Below are positions 1 to 64,000 of a stretch of 64,000 nt of DNA, in pieces. The stretch spans positions 1,178,001 through 1,242,000 of the forward strand of contig JAFCMP010000013.1 in the NCBI GenBank assembly GCA_017506865.1, given 5' to 3'. The stretch is from Tribonema minus. Lineage: Eukaryota > Sar > Xanthophyceae > Tribonematales > Tribonemataceae. The notes below the pieces were generated by a model that saw only the letters and a program-made list of their open reading frames with translations, was not told the origin of the DNA and searched no databases. A program made the position numbers and the translations under genes. Numbering within the stretch: position 1 is the stretch's first letter; each line of letters opens with the position of its first letter.

Positions 1-918
1 CAAAACGCTAACACGAGAAGTCCCCACAGCCCGCGCATTGTGATTGTGATGCGAGTCATTGAACAGCACAGAGACGCTGCGGTGCCACCAAGGGAAGGGA
101 AGAGGCTGTGGAAATGCCGCTTGACTCGGCAAACAGAAGACAGGTGTGCACCCAGCCAAATGTTGGATGCATTGCGCGGCAGCCGTCGGGAAGCAGTTTG
201 CAGCCGATACACGATGGTGCGATGCAATGGCCATGCTCAACAGCGCGTACGGCAAGGGTGCAAGACCTGAAGTCACGGCGCGCTTGCCTGCGTGGTGACG
301 CACGGCGAGAACAGCACGCCGCTGAAAGCCGCGGCACGTCGCGCTTTCTATGCTAGCCTGCCAGCTAGTACGCTGCTGCAGCTACGTGCCCGCACTTGCT
401 GGCCGATGCCAGTAGCAGATAATGGAAACAAACAACGCTCACCTGATCGTAGCTTGATTCAAGCAAACTTCGATGTTTTGTAATTGATTGACAAAATTGT
501 GATGACGCACGTGCTGCTTCCCCCCCCTCGACTCTCCGCAAAACGTACACATTCCCAAGGCCTGCTGTCCGTACGGCGCGATAGCGAAATAAACAAAGTC
601 GCGGCGCGCTTGCCTTGTGTCTGCTCGGGTCCCTTGGTCGTCCATCTCTGCACTGTGGTGAGCTATATACTCTTGTACGGCAAGCGTGCAAAAGCTATTA
701 ATGTTTCTAAGTCACGACTGGCTTGCCTGCTTGGTGACGCACAGCAAGAACAGCATGCTGCTGAGGCACCGCAGGTTGCACGCAGCGGCACTTTGCACGG
801 GCAGTGAGCATCATCGGCTAATCCTAGGGTTACTTCACACATGGGGTCGGGGTTGGCTCACCTAAGAGTAGGGTTAGCATGCCCTAATTACAGACATATA
901 TGGGGATTGAGCACTGAC
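1..918 (-). repeat. Intron with decayed copies of the preceding exon end
   Basis: Positions 690-770 and 265-345 repeat the terminal part of the exon at 919-1032 (the stretch coding for the MLFSLCVTKQ region) with substitutions, each followed by a donor-like sequence. No other exon is recognisable before the left edge. Confidence 0.55.
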
Positions 919-3900
919 CTGCTTGGTGACGCACAGCGAGAACAGCATGCCGCTGAGGCGCGGCATGTCGCGCAGGAAGAAGCCGATGTAGAAGAGCGCG
1001 CAAAAAAAGTTGACAAACTGGAACGCGAACAGCTGCGCGGCGCGCGGAACAGGGAACAGAACGTGAAGTTTTTGCGGAGAGAGTCAGGGAAGCAGCAGCG
1101 TAGTGCCACCACTTGTTGTCTGGCACAGGCCAACACTTGAGCGCGGCACATGCAACACGGGTAATTGGCTGTGATCGTAAACTTGTGCTTGGTAGGATAC
1201 TGAAGTAGCTACTGGAAGCTTGCGGCCCTCGCGGGCTCTGCGCTTTGCAAGCGCTCGCGAGTTCACAAGACCGCATTGACGCGCTCGAGGCTTTGTCAAC
1301 TGTGTCTGCCTCAGGTCGCAAACAGATCGCATACCTCCACACTCATCTTCAACTTCAGTGCAGGCTGGAGGCCCTGTGCCAACAGCGTCAACTGTCACCG
1401 CCTCAGATTGGAAACAGATTGCGTACTTCAATGTTCAACTTCAACTCAAATGCGATGCTGAGCACACTCGCCTTGAGCGTGAGCGCCTTCTGCTTCTGGC
1501 GCTCGGTGATGTGCCCCTCGTAGTCGTTGAGCGTCAACTATGACCGCCTCAGATTGGAAACGGATTGCATAACTTCAACATCAATTTCAAATGCAATACA
1601 GATCAGGAAACAGGTTGCACAACTTCAAAGTTAACTTCAACTTCAAGCAGGACAAGCACTCGCCTTGAGCGTGAGCGCGTTCTGCTTCTGGCGCTCGGTG
1701 ATGTGCCCCTCGTAATCGTTGAGCCGGTTCGCCAGCTTGCCGTACGCCTGCGAGCACGCGATCGGCACGAGCGAATACGCGCCCACCGGCAGGAACCGCA
1801 GGATGCTGCCGGCGCCGTACCTGCGCACGCGCACGCGAGAGGCGGGCAAACAGCAGAGAAGATTGGCAGGAATGCCGTTGTGTGAGCGCCTGCGGAGAAG
1901 TTTGAGTTGCGGTTGATACTCGATCAAGGCACTCAATTCTATGGGGTGCTGCTGCTCTGTGGTGTTGAAGTACGCTGCCGCCGGCAGGGAACAACCCAGC
2001 CATGCTGTCGGCGCCGTAGGTATCGCGCACTAGCAGCGGAGGATGCGGACGTCAGTGGCGTCGATGGCGCTTGCTTGAAATGTAAGCCATGGCCGATGCA
2101 ATCATCATAATGCTATCACCTGGTACCATGAACAGTTGAAGTGCGCTGCCACCCGGCAGGGACCTCAAGATGCCGTCGGCGCAGTACGTGCCGCGGGCAC
2201 GCAAAACGCGCGTCACAATGGTCTCCATTGCAGACTCTCCGCAGCCGCCAGGCATCTCTCTCACGCAGATAAGGCAGACAGCGCTACTGCAACCCCTGAA
2301 GGCAACAGGCGCGGGCGAACCACAACGGTGGTCTGCTTGTTCTGGTAGTATCATTTGCCACTTTCCGGCCAACCGCATGATAGCTGCTTGATGACAGCCA
2401 CATACTCAATAGGGATTGGTAGTTGTTGAGCCCGAAATGGTTTCCCGATAGCCGTACAACCTGTGAAATCGGTCCATGATAGCAGCATGACGGTTCAAGT
2501 CCAACTTCAGGTTCAACTGCTCCGCCACCCAAAGTTTACTATTCTTGAAGCGTCCTATTAGCCGCACCTGCGCTCTGCGACCTGGCTGAGCCGGACGCAC
2601 ACCAGCATGACCTGTATGCACACCAGTATCGCGGCGGCGATGATGCCCCATGCGATGGCCACCTTCTTCGGGGGCGCCACCTCCGTCTTCTTCTCGGCTG
2701 CCAGCTCCTGCGCAGGAGAGGAGGCGAGCCGGGGGGGGGGGGGGGGGGGGGGGGATCAAGGGGGGGAGCAGGGTGAGCGATTCGCCATACTGTAGTGGTG
2801 ATGAGGGGAAGGGGGGAGATTTTGGGGGGGGGGGGGGTGCTCGGTAGTACACGCTAACCGGTGAAGTACATCGGCATTCAAACTTGCACTCCATCCATCC
2901 AGCTATCCCGTCTACTGCAGCTGCGCCAAATGCCCGATGGCCGCTGACCACCGCGAGGTGCAATTTTTATTATCACTGTTTGCCCGCTACCAGCTTCCCC
3001 GCGTGCCAGCAAAAAGTACCCATGCTACGCCTGGTCCCCCTACTGTAGTGGTGATGCTCAGTGGTACACGGGTTATTCTTTTAAGGTGGATGGTAGTATG
3101 GGCAGCACACACACTGCGCTGGATCACCTCAGTGGATACCAGATACATACCGTTTACATACCGCGTCAGCTGCACAGTGCTCAGCACAACAGGAATGGAA
3201 GCGGCTCGCATTCCCCTCGCCCTGGTTCTCGGCGCTGCGCACGCCGCTCCCAGTTCTCCGTGGCGTCTCGCACTTCACGGTGTACATACATGCTTCGCAG
3301 TACATACGACAAGGTACACTATGAAGATTATGCATACTTCAAGTATACCCCGCCGTGCGCACCCACCCCGGCCTCTGAACGGCACCACGCACATCGCGTT
3401 GTTTACATACACACGTACTTCGGAGGTGTACACTGCCAAGTGCATACATGGCACAGCAGTCTCGTGGCTCAGCGCTGCATGCTGCTCTCAAACGCGAGTA
3501 CTCCACAACCGACCTCATGAATCTATGCCCATCAGCAAGCAAACATGCAGCGGCGCATCACACCGGAAGTTCCTCCAGGTGCAGCGCAGGCCGCACGAAG
3601 TACGTATGTACGCCTGGCCGGCGCTATTGTGACGATGCTTAGGCAGGTGCGCGCGCTCGCCGACTGAGTGAGGGCGGATCACACCGCCCTGCTATTCACC
3701 TACGGCTCAGCCCGAAACACTGGTACACCCTTTCAGCTGAATCTCGTTACATACACGTCTACGTCACATCAAGATACTTCTGTGCGCGGCCCCGCGCGCA
3801 GCGCTGCAATGCGCTCCCAAGACTTGACAATGCATTCGGCAGAGCGCGTCAAGCGCGTGAGTGTCTGCTGACCTAACTTCAACCCTAACCCTAACATTAA

Positions 3901-6900
3901 CCCTAACCCTAACCCTAAAGCGTCTCGCCAAACCCTCAGCAAGGAAGCCACCGTGGCACGTCACCCACTTCAAGTTCCTCCTGGTTCTCGACACCGTGCA
4001 CGCCTCAGCCGCAGCGCTGTAACGCGTCTCCCAAGCCTTCGCAATGCACTCGCTAAAGCGCATCGCACACGTGAGCGTCTCGCTAACCTTAACATTAGTC
4101 CTAACCCTAACCCTAACCCTAAAGCGTCACGCCAAACTCTCAGCGGCAGCCACCGTGGCACGTCACCCACTTGAAGTTCCTCCTGGTTCTCGGCGCCGTG
4201 CACACCCCAGCGGTACGTCGTCGCCGCGCAGTGTCGCTTCCAGAACTCCAGAAACATGGTGGACCAGAGCGCCATCCTGTTTGCCAGGGTTACGGTCCGG
4301 ATCAAGGCAACACGGGGAACAGGCGTATGGAATAGAATGTAAGATTTTTGCGGAGAGACTTGCGGAAGCAGCATCACTTGTTGTCTGGCACAGGCCAACA
4401 ACACGCGGCACGTAGCTGAGCCCTTGCTGGTAGGCAACACCATTAAGTCTTTAAACAAAAAAGGGTTACGAATCCGGTCTAAGGCAGAACAGGAACGTGG
4501 CGTCAGGGCCACCAGCGGCCGCAACAAGGAGTGCTACTGCGCACGGCGGACTTGCGGTAGTTTTTACTTTGCAAGAAAGCAGAGCGCCATTATGTGCGAG
4601 AGTTGTGGTGATGTTCGAGCCGACGCTGAAATGCGGCGTTAGTGACACCAGCGGTTAAGGCGGCGAGCGCTGATGGGGGCGGCGGACTTGCAGTACTTCG
4701 CACTTCTCAGATAAGCATTGACTATAGATGTCAAGCGGAGCTGGGTTGTCAAGGAGAGCGGTGACGCGGTGTTGTGCGTTGCGCAGAGGCCTCAGAGGCC
4801 GTCAGCTAAGGCACCTACTTCACAGCAAACACCACTTGTGACAGCGCACAGCTCAGCTCCTGTTGAGCTTGGGTCCTGTTGAGTACTGACGTGGCTGTTC
4901 AAGTTTGCCCCGTGGTTTGCAATGGCCACCTCTTGCAGCAGCACATTTACTAGCCGCAAGTCTTGTGTCTGCTTGGGTCTCTTGCAACGCTCAACTGAAA
5001 AACTTTGAAGCGCTTCACTGCAGTTTGCGGGACGCAAGCAAATGGATCAAAATGCCTTGCGTTTCCATGAGAAAGCTTTCTGCGCGGGACGCAGGAGGAA
5101 ACAAGGGGGCTTGCAACGCTTTCGAAACACCAATGACGCGTGCTTGCTGCCAGAAGCACTTGAATATCTACAAACATGGGGGGTACGAGCGAGGTGCAAG
5201 GAACGCTACATACGGTATGCAACGATACGTACCCACGCAGGGCGTATTTAAGCTTACATACGGTATCAGAAAAAAACATAGCATATACCCCACGCAGAAC
5301 AGCGGCCCCAGTGCCGATGTGTACTACAGCCCTTGAGCATCTGGAACTCAAGGCGGGGGATGGCAGCGCTCCGAAAGACACAAAGATAGCTGCAAGCGCT
5401 GTGGCAGGCGCTCTCCAGGTCACAGACACCAGCTCACCATTACATATACATGTGCATACACCCATTACGTATGCATGTGCATATACAGCGTACATGCGGT
5501 ATGCAAGGATACGTACCCCACGCAGAACAGCGGCCCCAGCGGCGACGTGTAGCCCTTGATCATCTGGCTCAAGAATAGAATCGTCCCCGCAATCGCCGGC
5601 GCGCGAAGCGTCTGCGTGTAGAACTGCAGGAAGGAGAAGTAGATGCCCAGGCCTGCGTGCGCGCGCGCGGTGCGGGGGAGCGAGGGTGAGCGCGCATGCG
5701 CGAGTTCTGTCGCCGGCGCTCACATGTATATAAAAACTTTGGATGTACAGTACATATGCATGTGCCTCCTCCACGGAGCCTGCGTGTGCACACGCTTGTG
5801 TGCGCGCACGTGTGCAACAACCATTGGGAACATTGCTCAGCAGAGTCAGCCGCGCGACTGAGAGCACCTCGGCTCGCGCAGCAAGACTTCAACAGCGTGC
5901 TTACCAGTGCACCCCTAACCCTAACCCCAGACCTCTGCCGACGACCACGTATGTCAACGCCAGCACGCGAGACCGCAAAAAAAAAAACATACTTCTATGC
6001 ACGTTCGCGCAGCAGCATGTCACACTAGTAACTGTCACTGTGCGAGCGCTGGTTCACCAACCAGAGGACTTGTGTGTGCAGCAGCCACTCATAACTGTCA
6101 CTGTGAGGACCGCTGACTCGCTGCAGCCAGAGACATATGCGCAGAATTCATGCGCGGCTGGACTGTTACACTCGCAACTGTTACTGTGCGAGCGCTGACT
6201 CATCAACCAAAGGCATGGCACAATATTTCCAGGCGCGGTGGGACTGTTAAACTCGTCACTGTCGTAACTGTCGTAACTGTCAGTGGTGGTGAGCGTTGAC
6301 TCACCGGAGCCAAAGTCATATGCGCCATATGCGCAGCAGCCATGGGCGCGGCAAGATTGTTACATTTGTAACTGTCGCTGTGCGAGCGCTGACTCACCAA
6401 CCAAAGAAATTTGCCAGGCGCGGTGAGCCTGTTACACTCGTAACTGTCACTGTGTGAGAGCTGACTCACCGGAGCCGAAGTTATATGCGCAGCAGCCATG
6501 CGCGCGACGGGCCCGTTGCGCTCGTTACTGTCAGTGCGTAAGCGTTGAAATACCAGAGCTATAGACACATGTGCAGCCGTGCGCAGCTGGACTGTTACAC
6601 TCGTAGCTGTCGTAACTGTCACTGATGGTGAGCGCTGACTCGCCGGAGCCAAAGACATGTGCACAACAGCCATGCGCGCAGCGGGACTGTTACACTCGTG
6701 ACTGTCGATGTGCGAGCGCTAACTCGCCAGAGCCAAAGCAGCAGGCATCGGCGGGGCTGTTACACTCATTACTGTCACTGTGAGGAGCGCTGACTCATCA
6801 ACCAATGGCATTGGCACATATATCCAAGCGCGGTGGGACTGTGACACTCGTAATTGTCGCAACTGTCACCGGTGGTGAGCGCTGACTCACCGGAGCCAAA

Positions 6901-9900
6901 GTACTCGGCAATGTCGTCGGGCGAGCTGTGCTTCTGCAGCCGCTCCAGCGCGTCCTGCGAGCGCGCGAGAGGAGTTTAAGTTTGCACAAGACAAATTGAA
7001 GTTTGCATGGAACCACTGGGATAATCGTGGGAAGCGCGCAGCGTCGCACTTCAGTGCACGGCAGAGGCCGGGAGTGTCATCAGAGCGGCTACGCCGACCT
7101 GCAGTGCCTGAGTCTTTGAGCCATCTGAGTCACGAGGCATTGGCGCGTTCTTACTCTGGAGCAGCAGCATTCGGCCTTGCGCAGCGCGCAAAAAGTGGAG
7201 CGCTGCACGTCCACTGCGCGTTCCCCGGGGGTCAGGCAGGCGGTTGAAGTGACGCCTCGGCCGAGCGCTGCTGCGCCGTTCCACCACTAGAAGAAAAAAA
7301 AACTTGCCGTCTCAAGGAGCAGGAAGCACTCCTCGCACTGCAGATTTGGGATGCGGGCGAGCACTGCTGCACATTCAGCAGCGTTCCGCAGCACGTAAAT
7401 ACATCCTTCTCCTGGAGCAAGAAGCCTTCCTCGCAATCCAGCAGCGCTCAACGGCAAACACTAATTATCTCGTGGAGCAGGAACACGCGTCGTACTGCAG
7501 GTCCGGGATGCGGTTGAGCAGCGCCCTAGCCGAGCACTGCTGCACATCAGCAGCAGAATCAAACGCTACTGTAAACACTTAAATAAGCAGCAGAAGTGGG
7601 ACACTCACCTTCTCGTGGAGCAGGAAGCACTCGTCGTACCGCAGGTCCGGGATGCGGTTGAGCAGCGCCATGGCTGAGCGCTGCTGCGCAATCCAGCAGC
7701 GGAATAAAACTCCAAACACTGCTGCACATCAGCAGCAGAACTAAACACCAAATACTGCACACCAGCAGCAGAATGAAACAGCAAACACTAACCATCTCGT
7801 GGAGAAGAAAGCACTCGTCGTACTGCAGGTCGGGGATGCGGTTGAGCAGCGCCATGGCCGCCACCGACAGCTGCGTCCTCTCCGGGCGCGTGTACTCCTT
7901 CTTGGTCTCCATGCTCTGCGCGCGCGCGCGATGGGCGGGCGGGGCGCGTCACTGGTTGAACTTCAAGCATCTGACATGTCGCCGCAGATTGAACTGAAAT
8001 GCGGGCGCGCGTTGCGCCTGAGACATCATGGGTGGAAACCTCTACAGTCCAGGTTTAACTAAGATGCCAGCGCACGATGCGCGCCTGAGACATCATGAGT
8101 TGAAACCTCACCAATTTAGGCGTCATCGTGCGGGGTCGCTGGGATTGAACTACAATGCCGGCGCACGTTGCGCCTGAGACGTCATGGGTTGAAACCTCAG
8201 CAGCCGAGGCCGCATCGCGCTGGGGGGGGGGGGGGGGTCGCTGCCAAGGTGCACTGATTGCGAGCATCAGTCATTCAGCATGAGCTCGCCAGCGGCTTCG
8301 GCGACATTCGCATAGGTGTTTGCGTGCGCCGCGCGGCGCACACGCCGTAAGCCGTCTTGGCTTCGGCGTGCTTGACGAGTGGCGTGCGGCGCGCAGAAGC
8401 GACTGGGATACTCGCAGAGCTTGCGAGCTGAAGGATGACACGCAGCACGCTCGCAAAGTACACCAGCAGTACACAAGCGGTTCACCATTAGTACACAGCC
8501 GCATAGCGCAAGTGATCAGAAGCACGGCAGCCGAGCACCGCCGAGAACTGGTGCCAGGGCAGAGTGAGAGACCGACCGCGCCCATCAGGGCACAGTTCAG
8601 CATTTGGGGTGCAGTGCAGAGATTGAGTCTTTTGCATTGCACCTGACTACAGGAAATCATCACACCGTACATGAACGCTTCTTGAAGGCCCCTTCCTCAC
8701 ATGCAAATAAATCCGTGAGTACACTGTTGAGTACAAGTGAACTCAAGGCAGTGCACCGCTGACCTCCTCCACAACGAGCACGCGCCGACGAGCTTCGGCC
8801 CCAGCCCGAGCGCCACATCCTTACAATAAGTTAGGTAAACTGTCCAGTACAAGTGACCTAAGTGAACTCAAAGCAGGACACCGCTGACCTCCTCCACGAC
8901 ACATCCTTACAATCAGTTAGTAAAACTGTTCAGTACAAGTGAACTAAGTGAACTCAAAGCAGTACACCGCTGACCTCCTCCACGATGAGCACGCCGACGA
9001 GCTTCGGCCCCAGCCCGAGCGCCACGTCCACTTATTTGGCATGATATAGTTTTGATTTAAAAGTGACTGTTCAGTACAATTGAAGTCCACGCAGTACGCC
9101 ACTGACCTCCTCCACCACGAGCACGCCGACGAGCTTCGGCCCCAGCCCGAGCGCCACGTCCATCGTGTCGGCGCTGCGGCGCGTGGCCACGTGCACCACG
9201 AAGCCGCGCTTGCGCAAACCCTGCAGCACCTCCTCGCCGCCCTGCAGCAGCAGATCACGATGGCAGTTTCTCGTTGGAGTGAGCTGCGAAGTGACCAAGT
9301 GTGACACACCCGCGTCTCATCGTGAAACGAGCTGCGGTGCCAAGTGACAGAGAGTGAAACCTATGCGCTCTGCATCGCATGTGCTGCCGTGCGGCCGCAG
9401 AGGCACGCCATCGCCACCCTGCAGCGGCAGACGATGATGGCGGTTTCCTGTTGGGAGTGAGCTGCGAAGTGACTGAGTATGCCAGATCTATGTCTCTGGT
9501 TGAAGTAACCTGCGACGCGTAGTGACCCAGTGTGGCCTACTATACGTTCATGGTCTACATTGCATGTGCCTACATGGTGCGCGTCCTCGCCGCCCTGCAG
9601 CGGCGCACGGCGGCGGCAGTCGCTTGAAGGAGTGGAAGTATACACTTTGAGCATGCGTGCTGACACTGAATCACACACTGGGATATGAGTGAGGTCCAAA
9701 GGCTAACAGAGCCGCCGTTGCAGCGCGTCTTCGCCGGCCCGCCGCGGCAGACGACAGCAGTCGCTTACTGTAGTGAGGTGCGCTGACTGAGGGTGACATG
9801 CCTACGCCGCCGGTCGAAGTGAGCTGCGATGCGTAGTGACTGAGTGTGACATTTACTATACGTACACGGCCTATGGCCTACGTTGCACCTGCTTCCATGC

Positions 9901-12900
9901 AGGTCTTGCAGCGCGCCCTCGCCGCCCCGCAGTGGCGGCAGCGGCGGCGGCGGCGGCAACAGCGGCTGATGGCGATCTCAGGTGCACAACCTTTGTGCTT
10001 CATTTGATTGGCAGCGCAGACGAGCTCGCAGCCACGCTACAGCTGCTACTGCTGCTGCTGTCGCGCTGGCGTAGGACCCCTTCTACGGGTCCAACTGAGG
10101 TGACATTGCAAATGACGGGGCTCGACTACCTTCGCGATGCGAGGCGCCATCGGACTAGGGTTAGGGTAAGGGTTAGGGTCAGGCAGCGCTGATGCTGAGC
10201 GGCACAGCCACGCGCGTGCTCCCCAACGACACCACTGCGGATGTGTGACCCCCCCCCCCCCCGCCCCCGATCGCCCCCGTCCCGCAGCTGATGCCACAAC
10301 TGCAATCGGTGTTCCGACTTGAAAACCTGCAAATTTCCTAAGAGGGCGCAGCGGCAGCAGCGCCGTGGACACACGTAATCAATGTGTGTGGGACTGCGAG
10401 GGAGAGCGCGACGCACATATACATGCATACGTACATACATATATATATCCACATACACCCATTGAGGGGTATGTAGCGCCCACCTTGACGCCGGCGAGTG
10501 CCACTACAGCGCGGCCCCTCGGCGCCCGCGGCTTCACCTCAGCAGGCGTCGCGGCAGCGGCAATCGGTGCGGCGGCGGCAGCAGCGGGCTTCTTGTCACC
10601 CGCCGCTGCCGCCGCTTTCGGCGCCGGCGCCTTCTCCGCCGCCGCCTCCGGCGACTTGCGCTGTTGCTGCGTCGTCGTGCCCGTGACCTCCGCCGCCGCG
10701 CGCTTCATGCCGTTGAGAATGCCCTGCGGCGGCAGCAGCAGCGTGCAGCGGCAGCAGCAGCAGTGGCGGCAGCGGCGGGAGCTTACGTGCGTGAGAGCGA
10801 CTGCTGAGGAACAGCGCCGCGCGCTTCATGCATGCCGTTGAGGATGCCCTGCGGCGGCAGCAGCAGCGTGCAGCGGCAGCAGCAGCAGCAGCGGCAGCGG
10901 CGGGAGCGTACGTGCGTGAGAGTGACTGCTGAGGAACAGCGCCGCGCGCTACTTGCCGTTGAGGATGCCCTGTGGCGGCACCGGCGGCGCGCAGCGGCAG
11001 CAGCAGCGGCGGCAGTAGCAGCAGCGGCGGGAGCGTACGTGCGTGAGAGCGACTGCTGAGGGGCAGCACTGCGGAGCGCTGTTGCACTTTGCGTTTCCGC
11101 GTGCACTGTTTCCGCTCGAACGCGCTAGCTGAGCCTGATGAGCGCAGGACAGGTTCAGCAAGCTGCTCAGACATAGCAAACGGGCGGCGCCTTGGAGCAG
11201 GCACTTCGGGATGAAGGTCAGCAGCTGTAACCGCTTGATTGCGACTGCTCCGCAGAGGTACCTGCAAAGCTCTGCTGCTGCCCGCTGCCAACGGCGGCCG
11301 CGATCTTCTCCGCCGTGTTGCGCGGGAGCCGTTGATTGCGCACCAAACTGGCGTAGTGTGCATCGCCGTTGACATATGCATCACCACTGCTGATTAAACG
11401 CGCCATTGACGCTGCGCAGCAGTGCTACGTGTGGTAGCGCACACGACGGGCGAGCTGCGCGAGGGGCTTCATCGCACGCAGAGCGCACGTTCTGAGCCTC
11501 ACGCGAACGCGGCCCCGTTATGCATGTACATGCCGATTCGCCCTACTACTGCTCGCGCCTCAACGTACTTCAAAAGGGTATTTTTTTCTCGCAATCATGC
11601 CATGTGTGCACATTGGCACGACTCCCCTGTGGTCTTCTACTCCGCATGTGAAGTTGCCTGGAGCGGAGCGTCATCGTCAACCGAACTCGTGCCGGAGAGG
11701 CGTGCTCGTGCGCAGCCGCCGCTGCAGCGCCTGCCGGCATCTACCGCCTCTTCCCTGCGCCGCCCCCTTGTCCAACGCACCCCGTGCCTGTAGCAGCACC
11801 ACCAGCTGCGATCGCCGCTAGTTTGCTAGGACCCCCCCCCCCCCGTCCCCATTGACGACACATGTGCCCTCCAAACACTGCACAATGCAGCATGACAACA
11901 GCCCCACTTCTGTTTGCGATTCTGCATTGCCCCCCCCCCCTCCCCTCCCCCTGCACCGCCCCACAGCTCTCACCGCCACTGCCGCCGCTGCCGCCACCCG
12001 CACCATCAACAGCATCATTGCTCACCTCACTCGCCGCCGGCTTCGGCACCCTACCCCCCCCCCGCACAGCTCGCCGTCCCCTGAGGCAGGCTGTCCACCG
12101 CAGGCGGCTCTGCTTCCCCCCCCCCCGCATTCACCGCCCCGCAGCTCTCGCCACCGCCGCCGTCGATCGCACCATCAACGGCAGCAGCAGCGTCAGCACT
12201 GCTCAGCACGAACCGCACTCACCGCCGGCTTCGGCAATCCCCCTCCCCCAGTCCCTTTCGCCGTCCCCTGCTGCAGGCTGTCCAGCGCCGGCGGCTCCGC
12301 CTCGGGGTGCCCCTTCTCTGCGCCGCCGCCGCCGCCGCTGCCGCCAGCTGCCGCAGCGTCCGCCCGCGCTGCCGCCGCTGCGCCGCTGCTCGCCGCGACT
12401 GCGTCCGGCTGCGCGGCTGCGATGACGTCGCCGCCGCCGGGCTCCGCGCGCGCGCCGCGGATGGCGTTGTTGACCGTTTCGGTCATCTGCGCGACGGCGT
12501 CGGGGGGTACCTGTGGGGGGGGGGGGGTTGGAGCAGAAGCAGAGCGGACGGGGGAACATTATTCAATGGAAGGGGGTTTGTTGGTAGATGCGCTGCTGCA
12601 GGCTTAGAAGTAGCGGCTGTAGAACGCGAGCGGATGGTGTTGTTGACGATTCACGTCATCTGCGCGACGGCGTCGGGGGGACCTGTGGGGGGGGGGGAGG
12701 GGGCGGCTCAGTGATGAGAGCTTGGAGCAGAGGCATGGTGACTTCCTTTGGTCAAGGAATTTTGTTGGTGTGCACTGCTGTAGGGTTGGCGTTAGGGCTT
12801 GTAGAGAACAGAAGTACCGCGTTGTTGACGTCTGCGCGACGACAACGGGGCGACATGCGCACCGTGCGGGGGTGGGGGGCGCAGGGGAAGGGGGGAGGGG

Positions 12901-14524
12901 CACAGTTTGTGCGCGCACCTCAGCGGCGGGAGTTCGGCGCGCGGCGGCATTGAGACTTTCTTAGTTTTGAGGGGTTTTCGGTTGGTGTGCACTGCTGCAG
13001 GGTCAGGGTCAGGGTTGAACAACGCGGGAGTAACGCGCTGTCGACCGTAACCATCACTCCATTTTCAAGGCCCGCCTGCCTCACGCATAGCGCCTAAGCC
13101 TCGAGACCACGCCGTCGCGAAGACCACCCAGTCATGTGCCGCCGCACTAAATTTCACACATTATATTATGACTTGAAGTACTATCATTGCGTTGCCCAGA
13201 CTCACGGACCTATGACGACAGTGCTTGACTGCGCCTGAGGGTGCAGTGATCACTCGGGGGCCCATGATTTAGCTCAGAGAATGGTGTTGACTTGAAAAGT
13301 TATGGCAAAGTTTGACTGCTCCCAGCTAGAGTACAAAGTGTACGTCAGCTGACATCACCATCGGTATCGGACTTGGATGCTCAAATGAGAGGGAACACAA
13401 TGGCTGGCCATGAATTCAGAGTTCATGTTGGGTACAGACAGGCTTTGAGCCACTGTGCGCTGCGAATGATGCTGTTGACCTTGCATAGAAGGCTATGTAT
13501 GGTATCTGTAGCAAAAACACTGCCGCATCACACAAAAAAAAAATAGTATATGCGGCGCAGCGACAGCTGAGCCTTCGCAATTTTGTCTGCCACACAAGGC
13601 CAGGCGAAACAGCTCCACATCCGCTTTCCTTCTGCAGCCAGGCAACATGGCCTCACGCTCTGGTCCGCCAAAGCACAAGTAATCTAGACAACTCACAATG
13701 TTGAACAAAATTTGAACCGAAGTCAAATTTCATCAAACTTCAACAGTGAGCGCCGGCACGCTTGACAGCATTTGCTGCCGCTGACGCTGGCCCTCCGTGC
13801 GGCGTCACCAGCCGGTCCCGCAATTGACTCGATCGCTGTCGGCACAGCGCAGACAAAACCCGCGGCGCGCAATTGCTGCCGTTGTAACATAGGCGCTCCC
13901 GTGCGGCGTCACCAGCCGGTCCCGCAGTTGACTCGATCGCTGTCGGCGCAGCGCAGACAAAACCCGCGGCGCGCAATTGCTGCCGTTGTAACATAGGCGC
14001 TCCTCGATGCCGTTGTGGATGGCCGTGGACAACCACGCATTGCAATCATTGGCGTTGAGGGGCATAGAAGGAGCTGCCGCAGGCAGGATGTAACACAACC
14101 GCTGCCACTGCAGCAACTTCTATGGAGAAGGGATTCAATTTAAGAAATTTTGGTAATTCGCTCAGTGTACGGAGCGCTGTAAGCCGTTCTCACCTTTCCA
14201 TTTCACAGCGCTTCGGCGACGTTGGCTAGAAAATAATTGAGCGGGCGTTCAAAAGCTGATGATCTGCGCAGCAGCTCTCGATGCCTGTCACGGATATGTC
14301 AGGTATTGGTCAGGTCTGATGCGCACCTCCATATTGCCTCCCTCATTAGCGCCTCGCTTGTGTTTGCTGCCGCCCAGATGGAAGAAGTTCCTCAAGCTCC
14401 CCTTCCTTCCCTTCATCTTGTACTCATCGGCTGCGGCCTCCGGTGGCGTCGGCATGGCCTGATCCGCCTGAGTGAGTGAAGACATGGAGGCGAACATGGC
14501 AATCACCGCAATGCGCACTGTCAA
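1..14524 (-). CDS. Anoctamin/TMEM16 family membrane protein, 3' part beyond the left edge
   Basis: Exons in transcript order: 14327-14524, 12223-12510, 10484-10723, 9107-9241, 7793-7915, 6891-6954, 5517-5652, 4171-4276, 2568-2707, 1664-1820, 919-1032. Phases agree at every join and give 567 codons without a stop. Family signatures are EYFGSGLGIYFSFLQFYT (first membrane segment), MALWSTMFLEFWKR (second), a hydrophobic segment after PPKKVAIAW, AYGKLANRLNDYEGHITER, and LFAFQFVNFFCALFYIGFF. Known anoctamins are Ca2+-activated chloride channels or lipid scramblases of plasma or internal membranes. The later helices, which carry the Ca2+ site in known members, lie outside the window, so channel and scramblase cannot be separated. 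The loop between the first two membrane segments is very short. The intron 1033-1663 uses a GC donor (GCGAGT). Exons between 9107 and 6891 fit the N-terminal cytosolic domain. The first three exons (Ala/Gly/Pro-rich, low complexity) are joined only by phase and are the least certain; the true start is unproven. Confidence 0.8.
919..1032 (-). CDS. Anoctamin exon carrying the LFAFQFVNFF membrane helix
   Basis: This 38-codon exon, phase 0 at both ends, is one of the most diagnostic pieces of the anoctamin model. It reads LFAFQFVNFFCALFYIGFF and then a short charged turn ending in CVTKQ. In known family members the same position reads like FQFVNFYSSLFYIAFF. The acceptor is GCGCAG and the donor GTCAGT. 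Degenerate copies of its 3' end with donor-like sites follow toward the left edge near 695-760 and 270-345. Confidence 0.85.
1390..1663 (-). repeat. Echo copy of exon 1664-1820 end and CAACTTCAAC motifs
   Basis: A partial copy of the exon end lies around 1465-1515, including the same GC donor context (CTCAAG then GCGAGT). Between and after the copies are several CAACTTCAAC-like motifs (about 1427-1445, 1563-1590, 1612-1650). The copy shows that the intron grew by duplicating the exon/intron boundary. Confidence 0.6.
1980..2230 (-). repeat. Two decayed copies of the start of exon 1664-1820
   Basis: Read on the minus strand, the stretches near 2130-2195 and 1985-2030 repeat the acceptor and first codons of the exon starting at 1820 (true exon: YGAGSILRFLPVG; copies read like TYCADGILRSLPGG and TYGADSMAGLFPAGG). 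They sit in the intron before the real exon and still carry AG acceptors. Whether any is used as an alternative exon is unknown. Confidence 0.6.
2731..2754 (-). repeat. Poly(G) run, poly(C) on the coding strand
   Basis: An uninterrupted G run of about 24 on the plus strand gives a C tract on the coding strand ending about 24 nt before the acceptor at 2708. It can act as a polypyrimidine tract. Similar tracts precede other acceptors in the window. Exact length is unreliable in any assembly. Confidence 0.8.
3880..4125. repeat. Interstitial telomere-like (CCCTAA)n in an anoctamin intron
   Basis: Two short runs of CCCTAA with imperfect units lie at 3883-3920 and 4090-4122. Between them are degraded copies of the boundary of exon 4171-4276 (near 3955-4070 and 3780-3860). 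Similar runs occur in introns throughout the window, so they are not a chromosome end. Confidence 0.75.
6020..6890 (-). repeat. Tandem array of about ten copies of an anoctamin exon end plus donor
   Basis: Units of roughly 70-100 bp each contain a variant of the minus-strand sequence CCGGTGAGTCAGCGCTC, the last bases and 5' splice site of exon 6891-6954. They are spaced by CACAGTGACAGTTACGAGTG-like sequence. Copies begin near 6043, 6110, 6190, 6292, 6386, 6459, 6540, 6630, 6713 and 6786. Most keep a GT at the donor position. This is an intronic expansion, not a CRISPR array: units are degenerate, and the shared part is an exon edge. Confidence 0.75.
7325..7700 (-). repeat. Echo copies of exon 7793-7915
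   Basis: At about 7610-7690, 7490-7540 and 7325-7370 the minus strand repeats the MALLNRIPDLQYDECFLLHE coding stretch in decreasing quality. The best copy differs by few residues (a Gln to Arg change) and ends at a donor-like GTGAG. All lie downstream of the real exon, inside the following intron. Confidence 0.65.
8755..9060 (-). repeat. Echo copies of the 3' half of exon 9107-9241
   Basis: The sequence coding for VALGLGPKLVGVLVVEE and its GTCAGTG donor recurs at about 8970-9030 and 8762-8815, with a shorter donor-side copy at about 8885-8905. The copy near 9000 is almost identical and keeps the donor. Intervening sequence repeats the motif CAGTACAAGTGAACT. Confidence 0.7.
10720..11070 (-). 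repeat. GCAGCAGCGG-rich echo copies of exon 10484-10723 start
   Basis: The acceptor and first codons GILNGM of exon 10484-10723 recur near 10825-10850 and 10950-10975. Each is followed (plus strand) by a CAG/GCAGCGG-rich segment with TACGTGCGTGAGAG, giving units of roughly 120 bp. These are acceptor-side echoes in the upstream intron. Confidence 0.65.
11850..12120 (-). repeat. Echo copy of exon 12223-12510 end, C-rich intron
   Basis: Near 12020-12110 the minus strand repeats the end of exon 12223-12510 (LPKPA then GTGAG) with changes. The surrounding intron holds C/G homopolymers at 11830-11843 and 11930-11942. No separate gene is evident; the long ORFs here on both strands are low-complexity read-through. 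Confidence 0.55.
13797..14004. repeat. Two-copy 104-bp tandem duplication
   Basis: GTGCGGCGTCACCAGCCGGT starts at 13797 (with a few changes nearby) and again at 13901. The two units differ at only a few positions. A minus-strand open frame reads through from 14116, with a Cys-rich start (NANDCNAWLSTAIHNG), and a donor-like GTGACG occurs in each copy. It may be an exon of the anoctamin gene, but its phase does not fit the neighbouring exons, so it is left out of the model. Confidence 0.7.
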
Positions 14525-15162
14525 CTTTCAATGAACTTGCGGTCAATGATTCAATTTGACGTCGTGCTGCAATGCCGCACATCTGGATGTACACGAGCAG
14601 AGCTATAGCTGTATCATACTGAATGCGTCTGTCTTCAAGAGATCTTAGATTCGCACTATCATGATGACACTTCCCGAAAACTTCAAGCAGAGCTCAGTCT
14701 ACAATACTCTCCAGCGCATAACAATCTCCATGATTGTCGCGCGACAACGCACAGGCAGCCTTCGATATGGCGGCAACTCGTGTGAGTGACTACTCGTGAT
14801 CATGACAGATCCGGGAGGCAATGACAACATGTGTTGCTTGCAGACTCAGTCTCACAAATACCTGGCGGCGACAATTCGAAGCACCGTGAAATGCCGGTAG
14901 GTCTTCCTTCCTCAACGCCTTCAGCGGCTCATGTACAGCAGAGAGGTGCGAAGGTGGGCGAATATCACGTCCGGCGAAAAGACACAAACTTAACTTGAAC
15001 TTTGGGGTCAACAATCATTGTTTGTAGCTCAGGCAACTGCGTGAGTGAGTGCAGTGCGTGCTGCACTCATTTTTCAAAATTCAGACAAGCTACGACACCA
15101 ACAGGTTGTCGGTCGCAGTCGACACCAACACACTGAAGATCTTTGGAAGATCTTGGTGAACC
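14525..15162. promoter_or_regulatory. Divergent intergenic region between anoctamin and USB1 genes
   Basis: The 638 bp separate the first ATG of the minus-strand model (14524) from the USB1 start on the plus strand (15163). No coding exon is recognisable here. Head-to-head placement suggests a shared promoter region, but no TATA box or initiator can be assigned with confidence. The anoctamin start is itself uncertain, so this boundary may move. Confidence 0.45.
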
Positions 15163-18100
15163 ATGGATCTGCTCGGCGCTTATGATTCAGGAGACTCTGG
15201 ATCCGACAGCGATGCGGCGGTACCGACTGCATCACCAGCGCGTGAGGTGTCATCAGCGATTCTCACACAGAGTCTGCTGCCACCTCTGCCCAGCGATGTT
15301 GCATCCCTCTTCAGCCAGAGCGAGTATGATCCCGCCAATGCCAGCAGAATGGCAAACCAAAGGAAGGGACCGCACCCTCACGGGTGAGCTTCGCACCCTG
15401 ATTGTCTGCTGAACGCTTGCATCCACGCGCCGTTCTTGCTGCAACATGGCAACATTCTTTTTTGGCAATAGGTGTCTGAATGACATAGGCAATTGGTGTC
15501 TAAATGACATGGTTGAATGGCATTAGTTGAACAGACTGCAGTCTCACATGCTGCAAGGAAGCTACGAAACCTAGCTGAAGCGAGTTCAGTTACACCGCTG
15601 TCTCACGGCAGATGCTCATTCCTAACGCATATGCTACAAGCAGCAACAGCATTACAGCCCCAACTGGTTCTCACGTTCCTCGCCGCGGAGGTCAAATGCA
15701 TCAGGGCTGTCACCATTTCACACTCACCCCCCCTCCCCTCGCCCCCCACGCGCGCGCGCAGCGCAGCTTCCAGCGCGCCGCGCCGCACGAGCGCGGCCGC
15801 TGGCCGTCCCACGTGCACATCGCCGTGCCGCCGAGCGCAGAGCTGCGCGAGCTGAGCGCTGCTGCAATCCGCCACCTTGAGGCGCGGCTGCTGCGCGCAG
15901 CGCAGGCCCAGCAGGCGCCGCCGCCGCAGCAGCAGCGCGCGCGCAAGCGGCCCCACGCCGCCGCCGCGCCGCCGGCCCCCCGCGTCATCCCCCACGACGC
16001 CTTTGCCGTTGGTGGCAGCTCTGCCAATGGCGGAGGTGATGGGCTGCGAGCAGGTGGCGGCAGCGGCGGCGGCGGCAGCGGCGGCAGGGGCAACAGCTGC
16101 AGCAGTGGGCGGGGTGATGGGCTGCGAGCGGGGGCGGCGGCGGCGGCGGCGGCGGCGGCAGGGGGGCCAAGGCAGGGGGTCGGGGTGCGGGCGCGGAGGG
16201 GGAGGGGGAGGGGGGGGCGGGGGGCGTGCACCTGAGCCTGAGCCGGCCGTTTGCGCTGCGCGCGCACCAGCTGGAGCCATTCGCGGCGCGGCTGCGGCGC
16301 GCGGCGGCGGGCGCGCGCGCATTCCGCTGCGAGGTCTCCGGCGCGTACGAAGTGCTCGTGAACGACGACCGGACGCGCTCGTTCGTGTGGTGAGTGAGTA
16401 CGCGAGTGACCGAGTGAGTGTGTGGGCGAGCGAGTAAGTGAGTGAGTCCGCAACGGGGGCTGGTCGGGATCCTGGGAGGGCGGGGTGGGAGCGCACGGTG
16501 CGCGTGCGTCGCCTGCTGCGCTGCGTCATGGAGTAATGTGTCGATGACAGCCGCAAGCGCTCGTTTGCGTGCGGCATTCGTGCCACATGTATGCCTTCAA
16601 GCACGCACGGCATTCGTGCACCATATGCTATCGGCGCGGCATGTGCTTTAGGGGGTGGCGTAGCGTCACGGGTTGAAGTCCACAAATTGAAGTGATCGGC
16701 GGAACGCCGAGGCCGGGGGCCCAACCTCGTGGTGGTGGTCGTGAGGCGACAGAGTATTGTGCACTGCAGGGTGCCCTCCGAGAAACGTATCTGTCGAAGC
16801 AACCATGCGTGCAACAGCAGATTGGCCCATACGGATCTGTCGCTGGTCTGTCGTCGCCCGCGTGTGCAGCATGAATCGTCTGTAGTAGGCGTAGAAGTCC
16901 CCGCACCCGACATGAAGTTGGGAGCGTGCAACCGCAAAGTGCTCAGGTTGTTGAAGGTGAGTGCTGAAGTGACGCTGGCTCCGTCCGTACGCGCCAGACA
17001 GGGGAGTCAGCAGCTTGCTGCTCTCACGCCATCTGCCCTGAGCGGCGGTGCGCCTTTTTAGCTCATTGTTCCGCCAGAGATGGACAAACGAGAGACCCAG
17101 GCAGACGCGAGACTTGCGGCCACTCATCGATCAGTTTCTTGTTGCTAATAGTGATCATTGAGCACCAGTAAAGCAAGAAAATTCCTGCATGAACAGGAAC
17201 GTGAGTGCTCAGCAGAACCCAACCTCAACATGTGCTCAGCTATGTGCTGTGAAGTAAGAAGCGACCCCCCCCCCCCCCCCCTCCCCCCCCCCCCCCCCCC
17301 CCCCCCCAGCGGTTGCCAACCTGCCGTTGCCCCTCGCTTCTCGTCTGCATCCGCTGGACTGGGTGTTACGTGACAGAGACGGGATGCTGACGTTCGTCAT
17401 GTTTTTGCCTCTGCTGCGGTGTCTGCTTTTGCGCTACGCAGCCTGAAGGTGGTCGGCGGCTGCGCGCCGATCCTGGCACTCATAGGTGAGTGAGTGAGTG
17501 AGTGAGTCATGGAGTCATGGAGTCATGGTCGATCCACGCAGTACCTCCAAACGCGTACACACTGGCAGCCAGAGTGTACGGGTGGGCAGGAGTGAGGGCA
17601 GCTTGGGTGGAATTTGGGGCGGAGCAATCGGCCGTTGCATGCGGCACTTCGCAGCAGCCAAAGTGCCCAGGAACGACACGCAGTGCTTATGACATTTAAT
17701 GTGTTTCGCGTGCAGGAGAGCAAGCGTCGCCGCAGCCGGAGCGCGGCGTCACCGGCATGCAGCAGCGTCGTGTAAGTGCAGCTTTGCGCCCCTCATGCAC
17801 CTCTGCCGAGCGCTGCCATCCGGACGCCGTGCGCTCCACGTGAGTTTCCAACTGCCGCAGAGGCGCGCTGTCTAACTTCAGCTATGACCCTCGAGTTCAC
17901 ACTGCGTGCGCCCCTTCGATGCCCCCTCCCCCCCCCCCCGTGTGTGTGCACGCGCGTGCAGGGAGGGTGAACGAGGCCCTGGCGGACTTCCAGCAGCAGA
18001 CGTACTACGAGGACCCCAAGCTGCACATCAGCGTCGCCTCGGTACGTGATGGTGGCGCGACGCTCCCATTGTTGAAGTTCGTCAGGTGGTGCCTGCCTGC

Positions 18101-19671
18101 AACTGCCGCACCAATCTTGGACCTGAAGCAGACGTACTATGAGGATCCCAAGCTGCGCATCAGCGTCGCCTCGGTACGTGACGGCGGCGACGTTCCATTT
18201 GTTGAAGTTTGACAGGCGGCTGTTCGCAACTGCCGCGCCATTCTTGGACCGCAAGTTGCCACATCAGCGGGACCATGGTGCGCACGATGGAGGGGCATGT
18301 GTCTGCTGGCTTGACAGGGACCGCCAGCTGCAGGGACACGGAGCAGTTGATGTGCGCAACAAGCTGCATTTCAGCGTCGCCTCGGAGCGTGACGACGGTG
18401 ACGCTCCTGCATCATTTGTCGCTCTGACCGTCACGGTTCTGTGGCGCACCTAACCCCAACCTAACCCTAAACCTACTCCTAGACCTAAAGCTAACCCTAG
18501 TGCCCCCCCCTCTTCGGACCGCGCGGCAGGGCCCATTCAGGTTTCGGATTAGGGTGAGGGTCATATTAGGGTTGATGATAGGTTAGCGCTTTCTCGCCAA
18601 CTATAACGCTACTTCAGCTGCTGGATGCATCGATTGCACAGGCATACCATCTGGTAGATGCTGTGACAAGCAAACTGGGCTGCAAAAAGCGGATGGCAAA
18701 CCCTAATATGTCATCTAACTTGTCCGTACGGCCCGTAGGTGACCGCCGCCAGCTTTCAGAACCCGCCAGACTGGCGTTGTTGCCAGAGGTGTCTACGTTG
18801 GTTTTCTGATTCTGCGATGGCCATACACCCTCTTAGTGTAGTGCCCGCTTCGCGTGCTTGATGCGCGCTGCCATCCCACGCTCTTAGGGTTAGGGTTAGG
18901 GCTAGGGTTAGCCGCCCACTTGAGGTTAGGTCAGACTCAGGTTAGCTGAGGCTTGGGCTCCCATGTGGGTTAGCGTAAGGTTAGTGTTAGGCCGCGGCAC
19001 CACCTCACATTGTACAACATAATACAAAACACATGGTGGATGCAAGCGGTGACATGCTTGTGACTGCAGCCCGTTCGCTCAGGAGCCGTACCACGTGCAC
19101 TGCAGTGCGCGCCATGCTGGTGCTCGGGTCGAATGCGTGGCCGTCCAGACCGAGCCTGTCGGCGTGAAGTGCGCAGCCTAACCCTAACCCCAACTGTATC
19201 ACCAGGCACCCGTACGCGCGGTTACAGCGGTTGACTTGCCTTGCGTCAACGCGCGCGTGTGTCGTGTCGTGGCATTGGCGTGGCTGCGCGCGCAGTGCAT
19301 GTGCCACTCCTCAATTGCGACCTCACTGCCGCTCGTGCGCTGCATCGCCCATGCAGGCCGCAGGCGACATCACGCAGCTCCTCGCGGCAGGAGAACACAC
19401 GCGCCGCAGCGGCAGCCATCGCAGCGGTAACAACACCGCCGACGCACGCAGCGGCGATGCCGGCGGCGGCGGCGGCGGCGACAATGACATCAGCCCGTGC
19501 AGCGCCGATGACAGGGGCATCAGCAGCAGCCTTGCGGGAAGTAGCGGTGCTGGTGGGAATGGCCGCGTCGGTAGCAGCTCAGAGGATGAAGAGGAGGAGG
19601 TCATAGACGTCGATGTGACCGCGTTTGTGCTGAAGGCGGGGTTCAAGACGTTCACCATCGAGCTGGGGTAG
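15163..19671 (+). CDS. USB1: U6 snRNA phosphodiesterase USB1/Mpn1
   Basis: Exons: 15163-15383, 15767-16389, 17442-17485, 17962-18041, 19357-19671. USB1 enzymes trim the 3' oligo(U) tail of U6 snRNA and belong to the 2H phosphoesterase superfamily. Visible landmarks are an acidic/Ser N-terminus with LPPLPSDV; PHERGRWPSHVHIAV; the first catalytic H-x-S as HLS at 16229-16237, inside VHLSLSRPFALR; NDDRTRSFV; the second as HIS at 18024-18032, in TYYEDPKLHISVAS; and a C-terminal GFKTFTIEL before the stop. Phases agree at the joins except inside exon 2. There the PHERGRW frame and the HLSLS frame differ by one register across a G-rich stretch (about 16020-16225), so an unrecognised intron or an indel in the G run must lie there. 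The last exon has a long Ser/Gly/Asp insert absent from animal USB1. The start ATG follows AACC. Confidence 0.85.
16020..16225 (+). other. GGC/GCG repeat and G-run tract that breaks the USB1 frame
   Basis: Two copies of GGTGATGGGCTGCGAGC (about 16036 and 16120) are each followed by GGC/GCG triplet repeats, then G-runs up to 16224. Upstream and downstream USB1 coding motifs are in different frames. Either a short intron was missed or the run length is wrong in the assembly. Confidence 0.65.
17265..17307 (+). repeat. Poly(C) tract in USB1 intron
   Basis: C runs of 17 and 20 or more, split by one T, lie on the coding strand about 135 bp before the acceptor of exon 17442-17485. A second C tract at about 17927-17939 precedes exon 17962-18041. 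Orientation matches the rule seen elsewhere: C on the coding strand, G on the opposite strand. Confidence 0.85.
18100..18410 (+). pseudogene. Two decayed copies of the USB1 HIS exon
   Basis: After the real exon 17962-18041, 18128-18173 repeats CAGACGTACTA...GCCTCG with the GTACGT donor, but the catalytic HIS codons read RIS. A poorer copy at about 18355-18395 reads LHFSVASER and has lost its donor (GTACGT became GAGCGT). The intervals also repeat a TTGTTGAAGTT motif. If spliced in, the first copy would give an enzyme lacking one catalytic histidine. Confidence 0.75.
18440..19200. repeat. Telomere-like repeats of both orientations in the last USB1 intron
   Basis: CCTAACCC-type repeats occur at 18451-18500 and 19177-19192, and TTAGGG-type at 18550-18570, 18884-18914 and 18965-18990. 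Both orientations are present in one intron. No coding exon was seen here. Confidence 0.7.
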
Positions 19672-21366
19672 GCCGCGGGCGTTGTGGCGCGGTGTGCGCC
19701 ACGTGGCGCTGATGATGCTGCGCTCAGGCTTTGCTGCAATCCCGGTCAATCGTACTTGCTTCAACGGCTGTGTGGCCCGCGGCGATGACCGCTGCTTCTG
19801 CTCGTGTCACGATTGCCCGCAGGGATGCACACGTCCTCTCGCAGTGTACTTCACGGTGCGGTGCACGTGCTGAGCGCTGATGGTGATGATGATGCGCTCA
19901 GGCTCGTCTGCATCCAGGTCAATCATTATTCAAAGAGATTCACCTCTCAACAAGGCACATCAAAGGCTGTATTGCCCTGTTGATCATCACCTTTGGCTGA
20001 TGCGCTGCTTCTTCATGTTAAGATGGCCCTCAGCAATTCTTGCACTTGCAGCGTACCTCACGTGGCGGCGCATGTGCTGAGCGCTGACGATGATACTGAT
20101 GATGCTCATCAGGTTTTCAAGGTTATCGCGCCCGTTGTGGAGGGAGTCCATCAGTTCAAATCGCAGGCTGCGGCCCATTGTGGTTACAACTTTCTTGTTG
20201 CCAAGCGTCTGTCATTTGTAGCGCGGATCATTGCCCTCACTAGTGGTACCTCTACCGTTACCTCTCGTGTTACCTCTCGGTTCACATTTTTGAAATAGCA
20301 CACAGTGGCCACTAGCCAAGATTGTATATATGTTGGCATCTGGCTTAGAATTCTGACATTCCTGCTTGGCAATGCGACCACGCTGGAAAACAGTAACGCG
20401 GCTCTCTCATTCAGATCATCAGGGGTGCAGCTCTCAACATATGAGCATGCAGCACTGAACAAGTGACCCATAGCAGTGAAATGCTGCATGCTGCGAGTCT
20501 CGTAGCGTTAGCTCTGTCAACAAAACACCTGTCGCTGCATAAAACCTGATGAAGCGTGACAAGTGCCGAATTGTTGCCGACAGTGTGTGGCAATTGGTGC
20601 ATTAGAGTAGCCTAATTGCGACACGCACAATGAATGTCGCAAAAACAGGGCAGCCAGCGTTGCCGTGGCAAGGCGAGCAACAGTCGGTGGTTCACAGAAG
20701 GGAACCGGAAACACGCAACACATGTGGCAAATTTGTTTGATGTGACTGTCTCATATTAACGTGTGTGATGGTGTTAAACCGGCGCGACGCGCTCTGCGCG
20801 CCGCGCGCGTGCGGCAGCGGCGGCGCAATGAGTCCCTGCAGTGCAAAATCACACAAGGGCACAAGCCCTAGAGTACCACCCGCATTCGCGCCCTGTCGCA
20901 CACACACACAAAGGCAGCGGCGGCGCGCCACCGCCACCCCAAGCCGCACTGCGCCAAAGGGCGCAGGGGGGCACGCCGGGGGGGCACTACACTCACCACC
21001 GCCACCACACACAAGAGCAATTCAAACAATACCAACACCCGTAATACTTGTGCGGGCCGAGGCATGTCATGCACGCAAACAGCTGCGCGCGCGCCCGGCG
21101 CGTGGCCAATTTCTGCATGTGCTGCGCGCCGCTGCTCTCCCGAATGCCGTGCGCGTCGTGAAGCGAGGCGACGTGCAGGCATCTACGTAGGGCGCGCATT
21201 TAGGGGTGGGGGGGGGTGGGTCCTACGTAGGGCGCGCATTTAGGGGGGGGCGGGGGGGGGGGGTCCAGCACATGGGGGCACAGTGCCCCCCACCGGGCGC
21301 GCGCCGCACTGCATGCAGCAGTGCTCAGGTCAGGCGGAGCCTCGCGCGTCGCAGCGCTCCGCAGCA
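19672..21366. other. Convergent 3' intergenic region
   Basis: The region separates the stop codons of USB1 (plus) and the Spondin_N gene (minus). It holds only short ORFs without recognisable motifs, a duplicated TGATGATGATGCGCTCAGG-like segment (19710-19735, 19885-19910, 20090-20115) and a G-run block at 21205-21262. Nothing else is supported. Confidence 0.5.
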
Positions 21367-24300
21367 TCAGCGGAGCAGCGCCATGGCGGCGAGGGCGGCG
21401 GCGGCGGCAACGCCGACGGCGCCGCGCGCTGCCGCTGCGGGCGCTGCGCCGGTGCCGAAGAACTGCGCCTGCGTCTCGGTGATGGGCAGGTCGTCTTCGG
21501 AGACGCCGTCGGGAAGCCTGACCGGTGTTAATTAGGAGGGGAAACAGCGGCTGTGAGTGGAGGCGGTGCGTGATTTCACAGGGTTCCAGGGGTCGAAAAG
21601 CAGAGGAGTGCATGGAGTTTTGATGACTGCAAGTGCTGACGAGTGTTAATGAGGAGGGCAAACGGCGACTCTGAGCGGAGATGGTGCCTGAGTTCACAGG
21701 GTTCCAGGGGTCGAAGGGCAGAGGAGTGCATGGAATTTTGATGCTCAGATTAGAGTCTCAGCAGAAGTACTGCACCACTGCAAGGTCCCGAAGAACTGCG
21801 CCTGCGACTCCGTGATGGGCAGGTCGTCTTTGGAGACGCCGTCTGGAAGCCTGACGCGTGTTAATAAGGAGGGCAAACGGCGGCTGTGAGTGGAGGCGGT
21901 GCCTGGTTTCACAGGGCCCCGACGTCAGAAGGCAGAGGAGTGCATGGAGTTTTGATGCGCTCGGATCGGATTCTCAGGCAAAATACTGTGCGACTGCAAG
22001 TTGCGGCCTAAGGTATAATGAGGAGGGCAATCAGCGATTAGGAGTTGAGATGGTGCCTGATGTCACAGGGTCCCAGGGTCTGAGGCTGAACCTAGTACTT
22101 CTCACATCCATACACACATGTGCGGTGATTGAATGCCGCGGCGAATCACGAGATACCCGCAAGACTGCCAATTTGCAGCCTATGGCGCAAAAGACAGCAT
22201 CGTGCCAAACACGGAGAGGACGGAGAGCCAGCGTCTACGGTACACCTGGAGTACACTGGCGTACACTGGTGTACGCTGTGCTGCTGAGCGCTATCGTACC
22301 TGTCCTGCCGCTGAATCAGTGCAATGCAGTTGGCGAACGCGAGGATGTCCGTTTTCTGTTTAGGGCGCTGCGGTTCCCCTGGAGTTCACTTGGAGTACAC
22401 TGCATCGCTGAGTGGTGCCGTACCTGTTGTGCAGCTGGATCAGCGCGATGGGGTTGGCGAAGTCAAAGGTCGCCGCGCTGAGGTCGGCCGCGCCAGGCTG
22501 AACTGTGAAGTACACTTTCAGTACACTGTATCGCTATGAACAGTACACTCCAAAGTACACTAGGTGTACACTGCACTTCACAGCACTGCAGAGCGCTGCC
22601 GTACCTGTTGTGCAGCTGGATCAGCGCGATGGGGTTGGCGAAGTCGAATGTCGCCGCGTCGAGGTCAGCCGCGCCACCGATGCCCCTGTGCGTGAAGATG
22701 ATGCCCTCGCCCACACGGTTCGCGGCGATGGACGGCACGTTGCTCCCGGGGGTCACGGTGGCGGGGCAGCCATTGTCGATGTCGGCGCACCTCTCAGTGT
22801 TGGCCTAAATAGGATGGAGGACAGGGTTGGGGTGAGGCTAGGCTGAGGGATAAGGTTAGGTTAGGATTTGGACGGGGGGGGGGGGGGGGGACGCACAGCC
22901 GATGTGTAGAGTTGAGCCGTGTTGGCCTGGATAGGGACGAGGTAAGCGGAGGAGGTTCGGGTTTAAATCAAAGGTCAGCGTTGATGTCTGCGCACCTCTT
23001 CGTGTTGGCCTGGATAATTGTCAGGGTTAGGGTCAGGAGTAGGGTTAGGGCGAGGCTAAACTGGGATCAGTTTAGGGCATGGTAGGTGTTGAGCTAGGGT
23101 TTGGGCTCAGCGTCGATGTCCGTGCACCTCTCCATGTTGGCCTAGACGACGGCCAGAGTTAGGATTGAGCGTAGGGATTGGGCAAGCCTGAGGGGTGAGT
23201 TTAGGATTGGGCCTGGGGATCAAGGGGGGGGGGGGGCGACGCACGACCAATGTCATCAGTTGAGCGTGTGGGCCCGGTCAAGGTTGAGGTGAGCGTAGGT
23301 GGTTCGGGGTTGGGCGTAGGTGTTGAGCTTAGGGATGGGGTCAGCGTCGATGTCGGCGTACCTCTCCGTGTTGGCTTGGATGCGGTCAGGGTCAGAATGA
23401 CTCAATCGTTTTTGGCAGTTCTGACACACAATGGAGCTGAAAACCAGGCACCAGCAGGGGCCTTTGCCCGTTGCACTTGGTGTGCTGATGCTCCGCAGTG
23501 CTCGTGCAGCATCGAGGTTGTGCGCCTCGCAGCACACCTCCGTCAACCAGCCCACGGCTAGTTGCCATGGTTGGAATTAGGCTAGGGGGGTTAAGTTTAG
23601 GGGTTTGACCTGGGGTTGGGCGCTCACGACCGATGCCATCAGTTCAGCACGGTCCCTCTCATTGGTTCAGCCGGTTCTCCTGCTGCCAAAATCAATGCAA
23701 ACGTTCTTCTGCCCCCCCATGCAATGTGAACCCTGACCCTACGCCTAGCCCTGATGCACCGGCGCCACCCATGAGAGCATGCGCGGGGGGCAAACGCCCG
23801 ACGCGAAAGCAGCGGTGTGGCAAATATTGAAAAATTGACGTTGCTGGGCGCTGCTTCTCTCACCATCGCACCAACAACAGCGCCTACGGCAGGTCAACTC
23901 TTGAAGTGGGCCACCGAGACAAAGTTCAAGTATTGCAGTTGAAGTTTCTCACCTCCGCGCCCGCGTCGAGCGCCGGCTCGAGGTACTCGTCCCAGGGAGC
24001 GTGGTCCTCCTTGAGGGTGTTCCACGGTGCCACGGAGAGCACCGTCTGCGCGCATTATTGAGGGGGGGGGGGGGGGGGGGGGACGGCAGCGAAGCGGTGC
24101 CAGGACAGGCAGTGGCGGGAGGGGAGTTAGTACACGCGTCACGCGCGCGAAAACTTTCTCAAGTCGATTCACCGACAGCACCGTCTGCGCGCGTCATTTG
24201 GGGGGGGGGGGGCACGGCAGCGGAGCATTGCCACCGCTGACGGGGAGCGAGAGTCAGTACACGCCGGACGCACGCCAAACCCCTTTCTCAGGACGATGCG

Positions 24301-27300
24301 GTCGCACTCGTACATCGACACTGCCTCCTCGAAAAATTGTCCGTCTCCCCTCGCCCCCCCAGGCCTCATTCATGCTTGCAGGTGGTGTCGGAGCGCGTCC
24401 GATACTTCCAACGTATGATACTTCAACAGGCAGGGGCACCAGCGCGCGCGGAGGGCGGCACATGCGCAGAGCGTCGACACGCACGCACAACCGCAGTGGG
24501 CAACTCGCTCATCAACATCACATCAAAGAGACTCTGAAAGAGCATACCGATGCCGACCTCAAGTGCTTCATTGAGCTACACAAGCCATGCGCTCTCGCCC
24601 TGTCAGCAAGTGTGCGGCGTAGTCAGCTGCAGCGGCGCACGCGGGCGGCATCGGCCATGGTGACGCGCGGACAGGTGCGGGGTCGGAAACCGGGATTGAA
24701 GTTGAGGTTTGGAGATGGGAATACCCCGAAGATTAGGGTTCACAGGCGGGTCGCACCGCCCCGCGGGCGTTGGCAGTTTCAAAAGCTTAACGGCCGCGTT
24801 GCCTGCATCTGTTACGTTTGAACCTGGGTTAGGGCTTGGCATCAACGCTCAGAGACGGCCCCGCGCGGCCTACCGTTCCGATGGCTGGCGGTATCGGTCC
24901 ACAGCGGCTGCGAACGTTCATCATCGTCATCATATCCTACCCCCCTACACGAGTGAGGCTACTAACTGTAACCCTAACCCTTCACAAGCGCATGCGCCGC
25001 GCTCGCTGAGCGCTGACGCCGACGAGGCCGTCGTCAGGGCCATGATGGTGACAATCTCAAACTGCGTTGAGGCGTGGCTGGAAGGCTTCATCGCATGATC
25101 AAAGTTGACTCACGCGGCCTCGGTCGCCCATGGGCAGGGACCTGGGGGCGCGGCGGATTGCACAGAGCTCAACAGGCGGCGCCGAGGCTGCTCTCAGGCG
25201 CTGCCAACCCCACCCCTGACCCCAGTCTGACCCTAGCCCTAACGCTACCCAGGGACATGCGTCCTGCTCACCGAGCTGACACCGACAAAGCCAACAGGCG
25301 GCGTCAAGGCTTCTCTCAAGTGCTGTTAGCCCTAAACCTAAACCTAACACTAACCCCACATGAGCGCGCGCGCCGTGCTCACCGAGCTGACGCCGACGAA
25401 GCCGAACGGCTTGCCGTTGTTCATTACGCGACCTTGGACAGGACCATCGCCGCGACCTTGCCGCACGTGCAGTTGTCCATCTAACCCTAATCCTAATCTA
25501 CCCCTAATCTTAGATGAGCGCACGCGCCAGCGCTCACTGAGCTGACGCCAACGAAGCCATCGTTCGTCCACGCGACCTTGGACAGGACCGTTGGTCGTCT
25601 GGGCCTAACCCTAACCTAACCTTAACACTAACCCTAACCCGAGATACGTGCTCACCGAGCTGACGCCAACGAAACCGTCATTTGTCCACGCGACCTTGGA
25701 CAGGATTGTAGCCGCGATCTGATCGCACGTGCAGTTGGCCGTCTCGACGATGTCTATGTCATAGAAGGCGGATTCGCCGGGGCCGAGCGGCACGTCGCCG
25801 ACCAGCGAGCCGCACACATAGCTCTGCAGGGGCTCGGTCGCCAATAGGTCCTGAGGGGGGGAGGGGGGGGTCAGAGACATTCATGAGGTGAGATGCGCTA
25901 TCAAAAAGCTGAGGATGTTTCTTGGGACAAAAATGAAAAGACAAGTTTGCGTAGGCTTGAAAACAGAGCTCAACTCGCCGAGTGGCACGTCGCCCACCAG
26001 TGAGGCGCACACAAAGCTTTGCAGGGGCTCCGTGGCCAATTGGTCCTGCAGAGGTATGGGTGGGGTTGGGTGGGGGGGGGGGGGGGGGGCGTTCAAAGAC
26101 GTTCATGAGGTGAGATGCGGTCTCACGAAGCTGAGGAAATTTCTTGGGACAAAAATGAAAAGACGAGTGCGCGTAGGCTCAAAAGCAGTGCTCAACTCGC
26201 CCAACGGCACGTCGCCGACCAGCGAGCCGCACACGAAGCTCTGCAGGGGCTCTGCGGCCAGGAGGTCCTGCAGGCGCGGCCAAAAAGAGCAAAGAAGTAG
26301 TGAGTCACTCTGTCAAAGCTGACAAAGCCCCTGCAGAGTAACAAGACTTGTGCGCAAAAAGCTAAAGCGTTGCACACGAAGCTCTGCAGGGGCTCTGTGG
26401 CCAGGAAGTCCTGCAACGGCGGGGGAAGGGGGGGTGTCAGAGAACGGTTCGTGAGGAGAGATGCGCCCTCGCCACTCTGATGAGGGCTGCAAATCGGCTG
26501 TGGGCGCGTGCTCTTTGCCACTCGGCGTTTGGGAGGCCTGCTGCCGTGTACTCCAAATTACTGCGGCATTCAAGCAGCGGATTTTGTGCAGACTGTGACG
26601 CACTACAGTGAGGCTTGACGTTTGCAGTGTTTTGCAGTATGCTCTATTCACGGCCTACACATGGATCAATCGCGTGTGCGTTGCAAACTTCTTTTTTGCG
26701 GCACGCAACACCCTGCCCGCAAATTTTGTCGCCGCTGCTCGCCGTGATTGCAGTGGCGTCGAGCGTGAATCTGGAGAAACATACATCTGCACCAACCGGC
26801 TTGCGACAGACAGCCTTGACGCTGTGGAGTGGAGGTCTGTTATACATCTGCACCAACCGGCTTGCGATAGACAGCCTTGACACTGTGGTCTGTTTGGGAC
26901 TGCTCACCGTTATTGCAGTGGCGTCCCCGGTGGTGGCATACGCCTTGAGCGCATCTGTCGGCTCCCCATCCAGCTCCCAGATGGGGTCGGCGTGCTGCAA
27001 GGGGGGGGTCAACAGCGGGGGGGGGGGTGCTGAGATACTGATCCTCACTTGGGGGGGGGAGGGGTGCATGCGCTGATGGCGGCCATCAGTGCTCAACACT
27101 GGCTCAGTGCCCTCAGAGATGGTTTGACGCAGTGTGTGCACTCGCTGTTGCAGCATACATTGTTGCTGTTGGCTCCCCGTCCAGCACCCAGATGGGGTCG
27201 GCGTGCTGCAAGGAGGGGTGGGGTGGGTGCGGGGGTCAAAGCGATGTTCATCTTTTCTTGGGGGGTGGGGGGGGTGATGAGGTGCTGGTCATCAATTTTG

Positions 27301-28428
27301 TTTCCTTTTCCACCACATATGTTTTGCGAAACATGGTCTCACCACTCCCTTGTCAAGCCAGTGTACGCCTTCTGCTTGACAAGAGATGTGGAAAAAGTGG
27401 ATGCGCTCGTCAGCGCATTCGTTTCCATCTGTGTGCGCTGGCGAACGTTGGTGACACAACAACGGCTCGGTGCCCTCAGAGATTGTTTTGAAAATGAGCT
27501 GACGGAGATGAGCCATGTTCTACCACGTTGTGGCAGCTGGTAGCTGTGCAAGCGCAGTGCATCTATGGTGCGCACGGTGCCTCGTGGCGGCGCGTCTGGC
27601 AAGAGTCGCTGCAGATTATTCGCACACATGGCAGCAAAGAGCTGCGTCATGTGAAGCAGGCTACCACCGCGGCCTTGAAAAAAACAGGACAGCGGGCAGC
27701 AGCGACAGCACAGCTGACATGCCGCCGGCGCTTGTTGAGCCGCGCTGCATGCAGAAAGGGGCGCAACAAGGGCGTCTTCAACTTGCACTGACGGCTAGCG
27801 TGATTTTGCACACAAGCTGGTGTCCCAACAACTCAAAGCAAGCTTGTGCAGGTCAGCACACGACGTTCTTAACATGTACTACTACAGTACGATATCAGTG
27901 CGGCTTGTTGACGGCTGTAGTGGGCCATTTGCATGCAAAATGCGTACGGTAACTGCGAAACCCCCGAAGTGCGGGGCCCATGTGGAAAGTCACATTAAGT
28001 GCACATGCACTGCTACTGCACAACCCCACCGTATGAAGACTTGCCGGTGAGTGTTGATGCAGTGCTCTGCTAGGCCACCGGCACTTGCACGCGCGATTGA
28101 GCGCCCAACTCTGACGACAGGCGCTCGTATTCGTTCACAAGAGTGGTTGACGAGAATGTCGTTTCAAGCAGTGTTTCGAAGAAGGACCTCATTGTGATAG
28201 GAGCTCGAATCAACTGTGGTGCTGCAATATGCCTTACATTTCACTGACCTTGCCGTGGATGACCATGACGGGCTCCGTCAGGTTTTGGCCACTAGACAGG
28301 TTAGTGATTTTGATCGATTGTGCTCCGGGGCATGTGCTGAAGTGACCACTGGCCGTCGCCAGCAGCAGTGACAGCCCTGCAGCAGTCCGCTTCGCGGCGC
28401 GGGATGCAGATCTTGATGCGGCAACCAT
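21367..28428 (-). CDS. Secreted Spondin_N-domain protein with GPI-like tail, 301 residues
   Basis: Exons: 28249-28428, 26908-26994, 25656-25850, 23953-24045, 22605-22804, 21367-21517. Lengths sum to 906 nt and phases match at all five joins. The N-terminus has a basic stretch and a hydrophobic core ending near GHFSTC, a likely signal peptide. The body follows the Spondin_N pattern: SIKITNLSSGQNLTEPVMVIH, then DPIWELDGEPTDALKAYA, VGDVPLGPGESAFYDI, WTNDGFVGVSS, EYLEPALDAGAEANTE, and GIIFTHRGIGGAADLDAATF followed by NPIALIQ. Spondin_N is a beta-sandwich domain of secreted proteins. The C-terminus ends in a small-residue spacer and an Ala-rich hydrophobic tail (about residues 285-300), typical of GPI attachment signals. 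The ATG lies in CTACCATGG. Echo copies of exon ends surround exons 2 to 6, so alternative splicing is possible. The function of the algal or protist version is unknown. Confidence 0.85.
21535..22075 (-). repeat. Tandem array next to the last Spondin_N exon
   Basis: A unit containing GAGGAGGGCAAACGGCG, TTCACAGGGTTCCAGGGG and GGCAGAGGAGTGCATGGA recurs from about 21535, 21650, 21865 and 22018. One unit also contains a near-perfect copy of the last exon's start (21785-21855, LPDGVSKDDLPITESQAQFFG) with an AG acceptor. That copy could serve as an alternative exon, or it is a duplication scar. Confidence 0.7.
22260..22560 (-). repeat. Echo copies of the end of Spondin_N exon 22605-22804
   Basis: The segment coding for ADLDAATFDFANPIALIQLHN with its GTACGG donor recurs at about 22422-22495, with a poorer copy at about 22295-22345. 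Repeated GTACACTGGAGTACACT sequence lies between them. Confidence 0.65.
22820..23400 (-). repeat. Echo copies of the start of exon 22605-22804 with TTAGGG runs
   Basis: The acceptor-side sequence GGCCAACAC(T/G)GAGAGG, followed by CGCCGACATCGAC, recurs at about 22975-23015, 23105-23145 and 23340-23385, separated by GGTTAGGG-like sequence and G runs (22876-22890, 23225-23237). The exon used in the model (22605-22804) is the only one that continues into the conserved GIGGAADLD coding block. Confidence 0.7.
24990..25655 (-). repeat. Echo copies of the Spondin_N NDGFVGVSS exon end
   Basis: The end of exon 25656-25850 (KVAWTNDGFVGVSS plus GTGAGC donor) is repeated at about 25530-25600, 25378-25480 and 25265-25300, with a remnant near 25010-25030. 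CCCTAACCC-type telomere-like runs lie between copies (25195-25245, 25330-25355, 25480-25510, 25605-25642). Confidence 0.75.
25970..26420 (-). repeat. Echo copies of the Spondin_N ATEPLQS exon start
   Basis: Acceptor-side copies coding for DQLATEPLQSFVCASLVGDVPLGE and similar lie at about 25970-26050, 26195-26275 and 26370-26415. Each retains a CAG acceptor; the one at 25970-26050 also keeps a coding-strand C-run (G-run 26070-26088), and shorter G-runs follow others. Each could in principle splice in frame to what precedes it. Confidence 0.75.
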
Positions 28429-30031
28429 GGTAGAGGGTGTGGGGTAGGTGCGGTCTGAGGGCACAGGTGCAGGTGGGCAATTGCTGAGCTGTTTTGTGAT
28501 GTTGTGAACAGCATTGTTGTCGAATTGAGCGTGCAGAACAGCTTGTGCTTGAGTAATGCTGTGCCGTCTTGCTGGTCAATCAGCCAACGGCACCATACTG
28601 CAGTGCAGATCAAGGCAGAGGCGATGTCGCTTCGGATCCATCCAGCGAATTGCACCTTGATGCATCAAGAAGTGCACGAGCGCTGCACCAACAGCAACAG
28701 ATCGCAGAGCTGCGGCAAAGATGCCAGCAACAGCAGCGTCTCACACCATCACTTGCTCACCTGACTTGGCCTGTGTGTTGATGCGCGGTGCTCTGAAAGG
28801 TGCGCACAGGCCTGTGATTTCAGGTTGTTGATTGGCCTTGATGCATACGGTATCGAAAGTCGTTACGACTAAAGTGTTTGAAGGAATTCCGGAAGGCACT
28901 TTGCGGCGGTGTCTGTGCATGCAGGCGGCTTGGGGGCTGCCGTGCTTGTGGTGGGCTTGATGGGCCTCATGGGAACTGGACCCGACCACGACTCTGACTG
29001 ACTGATGTTTCCTTCTGCGGTGGGGTCTCGCTCCGCGCTGTACCACAGGGAAAGCAGAACTCACCAATGCGATTTGTGTGGGACTGCTACTACCAGTGTG
29101 TTACCTAGTGCGTGGGCCAGGGCATTCGTGGATGAGTGCATGAGCCTACTTGAAGGTGCTGCGGCTTTCAGGGAAATCCGTAATCTCAAGTGTCGCAGCA
29201 ATCACTTATCCTGATCCTGTTTGGATGTTGTTCAACGACACCGTGCAACTCAAGTCGCAGGATCCTGTACCGAACACTCGCATAGGCATATGCATGTGCC
29301 GACTGAAAACGGCTGAGTCGGACGCAGGCCGGAGCCAATCAGAAGTTGCTGCTGCCAAACAAGTGTGCCGCCCATGCACTGGATGGACCAGGTGTGACAG
29401 CAGGCTTTTTAAGCAACATGCGTGTGCGTTGCACAACGTCTGCAGCCATGGCGAGTGTAGCAAAGGAGCACCAGCAGAGAGCTGGAGACACACAAGCTGT
29501 AATCGGTATGAGACTCATCAACGATTTATTAATGACACAGCTGGTCATCTTGCACTTGTACGCGTAATCATGGAGGCTCCGCGCGAATGGATTGCAGCAC
29601 AACGACTGCATGCACACTCACTGATGGTGCATGCTCCAAGGAAACCCAGATGCAAGGAATACTCGAGTTTCAGCTACCTTCAAGCGCACGGCATGCCAAT
29701 GCTCACCCTTCCGCTTCCCGATAGCACAGCTCTTAAGACGACACCAAAATAAACTGCTGCTTGACCCCCCCCCCCCCCTCTCGCCCACCTGAGCAGGATC
29801 ATACGGCGCTCACGCCCTACTGACATCAAGCCTCTTCACGCGCGCCGCGCATCCGCACGTGTGCGCTAGTGCCCCGTCGCGGCGGCTGCGCCACTCATAC
29901 AACAAGTAGCGCTAGGACTCTGCCCGCGTCAACCGCTGCCAGTGCAGTGCTTGCTGCCACAAGCGGGAGGCACGCGCGCTCTCGTTTGACGCACCACTTC
30001 ACCTCAATTTTGAAGTTGGGGACTCTACTCT
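28429..30031. other. Intergenic region with one open frame
   Basis: The region lies upstream of the Spondin_N gene and downstream of the annexin/TerD gene. It contains a plus-strand open frame of 200 codons (29150-29752, Cys- and His-containing, no recognisable domain), followed by a C-run at 29764-29777. Chance is a reasonable explanation for that frame; no splice pattern or homology supports it. Confidence 0.4.
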
Positions 30032-33000
30032 CTAAGGCTGCAGCGCCATGCCCTGCACCAGGACGCCCGTGCTCGCGTAGATGTCGCGGATGGCCTGGAG
30101 GCTCTCGGGCGCGGGCGCCTGGCCGCCGGGGATGCCCGTGCCCAGGCATATGTACACCCAGCTGCCGGGGCAGCGCTTCAGCCTGACGGGGCGAGAGCAC
30201 GCAGAGAGTTGCGGGCGATAATTCAATGGCCACAGCGTGACTGTGTCTGACAACTTGAAAGGGGGGGTGCGGGGAGGTCCAAGACAGCCTCCAGAGGTTT
30301 GCCGGTGTTGAGCGCACAGAGCACAACACCCAGCCGCCGGGGAAGCGCTTCAGTCTGAATGGAGGGAGCAAAGGACGCAGCAACTTGAAGGCGTCAGGGA
30401 GTGACCAGTCACTGACCACAGCGTGACTTGTCTGACAATTGAAGGAGGATGCAGGGGGGGGGGCTCCGCGCGCAGCGCACCCAGCCGCCGGGGCAGCGCT
30501 TCAGCCTGATGGAGCACTCAATCACTTACAGGCGCCGCGGTAAGCCAGTGAGAAAGCATGACAGAGCGGGGACGCCTGCGGCTCCCCTGCACTTGAATGG
30601 CAAACTTGGACAACGTGCGGTGTACTTCAACGACGGACGTGTGGCCATGCAGGCAGGTGCCGGTGCGTCGAGCGGCGTCGTGACGGCATCACGGCGTAGT
30701 GTCAGCAACGCTTGCGGCAGTGGTGCCGGGAGTATTGGCCCTTTGACATGCAGTGTGAGCGCAGCAGCCGGAGCCGCTCCGCATGGCCCACTTCACCAAG
30801 ATCATGCTGCAGTGATTGCCGACGTCGTCAGCGCCGCGCCCTAGAGCGGGGTGAGCCACTCATTCAGAAGTCAGCAGCTTGGCTGTTATGGTCGATGCCC
30901 TCTCGGCACTGCCCACAGAAGGACGCAATGAGTCACTCATGTCAGGCGACTAGGACTCATCAGTTCGCTTCGATGCGGGGCGCGCTCACATGGCAAAGGC
31001 GACGCCGCGCGTGCGGATGTCGCCGCCGATGCTGAAGTTGGCGCACACGTGGCCGCTGGACGGCAGGTACAGGCGCGCGTACGCCTTCTGCACGCACTTG
31101 AACGTGGCGTCGGCGCTGTAGCAGTGCACCGTGAACACCTGCGCACACAAGCAGGGGATATGCGGCGCACGAGCTGAGCCATGCAACGCACAAAGAGGGT
31201 GGCTGCTGATTTGATGGTCACACGGCTGTCTGTGTCAATCTCTTGGTTTTGCTGCCGTGAAGTGCTGCTCACCCAATTTCAAGAGGCCTCCTGTGGCGTC
31301 TTGTGCATTTGGGGAAAGGTGCACACAGTGCTACGATGCTGGGGCCTCGCCAATCAGCTTCTCGAGAACATCATCTAGGATGTAGTTCCGCGAAGCAAGC
31401 ATCAAGGAACTGATGCTGCTGACCTCTGATCAGCCAGTGATGGCGTATCTGAGTGCGCCGTCTGGGTTGCCCCAAAGCTAATCATTGACAGAAAAATTGT
31501 CTTGATTTGGTTTGACGCATTTTAAGCCTCAATTGCAGACTCAGGAGGTTTCGTGTAAGTGCCTGCCAGCATGGTCGCGTCGGGCAGCACGCAGGGAATG
31601 ATGAACGTGTTCGCTCATCCCTGTATGCTGTCTCAAGGTTGCAATGGCCCCGCAGGCACGTGGTACGCTCGCCTATGCCGCACACGACCGCTCACACTGA
31701 CAGGACTCACAGCGGTCGCAGTCTCCCAAGATGCGCGTAAAAGGGCTGCTTCAACTTGACAACAATTGGTGGGCCACTTGCACATTGACAGGTGCGCACC
31801 ATGACTGACTCGTTGCCTGCCTCCCCAGCCTGTCCACTAGCAAGAGCGGCGGCTGCAGCTGCCCTCCAAGTCACCGAGCAAAGTGTCACTCCATGGCAAC
31901 TTGAACTTCAACACTGATTTCAATTCTGGCCAGCGCAGCTCACCAGCGCGTCCACGTCCGCCGGCACGTCGCGCAGGCGCACGGCAATAGAGGCCATTCA
32001 CGTCCACCTTCTGGCGAGAGCACTGCCAACCCAACTTCAACATCAACTTCAATACCTGGAGCAACAGCGCTCACCAGCGTGTCCACGTCCGTCGGGACGT
32101 CGCGCAGGCGCACGACGACGGTCTCGTCGCCCCCTCGCCCTCGCCCGTCCCACACTCGCAACTGGCGAGAGAACTGCGAATTCAACTTCAACCTCAATCT
32201 ATGAGCAACATCGCTCACCAGCGCTTCCACGTCCGGCGGCACGTCGCGCAGGCGCACGACGACGGTCTCGTCGTCGCCCGCCCCTGGCACGAACATTGCC
32301 GGCGGCTACCCACCAAGTCATCGAGCAAAGTGTCACTCGTTAGTAACTTCAATTATGGTATCAGCTTCAACTCTCAACAGCAGCGCTCACCAGCGCGTCC
32401 ACGTCCGCCGGCACGTCGCGCAGGCGCACGACGACGGTCTCGTCGTCCCCCCCGCCCTCGCCGGTCCTGTCGTCGCCGCCGTACGCCACGCCCGGCGCGG
32501 ACTTGGCGCCAAAGAAGACGACGTGGCGCGCGGCGCCGTCGCCGCCGAGCATCACCACGCCGGCGTCGAGGTCCACGCCCTGACCGTACGTCTCCCAGCC
32601 GAGGCCGAGCGCGATGGTGTCGGAGAGGCCGCCCGCGAGCATGGCGATGTCGCCTGCGGGGGGGGAAGGGGGGGGAAGGGGGGGGAAGGGGGGGAGAGGG
32701 GGAAGTGGGGGGGGGGGGGGGGGGGAGGGGGCAGCGTGCGCGACAACGTTAGTAAGTGGGGGGGGGAGGGGGAAGACGGGGGGGAGGGGGGGAGGGGGGA
32801 GGGGGCGTGTGCAGCGCTGTTAGCGCAGCGTTGTGCTGCCGACAGCGCTTGTGTTTCGCCCATGCTCCAGGCATATTATCTGGCGTCCGATGGCACAAAG
32901 TCGCCACTCTTTTAAGCACGGAGCAAAAATGTCGTAGACGTGCCGCGTGTGGGCTGCTATGGCAACCTCTGGCTGAGGAAATGCCGACAAAGCTGCCTGG

Positions 33001-36000
33001 AAGGTGAGCACAAAGCGCGCAGCAACACCGTCGCTTTGCGGCCTCTGGTTCCAGCAAACGGCCGCCCCCAAGACGCCGCGAGCTTGCAAACGTGAGTCGG
33101 CCGTCCTCAGCCATGCATATCTGCCAAGGCATCATAGTGCGGCACGCACGTCTCCGCCGAGGCGTCACACGGCTCAGAACACGGCGCGCGCACCTGCGCT
33201 GAGCGTTGCACCTGCGCTGAGCTGAAAAATACGGATACCTCACAGTGGCACTTCGGACGCTCGCACAAGTGAGTCGGCCTACCTCAGCCATGCGTACAGC
33301 GACCGAGGCATCATGGTCACAGTGCAGTATGTGTGTACTTGCAGCAGCATCACACAGCTCAGCACACACGCGGCGTGCGCACCTGCGCTGAGCATTGTGC
33401 CTGCGCTGAGCTGAGGCCTGTGGTCCCGGCAAAAGGACACCCCACCATGGCGCTTCGGACGCTTGCAAAAGTGAGCCGGCCTATCTCAGCCATGCATATA
33501 GTCGCAGAGACGTAGTGGTGCAGCATGTGTATACTTGCAGCAGCATCACACGGCTCAGCACACACGCGGCGCGCGCGCACCTGCGCCGAGCTGCACCGTC
33601 TTGGTGGCGGTCATGATGGCCGGCGCCGCGCGCGCGGTGAGCGGGCCGAGCGCTGCCAGCGCGCCGCTGAGCGCTGTCATGTCCAGCGGGTCGGGGGTAC
33701 CCACCCACGCAAGTGCCTGGTTTGGTTCAGCCAAAGTGGTTGGGTTCAGCCAAAGGAGGGGGCGACGTGTGGATGGTAAGACAGCATGCGACAACATGGA
33801 GGCGTATAAAATGGGGTGGGAGGTACTTTATATGCTGAGCGATGTCATGTCCAGGGGGCGGGGGTGCCCACCCACGCGAGCGCCTGGTTCGAAGCCAGAG
33901 GACGGGGAAACAGAAAAACATGTCAATGTGATACAATATACTTCTGCAGTAGTGGATCATCATCATGTGGTGGCGTCTGATAATGTGGCTGCCTTTCTGC
34001 TCTTGTACTCGAGAAGCGCACGTGTGCGGTGCTGAGGAATCAAGATTCAATGTCCCCCCCTTCCGAGGCAAAGTATTTGTTGAAGTTTCTGACGCGCGAC
34101 TCACCGCGCGCTCAAAGTCACCGCTGAGCTCTGACTTGATGGCCTCCGTGATCATGCGCCCATACTGCTGTAGCACCATTACCATGCAGTTACAGTGACA
34201 GACTTTACAGTGTTGAAGTTGACTCACCGCGCGCTCAAAGTCCCCGCTGAGCTCCGACTTGATGGCCTCGGTGAGTGTGCGCCCGTACGTCTCCAGGTAG
34301 TGGTCCGCCACGGGCTTCATCTCGCGCTTGTCGAGGCTCGTGAGCACGCGCACCACAGCGGCTTCATCGGTCTGCGTGTATGCATGGAGCGGGGGGCAGG
34401 GGGGGGAGACGACAAATTTAGGGGAAAATTGACTCTCAGGGGGGGGGCAGGAGGCGTAGGGGAGCAGCAGAGGGGCAGAAGGAGATGCGCACCACAGCCG
34501 GGTGGGGCGTGGGGGGGCATCTGCAGGTGCAGGCGCAGTTCATCGACGCAATAAATTTGACATGGTTGAAGTATGTGAGGCATCGCACAATGCGAGGGGG
34601 GTGCACGTGCCCGCCGTCCCAGCGACTGCCTTGTACAGCTCGTGCAGCAGCCACGCGGTCGGCTCATACAGCAGCGCCACCACCTCTCTAGTGCCATTCT
34701 GCAAGGCATCAACTTCAAGTCCAAACACCACAGTCAGTCGGCTAACCCTAACCCTAACCCTAAATCTGCACGCGCGGCGACGTACCCCCATCCCTTTGAA
34801 GGCCTTGTGCAGCAGGCGTGCGTAGTACTTGGTGGGCTCATACAGCAACACCACCACCTTCGCTTGCCACAGTGCATCAACTTCAAGTAAGAAAGTAAAA
34901 ACAACGCGCGCGGCGACGTACCCCCATCCCCTTGAAGGCCTTGTGCAGCAGGCGCGCGTAGTACTCGGTGGGCTCGTACAGCAGCGCCACCAGCACGGCC
35001 TCGACGTCGCCGCTGGTCTCGCGCTCGACGGCGCTGCGCAGCGAGTGCCCCGCCAGCTTCTCGTACTCCGCTTTGATTGCCTGGCATGCGCAGATGCAGT
35101 CGCATGACCAACATTGGTGAGCTCATTGCGCTTTCGTCAAGTTGAAGTGTAGTGGAAGGCGCCGCTCCGTAAAGTGGCAAGCCACTTCAAGTGACAAGTC
35201 TGCAAGCGTTTTCAGATCAGACTATAGCTTGTCTCGTGCTCGACTGCGCTGCGCAGTGAGCGCCCCGCGAGTTTCTCGTACTCCGTATTGATAGCCTGGC
35301 GCAGCAATCACGAGTGAGTTACAAGTGATGAGGCTGTGTGTTGCTTTTGGTGCAAGTGCTGTGGAGGGAAGCGTTCCGTGAACCGCCAAGTCGCTTGAAG
35401 GGACAAGTTTGCTTGCATGTAGGATAGAACATCGCTGGCGTTGTGTTCCGCTGCGATGCACATTGAGTGCCCTGCATTCCCCCGTGATGGCCTGGCACAC
35501 AACATGGGCAGGCGTAGTTGCAAGAACCAACGCAATCATAAGCTAGCTCACTGCGCTTGTGTTGTGTTGAAGTGTGCTGGAAGGCGCTGCTCTGTGAAGA
35601 CTCAAGTCACGTCCTCCCGAGGGGCTGAAACTTGCACACGACGCACGTTCCCCACCTGGATCTGCGCGCGCGATGCGCGCGTGAATGTGCTCACAAACAC
35701 CCCCTCGTCCGTCCCCCACTGCCCGACGCCGGCGTCAAGCAGCGCGCGCGCCTGAGCGCTGGCGCGCGCGACATCAGCGGGGCCCTCCTCGTCGCGCTGC
35801 GCGTGCAGCAGCTGCACAATGATCTTCTTGAACGTGCCGGAGAGCTCGCTGTTGAGATGGTCGATGAGCGGCGCGTCGTTCCTGGCATCGTACTTCAACT
35901 TCATGCCGCGGATGCGCGCGTTGGCGCGCGGCGCGAGCAGCTCGATGAGGATTTGCTCATTTGTGCCGACGCCTGCGCGGGGCGGGGAGGAGAGTCACCG

Positions 36001-39000
36001 CTCGCCGATCAGCAAACCTGAACACTTTTACTTCACATCAGTGATATGAATGTACTGCTAGTTAACAGCGAGTGCGCGTAGAAGTGCAGATGATAGACAC
36101 CAACTTGAGGCACGGTACCAGAGTCCATACCCTCTCACCAACGGTGGGGACCTGCTTGTCCGTGCCGACGCCTGCGCGTGCGCATGCGTGCGCGGGGGGG
36201 GAGCGTCACCAGTTGCGGCTCAGAAAATCTCATTCATAACAACCAGAATAATTCAACGCACGGTCACGCGTCACTGATGGTCTCGCGCATGGGCGCGCGG
36301 CGCGCGAGCAGCTCCATGAGGATTTGCTCATTTGGGCCGATGCCTGCGCGCACGGGGGGGGGGGGGGGGGAGAGTCAGCGCTCGCCGATCAGCAACCTCA
36401 ACTTTTTCACCTACAGTAGCCGACGCCTGCGCGGGCAGGGGGGCGTCACCGCTCGCTGATCAGCACATCTCATCATCAACGCCTTTGAAAGGTAGTGGTA
36501 CCTGTGTACTTGTGGACTTGGTTTCATAAGGCCCCCAAGTGAGGCTGGGTGTCCTATGCGATCGTGAAGTTTGTTCCTACACAGCAGCCTGATCTGCATT
36601 CTGCCCTAAGAGCTTGGGCACCGGCGCTGCAACAAAGCGCAGCATCCGCGCTCTGCGTGTGTACACCCTGATGCGCTCCGCCAGCTCCTGCGCCAACGAC
36701 ATTGTGATGCCCAGCTCCTGCTGCATCGTCGTTGCTCGCGTGCAGCTCTGATCAGACCGCACGCACCGTCGCACGCGCGCTGACCATGACGGCGTCGGAC
36801 TCGTTATATATAAGAGGCGTCAACCCCCTTCTACTCAGACCATGTCGAATACAGCCAAGCATGGCAATCCCACCTGCAGATTTTTGACGACTGGCAAAAA
36901 TATGAACATTCAAGTATGCATAGCTACACACCAAAACATTCCTTTTCTAGGGTGGAAGTATACAAAAGGGTTGGAGCAGCACCGCACGCACCTTCGCATG
37001 CGTGCTTGACCATGACGGCGTCGAAGTCATCGTACGGCAGCACGGCGCCTACGAGCAAGTCCTCGTAGTTGATTCCTTCTTCAGTAAAATACATATGAAC
37101 CACAAGTATATTTATTTTGCAAAAAACCGCTCCTTTTTTGAAAGTGTACAAAACGGCTGGAACGCCACCGCACACACCGTCGCACGCGCGCTTGACCATG
37201 ATGGCGTCGATGTCGTCGTACGGCAGCATGGCGCCTACGAGGAGGTCTAACTGATGTGACAAGCATTGCATTGACATGTCCATGTCCACCTATACAGGTC
37301 TCTCGAATAGCTCCCGTTGCGCGCGGTGCCGCCGGCTCGACTCATCAGAGGCGCAGAGCCCTTGCTGCATCGCCGCTGCTCACGCGCAGCTCTGATCAGA
37401 CCGCACTCACCGTCGCATGCACGCTTGACCATGATGGCGTCGAAGTCGTCGTACGGCAGCACGGGCGCCCACGAGCAGGTCCTCGTAGTTGATTTCTTCT
37501 ACAAATATATATATAGATGAACCACGAGTATATTTGTTATAATGAGCAGAAAATCGCTCCTTTCTTGAAGCGGAAGTGTACAAAAGGGTTGCAACGGCGC
37601 CGCACGCACCGTCGCACGCGCGCTTGACCATGATGGCGTCGAAGTCGTCGTACGGCAGCACGGCGCCCACGAGCAGGTCCTCGTAGTTGCCGCTGCACTC
37701 GCTCTTGATCATGTCCACGAGGCTCTTGCTGAAGAGGCGGTGGTACGCCCTGTCCATGCGCCGCAGGTGCTCCTTGGAGCGCCCGCAGGCGATGCGGATG
37801 AGCGCGCCGTCGTCGGTGCCCGCGCCCGCGCAGGCCCTGCGAGAGGGCATTCATTCATTCATTTGCTGATCTGTTCATTCATGTCATCAATTCATTCACT
37901 GATTCATTGCATAATTATTCCTTCATCCATCAATTCATTCATTCATTCATTCATTCATTCATTCATTCATTCATTCATTCATTCATTCATTCATTCATTC
38001 ACTCAAGTAGGTACGCCTGTCCACGCGCCGCAGGTGCTCCTTGGAGCGCCCACAGGCGATGCGGATGAGCGCGCCGTCGTCGGTGCCCGCGCCCGCGCAG
38101 GCTCTGCGAGGCCACATTCATTCACTCAGTCATGCCATTAATTAATGAATTTACTCATTCAATGCCAAAATGACAGCGTATTCATTTACCAGGCAATTAC
38201 TCAACTTCAACTCCCGTCTCTACACATGATGAACAGCGCTTGCGCCGCAGCTCACCGGCAGCTGTAAAAAGTACGTCAACTTCATCTTCATTGTTCAACA
38301 AGTCAATCATCGCTGCAGCGTGACGGCGTCGGCCTCGGTGATCTCTGACTGCAGCGCCTCGTGCGTGCACAGCAGACAAACGCAGTTCTACATACGTTCA
38401 ACTTCAACTTCCATGCTACACATGTTGAGTGACTCACCGCTGCAGCGTGACAGCGTCGGCCTCCGCGATCTCCGACCGCAGCGCCTCGCGCTCTCGCAGC
38501 AGGCGCTGCGCGAGCGCCTTGGGGTCGCTCGGGCGCGCAGCGTACTCCAGCCCCCCTGTTTTACGGTGGCGCGCAGCGATGGTGAGCACTGCTGTATCTT
38601 GTATGGCACCACGCACGCTCGTGCAAACACACATACACACACAAAACAAGACCCCCTGCAACGATACGGCGGCGGGGCGCAACGATGATGAGCACTGTTG
38701 TATGTTGTGTGGCACCAAGCACGCTCGTGACAACACACGTACTTCGAAGTACACACAAAAAAAGACATGAGGGGGGTCAAGGGCTCAAACCCACGTACTC
38801 CAGCCACCCTGCGACGATACGGCGGCGGGGGCGCAGCGATGATGAGCGCTGTTGTTTTGCACTCAGCACAATTGTGCACATGACATGCCTACACAAGCTG
38901 TGTACTCGAGGCTTTCTGCGACACAGCGGCAGGGGGCCAAAATGAGTGCTGGGGCGTACTCCAGCACAACAAACCCTACTTGCAAACCTGTGGGGTCGTT

Positions 39001-42000
39001 GCTGTCGCACCACGCCGCCGCCGCCTTTCGGAAGTCCCCCGTCATGAGCGCCTCGCGCTTGAACGTCTCCTGCAGCGTCGCGCCAAATGCCTCCAGGTAC
39101 GCCTCGCACACCGCTGGCATTGCGCGTTTGTCTGTGCCACCGAGCAGACGGCAGATCCTGTCGGAGTCCTGCTCGAGCGCCGCGCGCATCATAGCTAGGG
39201 TTAGGGCTTGAACTAGGGTTAGTGTTAGGGTTAGGGTTAGGGTGAGGTTGGGAGGTCTCCTGTAGCGTCGCACCGGACACGTCGAGGTACGCCTCGCACG
39301 CCGCTGGCACGGCACGCCTGTCCATGCCACCCAGCAGATGGCAGATCCTATCGGAGTCCTGCTCGAGCGTAGCGCGCGTCAGAGCTAGGGTTAGGATTCG
39401 GATTGGGGCAAGGGGGTGGTCAGGGGGCACGCCGGACGGAGCATCAGGGTTAGGGTTAGGGAGAGGCTCACTGAAAATTTTCACCGTGCCGACGCCATCC
39501 AGTGCCTCCTTGAGCGCCTGCGCCGTGTACGTGGCAGCGCTGGGCTGCAGCAGCGCAACAAGCGCGCGCTCCGCAGTCCAGCCTAACGCTTCTAACATCA
39601 TTGTACTACTTCCAACGTGAGAGTTCTAGATAGTCAATCAGATTTCAATGACAATGTTCTCACCGTCCAAGACCTCCAACATTATTGTAGAAATTATCAA
39701 GAATTAATAAGTTCTTTCAGATAAATGAACAATCAAAAGCCAGTCATAAAGTTTCTGAAAATTTCCTCACTGTGCCGACGCCGTCCAGCGCCTCCTTGAG
39801 CGCCTGCGCCGTATACGCGGCAGCGCTCGGCTGCAGCAGCGCGGCGAGCGCGCGGTCCGCAGTCCCAGCCAAAGGCTTCCAACATCATTGTGCTACGTGC
39901 AACGTGAGAGTTCTAAATAATCAATCAGAATTCAGTGACAATATTCTCACCATCTCCAACATTATTGTAGAAATTCTCATTGATGTAGAAAGTCTCAAGA
40001 ACCAATCATATGATCTTTCAGATAAATGAATAGTCAGAAACCAGTCATAACGTTTCTGAACGTTTCCTCACCGTGCCGACGCCATCGAGCGCCTCCTTCA
40101 GTGCCTGCGCCGTGTACGCAGCAGCGCTCGGCTGCAGCAGCGCGACGAGCGCGCGCTCCGCGGTGCCGCTGAACTCCTTCTCGATGGCCTTGCGCAGCGA
40201 CATGCTGTTGGCGCGCTCGTACGCGTCCTTGATGGCCTGGATCTGTACGTGCGCATGGGCACACACATGTGGCAGAGAAAATACAATGAAAACTGTGTCA
40301 TCATGCTTACAGAAGAGCGCCGCTGGCGCGCACTCGGCAATCAAGCCCTAAACCTGGTCCTAACCCTAACCCGACGCCAAACCCTAACCCAAACCTAACC
40401 CTAATGCTAACATGCCGGTGGCGCGCTCGTGCGCGTCCTTGATGGCCTGGATCTGCACGTGCGCACGCGCACACACACGCGGCAGGCAAAGCACAATAAT
40501 CATGAGACTATCACGCATTGAGGCGCGCTGCTGGCGCGCTTGCTCGGCGGTTAACTCTAACCTTGGCCCTAGCCCTAACCCTAACCCCGACCCTAGCCCT
40601 AACTCTAACCCTATCCCGCCGCTGCAAATCGCGCAAGTGTTCCGCCGCCGGTGCGCTTGCTGTTGCCTCGCTGCAAAATCAGCGGGCTGCGCCAGGAAGA
40701 GCGCAGAGGGACACCCCGTGCCATGCGCAAAGGCCGTGGAGCCTCACTCGCGCCCACCATCAGGGGTATGGTGAGGTCACAAAGGATGCAGGCAGGTACT
40801 GGCGTGCTCAGGCGCTGCGCGGATGCGACATCAACTCACGAGTGCACGGCAACGAACGCCCTACAGAATTATAACCCTGACCCTAATTCTAGCCTTGACC
40901 ATAACGCATAACCCTAGCCCTGAGCAAAGGCAGCGCCGCTCCCGAGCTGCTTTGGCGTACGGCTGACCGCATGTCGCGACTGCGCTGGGCCAGACAGAGC
41001 GTCCAACGACAGCAATGGACGGGCTAACCCTAACCCTAACCCTAACGTTAACCCTAACCCTAACCCTAACCTGAACCCTAAGCAAAGGCGGTGCCTCACC
41101 TTAAACCTAACGTTCACCCTGACCCTGAGTCTAAGCAAATGCAGCGCCGCTCCCGAGCTATACTTTGGCAATACGCCGCACCGCGCGCCGCGACCGTGCT
41201 GGGCCCAACGCAGCCGCCAACAATGCGATGCACGAGGTCTCCAGTGGTTCTCTTACCCCATTCTGTATACTTAAGGAAATGATTCATCCTGATTGTTGAA
41301 GATTTGGAAGTTACAAAGTTTAACAGACCTGCGCCCGGGACTGCCCCACGAGGATCTCGAGGAACGTGTCTTCATCCGTGCCCATACGGCCGATGCCCGC
41401 CTTGTGCAGCCGCTGCGCCTGCTGCGCCGCCGCCGCCGCGTCCACGGCGGCGCTCTCGCTCTTGTTGCCTTGGAACTGCGCGGGCGGGCGCGTAGAATGA
41501 GAGCGATGCGTGAGCGTTGGAAGTGTACCTTCAATGTCAGCTTCAAAGATGCTGTCGCCGACGCGTCCACGGCGGCGCTCTCAAACTGCGGTAGTACAGG
41601 CGTGGGCATGCGGAAGGGGTAATGCGTGCGTTAGAAGTGTGGGCGCGGGCGCGCGACGGGCGATGTGTCAGAAGTGTAACTTCAATGTCAGCTTCAAAGA
41701 TGCCGCCGCCGCCGCATCGATGGCGGCGCTCTCGCTCTTGTTGCCCTGGCACTGCGCTGGCGCGTGGGAGTGCAAAACTCAGGGTTAAGGCTTGGGTTGA
41801 AGTTAGGCAGCACAATGGACCGGAGCAGTTGAGGTTGCAAATTTTGGAATGCGACGCCCAGCAACAAGAAATCATGCCTCAGCTCGCAAAGAAGTGTGCT
41901 GTGAGCGCCCTGGTGTCGCTGGTCTACCAGCGGTTCGGCTTTGGCTGCACGCGCGTGCCAGCTCACCGCGCCTGCCAACTGAGCGAGCTCAACGCTGCTC

Positions 42001-45000
42001 ATCTGATAGAACGTGCCGCAAGTTCAACGGTTCGCAAACACAGCTCCGCAGTTAACCTCCTGGCGTAGTTCTACCTTGCAGCGTGGTAGCTAGCAGGTAG
42101 AAGAGTGGACGTAGACAGGCAGGTAGCTATTGCAGCCGTGAATATTGTGAGCAGGTACCGATTCTTGGATACTTCGTCACAGAATGGTAGGAGCCAAAAA
42201 ACTCAAGCTTGTAGGTATCTGGTGCTGTAAGAAAGTACTGTCTCTTGCATACCTGGCAGTTGAATGGTGGGGGAAAAAACGAACTAGTAGGTATTATCAT
42301 CTGAGCGGAGGCAAACACAAGCAGTCGGGTACAGGTATGATATATATATACTTCGAAGTAGGTAGGTTGCAGGTAGTGAAGGAGGGCAGGCATGCATCCG
42401 CAGTGTACCTGCGACACGAACAGCTTCCTGATGGTCTTGCTGAAGGAGCCAAACTCGGAGTTGAGCGTGTCCACCACGCTCTTGGAGTGCTGCGCCTCGT
42501 ACTTGGCTTGGATGGCCGCCTGCGCCATCAGAATAAAGGGCCTGGATTAGTCTCACCCTGATCCTGAGCTTAACCCAAAACCCTAACCCTAACCCCAACC
42601 CTAACCCTGACCGTACCCCTAAACCTAGCCCGACTGCGGACTTGCAGAGCGGGTTTCGCACTACCAGAATGGCGCAGCCATGACGCTCTTGGAGTGCTGC
42701 GCCTTGTACTTGGCGCGAATGGCCGCCTGCACGCTCAGATAAAGGGCCTAGATTAGTCTCACGGTGACCCTGAGTGTAACCCTAGACCCTAACCCTAACT
42801 CCAGCCCTAACGGTGACCCTAACCCTAACCCTAACCCTAGCCCGACTGCGGAAGGCAGAGCGCGCATTGCGCTACCAGAATGGCGCATCCAACGGTGACG
42901 CAACGCTCGTGGCGCAAAAAAGTGGAAGCTTCCGCTGCAAAGCGTAACAAGATGACGCCAGAGCCCGTCGAGAGCGTGACAGTTCTCAGCGACTCTCAGA
43001 GCCGCTTTTCGTCCGCCCTGCGGGGGCTTGCCTTTCTACAAACGGGGTATGTATGCTTGCACGTATGCTGCGTTTGAGCGCTGCTGCGTTGCAACGCGTG
43101 GACGGAGGTAAAGGCACGGCAGCATTGCTCAGCAGAGGCAGGGGTCCCCTGCAGCTTTTTGTGTGGCGCTTTACAGACATGTCAACACCACAACGGGGGA
43201 GGGGGGGGGTACAGTCAGGGTTGGGGGGTGCCACGGGGTGTCCGCCGCCGCCGAGTGACACGAACACTAACCCTGACCCTAATTTTAACCCTAGCCCTAA
43301 TTGTGAATTGCGCTGCGTGTCGGCGGCCAGCAGGTTGGCGAGCATCGTGAGTGGAAGTGATTACAGCCCAGCCGTCAAGATGCAGCAGCACTGCCGCACA
43401 GAGGCGCTGGCGGCGTTGTTCTATGGTCGCGCATGGCACATATTGCAGCGACATCACAGCCACGCGCAGAGTAGGGCATGGCGCTTCATGCAAGGACACC
43501 GCGCGGCACGCCATCCTCGAAGCACCGCCCGTAGGAAGCGAGAGACGAGAAAAGCACAGCGCGGCACACGATCGCCATGTGCTGGCGAGCACTGTCCCAA
43601 ACGAGCGAGACACACAAACTGTGTCTCACGTATGGCCAGGCTGCTGAGCTGTGTGCGGCACTCACCAGCTCCGCGTTGTTGCGCGTGTTGAGGAGGTCGA
43701 TGAGCGCGCTCTCGTCTGCGGCAGCGCTCAGCAGCACACATCGCGAGTACGCGTGGTCAGTCAAGAAGAACATTTGAGTTCACGTGCGCGGTCAGTTCAC
43801 ACGCGCCTGCGGCACGGCCGCTGAGTGCGGGCGCGCCGAGGCTGGCTGTCTCAGCGATCAGGTGGCAGAGGCGGTTGCTGACGTTTTGTGGGCTAGCACC
43901 AATGCGTGGCGACACGCGCATCCGGCTCATGCAGACAGACGCTGGTGACAAACTGCGAGCACCCATCGCAATCAGTCTTCCGTGGCGTTGCGGGGAGCTA
44001 CGCGAGCAACTGCGCGTGAGTGGCCGAAGCGGCTCCAGACTTCGTGCTCGGCGCCGGCTGTGTATCTGAGGGGTCTGGATTATTAATCATCAACTATTCT
44101 TCTAAATATTACTTCTATTTCTTTACTGGCTCTGTGCACAGCGCTTGGCACTGCCGATTGCTCTGAGCATTGCGGAACAGGTCTTAAAGAGTGTGTGGTT
44201 TTCGTGAAGAGAGTTTGGGAGAGGCTGCGGCATGCGCAGCACTCCTTGCTTGGCACCGACCAGCAAGATTGGGCCCACAGCTGTAGCAGAGTACTTGCTG
44301 GTACAGTAGGATAGCATGAAGAAGACTCTGGCTCTGCATTCAGCGCTCACAACCAGCTCTGCATTTTCAGCACTCAGAGTTGGCTCTGTATGCACACTGG
44401 GTTGCTCCTCAATGATCAGCATTGGGCACGTTGAGTCACTCGGTACTGACATGCTGACTCTTCGCGTAATGGCCAGGTGCGCGTGGGCATGCGCACAAGA
44501 ATGCTGAAGATTGAGACGCTTTTCTGAAGACCCTTCTTACTTGTTTGCAGAAATGAATACACAAGCTAAACTGCGTCCGTGGGCAGCAAAATCAGCATGT
44601 GCTGTACTTACTTTTACTAAATTCTACTTCCACTTGAAGTACTTGCGGCGTGAGGGGCGGAAACCCTATTCTGCTATTCTGCACCACGTCGTATACAACG
44701 CGTCTGCTCCTACTGAGCGTGTGCACGCCTTCCCTGCTGGGAGCACGTACTTCATAGTATGAGTTCCGTACTCACCGGTGCTGTCGGTAGGATGTGCAGG
44801 CGGGCAGCAGCGAGCAGCAAGAGCAGCAGCAGCATGCGCAGCAAAGAGACAGGCGTGGCAGCTCGTCAGTATGATTTGCTGCTGTCAGGCGTCGATCAAC
44901 GAAGCCAGAGGCATCCAGATCAAGAAGGTCTCTTTGAGATGTCATGCATCGGCTCCTGCTCTGCATGATTTGCATATATGACACATACAAAAGCTGCAGC

Positions 45001-46958
45001 ATAGCGAGGCGTGCGCTCCTGCGCCAGCAGTCATCCAGCACTCTGTGTCATATCAAGCTTGAAGCACGTGTGTAGAAGTTGTTTACTCCGCGCTGGCGCG
45101 CCGCTTGCTGCTTCAACTGGACGCAGCACTTCGATCAGGCGCGCCGGAGCGCGGGGCTCACACCGTGCAGTGTGTACATGCCCATACACACAAAGATACG
45201 CACAACGTGCAGTGTCTACGTGCCTGACAAAATCGCAGTGCTCAGCAGTGCGCGCGCAGCCCACGTTGCTGCCGACAGCATCTTTAGGCTCAAACACTTC
45301 TGTGACCCAAGTGCATGCGGCGCTGTCTGCCTTCACACTTTCGCAACCCATTTTTTATACTTCGAAGTGTTCATAGCGTACTTCATTTACTTGGAGGGCC
45401 TTCAAGCGAGGACACAACCCACCAAGCAGATCCTATGCAAGACTGATGCCTCGATGTTGAATGCGCACAGCAGGTGACTCTCCAACTTCCTGCTGCCGCC
45501 CAGCAAGGCCCGAGCACAGGGCATGCGCGATGCTACCACAGTTAGCTGCGACACTATCAATACCTTATGTGCCCTACGGCCTCCACCGCCTTGCTTAAAG
45601 ACCGTGCGCCGTAGGTGCTAGTATCTGTCGCGATAGCAATTAGGACTTGCAAGGTACTTTTTCATCTACAGTGGGAATAGTTGTCAACAGCAAACATACG
45701 TACCCCACACCCTCCACAGCCTTGTGGAAGACCTGCGCGCCGTAGTCGTCCACGTCGAGCAGCGCGTACGTGATCATCTTGCCGAACGCGCCGCCGACAT
45801 CGCTGTCGACAATCCTGGCGAGCGTCTTGCCATACTTGGCGACGCACGCAGCGGACAGAGTGTCCAATTGGGGCTGGAGAGGCAGGTGAAAAAAAGGACG
45901 GGCAGGTTTCAGGTGCATATACGTAGGCATTCACCAGCGAGGTGTGATAAACCCTCAGAGCTCTGGAGCTCTGTCCACGGGGAACGCCCTGCTGCTTTAG
46001 CTGCTGATCGCGTGTACGAAGGCCTTGAAGCGGAAACCATGGAGAACGCCATCATGCGGCTCAGTAGCGCAGTGCGCGACTCACGACGAGCAATACTTGA
46101 CACACTGGTCAGAAATTGAAACAGCTCAGCCGCTTGCTCACAGCACCCACTGAGCACACATCGGGCGCGGGATCGCCGTGATGTTGTGTGATTGCTGTGC
46201 TTGCGCAGTTGGGGCATGGGCCATATAGTTACCGCATGTAGCAGCCCGAAGTACTGCACACGCTGCAGCTGCGCTGACGCGCCGCAAGCCGGGGTTGTTT
46301 GCGTGACTGAAAATAGCAGGGGCACAAGGGCTTGGGAAGGCCCCACAAGAGGCCAGGGTGCGCTCCTATTTCCTTTTTATGTGTGCACTCTCGGCAAGCG
46401 CACACGGTGAACACCGTGGCCAAGCACTGCATGTTGTAAGTTTCGATTACGCCGTCAGATGTAGTTATTTGTCCAAGCAAAAGTCTGCCAGTGCGGACGT
46501 CAACTCCAGACGCTGCCTTCTAGCGTGCATACATGCACAGCACACGCGGCCGACTACATGAACGACGTGCCGATTGCACAAGGATCCCTCCAACTCACCT
46601 TTGTCCTGTTGCACAGCACCCGAATCTGCAGCAGCAGAGATGCGCGAGCAGCACAAGCAGGAGCAGACAGGCAAAGCAGAGGAGGCGCACCGTGAGCAGC
46701 GAGTCCATGGATCATTGCGAGCGTGTGCACCTTAAACACACAAAATAAATTTCTCACCAGCCTATCCTCATCTGTGCCCATGCCATCAGTCGCCTTCTTG
46801 ACGGCGATGGCGTCCTCCTCGGCGATGAAGTGCTTCAAAAAGACCGTCTCCTCGACCAGGGCATCGTTGATTGCCTTGAGCTGGGCAGCATCCATAGAGT
46901 CAATCTTGTCCTCCGCCACGGTCACCGTCATGCTCATCCCGTTCGCTGCCGCAGGCAT
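30032..46958 (-). CDS. Eight-repeat annexin fused to a TerD domain, 910 residues
   Basis: Exons: 46758-46958, 46599-46625, 45704-45873, 43666-43726, 42409-42519, 41329-41475, 40072-40242, 38988-39168, 38438-38555, 37610-37836, 35656-35972, 34922-35080, 34228-34371, 33581-33716, 32391-32653, 30990-31138, 30032-30182. They sum to 2733 nt, phases agree at all 16 joins, and the frame stays open to the TAG. Annexin repeats bind phospholipid through Ca2+. Eight G-x-G-T-D/N-E type positions are visible: GMGTDEDRL (residue 59), GVGAAADES (degenerate), RMGTDEDTF, GVGTDSDRI, GAGTDDGAL, GVGTNEQIL, QWGTDEGVF, GMGTDEAAV. Four repeats, a charged helical linker (about 357-385) and four more repeats match the octad layout of animal annexin A6. 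Residues about 725-890 are TerD-like: GLGWETYGQGVDLDAG, VVFFGAKSAPG, GGDDRTGEGGGDDE. TerD proteins bind Ca2+ through these acidic loops. The ATG lies in CACCATG. The 27-nt second exon (IRVLCNRTK) was found by phase and helix fit. Confidence 0.88.
30300..30520 (-). repeat. Echo copies of the last annexin/TerD exon start
   Basis: The acceptor and first codons of exon 30032-30182 (LKRCPGSW; plus-strand CAGCTGCCGGGGCAGCGCTT) recur at about 30330-30358 and 30478-30512, each with the AG acceptor context. Confidence 0.7.
31944..32390 (-). repeat. Three extra copies of the TerD exon end
   Basis: The stretch GDDETVVVRLRDVPADVDAL with GTGAGC donor is repeated with donors after 32219, 32075 and 31944 (true donor after 32391), spaced 172, 144 and 131 bp. 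Copies stay in good shape: one reads DVPPDVEAL, another DVPTDVDTL. Between them sit CAACTTCAAC motifs. They would allow alternative last-segment exons if an acceptor is used. Confidence 0.8.
32391..32653 (-). CDS. Exon encoding the core of the TerD domain
   Basis: This 263-nt exon, from a phase-1 acceptor to a phase-0 GTGAGC donor, codes for the most diagnostic TerD part. It contains LGLGWETYGQGVDLDAG, then HVVFFGAKSAPGVAYGGDD, RTGEGGGDDETVVVRL and RDVPADVDAL. The family typically shows LGWD, DLDAS, a D/F-V-F-Y strand and GDNLTGEGEGDDE. It joins exon 33581-33716, which finishes the last annexin repeat, through a split Gly codon, and exon 30990-31138 (VFTVHCYSADATFKCVQKAY). Confidence 0.88.
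33040..33560 (-). repeat. Tandem duplicated intron segments upstream of the TerD exon
   Basis: The plus-strand sequence around CACACGGCTCAGCACACACGCGG and CAGCCATGCATAT, with CTTCGGACGCTTGCAAAAGTGAG-like sequence, recurs at about 33080-33200, 33245-33400 and 33440-33590. The units cover the region just past the donor of exon 33581-33716. No coding motif is seen in them. Confidence 0.6.
34600..34921 (-). repeat. Echo copies of annexin exon 34922-35080 end
   Basis: The coding stretch LLYEPTEYYARLLHKAFKGMG with GTACGTCG donor recurs at about 34777-34870 (one Glu to Lys change, donor retained) and, poorer, at 34625-34690. A CCCTAA run (34742-34765) lies between them. Confidence 0.78.
35225..35500 (-). 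repeat. Echo copies of annexin exon 34922-35080 start
   Basis: The acceptor-side segment coding for AIKAEYEKLAGHSLRSAVE recurs at about 35235-35300, in good condition, and as a remnant at about 35440-35500. So this exon is echoed on both sides: its end downstream, its start upstream. Confidence 0.72.
36100..36450 (-). repeat. Echo copies of annexin exon 35656-35972 start
   Basis: Plus-strand GCTCATTTGTGCCGACGCCT (acceptor side of the GVGTNEQILIELL exon) recurs near 36300-36352 (reads GPNEQILMELLA) and as shorter remnants near 36160-36185 and 36418-36440. Each lies next to GCGTCACC and CTCGCCGATCAGCA-like repeats. Confidence 0.7.
36767..37609 (-). repeat. Four-copy array of annexin exon 37610-37836 end
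   Basis: The coding stretch NYEDLLVGAVLPYDDFDAIM, plus VKRACDG and a GT donor, is repeated with donor-like ends at 37411, 37178, 36992 and 36767 (real donor after 37610), spaced about 185-235 bp. Copies at 37178-37250 and 36992-37070 remain open and nearly identical in protein; the 37411 copy has a frame-shifting base. Each unit also carries an ATATATA and GAACCACAAGTATAT intron segment, so exon end and intron start were duplicated together. Confidence 0.85.
37851..38000. repeat. (TTCA)n microsatellite
   Basis: ATTCATTC-type tetranucleotide repeats, imperfect at 37851-37935 and nearly perfect at 37936-38000, lie in the annexin intron just upstream of exon 37610-37836. Confidence 0.95.
38020..38410 (-). 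repeat. Echo copies of two neighbouring annexin exons in one intron
   Basis: Positions 38020-38105 copy the start of exon 37610-37836 (ACAGAGTDDGALIRIACGR), and 38310-38370 copy the end of exon 38438-38555 (SEITEADAVTLQR with altered donor). One intron thus holds an acceptor-side echo of the next exon and a donor-side echo of the previous one. Confidence 0.78.
39185..39470. repeat. Telomere-like TTAGGG runs and annexin exon echo
   Basis: GGGTTAGGG-type runs at 39190-39250, 39388-39402 and 39440-39462 flank a copy (39255-39385) of the start of exon 38988-39168 (DSDRICHLLGG). The true exon begins immediately downstream on the coding strand. Confidence 0.75.
39485..40071 (-). repeat. Two echo copies of annexin exon 40072-40242 end
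   Basis: The block ALVALLQPSAAAYTAQAL, plus KEALDGVGT and a GTGAGG donor, is repeated with ends at 39771 and 39485 (real end 40072), spaced 301 and 286 bp. Both are open, differ from the true exon by few residues and keep GT donors. The unit includes about 190 bp of AT-rich intron with CCAGTCATAA and GATAAATGAA. Confidence 0.85.
40340..41105. repeat. Cluster of (CCCTAA)n in an annexin intron
   Basis: CCCTAACCC runs with variants lie at 40345-40408, 40555-40618, 40872-40920 and 41023-41100; the last is the cleanest. An acceptor-side echo of exon 40072-40242 lies at 40415-40465. The array is interstitial and broken into short blocks. Confidence 0.85.
41520..41760 (-). repeat. Echo copies of annexin exon 41329-41475 start
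   Basis: The acceptor-side piece (GNKSESAAVDAAAA) recurs at about 41695-41755, good, and 41545-41592, poorer. Both are preceded on the plus strand by AACTTCAATGTCAGCTTCAA. Confidence 0.75.
42540..42890 (-). repeat. Duplicated acceptor of annexin exon 42409-42519 with CCCTAA runs
   Basis: The segment 42680-42890 repeats 42470-42670. It includes the start of the exon (AAIQAKYEAQHSKSV reads AIRAKYKAQHSKSV), the sequence AAAGGGCCT(G/A)GATTAGTCTCAC and a CCCTAACCC run, then GACTGCGGA. This is a clean example of a unit of about 205 bp joining exon start, splice site and telomere-like repeat. Confidence 0.8.
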
Positions 46959-47958
46959 GGTGAACGCGTCAAATGCACAACAACGCTACCAACGGCTCTC
47001 ACGCAACAGTGTGTATGCGTCACGCCGCTCTGCTCACGGCTCTATCTATGACGGTTATAGAACAGTCCAGGACCAGACACCAGCAGAATAAACAGCCAGA
47101 AAATCCCGAGTGAGCACCCCACTGGTCACCCCACTGGTCACGCCTTTCGAATGAGCAGTGATGTTGTTTGCACACTGTTGCAAGGCGAATGTCCCATGTG
47201 GCGTTGCAAATTAACGTGCCACAAGTAATATAGTTGGCCTGTTGATTATATACGTTCTACGCATGCGTCACTGCTAGAGTCGTCAATCATGCATACATGT
47301 ACAGCATACTCTGGTTAACGCACAATGTCCAGCTTGGCGGCCCCTCACCTATCCAACACCAGCAATGACCACGGGCAAAGTGCCATTTGTGACACAATCG
47401 AAGCAGTTTTCCAGCACATGTCAACACACAAAAAACTGCCCACAGCAAGCGCGCGCTGTGGGCGAATCGGCTGCAGTGCCATTATGAAAAAGCACATGAA
47501 TGCACCCCCCTCCCTCCGCCCATTTGCCCCTGTCCCGCAATCTTCAGTTGTGCTAGTGTCAGAGAATGACTGTTCGTGCCCACCTAAAACCACCGACCGC
47601 CAGTACAAACCAACGCCTCTGGCACAGGAAAGACACAGTAGGAAAGCAGGAAATGAGAGAGGGGGCATGCCCCGTGCAGCAAACGCCCCCAAATCTGTGC
47701 CACGCCACTTCTTCAAATATCACCCTATCACCCTACCCCCCGCCGTCCCCCCACCCTAGTGGTACAGACCGCCCCCCTGTCTAAGTATAAGAGGGGGGGA
47801 GGGTGAGGGGGGCGGGGGCGGGGGGCTACCGCTCCACCGAGAGACCCCGAGTGCACCGCTCTTTGTGCGCACGCGGCATCGACGGCGGCAACAGGAGCCC
47901 CCCCCCCCCCCTTCCCTCCCCCACCCCACCCCCCCCATTTCCTGCCCTATATAACCAA
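46959..47958. other. Intergenic region between annexin/TerD start and the EF-hand gene end
   Basis: Two overlapping open frames on opposite strands (47325-47759 plus, 47345-47716 minus) have no recognisable motif and are probably chance. The promoter of the annexin/TerD gene must lie here, but no element can be named. C- and G-rich stretches occur at 47740-47825 and 47898-47935. Confidence 0.45.
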
Positions 47959-50282
47959 TCACTTTTTGTGCTTGAGGGGGTCGCGGCCTGTGGTCCACCG
48001 GCGCTGCAGCTGCGCGTGCGTGAGGCCGCGCGCCGCCGTGGAGTGCTTGGCGATGGTCGCGCGCGCGGCCTGAGAGGGCGGGGGGGGGGGGGGGGGGGAG
48101 GGGGAGGGAGCGGGGGGGAAGGGAGGGAGGGGGAGGCACACGTGAGGGGGGGGGGCATGGGGGCACACGCAATGCAGAAGAGCACTGCGGTGAGAGCGCC
48201 GGCATACGTTCTCTTTCAGTTGTATTGCGGCTGCCTGCGCAGATACTGTGCACGTCTTGTGGCGTGCACGCTGGCCAAACCTGACAAACATGAACTGAAA
48301 TGCGCATGCACATGCGGATGAGCGCTCATGTGACTTCGCCATTCGGTGTTGATCGCGAGTCGTGCCTTAACGGTGCGCGCGCGCATCCAGTTGTGCGATG
48401 AGATAGATGAGCGCAAAACACTCTCATCATACTTTTTCGACCAGAGGCCAGCTGCCTCACGGGCGCCCACTCCCTTACAGGGGGGGCAGGGAGGAAGGAG
48501 GGCCAACCGACGTAGAGCGCTGGACTCAGGAAAAAGTTCAAGGTTAGAGCATGCAGGTAGGTTTAGGGTTAGGGCGGGCGCCGACCTGCTGAATACAGCG
48601 GCGCACACGTCAGGGTACGTAGGTAGGGTTAGTGTTAGAGTTTTAGAGCGCGCGCGCCAATCCGCTGAGTGCGGCGCTGCACACAGAATCAGGGTTAGGC
48701 GACGCCGCCAGACCGCACAGCAGCGTGCACGCGGCTCGGGACGAGAACGGCGCATGCGACGCACGCAGACACACAGACTGTGCGCAATGCCAAGGACCCA
48801 GCGCATGCGTGTCGAGAGACACAAGCCCCCCCGCCCCCCCTTCGTGCGTGGCAGGAGGCAGTAGCCCCCCGCCCCCACCCCCCGCCCCTTGAAATCAAGC
48901 CTGTTGTTGCGTCAGGCGACCAGCTGCGCCGGGCAGAGAGCTTGCTTTGCTAAAGGAATGCGCATACTCGCTGCCGTTCAGCAGCGGCGCACAGTCTCCG
49001 CGGACTCACCATGTTGCCGCCGGCGCCGTCGTGCGCCTTCTGCACGGCGTGCTGCTTGTCAATGTAGGCCCTGCGCAAGCGCAAACAACATCGGGGAAGG
49101 GGGGGGGGGGGGGGCAGGGGGGCGTGACAGAAACGACGTCAGGGTCTAAGCACGGGCGGCAGGCGCGGGGGGAGGGGTCTAAGCACGCACGCACTCGATT
49201 GCTCCGTGACAGGGATTCTGCTGTCTCACCAGGTGCCGCTGGCTGCCGCTGCGCCATCACGTTACGGGGACAGGCTCGCTGCTGAGCGCAATGCAGATTT
49301 TGCATGCGCGGCAGTAGTGAACTTCACTGTTGAAGTTCAGCACGTCAGCGTCAGCGTCAGCGTCGCGGTGGTGACGCTCCTCCAGCGCCGCGTTCCATGC
49401 TTCGACGCGGCTCACGTGCAGGCGTTACGTGCACAGGCACGCAACTGCCTGCACGCCGCTGGACTACGTGCACGGTGGCGACTCTCCTGCGATGCGCGGT
49501 TGCGTACTTCAACAGGCTGAGGCGTCTGCGCCGCACTCGGCCGCTTCTCGCTGCCGGCACACGTTCGCACACAATAAGGCACAGGGGCGCACTTGCATGG
49601 CAAATGTGCTGCATGTTGCGCCCTTTCCTGCAGCTCGTGGGAACCTGAGTTGCACTTGAGAAGGAGAAGGCATGGACTGGCGTGCGCGGCGGCGACTCTC
49701 CCACAATGCCACTGGAGTCGTGTACTCCAAATTGCCGAAGCGTCCGCTCCGCGCTCAGCCGATCTTGCTGACGGCTCACTGCCGCGCTCAAGAATGCACA
49801 GGAATGCACGCCAGGTGTGCTTCTGCGCCCCCCCCCCCCCCCCCCAACTTGTCTGCAGCTCGCGGGAAGTTCCGTTGCATTCCAGAAGGATAAGGAATGC
49901 ACTTGCATGGCGGATGTGCTGCGTGTTCCGCCCCCAAGTTGCCTGCAGCTCACGGGAAGTTCAGTTGCACTGAAGCAGCAAAGGCGATGCCCTTGCATGA
50001 CAGCTGTGGTGCATGTTCTGCCCCCACGCCCAACTTGCCTGCACTTCGCGGGCAGCTCAGTGGCACTCGAGAAGGAGAAGGAACGCACTTGCAGAGCAGA
50101 CGTGGATGTGCTGCATGACTTGCAAAGCAGATAGATGTGCTGCATGACTTGCAAAGCAGATAGATGTGCTGCATGTTCTGCCCCCACTTGCCTGCAGCTC
50201 GCGGGCAGTTCCGTGACGTCTGCAATGAGCTTAGACAGCCGCAGGCACTCCCCGATCGTCAGCTTGCCGGTGGTGTCGTTGT
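47959..50282 (-). CDS. EF-hand-like protein, C-terminal three exons
   Basis: Exons: 50192-50282, 49010-49070, 47959-48069. Phases agree (1, 2, 0). The first starts in the middle of an Asp codon and reads NDTTGKLTIGECLRLSKLI, like an EF-hand Ca2+ loop (D-N-D-T-T-G-K-L-T-I-G-E), then ELPASC. The second reads AYIDKQHAVQKAHDGAGGNM. The last reads AARATIAKHSTAARGLTHAQ and ends KHKK and a stop. The intron 49071-50191 uses a GC donor (GCAAGT). Upstream exons were not found between 50283 and 54546, so the protein start is missing and the full function unknown. A lysine-rich end is plain; no membrane segment is present. The EF-hand call rests on a single loop. Confidence 0.6.
49330..50190 (-). repeat. 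Array of echoes of the EF-hand exon end with GC donor
   Basis: The end of exon 50192-50282 (ELPASC followed by GCAAGT(T/G)GGGG) recurs near 49620-49640, 49845-49868, 49930-49955 and 50030-50058. They are spaced by units with GAGAAGGAGAAGGAATGCACTTGCA and GTGCTGCATGTT sequence. Most copies keep the GC donor. A short ATGTGCTGCATGACTTGCA duplication lies at 50108-50170. Confidence 0.75.
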
Positions 50283-50891
50283 CTGAGGGTTGGGAAGGCA
50301 AGGGGGATGATGCTTGTCAAAAGTGAACGCTAGGTAAAGGCGTTTTGTGCTTTTCAAAGTTCAAGTATTGAAAGGCGGCCGGTCCGTGACTCCTCAACTT
50401 CAAAGTTTTCCAAATGGCAGACGGGAAAACAACAGCTGTACAGATGCGCAGATTGTGCCTTTGTATTGACACCTAGAGTGGTGCTCGCAGGATCCGGAGG
50501 GGCGCGCGCCTCATAATTAGGGTTAGGGTTAGCGAGGGATGCGAAAGTCACGTGAGGCAGGGTAGACGTGATCCAATCCATCGAGGTCAGGATTGTCGGG
50601 CGCGCCGGGCCGCCGCACGTCTACACAATTGCGGGGGCGTGCCATGCGCATGTGCACATTGCGGTGGCGCCTGCAGTTCGCGTCGATCGCGCTGTGAACC
50701 GCCCACTATTTAGAACGCTGCATCAGCGCACGAGGTGCGGACTCGCTGCGCCGTGCGGCACATCACTGCGCGCTGAGAATGTGCGAACGCACGTGTCTGC
50801 TGCAATGTGTTCGCCCAGCTGTTGTCTGACGCGCGCGAGGCTTAGACTACATGCTGGCTGTCAATGACAACAGGGCTGATGCGGAACGCGC

Positions 50892-51596
50892 ATGACAGTC
50901 GGCCGCCAACCGGTGAGAGGCGATCTCCGCCAGAATCATCTGACATGGGTGCATTACGCAGGTCACGAGAACATGAGAGCATTGACGGGAGCACGGCCTT
51001 CGCCTACTGGCGAATGCCAAGCAAATGACGCCAATGAAGCTTACAGTATCGGAAGTATGGTGGCGTCATGCAATTTGCCTTTTACAGGCAAAATGAAACT
51101 GCTAGTTGGCAAGTTGAAGTATATGGAAAGAGAAGCCCCCCATGACGACGGTAGAAAAAAATTGAATGCTGCTGCCTACACCTATGCCATGGAGCTGGGC
51201 CATGCACAAGGTAAACGCGCTGCGGAGCGTGCGCACAAGTTGCGTGCTTTGTCCGGCAATGTTGAAATGGCACTTCTTCAGCATCCGCGTCATTTAGCAG
51301 CGCATGGGTGGAGGTCTATCAGGACTCTAAGAAACCTGAGCTTTCTCCCCTCTGCACTGGCGTCAGTGGTCCTTATCCAACACCCAACACCTCAGCAGCC
51401 CTCTGGAAGGCAGCTGCAATCGTGCAACAGGTCCTTGATTTGCACGAGTGCAAGCAAACTGATGAGCAATGAGAGTGATGAGACAACGAGAAGCAACTGC
51501 ACTGCCACAGAAGAGCAACTGTGTATCTCGACTTGCTCCTGTTGGTTGCTGTGCGCGCCTCGAGACAAAACGGTGCTTCAGTGCAGTGCCCGGTAA
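50892..51596 (+). CDS. Hypothetical protein, 234 codons
   Basis: This is the longest open frame of the interval between the EF-hand gene and the retrotransposon. The middle part (KMKLLVGKLKYMEREAPHDD, then RKKLNAAAYTYAMELGHAQG) could form charged helices; the end is Ser/Cys-rich. No domain, signal peptide or splice pattern was recognised. Base composition is less GC-extreme than the introns around it. Chance cannot be excluded. Confidence 0.25.
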   Translation: MTVGRQPVRGDLRQNHLTWVHYAGHENMRALTGARPSPTGECQANDANEAYSIGSMVASCNLPFTGKMKLLVGKLKYMEREAPHDDGRKKLNAAAYTYAMELGHAQGKRAAERAHKLRALSGNVEMALLQHPRHLAAHGWRSIRTLRNLSFLPSALASVVLIQHPTPQQPSGRQLQSCNRSLICTSASKLMSNESDETTRSNCTATEEQLCISTCSCWLLCAPRDKTVLQCSAR

Positions 51597-52829
51597 TCAG
51601 CCGCCAGCACTACGTCAAAGCTTCAAGCACAAGCGACTGCCCACGTATTTCGCTAACCGCGCAAAGCTCCTGCTGATCCTTGCAGCAACCAGAGACGAGC
51701 TGCAACACGGCTGCAGACGTATGAACCCAGCCACAGACTGCCTTGGCCTGTCTGTCATTGCATTAGGCCTCATTGCCTACACCACAGCCCTCACCTGAGC
51801 CATCTGGCACCAGCTGCTGGCTGCTGCTAGCCCGCCTCGCCACCGCCGGATTGGACATCCTGCTTCCGCCTTCGTCAAGGATATCGCAGATCCTGCGAGA
51901 TTACTGTCGGCCAGGGTGACAGCGGACTCACGGCGCGTAGCAGAGGTGCTGCAAACTCCACTCCGACTGCTCTACCGCCGCTCTAACGCCCGACCTCTCC
52001 TTAAACTTAGACAAACTTAGTGGTACACTCTGAGGAGTACACTGTCCTGTATGAACTCAATGTACACGTGTGTACTCTGCTGAACTGTCTCTAAAAAATT
52101 GCTGAAGACCAACTCTACAGGCTGGAAGGAGACTGGTGCAGCGCTGGTGCAGCCGCTCAGTCCATGTCACAGCTGACGATGCGTCAGGCAATGAGCAAAT
52201 GAGGTCAACAGCAAAACATGATCCATCGTCGAAGATCATTCCCTAGTGGTACACGAGCAAGATGGGCTGATGTCCCAGTCGAATACAGTAGTTGGGCCGT
52301 TGACACTTCGCACAATGGTTGGATGTTTCACACGTTGTTTTTGTTGTGACTGCTGGCACGACTGCAGCGTTGCATGCATGCACTGTCATGCAGGGTTTGC
52401 AGCCAGCAGCTGCAGCTGCCGCTGCAGCAGCATCAGGGCGACAACAACTTCTCAAACTTTCTTGCAGCAGCAGCCACTGGCAGCCAGCCACCCACCCACC
52501 AGCCCAGCCAGCCAAGCCCAGACCAACTGAACCTGCATGATGGCGACAATAACTTCTCAACCTTCCTTCTTTAGGAACTGCATGTTGCCACCAGTTGTGC
52601 CAAATAAGCGCTGCCATGCGCTGTCCCAGACTGTTGCACGCCATCGCTGTCAAGTGGCTCGCGTGACTTTGGTACGCTGCACAGATTGATGTGGTAGCCT
52701 GCTATTTCAGATGGACAACGGTGCGCCGCCGTGCCTTGCGGACACCCCCCTTGCCACTCTCCCAATGCATCTGACCAAAAATGTTGCAAAACCACGACTT
52801 TCACTCCAGCTTCAACTTCAACTCACAGC

Positions 52830-53060
52830 TCAGGCCATGTCCTCGAGCACGGGGCACGGCGACACAGCGGGGATCATGCTGTCTAGGTACGACAGCACGT
52901 CGAGATTGTCAAGCGCGCTGCTGCCGCCGCTGCCGCTGCCGCCGCCGCCAGCGCTGGCACCGCATGGCTCGGGGTCGCTGTTGAAGTCGTTGATCACGAG
53001 TTTGTGAACTTCATGGAAGCGAATTGGGTTTCTCGTGCCTCTCATACTATCATAGGCCAT
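52830..53060 (-). CDS. Hypothetical small protein or first exon, 76 codons
   Basis: It begins MAYDSMRGTRNPIRFHEVHK, has a Gly/Ser-rich centre and an acidic, hydrophobic C-terminus (LDVLSYLDSMIPAVS). The compositional bias looks protein-like, and the ATG is in ATCATGG. No homolog was recognised. It may be a first exon whose donor was not identified. Confidence 0.3.
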   Translation of the reverse strand: MAYDSMRGTRNPIRFHEVHKLVINDFNSDPEPCGASAGGGGSGSGGSSALDNLDVLSYLDSMIPAVSPCPVLEDMA

Positions 53061-53399
53061 GATGTGCAGCGGTCACTTTCTCTCTCTGTCATGAGAACTG
53101 TGTCCACGTTACTCATCGAGTCCTGCAGCAGCTTTCTGCAAGTGTGACGGGCGGCATGCCGTGTGCAACATTAGGCAATGGCAGCGTAATTCTGGAGCAT
53201 GCAACAAATGCCATGTCAGTGAATGCGATTGCACTGTGCGCGCAGACGTGTAGCCACTCGCCTTGGGATCCATTTCAACCAGTCGCGGTGAAGCAAAAAC
53301 GATATAAACGACTTGAATTGAAGTTTTTATAAAAACAATCAATAAATGCACAGGCTGAAGTTCAAGGCTGCATGTTGATTTTTCAGCGTTAACGCCAAA

Positions 53400-54120
53400 A
53401 ATCTTCTCCACGTCAGCCTTCAATGGCTCTGAAGCTGGCAAATCCTGCCATCATATCATCATGGGCCAGTGCGCTCATGCAAGCGGTGTTCAAGCCGCGA
53501 GTTTGCCGTAGGGCAGGCCTGCAAACAGCACCATACGATCCTTTAGGAGCACAATTTTGTCTATGCGCTGGAGTGGATAGGGTTTTACATAGTGCTGCCA
53601 ACGCACTGTTTGACCCCCTGGCCAACACATTGTGCAATGGTCAGTACATATTGCAGCCAAACAATTCGGGTGGCAAGGCAGTTTGTCATTCATCAGACAC
53701 AGTGACTCCCCACTCAGTGAGTGGAGTACACTCTACTGTCGTTGAACTCCCAATCGTGATCGTGAACTCAAATCCGAACTACTGAATTGGCTGTAATTGT
53801 AATCGTGTTGGAGTAGAAATCTGCCATTGGCTATGTATGTATAATGCACTTGCTTATCGGCAGTACGCACGCCTCAAGGCCATCTGTGCTACTCAGGTCA
53901 GCGTTAAAAAAAAGTTGAGGCTAGCACCAAATTCTTTCTTGCTCACGCCACTTCAAGTTCAGCCCCCAGCGTTTTGAAACTGGCGGATCCTTGTGGCCAC
54001 AGCGCTTGTGTAAGCAGCGATGTTCAAGCTGCAATACTGCCATAGCGTAGGTCTAAAAATAGTGGAAGATCTCACAATGCAGTAGTCACTGCATCGCTTC
54101 GCCAGCGCATTGCAAGGCGC
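53400..54120. repeat. Diverged direct duplication
   Basis: Segments 53400-53620 and 53945-54120 share a series of matches in order: CTCTGAAGCTGGCAAATCCT versus TTTTGAAACTGGCGGATCCT, GCGGTGTTCAAGCCGC versus GCGATGTTCAAGCTGC, GCCGTAGGGCAGG versus GCCATAGCGTAGG, and GCCAACGCACTG versus GCCAGCGCATTG. Neither copy has a clear ORF. It is probably an old tandem duplication of transposon-like or genic sequence. Confidence 0.55.
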
Positions 54121-54657
54121 TGACTGTAGTGACCTTGCCTCACGCGCCTTGCCTCCGTCTACTTCCGGACCGTTGGGAACTGCAGCGCTCGCTGCAATAG
54201 CAGCGTTAAGTCTCAGCAGGGCACGAAGATCCAGCGCAGCAGGGCCTTGCCGCTCATCACAGCAGGCCGACAAGGCGCTCCAGGCGCATAAGCGATGTGG
54301 CATCCCCCAAGCTGGACGTTGCCCCGGGCTCCCCGCGCATGTGAGCAACAGCATAGACCAGCGCGCGTGACCACTGCGGCAGGGGCGCATCTCCCACAGC
54401 GATTCCGGCAGCGGCAGACACCTCAGCTAAAACCAGCGCCAACAGGCAGGCTGTGGTGGCGCATGCTGATGCCGCAATGCGCCTGGAAAGCACCGCTGGT
54501 ATTGCGCCGAGACAACTGGCTGCAAATGCCGCATCGCAGTGCCTACCGCAGACGTGATGCCCAGCCCGTCATGACGCGGCGGCAGGCGCGCCTTCTGCGA
54601 AGCAGCACCGCCAAGAGCCGGCGGCACGGAGCCAGCTGCTGCAGCAAACTGCGCCAA

Positions 54658-55067
54658 TAACACAAGCTGGTACTATATAGAGTATCATTCTGTGGATGGT
54701 CTGCAAGGTACGGTCTTACTTTGGGTTGTTGTTGTTGGGCTGCTTCAGAAGAAGGCTCCTGCGTTGCTGGTTGGTGGTCTTGGTTCGTCTCTGCTGCCTG
54801 GTTATTTGGGTTATAATCCCCTGATCAAAGGTCAGCACTCAACTTCAACAGTTGAGCACTGCGCCTATGTCCAAGGGACCCCAGGCCTTGTGAGACAGCA
54901 ACCAAGGTCCAACTTTATTGATTTACAGCAACTACAGACCTTATTACATCATATAGCAGACAATTAGGACAATTCCACACGATAAGTATATTAAGACATA
55001 GAACTGTGCGGCAGTACTGAGAACGTTCCCCATGGACTGTTCCCAAACTACGCATCTAACCGTGACA
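54658..55067 (-). repeat. 3' LTR
   Basis: The 410-bp direct repeat starts, on the coding strand, with TGTCACGGTTAGATG and ends near GCTTGTGTTA. It contains TATATAGAGT near its outer end and a CAACTTCAACAGTTG palindrome-like motif. It is near identical to 60584-60999. Confidence 0.93.
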
Positions 55068-55080
55068 ACTCCCCCTTTTC
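55068..55080 (-). other. Polypurine tract
   Basis: On the coding strand GAAAAGGGGGAGT immediately precedes the TGTCACGG start of the 3' LTR. This is the expected site for plus-strand DNA priming and fixes the LTR boundary. Confidence 0.88.
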
Positions 55081-55450
55081 AGGCTCTGTGCACTAGAGCG
55101 AAGCGCGTCTATGCACTGAGCACACTTGGCAGGGATCAACGCTGACCAGTGATTAAACAACGGTTAGAAATGTAAACGTAATTCTGCTTTGACCAATTGT
55201 CACCCTCAACTCATATGAACAGGCTGCTACCCAAAATGTGATCGGTCCTCCATTTTGGCAGGGTCACAAGGGGGCCTGGCAGTATGAGTACGCGTACCGT
55301 ACTTGCTGCTCTCGGGCACAAGTCTTGGTCTCACGCGACGCATCTTCAAAGTTGTAACACATGTGTTCATCGGAGCGATGCAACAGCATGCTACTGCAAC
55401 AGTCACTTCAAGTGATGAGCTGTGTCTCAGTCTCATCTTCAACTTCAATG

Positions 55451-56014
55451 TCAATGACCTCTTTGGGCAGCACCTGTGCTCCCAACGGTGGTCAGCAATA
55501 AATTCCAGCTCGACATGGGGCAGCTGCCCGCCTCAGCGGAGCTGGCCGCAACGTAGTAGTCAGGCCTCAGCTTGACCGTAGTCAACTGCTGAGCCGGCAT
55601 GCCATTGAAGCGAATTCGAAACGTGAACTTGCTGGCGCGGGGCATGAATTCAACCAGCTCTCCGCGGCTCCAGCCTGTTCCCATCCTGACACGTACAATT
55701 TGGCCAGTGTACGCGGCGCCAAAGTCATGTGGCATGACTGGGCACAGGGTCTGCTCAATGACTGGGTTTGTGGCTGTGCTGCCCAGAGCGGTGGCGCGCG
55801 CGCGCACTGACTCTGCTAAGGCAATGGCACCCAAAAGCTGCTTCTTTGTGAAGTCCTCCCAGTCACTGTCTTCATAGCGTACACGCCAGTATGGCGCGGC
55901 GTACCCTGCCACTGATCCCCATATGTATGTCACATGTTGCAGCAGGCTCTCACGGTGCTCGCGCACGACTTGAGTGCCCATTGGAATCAGTGTCAGCGCA
56001 GCATCCTTGGTCAT
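55451..56014 (-). CDS. Extra retrotransposon ORF with tudor-like motif, 187 codons
   Basis: It starts at the ATG overlapping the preceding stop and reads MTKDAALTLIPMGTQVVREH. It contains PYWRVRYEDSDWEDFTKKQL, a pattern of Tudor/Agenet-like chromatin-binding modules (Y-x-V-x-Y-E-D-x-D-x-E-D), and GQIVRVRMGTGWSRGELVEF. It ends before the 3' LTR. It may be a targeting module translated by reinitiation, or the original C-terminus of Pol after another shift. Confidence 0.5.
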   Translation of the reverse strand: MTKDAALTLIPMGTQVVREHRESLLQHVTYIWGSVAGYAAPYWRVRYEDSDWEDFTKKQLLGAIALAESVRARATALGSTATNPVIEQTLCPVMPHDFGAAYTGQIVRVRMGTGWSRGELVEFMPRASKFTFRIRFNGMPAQQLTTVKLRPDYYVAASSAEAGSCPMSSWNLLLTTVGSTGAAQRGH

Positions 56015-56424
56015 TACCCGTCGGTCCTCTCGTGGAGTACGTGGGCATAACCTGGCATGTCATCAGCCCGGCGCAGCTCATAGAGCGCGTGAAACACATT
56101 CAGCGTCCAGGGCATGATCAACTCGAGCGCCTCGTCTTCAGTTTTCCACCCGCTAAGGGATCCATCTCTGGTCACCCAACGGTAGTCCCACGAGCCATTG
56201 GCATTCGCGCGGCGGTCCGCCAGGCGGTACAACCACTCGTTGAGCGGGACATCTTTCAGTTGCTCCTCAGTGAGCATCGCGTGGGGGTCAGTGGCCTCCA
56301 GGTGCTCTGGGCGCAAGTGAAACGGCTTCATATTCATCACATGTGCACGGGTGCGGCGAATGCGTCTGCCCATCATGCGACAGGAGAACGACAGGCCTTG
56401 GTCACCGGCGTCAGTGATCACCAC
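56014..56424 (-). CDS. Integrase C-terminal extension, frame-shifted
   Basis: It continues the integrase after a one-base register change near 56455 (LKKLDPKFLGPWVVITD in the shared reading). It carries IRRTRAHVMNMKPFH, typical of the end of gypsy integrases, then SWDYRWVTRDGSLSGWKTED, which looks like a chromo- or tudor-like fold. Its TAA overlaps the ATG of the next frame (TAATG at 56012-56016). Confidence 0.65.
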   Translation of the reverse strand: MVITDAGDQGLSFSCRMMGRRIRRTRAHVMNMKPFHLRPEHLEATDPHAMLTEEQLKDVPLNEWLYRLADRRANANGSWDYRWVTRDGSLSGWKTEDEALELIMPWTLNVFHALYELRRADDMPGYAHVLHERTDG

Positions 56425-57442
56425 CCAGGGGCCCAGAAACTTGGGGTCAAGCTTCTTGAGCGGCCCTTCTCATTGGCCTTTCGTATCATGACCAAGTCCC
56501 CAACTTGCACGCGCAGCGCGCGCTTGACGGCCTCATTGTGGCGTGACACTCTTTCTGCCTTGCGCTCAAAAGCGTCGTGGGCAACCTGGTGCGCTAAGCG
56601 CAGATTTGAGATTCTGCGCTCAATCTCCGCGTTGAGCTCACTCGGGCGGTCATCTTGCATGAAAGCGTCGTATGGCAGTGACGCTTCGCGACCAAACATG
56701 CAAAAGAAGGGTGTGAGACCCGTCCCCTCGCGTGGTGTACTGCGCAATGCGTACTGTATGGCTTCAACACCCTCGTGCCAGTTGTCTTGCTTGACATTCA
56801 CCCAAGCCGTCAGAGCTGCCATGATTCTCTCATTCATGCGCTCAGCCACTCCATTTGACTGGGGGTGGTAGGCACTGGTGTCAATCTTCTTCACCTTGAA
56901 GATCGTGACCAAATCGGCCACAACCGCATTCAAGAATTCTTTTCCTTGGTCTGAGACCAGTTCTTCAAACAGCGCACCCATCTCCAAGAACACTTTGAAC
57001 AAGAAGCGGGCAACTGTCTTGCAAGTTTTGTCTTTGATAGGGCACATCCACACAAAGCCGCTGAGGCTAACCACCACCGTAATGAGGCCTACATGTCCCT
57101 CGCTGGACTTGATAGAGGCCATGGTGATGTCAGTGTGCGCGCGTTGGAGTAAGCGCGTGGGGGGCACCAGCATTTGCTTGGCCTTGCCAGTCCCAGCCTT
57201 TTTACGCTCCAACACGCGGTGCAGCTAATCACGTATGCGCGTATGTCCTGGTTCATTTTGGGCCAAAACCAGCGCTCAAATATGCGCAGTTGAGTGACGC
57301 CAACGCCAGCATGGCTCGCTGTGGCATCATCATGGCCCAACCTCAAGACTAGGGCGCGCAGGCTGTTGGGCACTACCCACTGCTTCAGCACCTGGCCACG
57401 CTTTAGGGTGACTAGTGGCAAAGTGTACAAGTAGGCCATCAT
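56418..57442 (-). CDS. Retrotransposon integrase, with two frame shifts
   Basis: 57089-57442 contains the N-terminal zinc-binding HHCC motif (LGHDDATASHAGV with SCTAC). 56418-57215, in another frame, contains the catalytic core with Asp in AHTDITM, Asp in LVSDQGKEFLN and Glu in NGVAERMNERI, and begins LERKKAGTGK, directly continuing the CTAC segment. So the frame changes near 57425 and again near 57220. The core ends VGDLVMIRKANEKG before a third shift near 56455. Integrase inserts the DNA copy. All three acidic residues are present. Confidence 0.88.
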
Positions 57443-59604
57443 CGTCTTGATTGTACCATTCCTGATTTGTCATCAGGTGCAATGCCAGCTCGCTATCCTG
57501 GGGGAGTGCACCTCCTAGGACCACGCGCAGCACGGCAACGCAGAATGGATCGGTCTGTTGCACTTCAATCACTGCCTCCCTGCTCAGCATAGCTGGCGTA
57601 GGCATGGTCTGGCCTGCGATCACCTCTTGTACGAGGGCCGGCGCGGGCCTCGGTATCTTGCGCTTCTTGCTGCGGTCTGACGGCTCTGCGTCAGCGCTCA
57701 TTGCGTCAGCAAGCTGAGCGCTGCCAGGGGCGGCGGCCTCAGGCTGAGCGCTGCTAGCAGCTGTGCGCGCTTTCTTTGCTGCCCTCTGTCTGGCTACACT
57801 GGGCTGGCCGGCACTGCCGTCATGAGACGTGCTTCTAGCCTCGTCCATGCACGCGTTGGCATACATACCCATGGTAGCAGGTGTGAGTAGTGCTAGAGAT
57901 GGGGTTCCCCCGTCATCTTGTCGCAAAGTCTCATCAAACGTTTCGTCCAGCAGCTCAATTGTTTCTTTGACTGAAAGCTTTGCAAGGCGCGCTGCAAGGC
58001 TGTTGTGCTCGCTGGCGCTTGCAATAGCTAGCTCGTTGAAGTCAAAAGGCACGCCGTACTCAGTGCTCACCATGCGTCCTCGGAAGGCCGAAACCTTGAC
58101 CAAGGGCTGCTTGGGGAGTTCGTCCGTGAACGTAACCCCCGAGGGTGGCGCCTCGTAGCATGGTATGGCATCTGACCATTGCTCGTCGGCATGATCATAC
58201 AGGCATGGCATATCAAGCTCTGATTGCATAGGCAGCCGTGATGGGCCATCAGCATTTGAATTTGCGAGGCCCGGGCGGTGCTGCACTGAGATGTCATACT
58301 CAAGCAGCCGCATTGCCCAGCGCATGAGCTTTCCACTGTTGTCTTGCAATGTCAAGAGCCAGCGTAATGCTGCAGCATCTGTGACCACTGTGATGGGCAT
58401 ACCCCACACATATGGGCAGTAGTGATTCAGGGACAAGACAACTGCTAGGCATTCCAGAGCAGTGGCCCCCAGCTTTGCATCTTGTACGGAGTTAATTTTT
58501 GAAAAATAACCCACAACCACCTCCTTTACCTCCTCCCCTTCAACAGTGCGCCGGCGTCCCGGTGCGGGACCCGGTGCAGCTTCATTCCCTGCCAACTGCT
58601 TTACAGGCTTGAATTGTGTCAGTATGCCGCTGCATGCGGTTTGTGACGCATCAGTGTACAGTACAAACGGCAAGTTGAAGTCTGGGTGGGCTATTAGCTC
58701 CGCCGAGCACATGGCTGCTTTCAAGCCATCATATGCTTTTTGTCTGCGCGCATCCCAAATCATATCTGCATTCGTCTTGGTGCATTCAACTAGCGGTGCA
58801 GCAAGTGCTGCAAAGTCGCGCACATACCGGCGGTAGTAGTTGAAGCAGCCCAGCACTGTCTGCACCAGTTTCTTGTCAGCCTTCCCATTTTTAGTGGGGT
58901 TGCTCATGTCCATCATCGCTTTCAATTTCTCAGGGTCTGGGCGTAAGCCATTGGCCCCCACAATGTGTCCCAAGAACTTAATTTCATTCTTGAAGAGGAG
59001 ACACTTGTGCCTGGCCACACTCATGCCACCATTCTTGATGCGCCTCAGCACTTCACGAATGTGGGCAATGTGTTCCTCAATTGTGTGATCATATATCAAT
59101 ACATCGTCGATGTAGACCGATGCGTAGCTGCTCAATGTCTCCTCACCCAGTACGTCATGCATCAGTCTGGTGAACTGTGCAGGCAAGTTCACCAGTCCAA
59201 ATGGTGCCACGGTGTACTGCCACAGACCTCCATCAGGTGTTCTGAATGCGGTCTTTTCCTTGTCACATCCTCTGATTGGCACTTGATGATAGGCGCCAGC
59301 CATATCCATGGAGGATATGTATTTGGCCCCCTTCATTTTGTGTATCATATCGTCTATGTTGCCAATGCCTCGGCAGTCGCGCTTGGTGACCGCATTCAGC
59401 CTTCGAAAGTCCACACAGAAGCGGATCTTGTCACCTTGCCTGGCTAAGACAGGATTGCATGCCCAAGGGCCCGAGGAGGGCTCGACTTGGTTGCGCACCG
59501 CCATGGCGCGCACATGATCCATGATGTACTCTGCTTCTTTCTGTGCCCACCTTCTTGCCTTTTCAGCAATGGGCATGGCATCACCAGTGTCAATTTCGGG
59601 GACA
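57330..59604 (-). CDS. pol: Retrotransposon Pol: reverse transcriptase and RNase H
   Basis: The frame, which stays open upstream to 60038, becomes recognisable at EIDTGDAMPIAEK. It runs through the RT motifs RFCVDFRRLNAVTK, SSMDMAGAYHQVPI, VAPFGLVNLPAQFTR and the catalytic VYIDDVLIY (residues 309-312 of the open frame), then LGCFNYYRRYV. RNase H follows with LYTDASQTACSG, ALECLAVV and VTDAAALRWLL. It copies element RNA into DNA in the cytoplasm. The last about 30 codons (after FAT, near 57425) are out of register with the following zinc-finger domain. The Arg-rich first about 145 codons of the open frame are probably not coding (see the inverted block). Confidence 0.9.
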
Positions 59605-59733
59605 GGGGCCCTCTTGGAGGCTCCCCTTCCCTTCCCCCTTCTTTTGAAGAGGGCCCCTGTCCCCGAGCCCGGCCAAGGCTCCCGTTCCCTTCCCCCCTCT
59701 TTTGAAGAGGGCCCCTGTCCCCGAGCCCGGCCA
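59596..59733. repeat. Inverted 20-mer and two-copy 58-bp repeat inside the element
   Basis: A 20-base sequence at 59596-59615 (TCGGGGACAGGGGCCCTCTT) is a perfect inverse complement of 59647-59666. A 58-bp direct repeat then covers about 59624-59733, with GAAGAGGGCCCCTGTCCCCG at 59646 and again at 59704. On either strand the motif encodes KRAPVPE. It sits exactly where the Pol homology begins. Confidence 0.85.
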
Positions 59734-60312
59734 ACCCGATTATGAGCCCGAGTCCTCCGTGGAGGACCCCGAGAACGACGACGGCGACGACGCCGCTGCC
59801 CCCGACCCCCTCGCTGAGGCTGTGGACGGGGCAGACGCCGAGGACGCCGGCGACGACGAGAACAGCAACGATGCCGAAGAGGGCGGCGACGAGGACGCCG
59901 AGGCCCCCCGCCGCCGCCCCCGCTTGACCTCCATGTCGACTCTTTCGCCATGGCGACCATCGAAGAGACCCTCACCGGCCTGCACGACTGTGCAACCTCA
60001 GGGCTCGAGCGCCTCACCGGTGAGGCAGCTGATTGCACGGAACGCCTGAAAAGCCTCGAGACGTTGCAGGCTCATGCCAGACGCACGTCGCAGGGCAGCG
60101 CGGGCAAGGAGAGAGAAATTGCTAGGTACCAAGTCCGACTGTCTGCCGTGGAAATCGAACAGTTAACCAATGCCAGGGCTGATTTCGAGCGTCGCGCTGA
60201 ACAGCCTCGCACGGTTCTGGCCGCGATCACGAGGGCCCGCGCCCGCGCCCAGCTGCTACGTGCTGCAACGACGCATGCGATGGACAAGCCGACCATACGC
60301 ATGCATGGATGA
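59702..60312 (+). CDS. Opposite-strand ORFs: acidic segment and coiled-coil protein
   Basis: Inside the element, on the strand opposite to Pol, 59702-60049 encodes KRAPVPE followed by an Asp/Glu-rich stretch (PDYEPESSVEDPENDDGDD and on). The overlapping frame 59950-60312 starts at a strong ATG (GCCATGGCG) and encodes a 120-residue, helix-prone protein (MATIEETLTGLHDCATSGLE, RYQVRLSAVEIEQLTNARAD). Charged heptad-like spacing suggests a coiled coil. It occupies the position expected for gag but points the wrong way. It may be an inverted gag, captured host sequence, or an antisense gene. Confidence 0.5.
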
Positions 60313-60561
60313 CAGATACTCTGCGCTCAGAGTAGCTTGGACCAGAGGCTGCCATGTTGCGAGTCAGGTCTACAAGTTGCTATTCGGTCTATTCGGAGAT
60401 GAAGCAGAAATTGAAGTGAAAATGAATCGCGCGGGCGTCCCCTACCACGATGGCAAGTGTGCTTTGGACGAGTGATGGAATGGAATATGACGAGGGGAGC
60501 GATAGTATTGGATGCATGAACGAGTGTTGTGAGCGTGCGAGGCGTTGAAAGGAGATGCAGG

Positions 60562-60581
60562 TTCGCCTGATTTTGGAGCCA
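60562..60581 (-). other. Possible primer binding site
   Basis: Two bases after the 5' LTR the coding strand reads TGGCTCCAAAATCAGGCG. A TGG start matches a tRNA CCA end; the cognate tRNA is not identified. Confidence 0.5.
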
Positions 60582-60583
60582 GT

Positions 60584-60999
60584 TTACACAAGCTGGTACT
60601 ATATAGAGTATCATTCTGTGAATGGTCTGCAAGGTACGGTCTTACTTTGGGTTGTTGTTGTTGGGCTGCTTCAGTAGAAGGCTCCTGCGTTGCTGGTTGG
60701 TGGTCTTGGTTTGTCTCTGCTGCCTGGTTATTTGGGTTATAATCCCCTGATCAAAGGTCAGCACTCAACTTCAACAGTTGAGCACTGCGCCTATGTCCAC
60801 GGGACCCCAGGCCTTGTGAGACAGCAACCAAGGTCCAACTTTATTGATTTACAGCAACTACAGACCTTATTACATCATATAGCAGACAATTAGGACAATT
60901 CCACACGATAAGTATATTGAGACATACTAGTAGAACTGTGCGGCAGTACTGCGAACGTTCCCCATGGACTGTTCCCAAACTACGCATCTAACCGTGACA
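60584..60999 (-). repeat. 5' LTR
   Basis: The 416-bp copy differs from the 3' LTR mainly by six extra bases (ACTAGT) near 60930 and scattered substitutions. It should hold the promoter of the element; ATAACCCAAATAACC (minus) is present, but no TATA box is assigned. Confidence 0.93.
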
Positions 61000-61095
61000 C
61001 CAAGTTCTCCTCATGCGGGCGCAGGCCCGTGGCCTTTTGCAGCACCCACTGCGTAAGGCGGTCCCGTTCCTCAGCAGCGCCAGCGCTCAGCTGGT

Positions 61096-62046
61096 CTGCA
61101 GTGTATAACCTAACCCTAAGGTCACTGATGGCATGCGCGGAACGACGCAATGACGCAGGAGACGGTATGCAGCGCGGCGGGAGGACAGCGCCACGGACCG
61201 CTGAGCAAACTGCTGTGGCCAGCCGCCCCAGACTCGTCCGCCAAGTGGCATCCGCCATGCGCCTTTGAAAGTGCTCGCACCCGTATCGTATCGAGCCATC
61301 AGCATGGCGGAAGAGCAAAAGCGGGCGAAAATTGTTGTAGGTTGCCGCAAAGCTCCCGAGCCAGCCATCGTGCAGACTGGCGCCGTTGTCCAGTTGTCCT
61401 AACCCTACCCCTAACCCTAACCCTTTGCAGAGTTGAAGTTTTCAAGTTTGCGAAGTTGAAGTTGTTGGGCTGGCGCCCCCGGTGTGGCTTGAGTACGGCA
61501 CAGCTCTTACTAGCTTCAGTGTAGTCAGTGCCAGAGACTGTGCGCTGCGTGGGCGACACAGGACCCCGCTGCTGACATTGGGTGTGGCGGACAAGCCGAG
61601 CTAGGTAGTGGTGGGGCGCTGCATGATAATGCGGCTGAAAGTCGCAACTTCGGGAGGCTGGAGCGCTTCAGGTAAGCAGCAACAAGCGGCTACGTGGCCG
61701 AAATCTTGTGGTTTGTACCGAGACGAATCAAAAGATCGTCGAGCTCCAGGTGACAAATGGTGAGCCGCAAGTGCCTTCCAAACCGTGTATATTATAAATA
61801 AATATTGATTTATCATATATAATTTTTATATAGTAATTAATGAATAACTCTTAGGTAATTCTTTTCTTTTTCCTGCAGGTTATTTCAGTTCATCAAAGCA
61901 GCGCGCACACTGACCTGCGGTGCTCTTTTAAAAAGTAGCATTGTAGACAATAAATTCAAAAAAACTGATCGCCAACTGTTGTGATAAAATGTCACATGTA
62001 AGCGTAAGGAGTTATAACATGAATGCACACCTGGAGCCATATGTAT
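61096..62046. other. Flank with telomere-like runs and an AT-rich block
   Basis: CCCTAACCC runs at 61385-61425 and GAAGTTGAAG motifs at 61430-61465 look intronic. 61785-61870 is strongly AT-rich (TATTATAAATAAATATTG, TTTTTATATAG), contrasting with the rest of the window, and lies 3' of the next minus-strand gene. No coding exon is recognised. Confidence 0.45.
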
Positions 62047-62713
62047 TCATGACAGGGCCACGGCAAGCATGCTGATGCAGCAGAGGCCAGCAGCACCCTT
62101 CAAACTCGATGAGCAGGTGCCTTGCTCCGCCGCAATGTACGCTGCGTCATTGTTCCCAATCAGTGCACGTGGCGGGAACACTGACCTCGAGCCCAGAATC
62201 TGAAACAACTCACAATTCGCAAGCACGCACGCCACAAATATGCCACATGCGGCGCAAGCACGACACCGCAGTGTTCGCCAGCACGCTCAAGGAGACGCCT
62301 GTGGTAATACTACTACTGCCACGTCTTGTTTCCGTGCATCGCGCATCCGCATCCTTTCCACGCAAGGGCCTCTTCTCTGCCTGGAATTGCTGAAGGTTAC
62401 TTTTCTGCAATTATGCCATGCCTCTATTCAGTATGTTGCAGCTGCGTCGCACTCCCAGCTCCTTGCATGACGCGTCGTTCACAGCGAGGTACAGACACAA
62501 ACTTATGTAATTGTCAAGCACCATGTTCACCAGGGCTTCAGGTTGGTCGCTGGCGTAAAGACTTACTAAAGAGCTTTGCCCTTGACGGCCAAACTGCTGG
62601 TCAAATCCAGGTAAAGCCAAGGTTGTGCCATTGAGTAAACACTCTAATGTGGCTTGATCTGGCTTGCCAATAGTCCATATGTAAAGTGAGCCATGAAAAG
62701 AAGGCACACCCAT
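62047..62713 (-). CDS. Unidentified protein, 3' end, with hydrophobic C-terminus
   Basis: Likely exons: about 62556-62713 (MGVPSFHGSLYIWTIGKPDQ to RQGQSSL, then GTAAGT) and 62047-62199 (ILGSRSVFPPRALIGNNDAA to the stop, after TTTCAG). Both boundaries are phase 0. The last residues (GAAGLCCISMLAVALS) form a short hydrophobic tail that could be a GPI signal. The first frame also stays open past the donor down to 62411. No family was recognised. Upstream exons are not identified. Confidence 0.45.
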
Positions 62714-64000
62714 CTCATGTAAGCCTACTAACGCAATGTCACAAAAACAAACATGTAGCCGTGAGTATCACACTGTGTTCATCAATGCACCATTGCATTG
62801 ATTTCTGAGCACCCTAATCATGGCAGGCCCGACACTTGGTGATTGTCATTGTTGAGCCGAGCCAATCACCATAGACGAGGCCTCGAGGGCAGAAGACTGA
62901 GTTGGTGCGGCGAGGAGCAGAGTTGGAGAGCAAATCACCAAGACTATGTAGAGGCGGAAAGGTGGTGGCGAGCAGAGTTGACGACCTCGTGTTTTGGAGT
63001 GCATTGTGGTGTACATGCAAATGGATGATCCCAGACTTGCTGCAAATTATGCAGTCTCCTTATCACAGCGGTGCTGCCTCAGATCACAAACGCTTCACTG
63101 TGGAGGAGAGTGCCTTTGCTGGCAGGGTTGACAAATACGGTCGGTTCTATGTGATACGTTCTTTATATACGTGTGTATACCGCCGCGGGCAGAACGCAAC
63201 CGCCAACTTCACATTTAATTTCGCTGAGGTGCTAGAGCGCTTCGCGGCCAGAGGATCACTGCAGGTTTTGAGCTTGAGCGCTTCGCGCCGGAGAGTCTAG
63301 GAAACACAGAACAAAAAAAATGACAATTACACAGACGCAAACTCAAACCACACGAAGTCACTACCAGCAACGGACCTTCACCGAGCGCTGCACGTCCTTG
63401 ATCGTCTGGATCAGGTATGCGCCTCACACAATCCGTAAGATCGCAGACACGGGTTACGAACTTTTGGCACACAAGTGTGCCTGACCAGGACAGCACTAGC
63501 GTCAACGCGCTAGTGCTGTAGTCTTGACCAGCGCGTTGACGCGCTAGTGCTGTCCTTGTCAGACACACTTGTTGCACCCTCACGCTTCACGCGTGCATTT
63601 TTAACTAGACGGCTCTCATCCAACGCCATCGACCTCTTGTCGCTACTCGATGAAGTTCTCATGCGTGTTTGTGTTTATTCATGTGGATTACATATATTTG
63701 TATACCTGTCTGCTACATCCTGCTGTTGCACGTGCTGTGCCCTTTTTTCTGGTGTGGGTTGTCGCATTCCACTTCGTTGTGACACAACCTATGTTGCACA
63801 ATGTCGCGGTGCTTCGTTGTTGGGTGGGCTCCCAGTGTTTTTGCTAGTGCTGCTACAGTACTCCAGAAGCACAATTTACAGCTGCATTGCTGCCACTTGA
63901 TTGGTAATACCTTACACACCCATGCACTATTGTCGTTGCTGGCTGAACTAAATTGTCTGCCTGTGGTTACCCTGCTGTCTGTACCTTGCAGAGCATAATG
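62714..64000. other. Right-end region without a supported gene
   Basis: Short open frames occur on both strands (for example 62902-63300 plus, 63547-63900 plus) without recognisable motifs. The only structured element is the foldback at 63472-63571. Confidence 0.4.
63472..63571. repeat. Foldback (inverted repeat) element
   Basis: The left arm 63472-63510 (CAAGTGTGCCTGACCAGGAC, then AGCACTAGCGTCAACGCGC) and right arm 63531-63571 are inverse complements with only a few differences and a 2-base gap. A 20-base loop carries TAGTGCTGTAGTCTTGACCA. It could form a hairpin of about 40 bp and resembles a small foldback or MITE-like element. Confidence 0.85.

Follow-up and report, generated by a model that had tools for sequence, protein, structure and literature searches.

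An octad annexin with a C-terminal TerD domain encoded by a 17-exon gene of Tribonema minus

The gene and the domains of its product

The window, i.e., the whole stretch of 64 kb that was analyzed on contig C13 of a genome of 158 Mb in 554 contigs, carries an annexin gene on its reverse strand at 46958-30032. When rebuilt exon by exon, the gene consists of 17 exons with a summed length of 2733 nt, corresponding to 911 codons including the stop and a protein of 910 aa (Table 1). The phases agree at all joins, and the 16 introns, which range from 132 to 1977 nt, all have GT-AG borders. The start ATG in exon 1 was assigned by reading; an alignment guided by a paralogous protein from contig C490 begins at 46952.

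Table 1 Exons of the annexin-TerD gene, in window positions, with the residues and protein parts they encode.
Feature	Position	Strand	Residues	Content
Exon 1	46758..46958	-	aa 1-67	start ATG, N-terminus, first part of annexin repeat 1
Exon 2	46599..46625	-	aa 68-76	repeat 1
Exon 3	45704..45873	-	aa 77-133	repeats 1-2
Exon 4	43666..43726	-	aa 133-153	repeat 2, degenerate Ca loop GVGAAADES
Exon 5	42409..42519	-	aa 154-190	repeat 2
Exon 6	41329..41475	-	aa 191-239	repeat 3, long loop GRMGTDE
Exon 7	40072..40242	-	aa 240-296	repeats 3-4
Exon 8	38988..39168	-	aa 297-357	repeat 4
Exon 9	38438..38555	-	aa 357-396	inter-tetrad linker and start of repeat 5
Exon 10	37610..37836	-	aa 396-472	repeats 5-6
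Exon 11	35656..35972	-	aa 472-577	repeats 6-7, long loop GQWGTDE
Exon 12	34922..35080	-	aa 578-630	repeats 7-8
Exon 13	34228..34371	-	aa 631-678	repeat 8
Exon 14	33581..33716	-	aa 679-724	end of repeat 8 (ALAWV) and annexin-TerD linker
Exon 15	32391..32653	-	aa 724-811	TerD core, acidic loops DLDAG and GDDRTGEGGGDDE
Exon 16	30990..31138	-	aa 812-861	TerD second half
Exon 17	30032..30182	-	aa 861-910 and stop	end of TerD, C-terminus MALQP

The Pfam Annexin profile (PF00191) matched the 910-aa product in eight stretches (403.3 bits, E 1.7e-123, cut-off 25), with the best stretch at aa 390-452. By reading, the eight repeats form two tetrads (4+4) that are joined by a linker at about aa 350-388. 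The type II Ca2+ loop of annexins combines a GxGT motif with an acidic residue about 38-40 positions further on. Five of the eight repeats contain a GxGT loop, in each case with D or E at position 39 after the T, and the loops of repeats 3 and 7 are longer (Table 1). Among PDB entries, the annexin part scores highest with structures of the vertebrate octad annexin A6 (1avc and 1m9i; 289 and 286 bits), which likewise has eight repeats in two tetrads and from which the window protein differs in repeat 2, where no GxGT loop is present. Annexin A6 is not known to have a TerD domain. Each half of A6 (1avc) finds its best alignment in the second tetrad of the window protein, at near equal scores of 149.1 and 142.3 bits. 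This pattern does not favour a one-to-one descent of the tetrads, and the two octads may therefore have arisen independently.

Behind the annexin part, aa 736-881 matched the Pfam TerD profile (PF02342) with 83.7 bits (cut-off 25.3, E 1.5e-23), covering positions 22-179 of the 187 in the profile. No NCBIfam model matched the TerD part, and the assignment therefore rests on Pfam and on the comparison with PDB entries. In the latter, two distinct solved sequences were matched, 2kxt/2kxv and 3ibz, with the segments DLDA and GD(N/D)xTGEGxGDDE aligned; the acidic segments are shared in the form DLDA and GD(N/D)RTGEGxGDDE, except that 3ibz reads GDNITGEG. The two solved TerD proteins have chain lengths of 200 and 191 aa, whereas the TerD of the window is the C-terminal domain of an annexin. 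The acidic loop residues of TerD are presumably Ca2+ ligands. Here, the acidic residues D28, D30, D61, D70, D71 and E72 (domain numbering) are matched in the 2kxt and 3ibz alignments and are invariant in all three copies of the domain that were found in the genome.

These results agree with an earlier note on the same DNA, which had described 17 exons with in-phase joins and 911 codons, eight annexin repeats in a 4+4 arrangement and a TerD domain with intact acidic loops. The rebuilt gene with its length and GT-AG introns bears out the first of these claims, the eight Pfam stretches together with the rebuilt sequence the second, and Pfam, the structural alignments and the invariance in three copies the third; the HMM search of the translated model, which the note had named as a check, matched both families.

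Three genes with TerD behind annexin repeats

An exon-by-exon profile search of the genome gave 24 annexin exon matches on four contigs (six on C13, seven on C335, five on C468 and six on C490) and three TerD matches, one each on C13, i.e., in the window, on C468 and on C490; these counts are lower bounds, and a TerD split into small exons could escape. At all three places, the only ones at which TerD was detected in this genome, it follows immediately after annexin exons of the same strand. Light-harvesting proteins gave 92 exon-level matches in this genome, which together with the introns mark it as that of a photosynthetic eukaryote. One of these open frames had 651 PDB matches, and the 60 listed are light-harvesting chains (LHCI, ACPI/ACPII, CAC, FCP and others), whose names presumably point to the red-lineage type.

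Pfam found both Annexin and TerD in the models of all three genes (window, C468 and C490). On C468, a 543-nt exon (170215-169673) runs uninterrupted from annexin repeat 8 via the linker into the TerD core. It sits in a 226-aa open frame without a stop, and the contiguous translation that contains it is matched by Annexin as well as TerD. On C490, a 453-nt exon reaches from repeat 8 across the linker into the beginning of TerD; seven annexin stretches of this model pass the threshold on their own, and its TerD scores 86.5 bits. Identity to the window protein over the alignment amounts to 64% for the C468 copy, which is partial, and to 60% for the C490 copy. For the TerD domain, the identities to the window copy are 61% (C468) and 52% (C490), and the annexin-TerD linker is poorly conserved among the copies. 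The C490 and C468 models are uncertain at their ends, and an 18th exon in C490 is spurious because exon 17 reads to a stop three codons past VPG-G. The TerD match on C490 carries one TGA, which lies 2 nt beyond the end of the modelled exon, at a GTGAGT donor.

The fourth locus, on C335 at about 36111-43226, encodes an octad annexin with eight Pfam stretches and 51% identity over tetrad 2. One of its annexin matches has a TGA in the raw frame, and the spliced model has none. No TerD was found in C335, neither by Pfam on the model nor on its contig in the genome search, and its last annexin exon continues as an acidic tail of low complexity, rich in Ser and Asp. Only the annexin part of this model was used; the exons at both its ends are spurious because the aligner was forced towards an absent TerD. 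All four annexin loci detected align as octads and three of them carry TerD; the domain may have been acquired after the branching off of C335, or C335 may have lost it.

The choice of exons by eye is hard in the window gene because partial copies of exon edges lie in its introns (see below). A splice-aware protein-to-DNA aligner was written for the analysis, and the proteins derived from the paralogues were aligned to the window. With the C490-derived protein as query, 17 exons were placed, of which 15 are identical to those in Table 1. The two models have 32 of 34 boundaries in common, and the two that differ are both at the protein's own ends. The C468-derived query, a partial protein of 832 aa, gave 15 exons, 13 of them identical, with 28 of 30 boundaries the same. 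Aligner scores amounted to 2600 (C490) and 2586 (C468) and to 104, 77, 108 and 89 in four controls, for which the window protein was aligned to the other strand or to two other stretches, or its shuffled version was used. Chance assembly of exons was rejected on these controls. There is some circularity in the alignment of the paralogue-derived proteins, since the window protein had itself guided the building of the C490 and C468 models; the annexin-TerD exon of C468 is read from the raw sequence alone. The fusion is no artefact of exon choice.

As the window model is drawn from genomic DNA alone and introns 13 and 14 (511 and 927 nt) separate the two domains, an annexin gene and an adjacent TerD gene might have been wrongly joined. 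However, the splice sites and phase agree in the window, all three TerD copies found occupy the same place behind annexin repeat 8, and on C468 a single exon extends across both domains. Repeat 8 of the window protein ends in exon 14, together with the linker, therefore a transcript ending after exon 13 would truncate this repeat. The candidate of two adjacent genes was rejected on the single exon of C468: there, the DNA itself excludes two separate genes because the annexin/TerD junction lies inside one uninterrupted exon. For the family, two separate genes are thus no longer a serious candidate; for the window copy, judged from its sequence, they appear very unlikely, and taken over all the evidence a wrong joining is highly improbable.

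TerD is best known from bacteria and common there, which could suggest that an assembly chimera or bacterial contamination had placed a TerD beside an annexin. Such an origin is hard to reconcile with a TerD that is interrupted by GT-AG introns, with an identical layout on three contigs, where the other two copies share 52-61% identity with that of the window, and with plasmid records, of which 2339 match the TerD domain, all below 60% identity and the ten listed at 37.6%. Contamination was rejected on the introns and the three diverged copies, and we give this explanation practically no chance of being right. Two phage records also match the TerD domain, at 36.8% and 34.4% identity. In pattern scans for relatives in viral contigs and prokaryote genomes, which used two short peptide patterns each and are weak as negatives, 40, 309, 73 and 55 stretches came up and none was confirmed; one of the prokaryote scans recovered no bacterial TerD whatever, even though the domain is common in bacteria. 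We are all but certain that the annexin-TerD fusion itself is real. The window model and the two paralogues support what the earlier note had proposed, i.e., one gene for an octad annexin with TerD at its C-terminus.

Copied exon edges and other features of the window

The introns of the window gene contain 22 partial copies of exon edges, each located in the intron adjoining that edge, and 21 of them keep the splice dinucleotide. The copies come from 12 of the 16 exons with a length of at least 40 nt. Two further copied pieces are internal, and another three matches correspond to different exons of the gene. Similarly, 25 exon-edge copies (23 with splice dinucleotide) are present in the C468 gene, together with four matches elsewhere, and 19 (16 with splice dinucleotide) in the C490 gene, adding up to 66 copies in the three TerD-bearing genes, 60 of them with the splice dinucleotide. 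The same comparison found no exon-edge copies in the introns of C335. From their sequence, the copies look like products of repeated tandem duplication across exon-intron borders; in the literature searched, nothing among the matches listed corresponds to comparable exon-border duplications. Direct repeats of about 38-135 nt with a spacing of about 60-630 nt are frequent in window positions 1-28000, i.e., also outside the annexin gene, and one was counted at 48000-64000, with telomere-like and low-complexity matches left out. The duplication habit may therefore be wider than the annexin gene.

The exon-edge copies are a possible source of alternative exons. If the duplicated edges were used in alternative splicing, the fusion could be real and TerD nevertheless optional, with the same gene yielding a plain octad as well as annexin-TerD. 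An octad annexin without TerD does exist in this genome, in the form of C335, and the 22 copies in the adjoining introns of the window gene would provide the material. The layout of the exons, however, argues against optional use: exon 14 carries the end of repeat 8 and the linker together, and skipping of TerD on C468 would break repeat 8, which has its exon in common with the TerD core there. We consider an optional TerD quite unlikely.

Further features were observed in the window. Short telomere-type arrays (TTAGGG/CCCTAA, 2-3 units) lie at 39225-42834 and 34746-34763, several of them in introns of the annexin gene, and at 3883-4122. A retroelement region on the reverse strand (56421-60071) comprises a reverse transcriptase and RNase H frame at 57333-60071 and an integrase core frame at 56421-57224. 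An exon-like open frame at 3973-4533 on the reverse strand, about 25 kb from the annexin gene and on the same strand, matched anoctamin (PF04547, 39.4 bits), a family of Ca2+-activated channels.

Constraint on TerD and a putative role of the fusion

Between the three TerD-bearing copies, dN was 0.28-0.30 for the annexin part, 0.30-0.39 for TerD and 0.64-0.79 for the linker. The corresponding dN/dS values (NG86) were 0.31-0.39 for annexin and 0.55-0.9 for TerD, where GC3 reaches 0.975 in the window copy (annexin, 0.902) and dS is therefore depressed and unreliable. Taken alone, the TerD ratio would argue for weak constraint; the acidic positions, invariant in three copies, seem to speak against it. 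An exon-by-exon search of the whole genome gave no matches for TerB (PF05099) or the TerF-like vWA domain (PF10138), therefore a bacterial-type Ter pathway is unlikely. Judging by these searches, the TerD domain of this genome seems to function independently of a Ter system of the bacterial type.

A TerD that had lost Ca2+ binding could be carried along as a fused but inert structural passenger, in a protein that works as an ordinary octad annexin. This would be in line with the faster evolution of TerD and linker compared to the annexin part, with the octad on C335 that lacks TerD, and with the unmatched TerB and TerF-like vWA. Yet the acidic loop positions stayed the same in three of three copies while much else changed, and the solved TerD proteins are matched at these very positions. 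We regard an inert passenger as unlikely, and in our judgement the molecular role of TerD is unsettled.

The reading that we favour as the probable one starts from the gene structure, the repeats, the TerD domain, the conserved acidic residues and the paralogues, all of which are read from the DNA. The 910-aa nuclear-encoded protein, built of two annexin tetrads, a short variable linker and TerD, would act as a membrane scaffold that is triggered by Ca2+, and TerD would add a second module, either for Ca2+ binding or as an adaptor. Upon a rise of cytosolic Ca2+, the annexin tetrads would bind acidic phospholipids and possibly bridge two membranes, as is held for annexin A6. Their binding would bring the C-terminal TerD, which has intact acidic loops and probably binds Ca2+ itself, to the membrane, where it could serve as a second Ca2+-dependent contact or as an adaptor for stress or attachment factors. 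The conserved acidic residues make two coupled Ca2+ modules plausible, and it is from the sequence features above that we infer the binding of Ca2+ and of membranes as well as any function of TerD. Annexins are described as binding acidic phospholipids at elevated Ca2+ (PMC10882027), and TerD domains are mentioned in passing as encoding Ca2+ binding sites (PMC10953051).

Known proteins share one or the other part of this architecture. Two components of the trypanosome flagellum attachment zone, FAZ28 and FAZ30, are eukaryotic proteins with a Pfam TerD, like the window protein, but unlike in the latter no annexin is named in them in the passages that list them; the same list also includes C2 (Ca2+/membrane) proteins (PMC10953051). 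In bacterial annexins, repeats are likewise joined to other domains, with metalloproteases, a lipase, a colicin-type domain and others as partners in place of the TerD found here (Kodavali et al. 2014, PMC3894181). The main text of this survey contains neither 'TerD' nor 'tellur', and it states that for eukaryotic annexins no such extra domains were on record (PMC3894181); a later report describes a zinc finger in an annexin of rice (PMC10743917). In the literature searched, no description of an annexin-TerD fusion was found among the matches listed, in agreement with the earlier note, which knew of none; the papers listed for the two names together concern cancer, drugs, cell biology or biomaterials. 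This search covered papers, and annotated algal proteomes may thus contain the architecture unremarked.

Annexins are described as having a core of four repeats, with eight in A6 (PMC10882027). Three genes with TerD behind an octad core depart from the known pattern of eukaryotic annexins. Tentatively, and with more doubt than confidence, the annexin-TerD octads may be seen as a eukaryotic family of their own, in which a TerD captured from bacteria would have ceased to be a component of a Ter pathway and would now form the effector end, dependent on Ca2+, of a clamp that serves in membrane repair or attachment. The fusion ties TerD to a type of protein with a known activity, Ca2+-dependent membrane binding, and thereby makes a concrete test of TerD's action possible.
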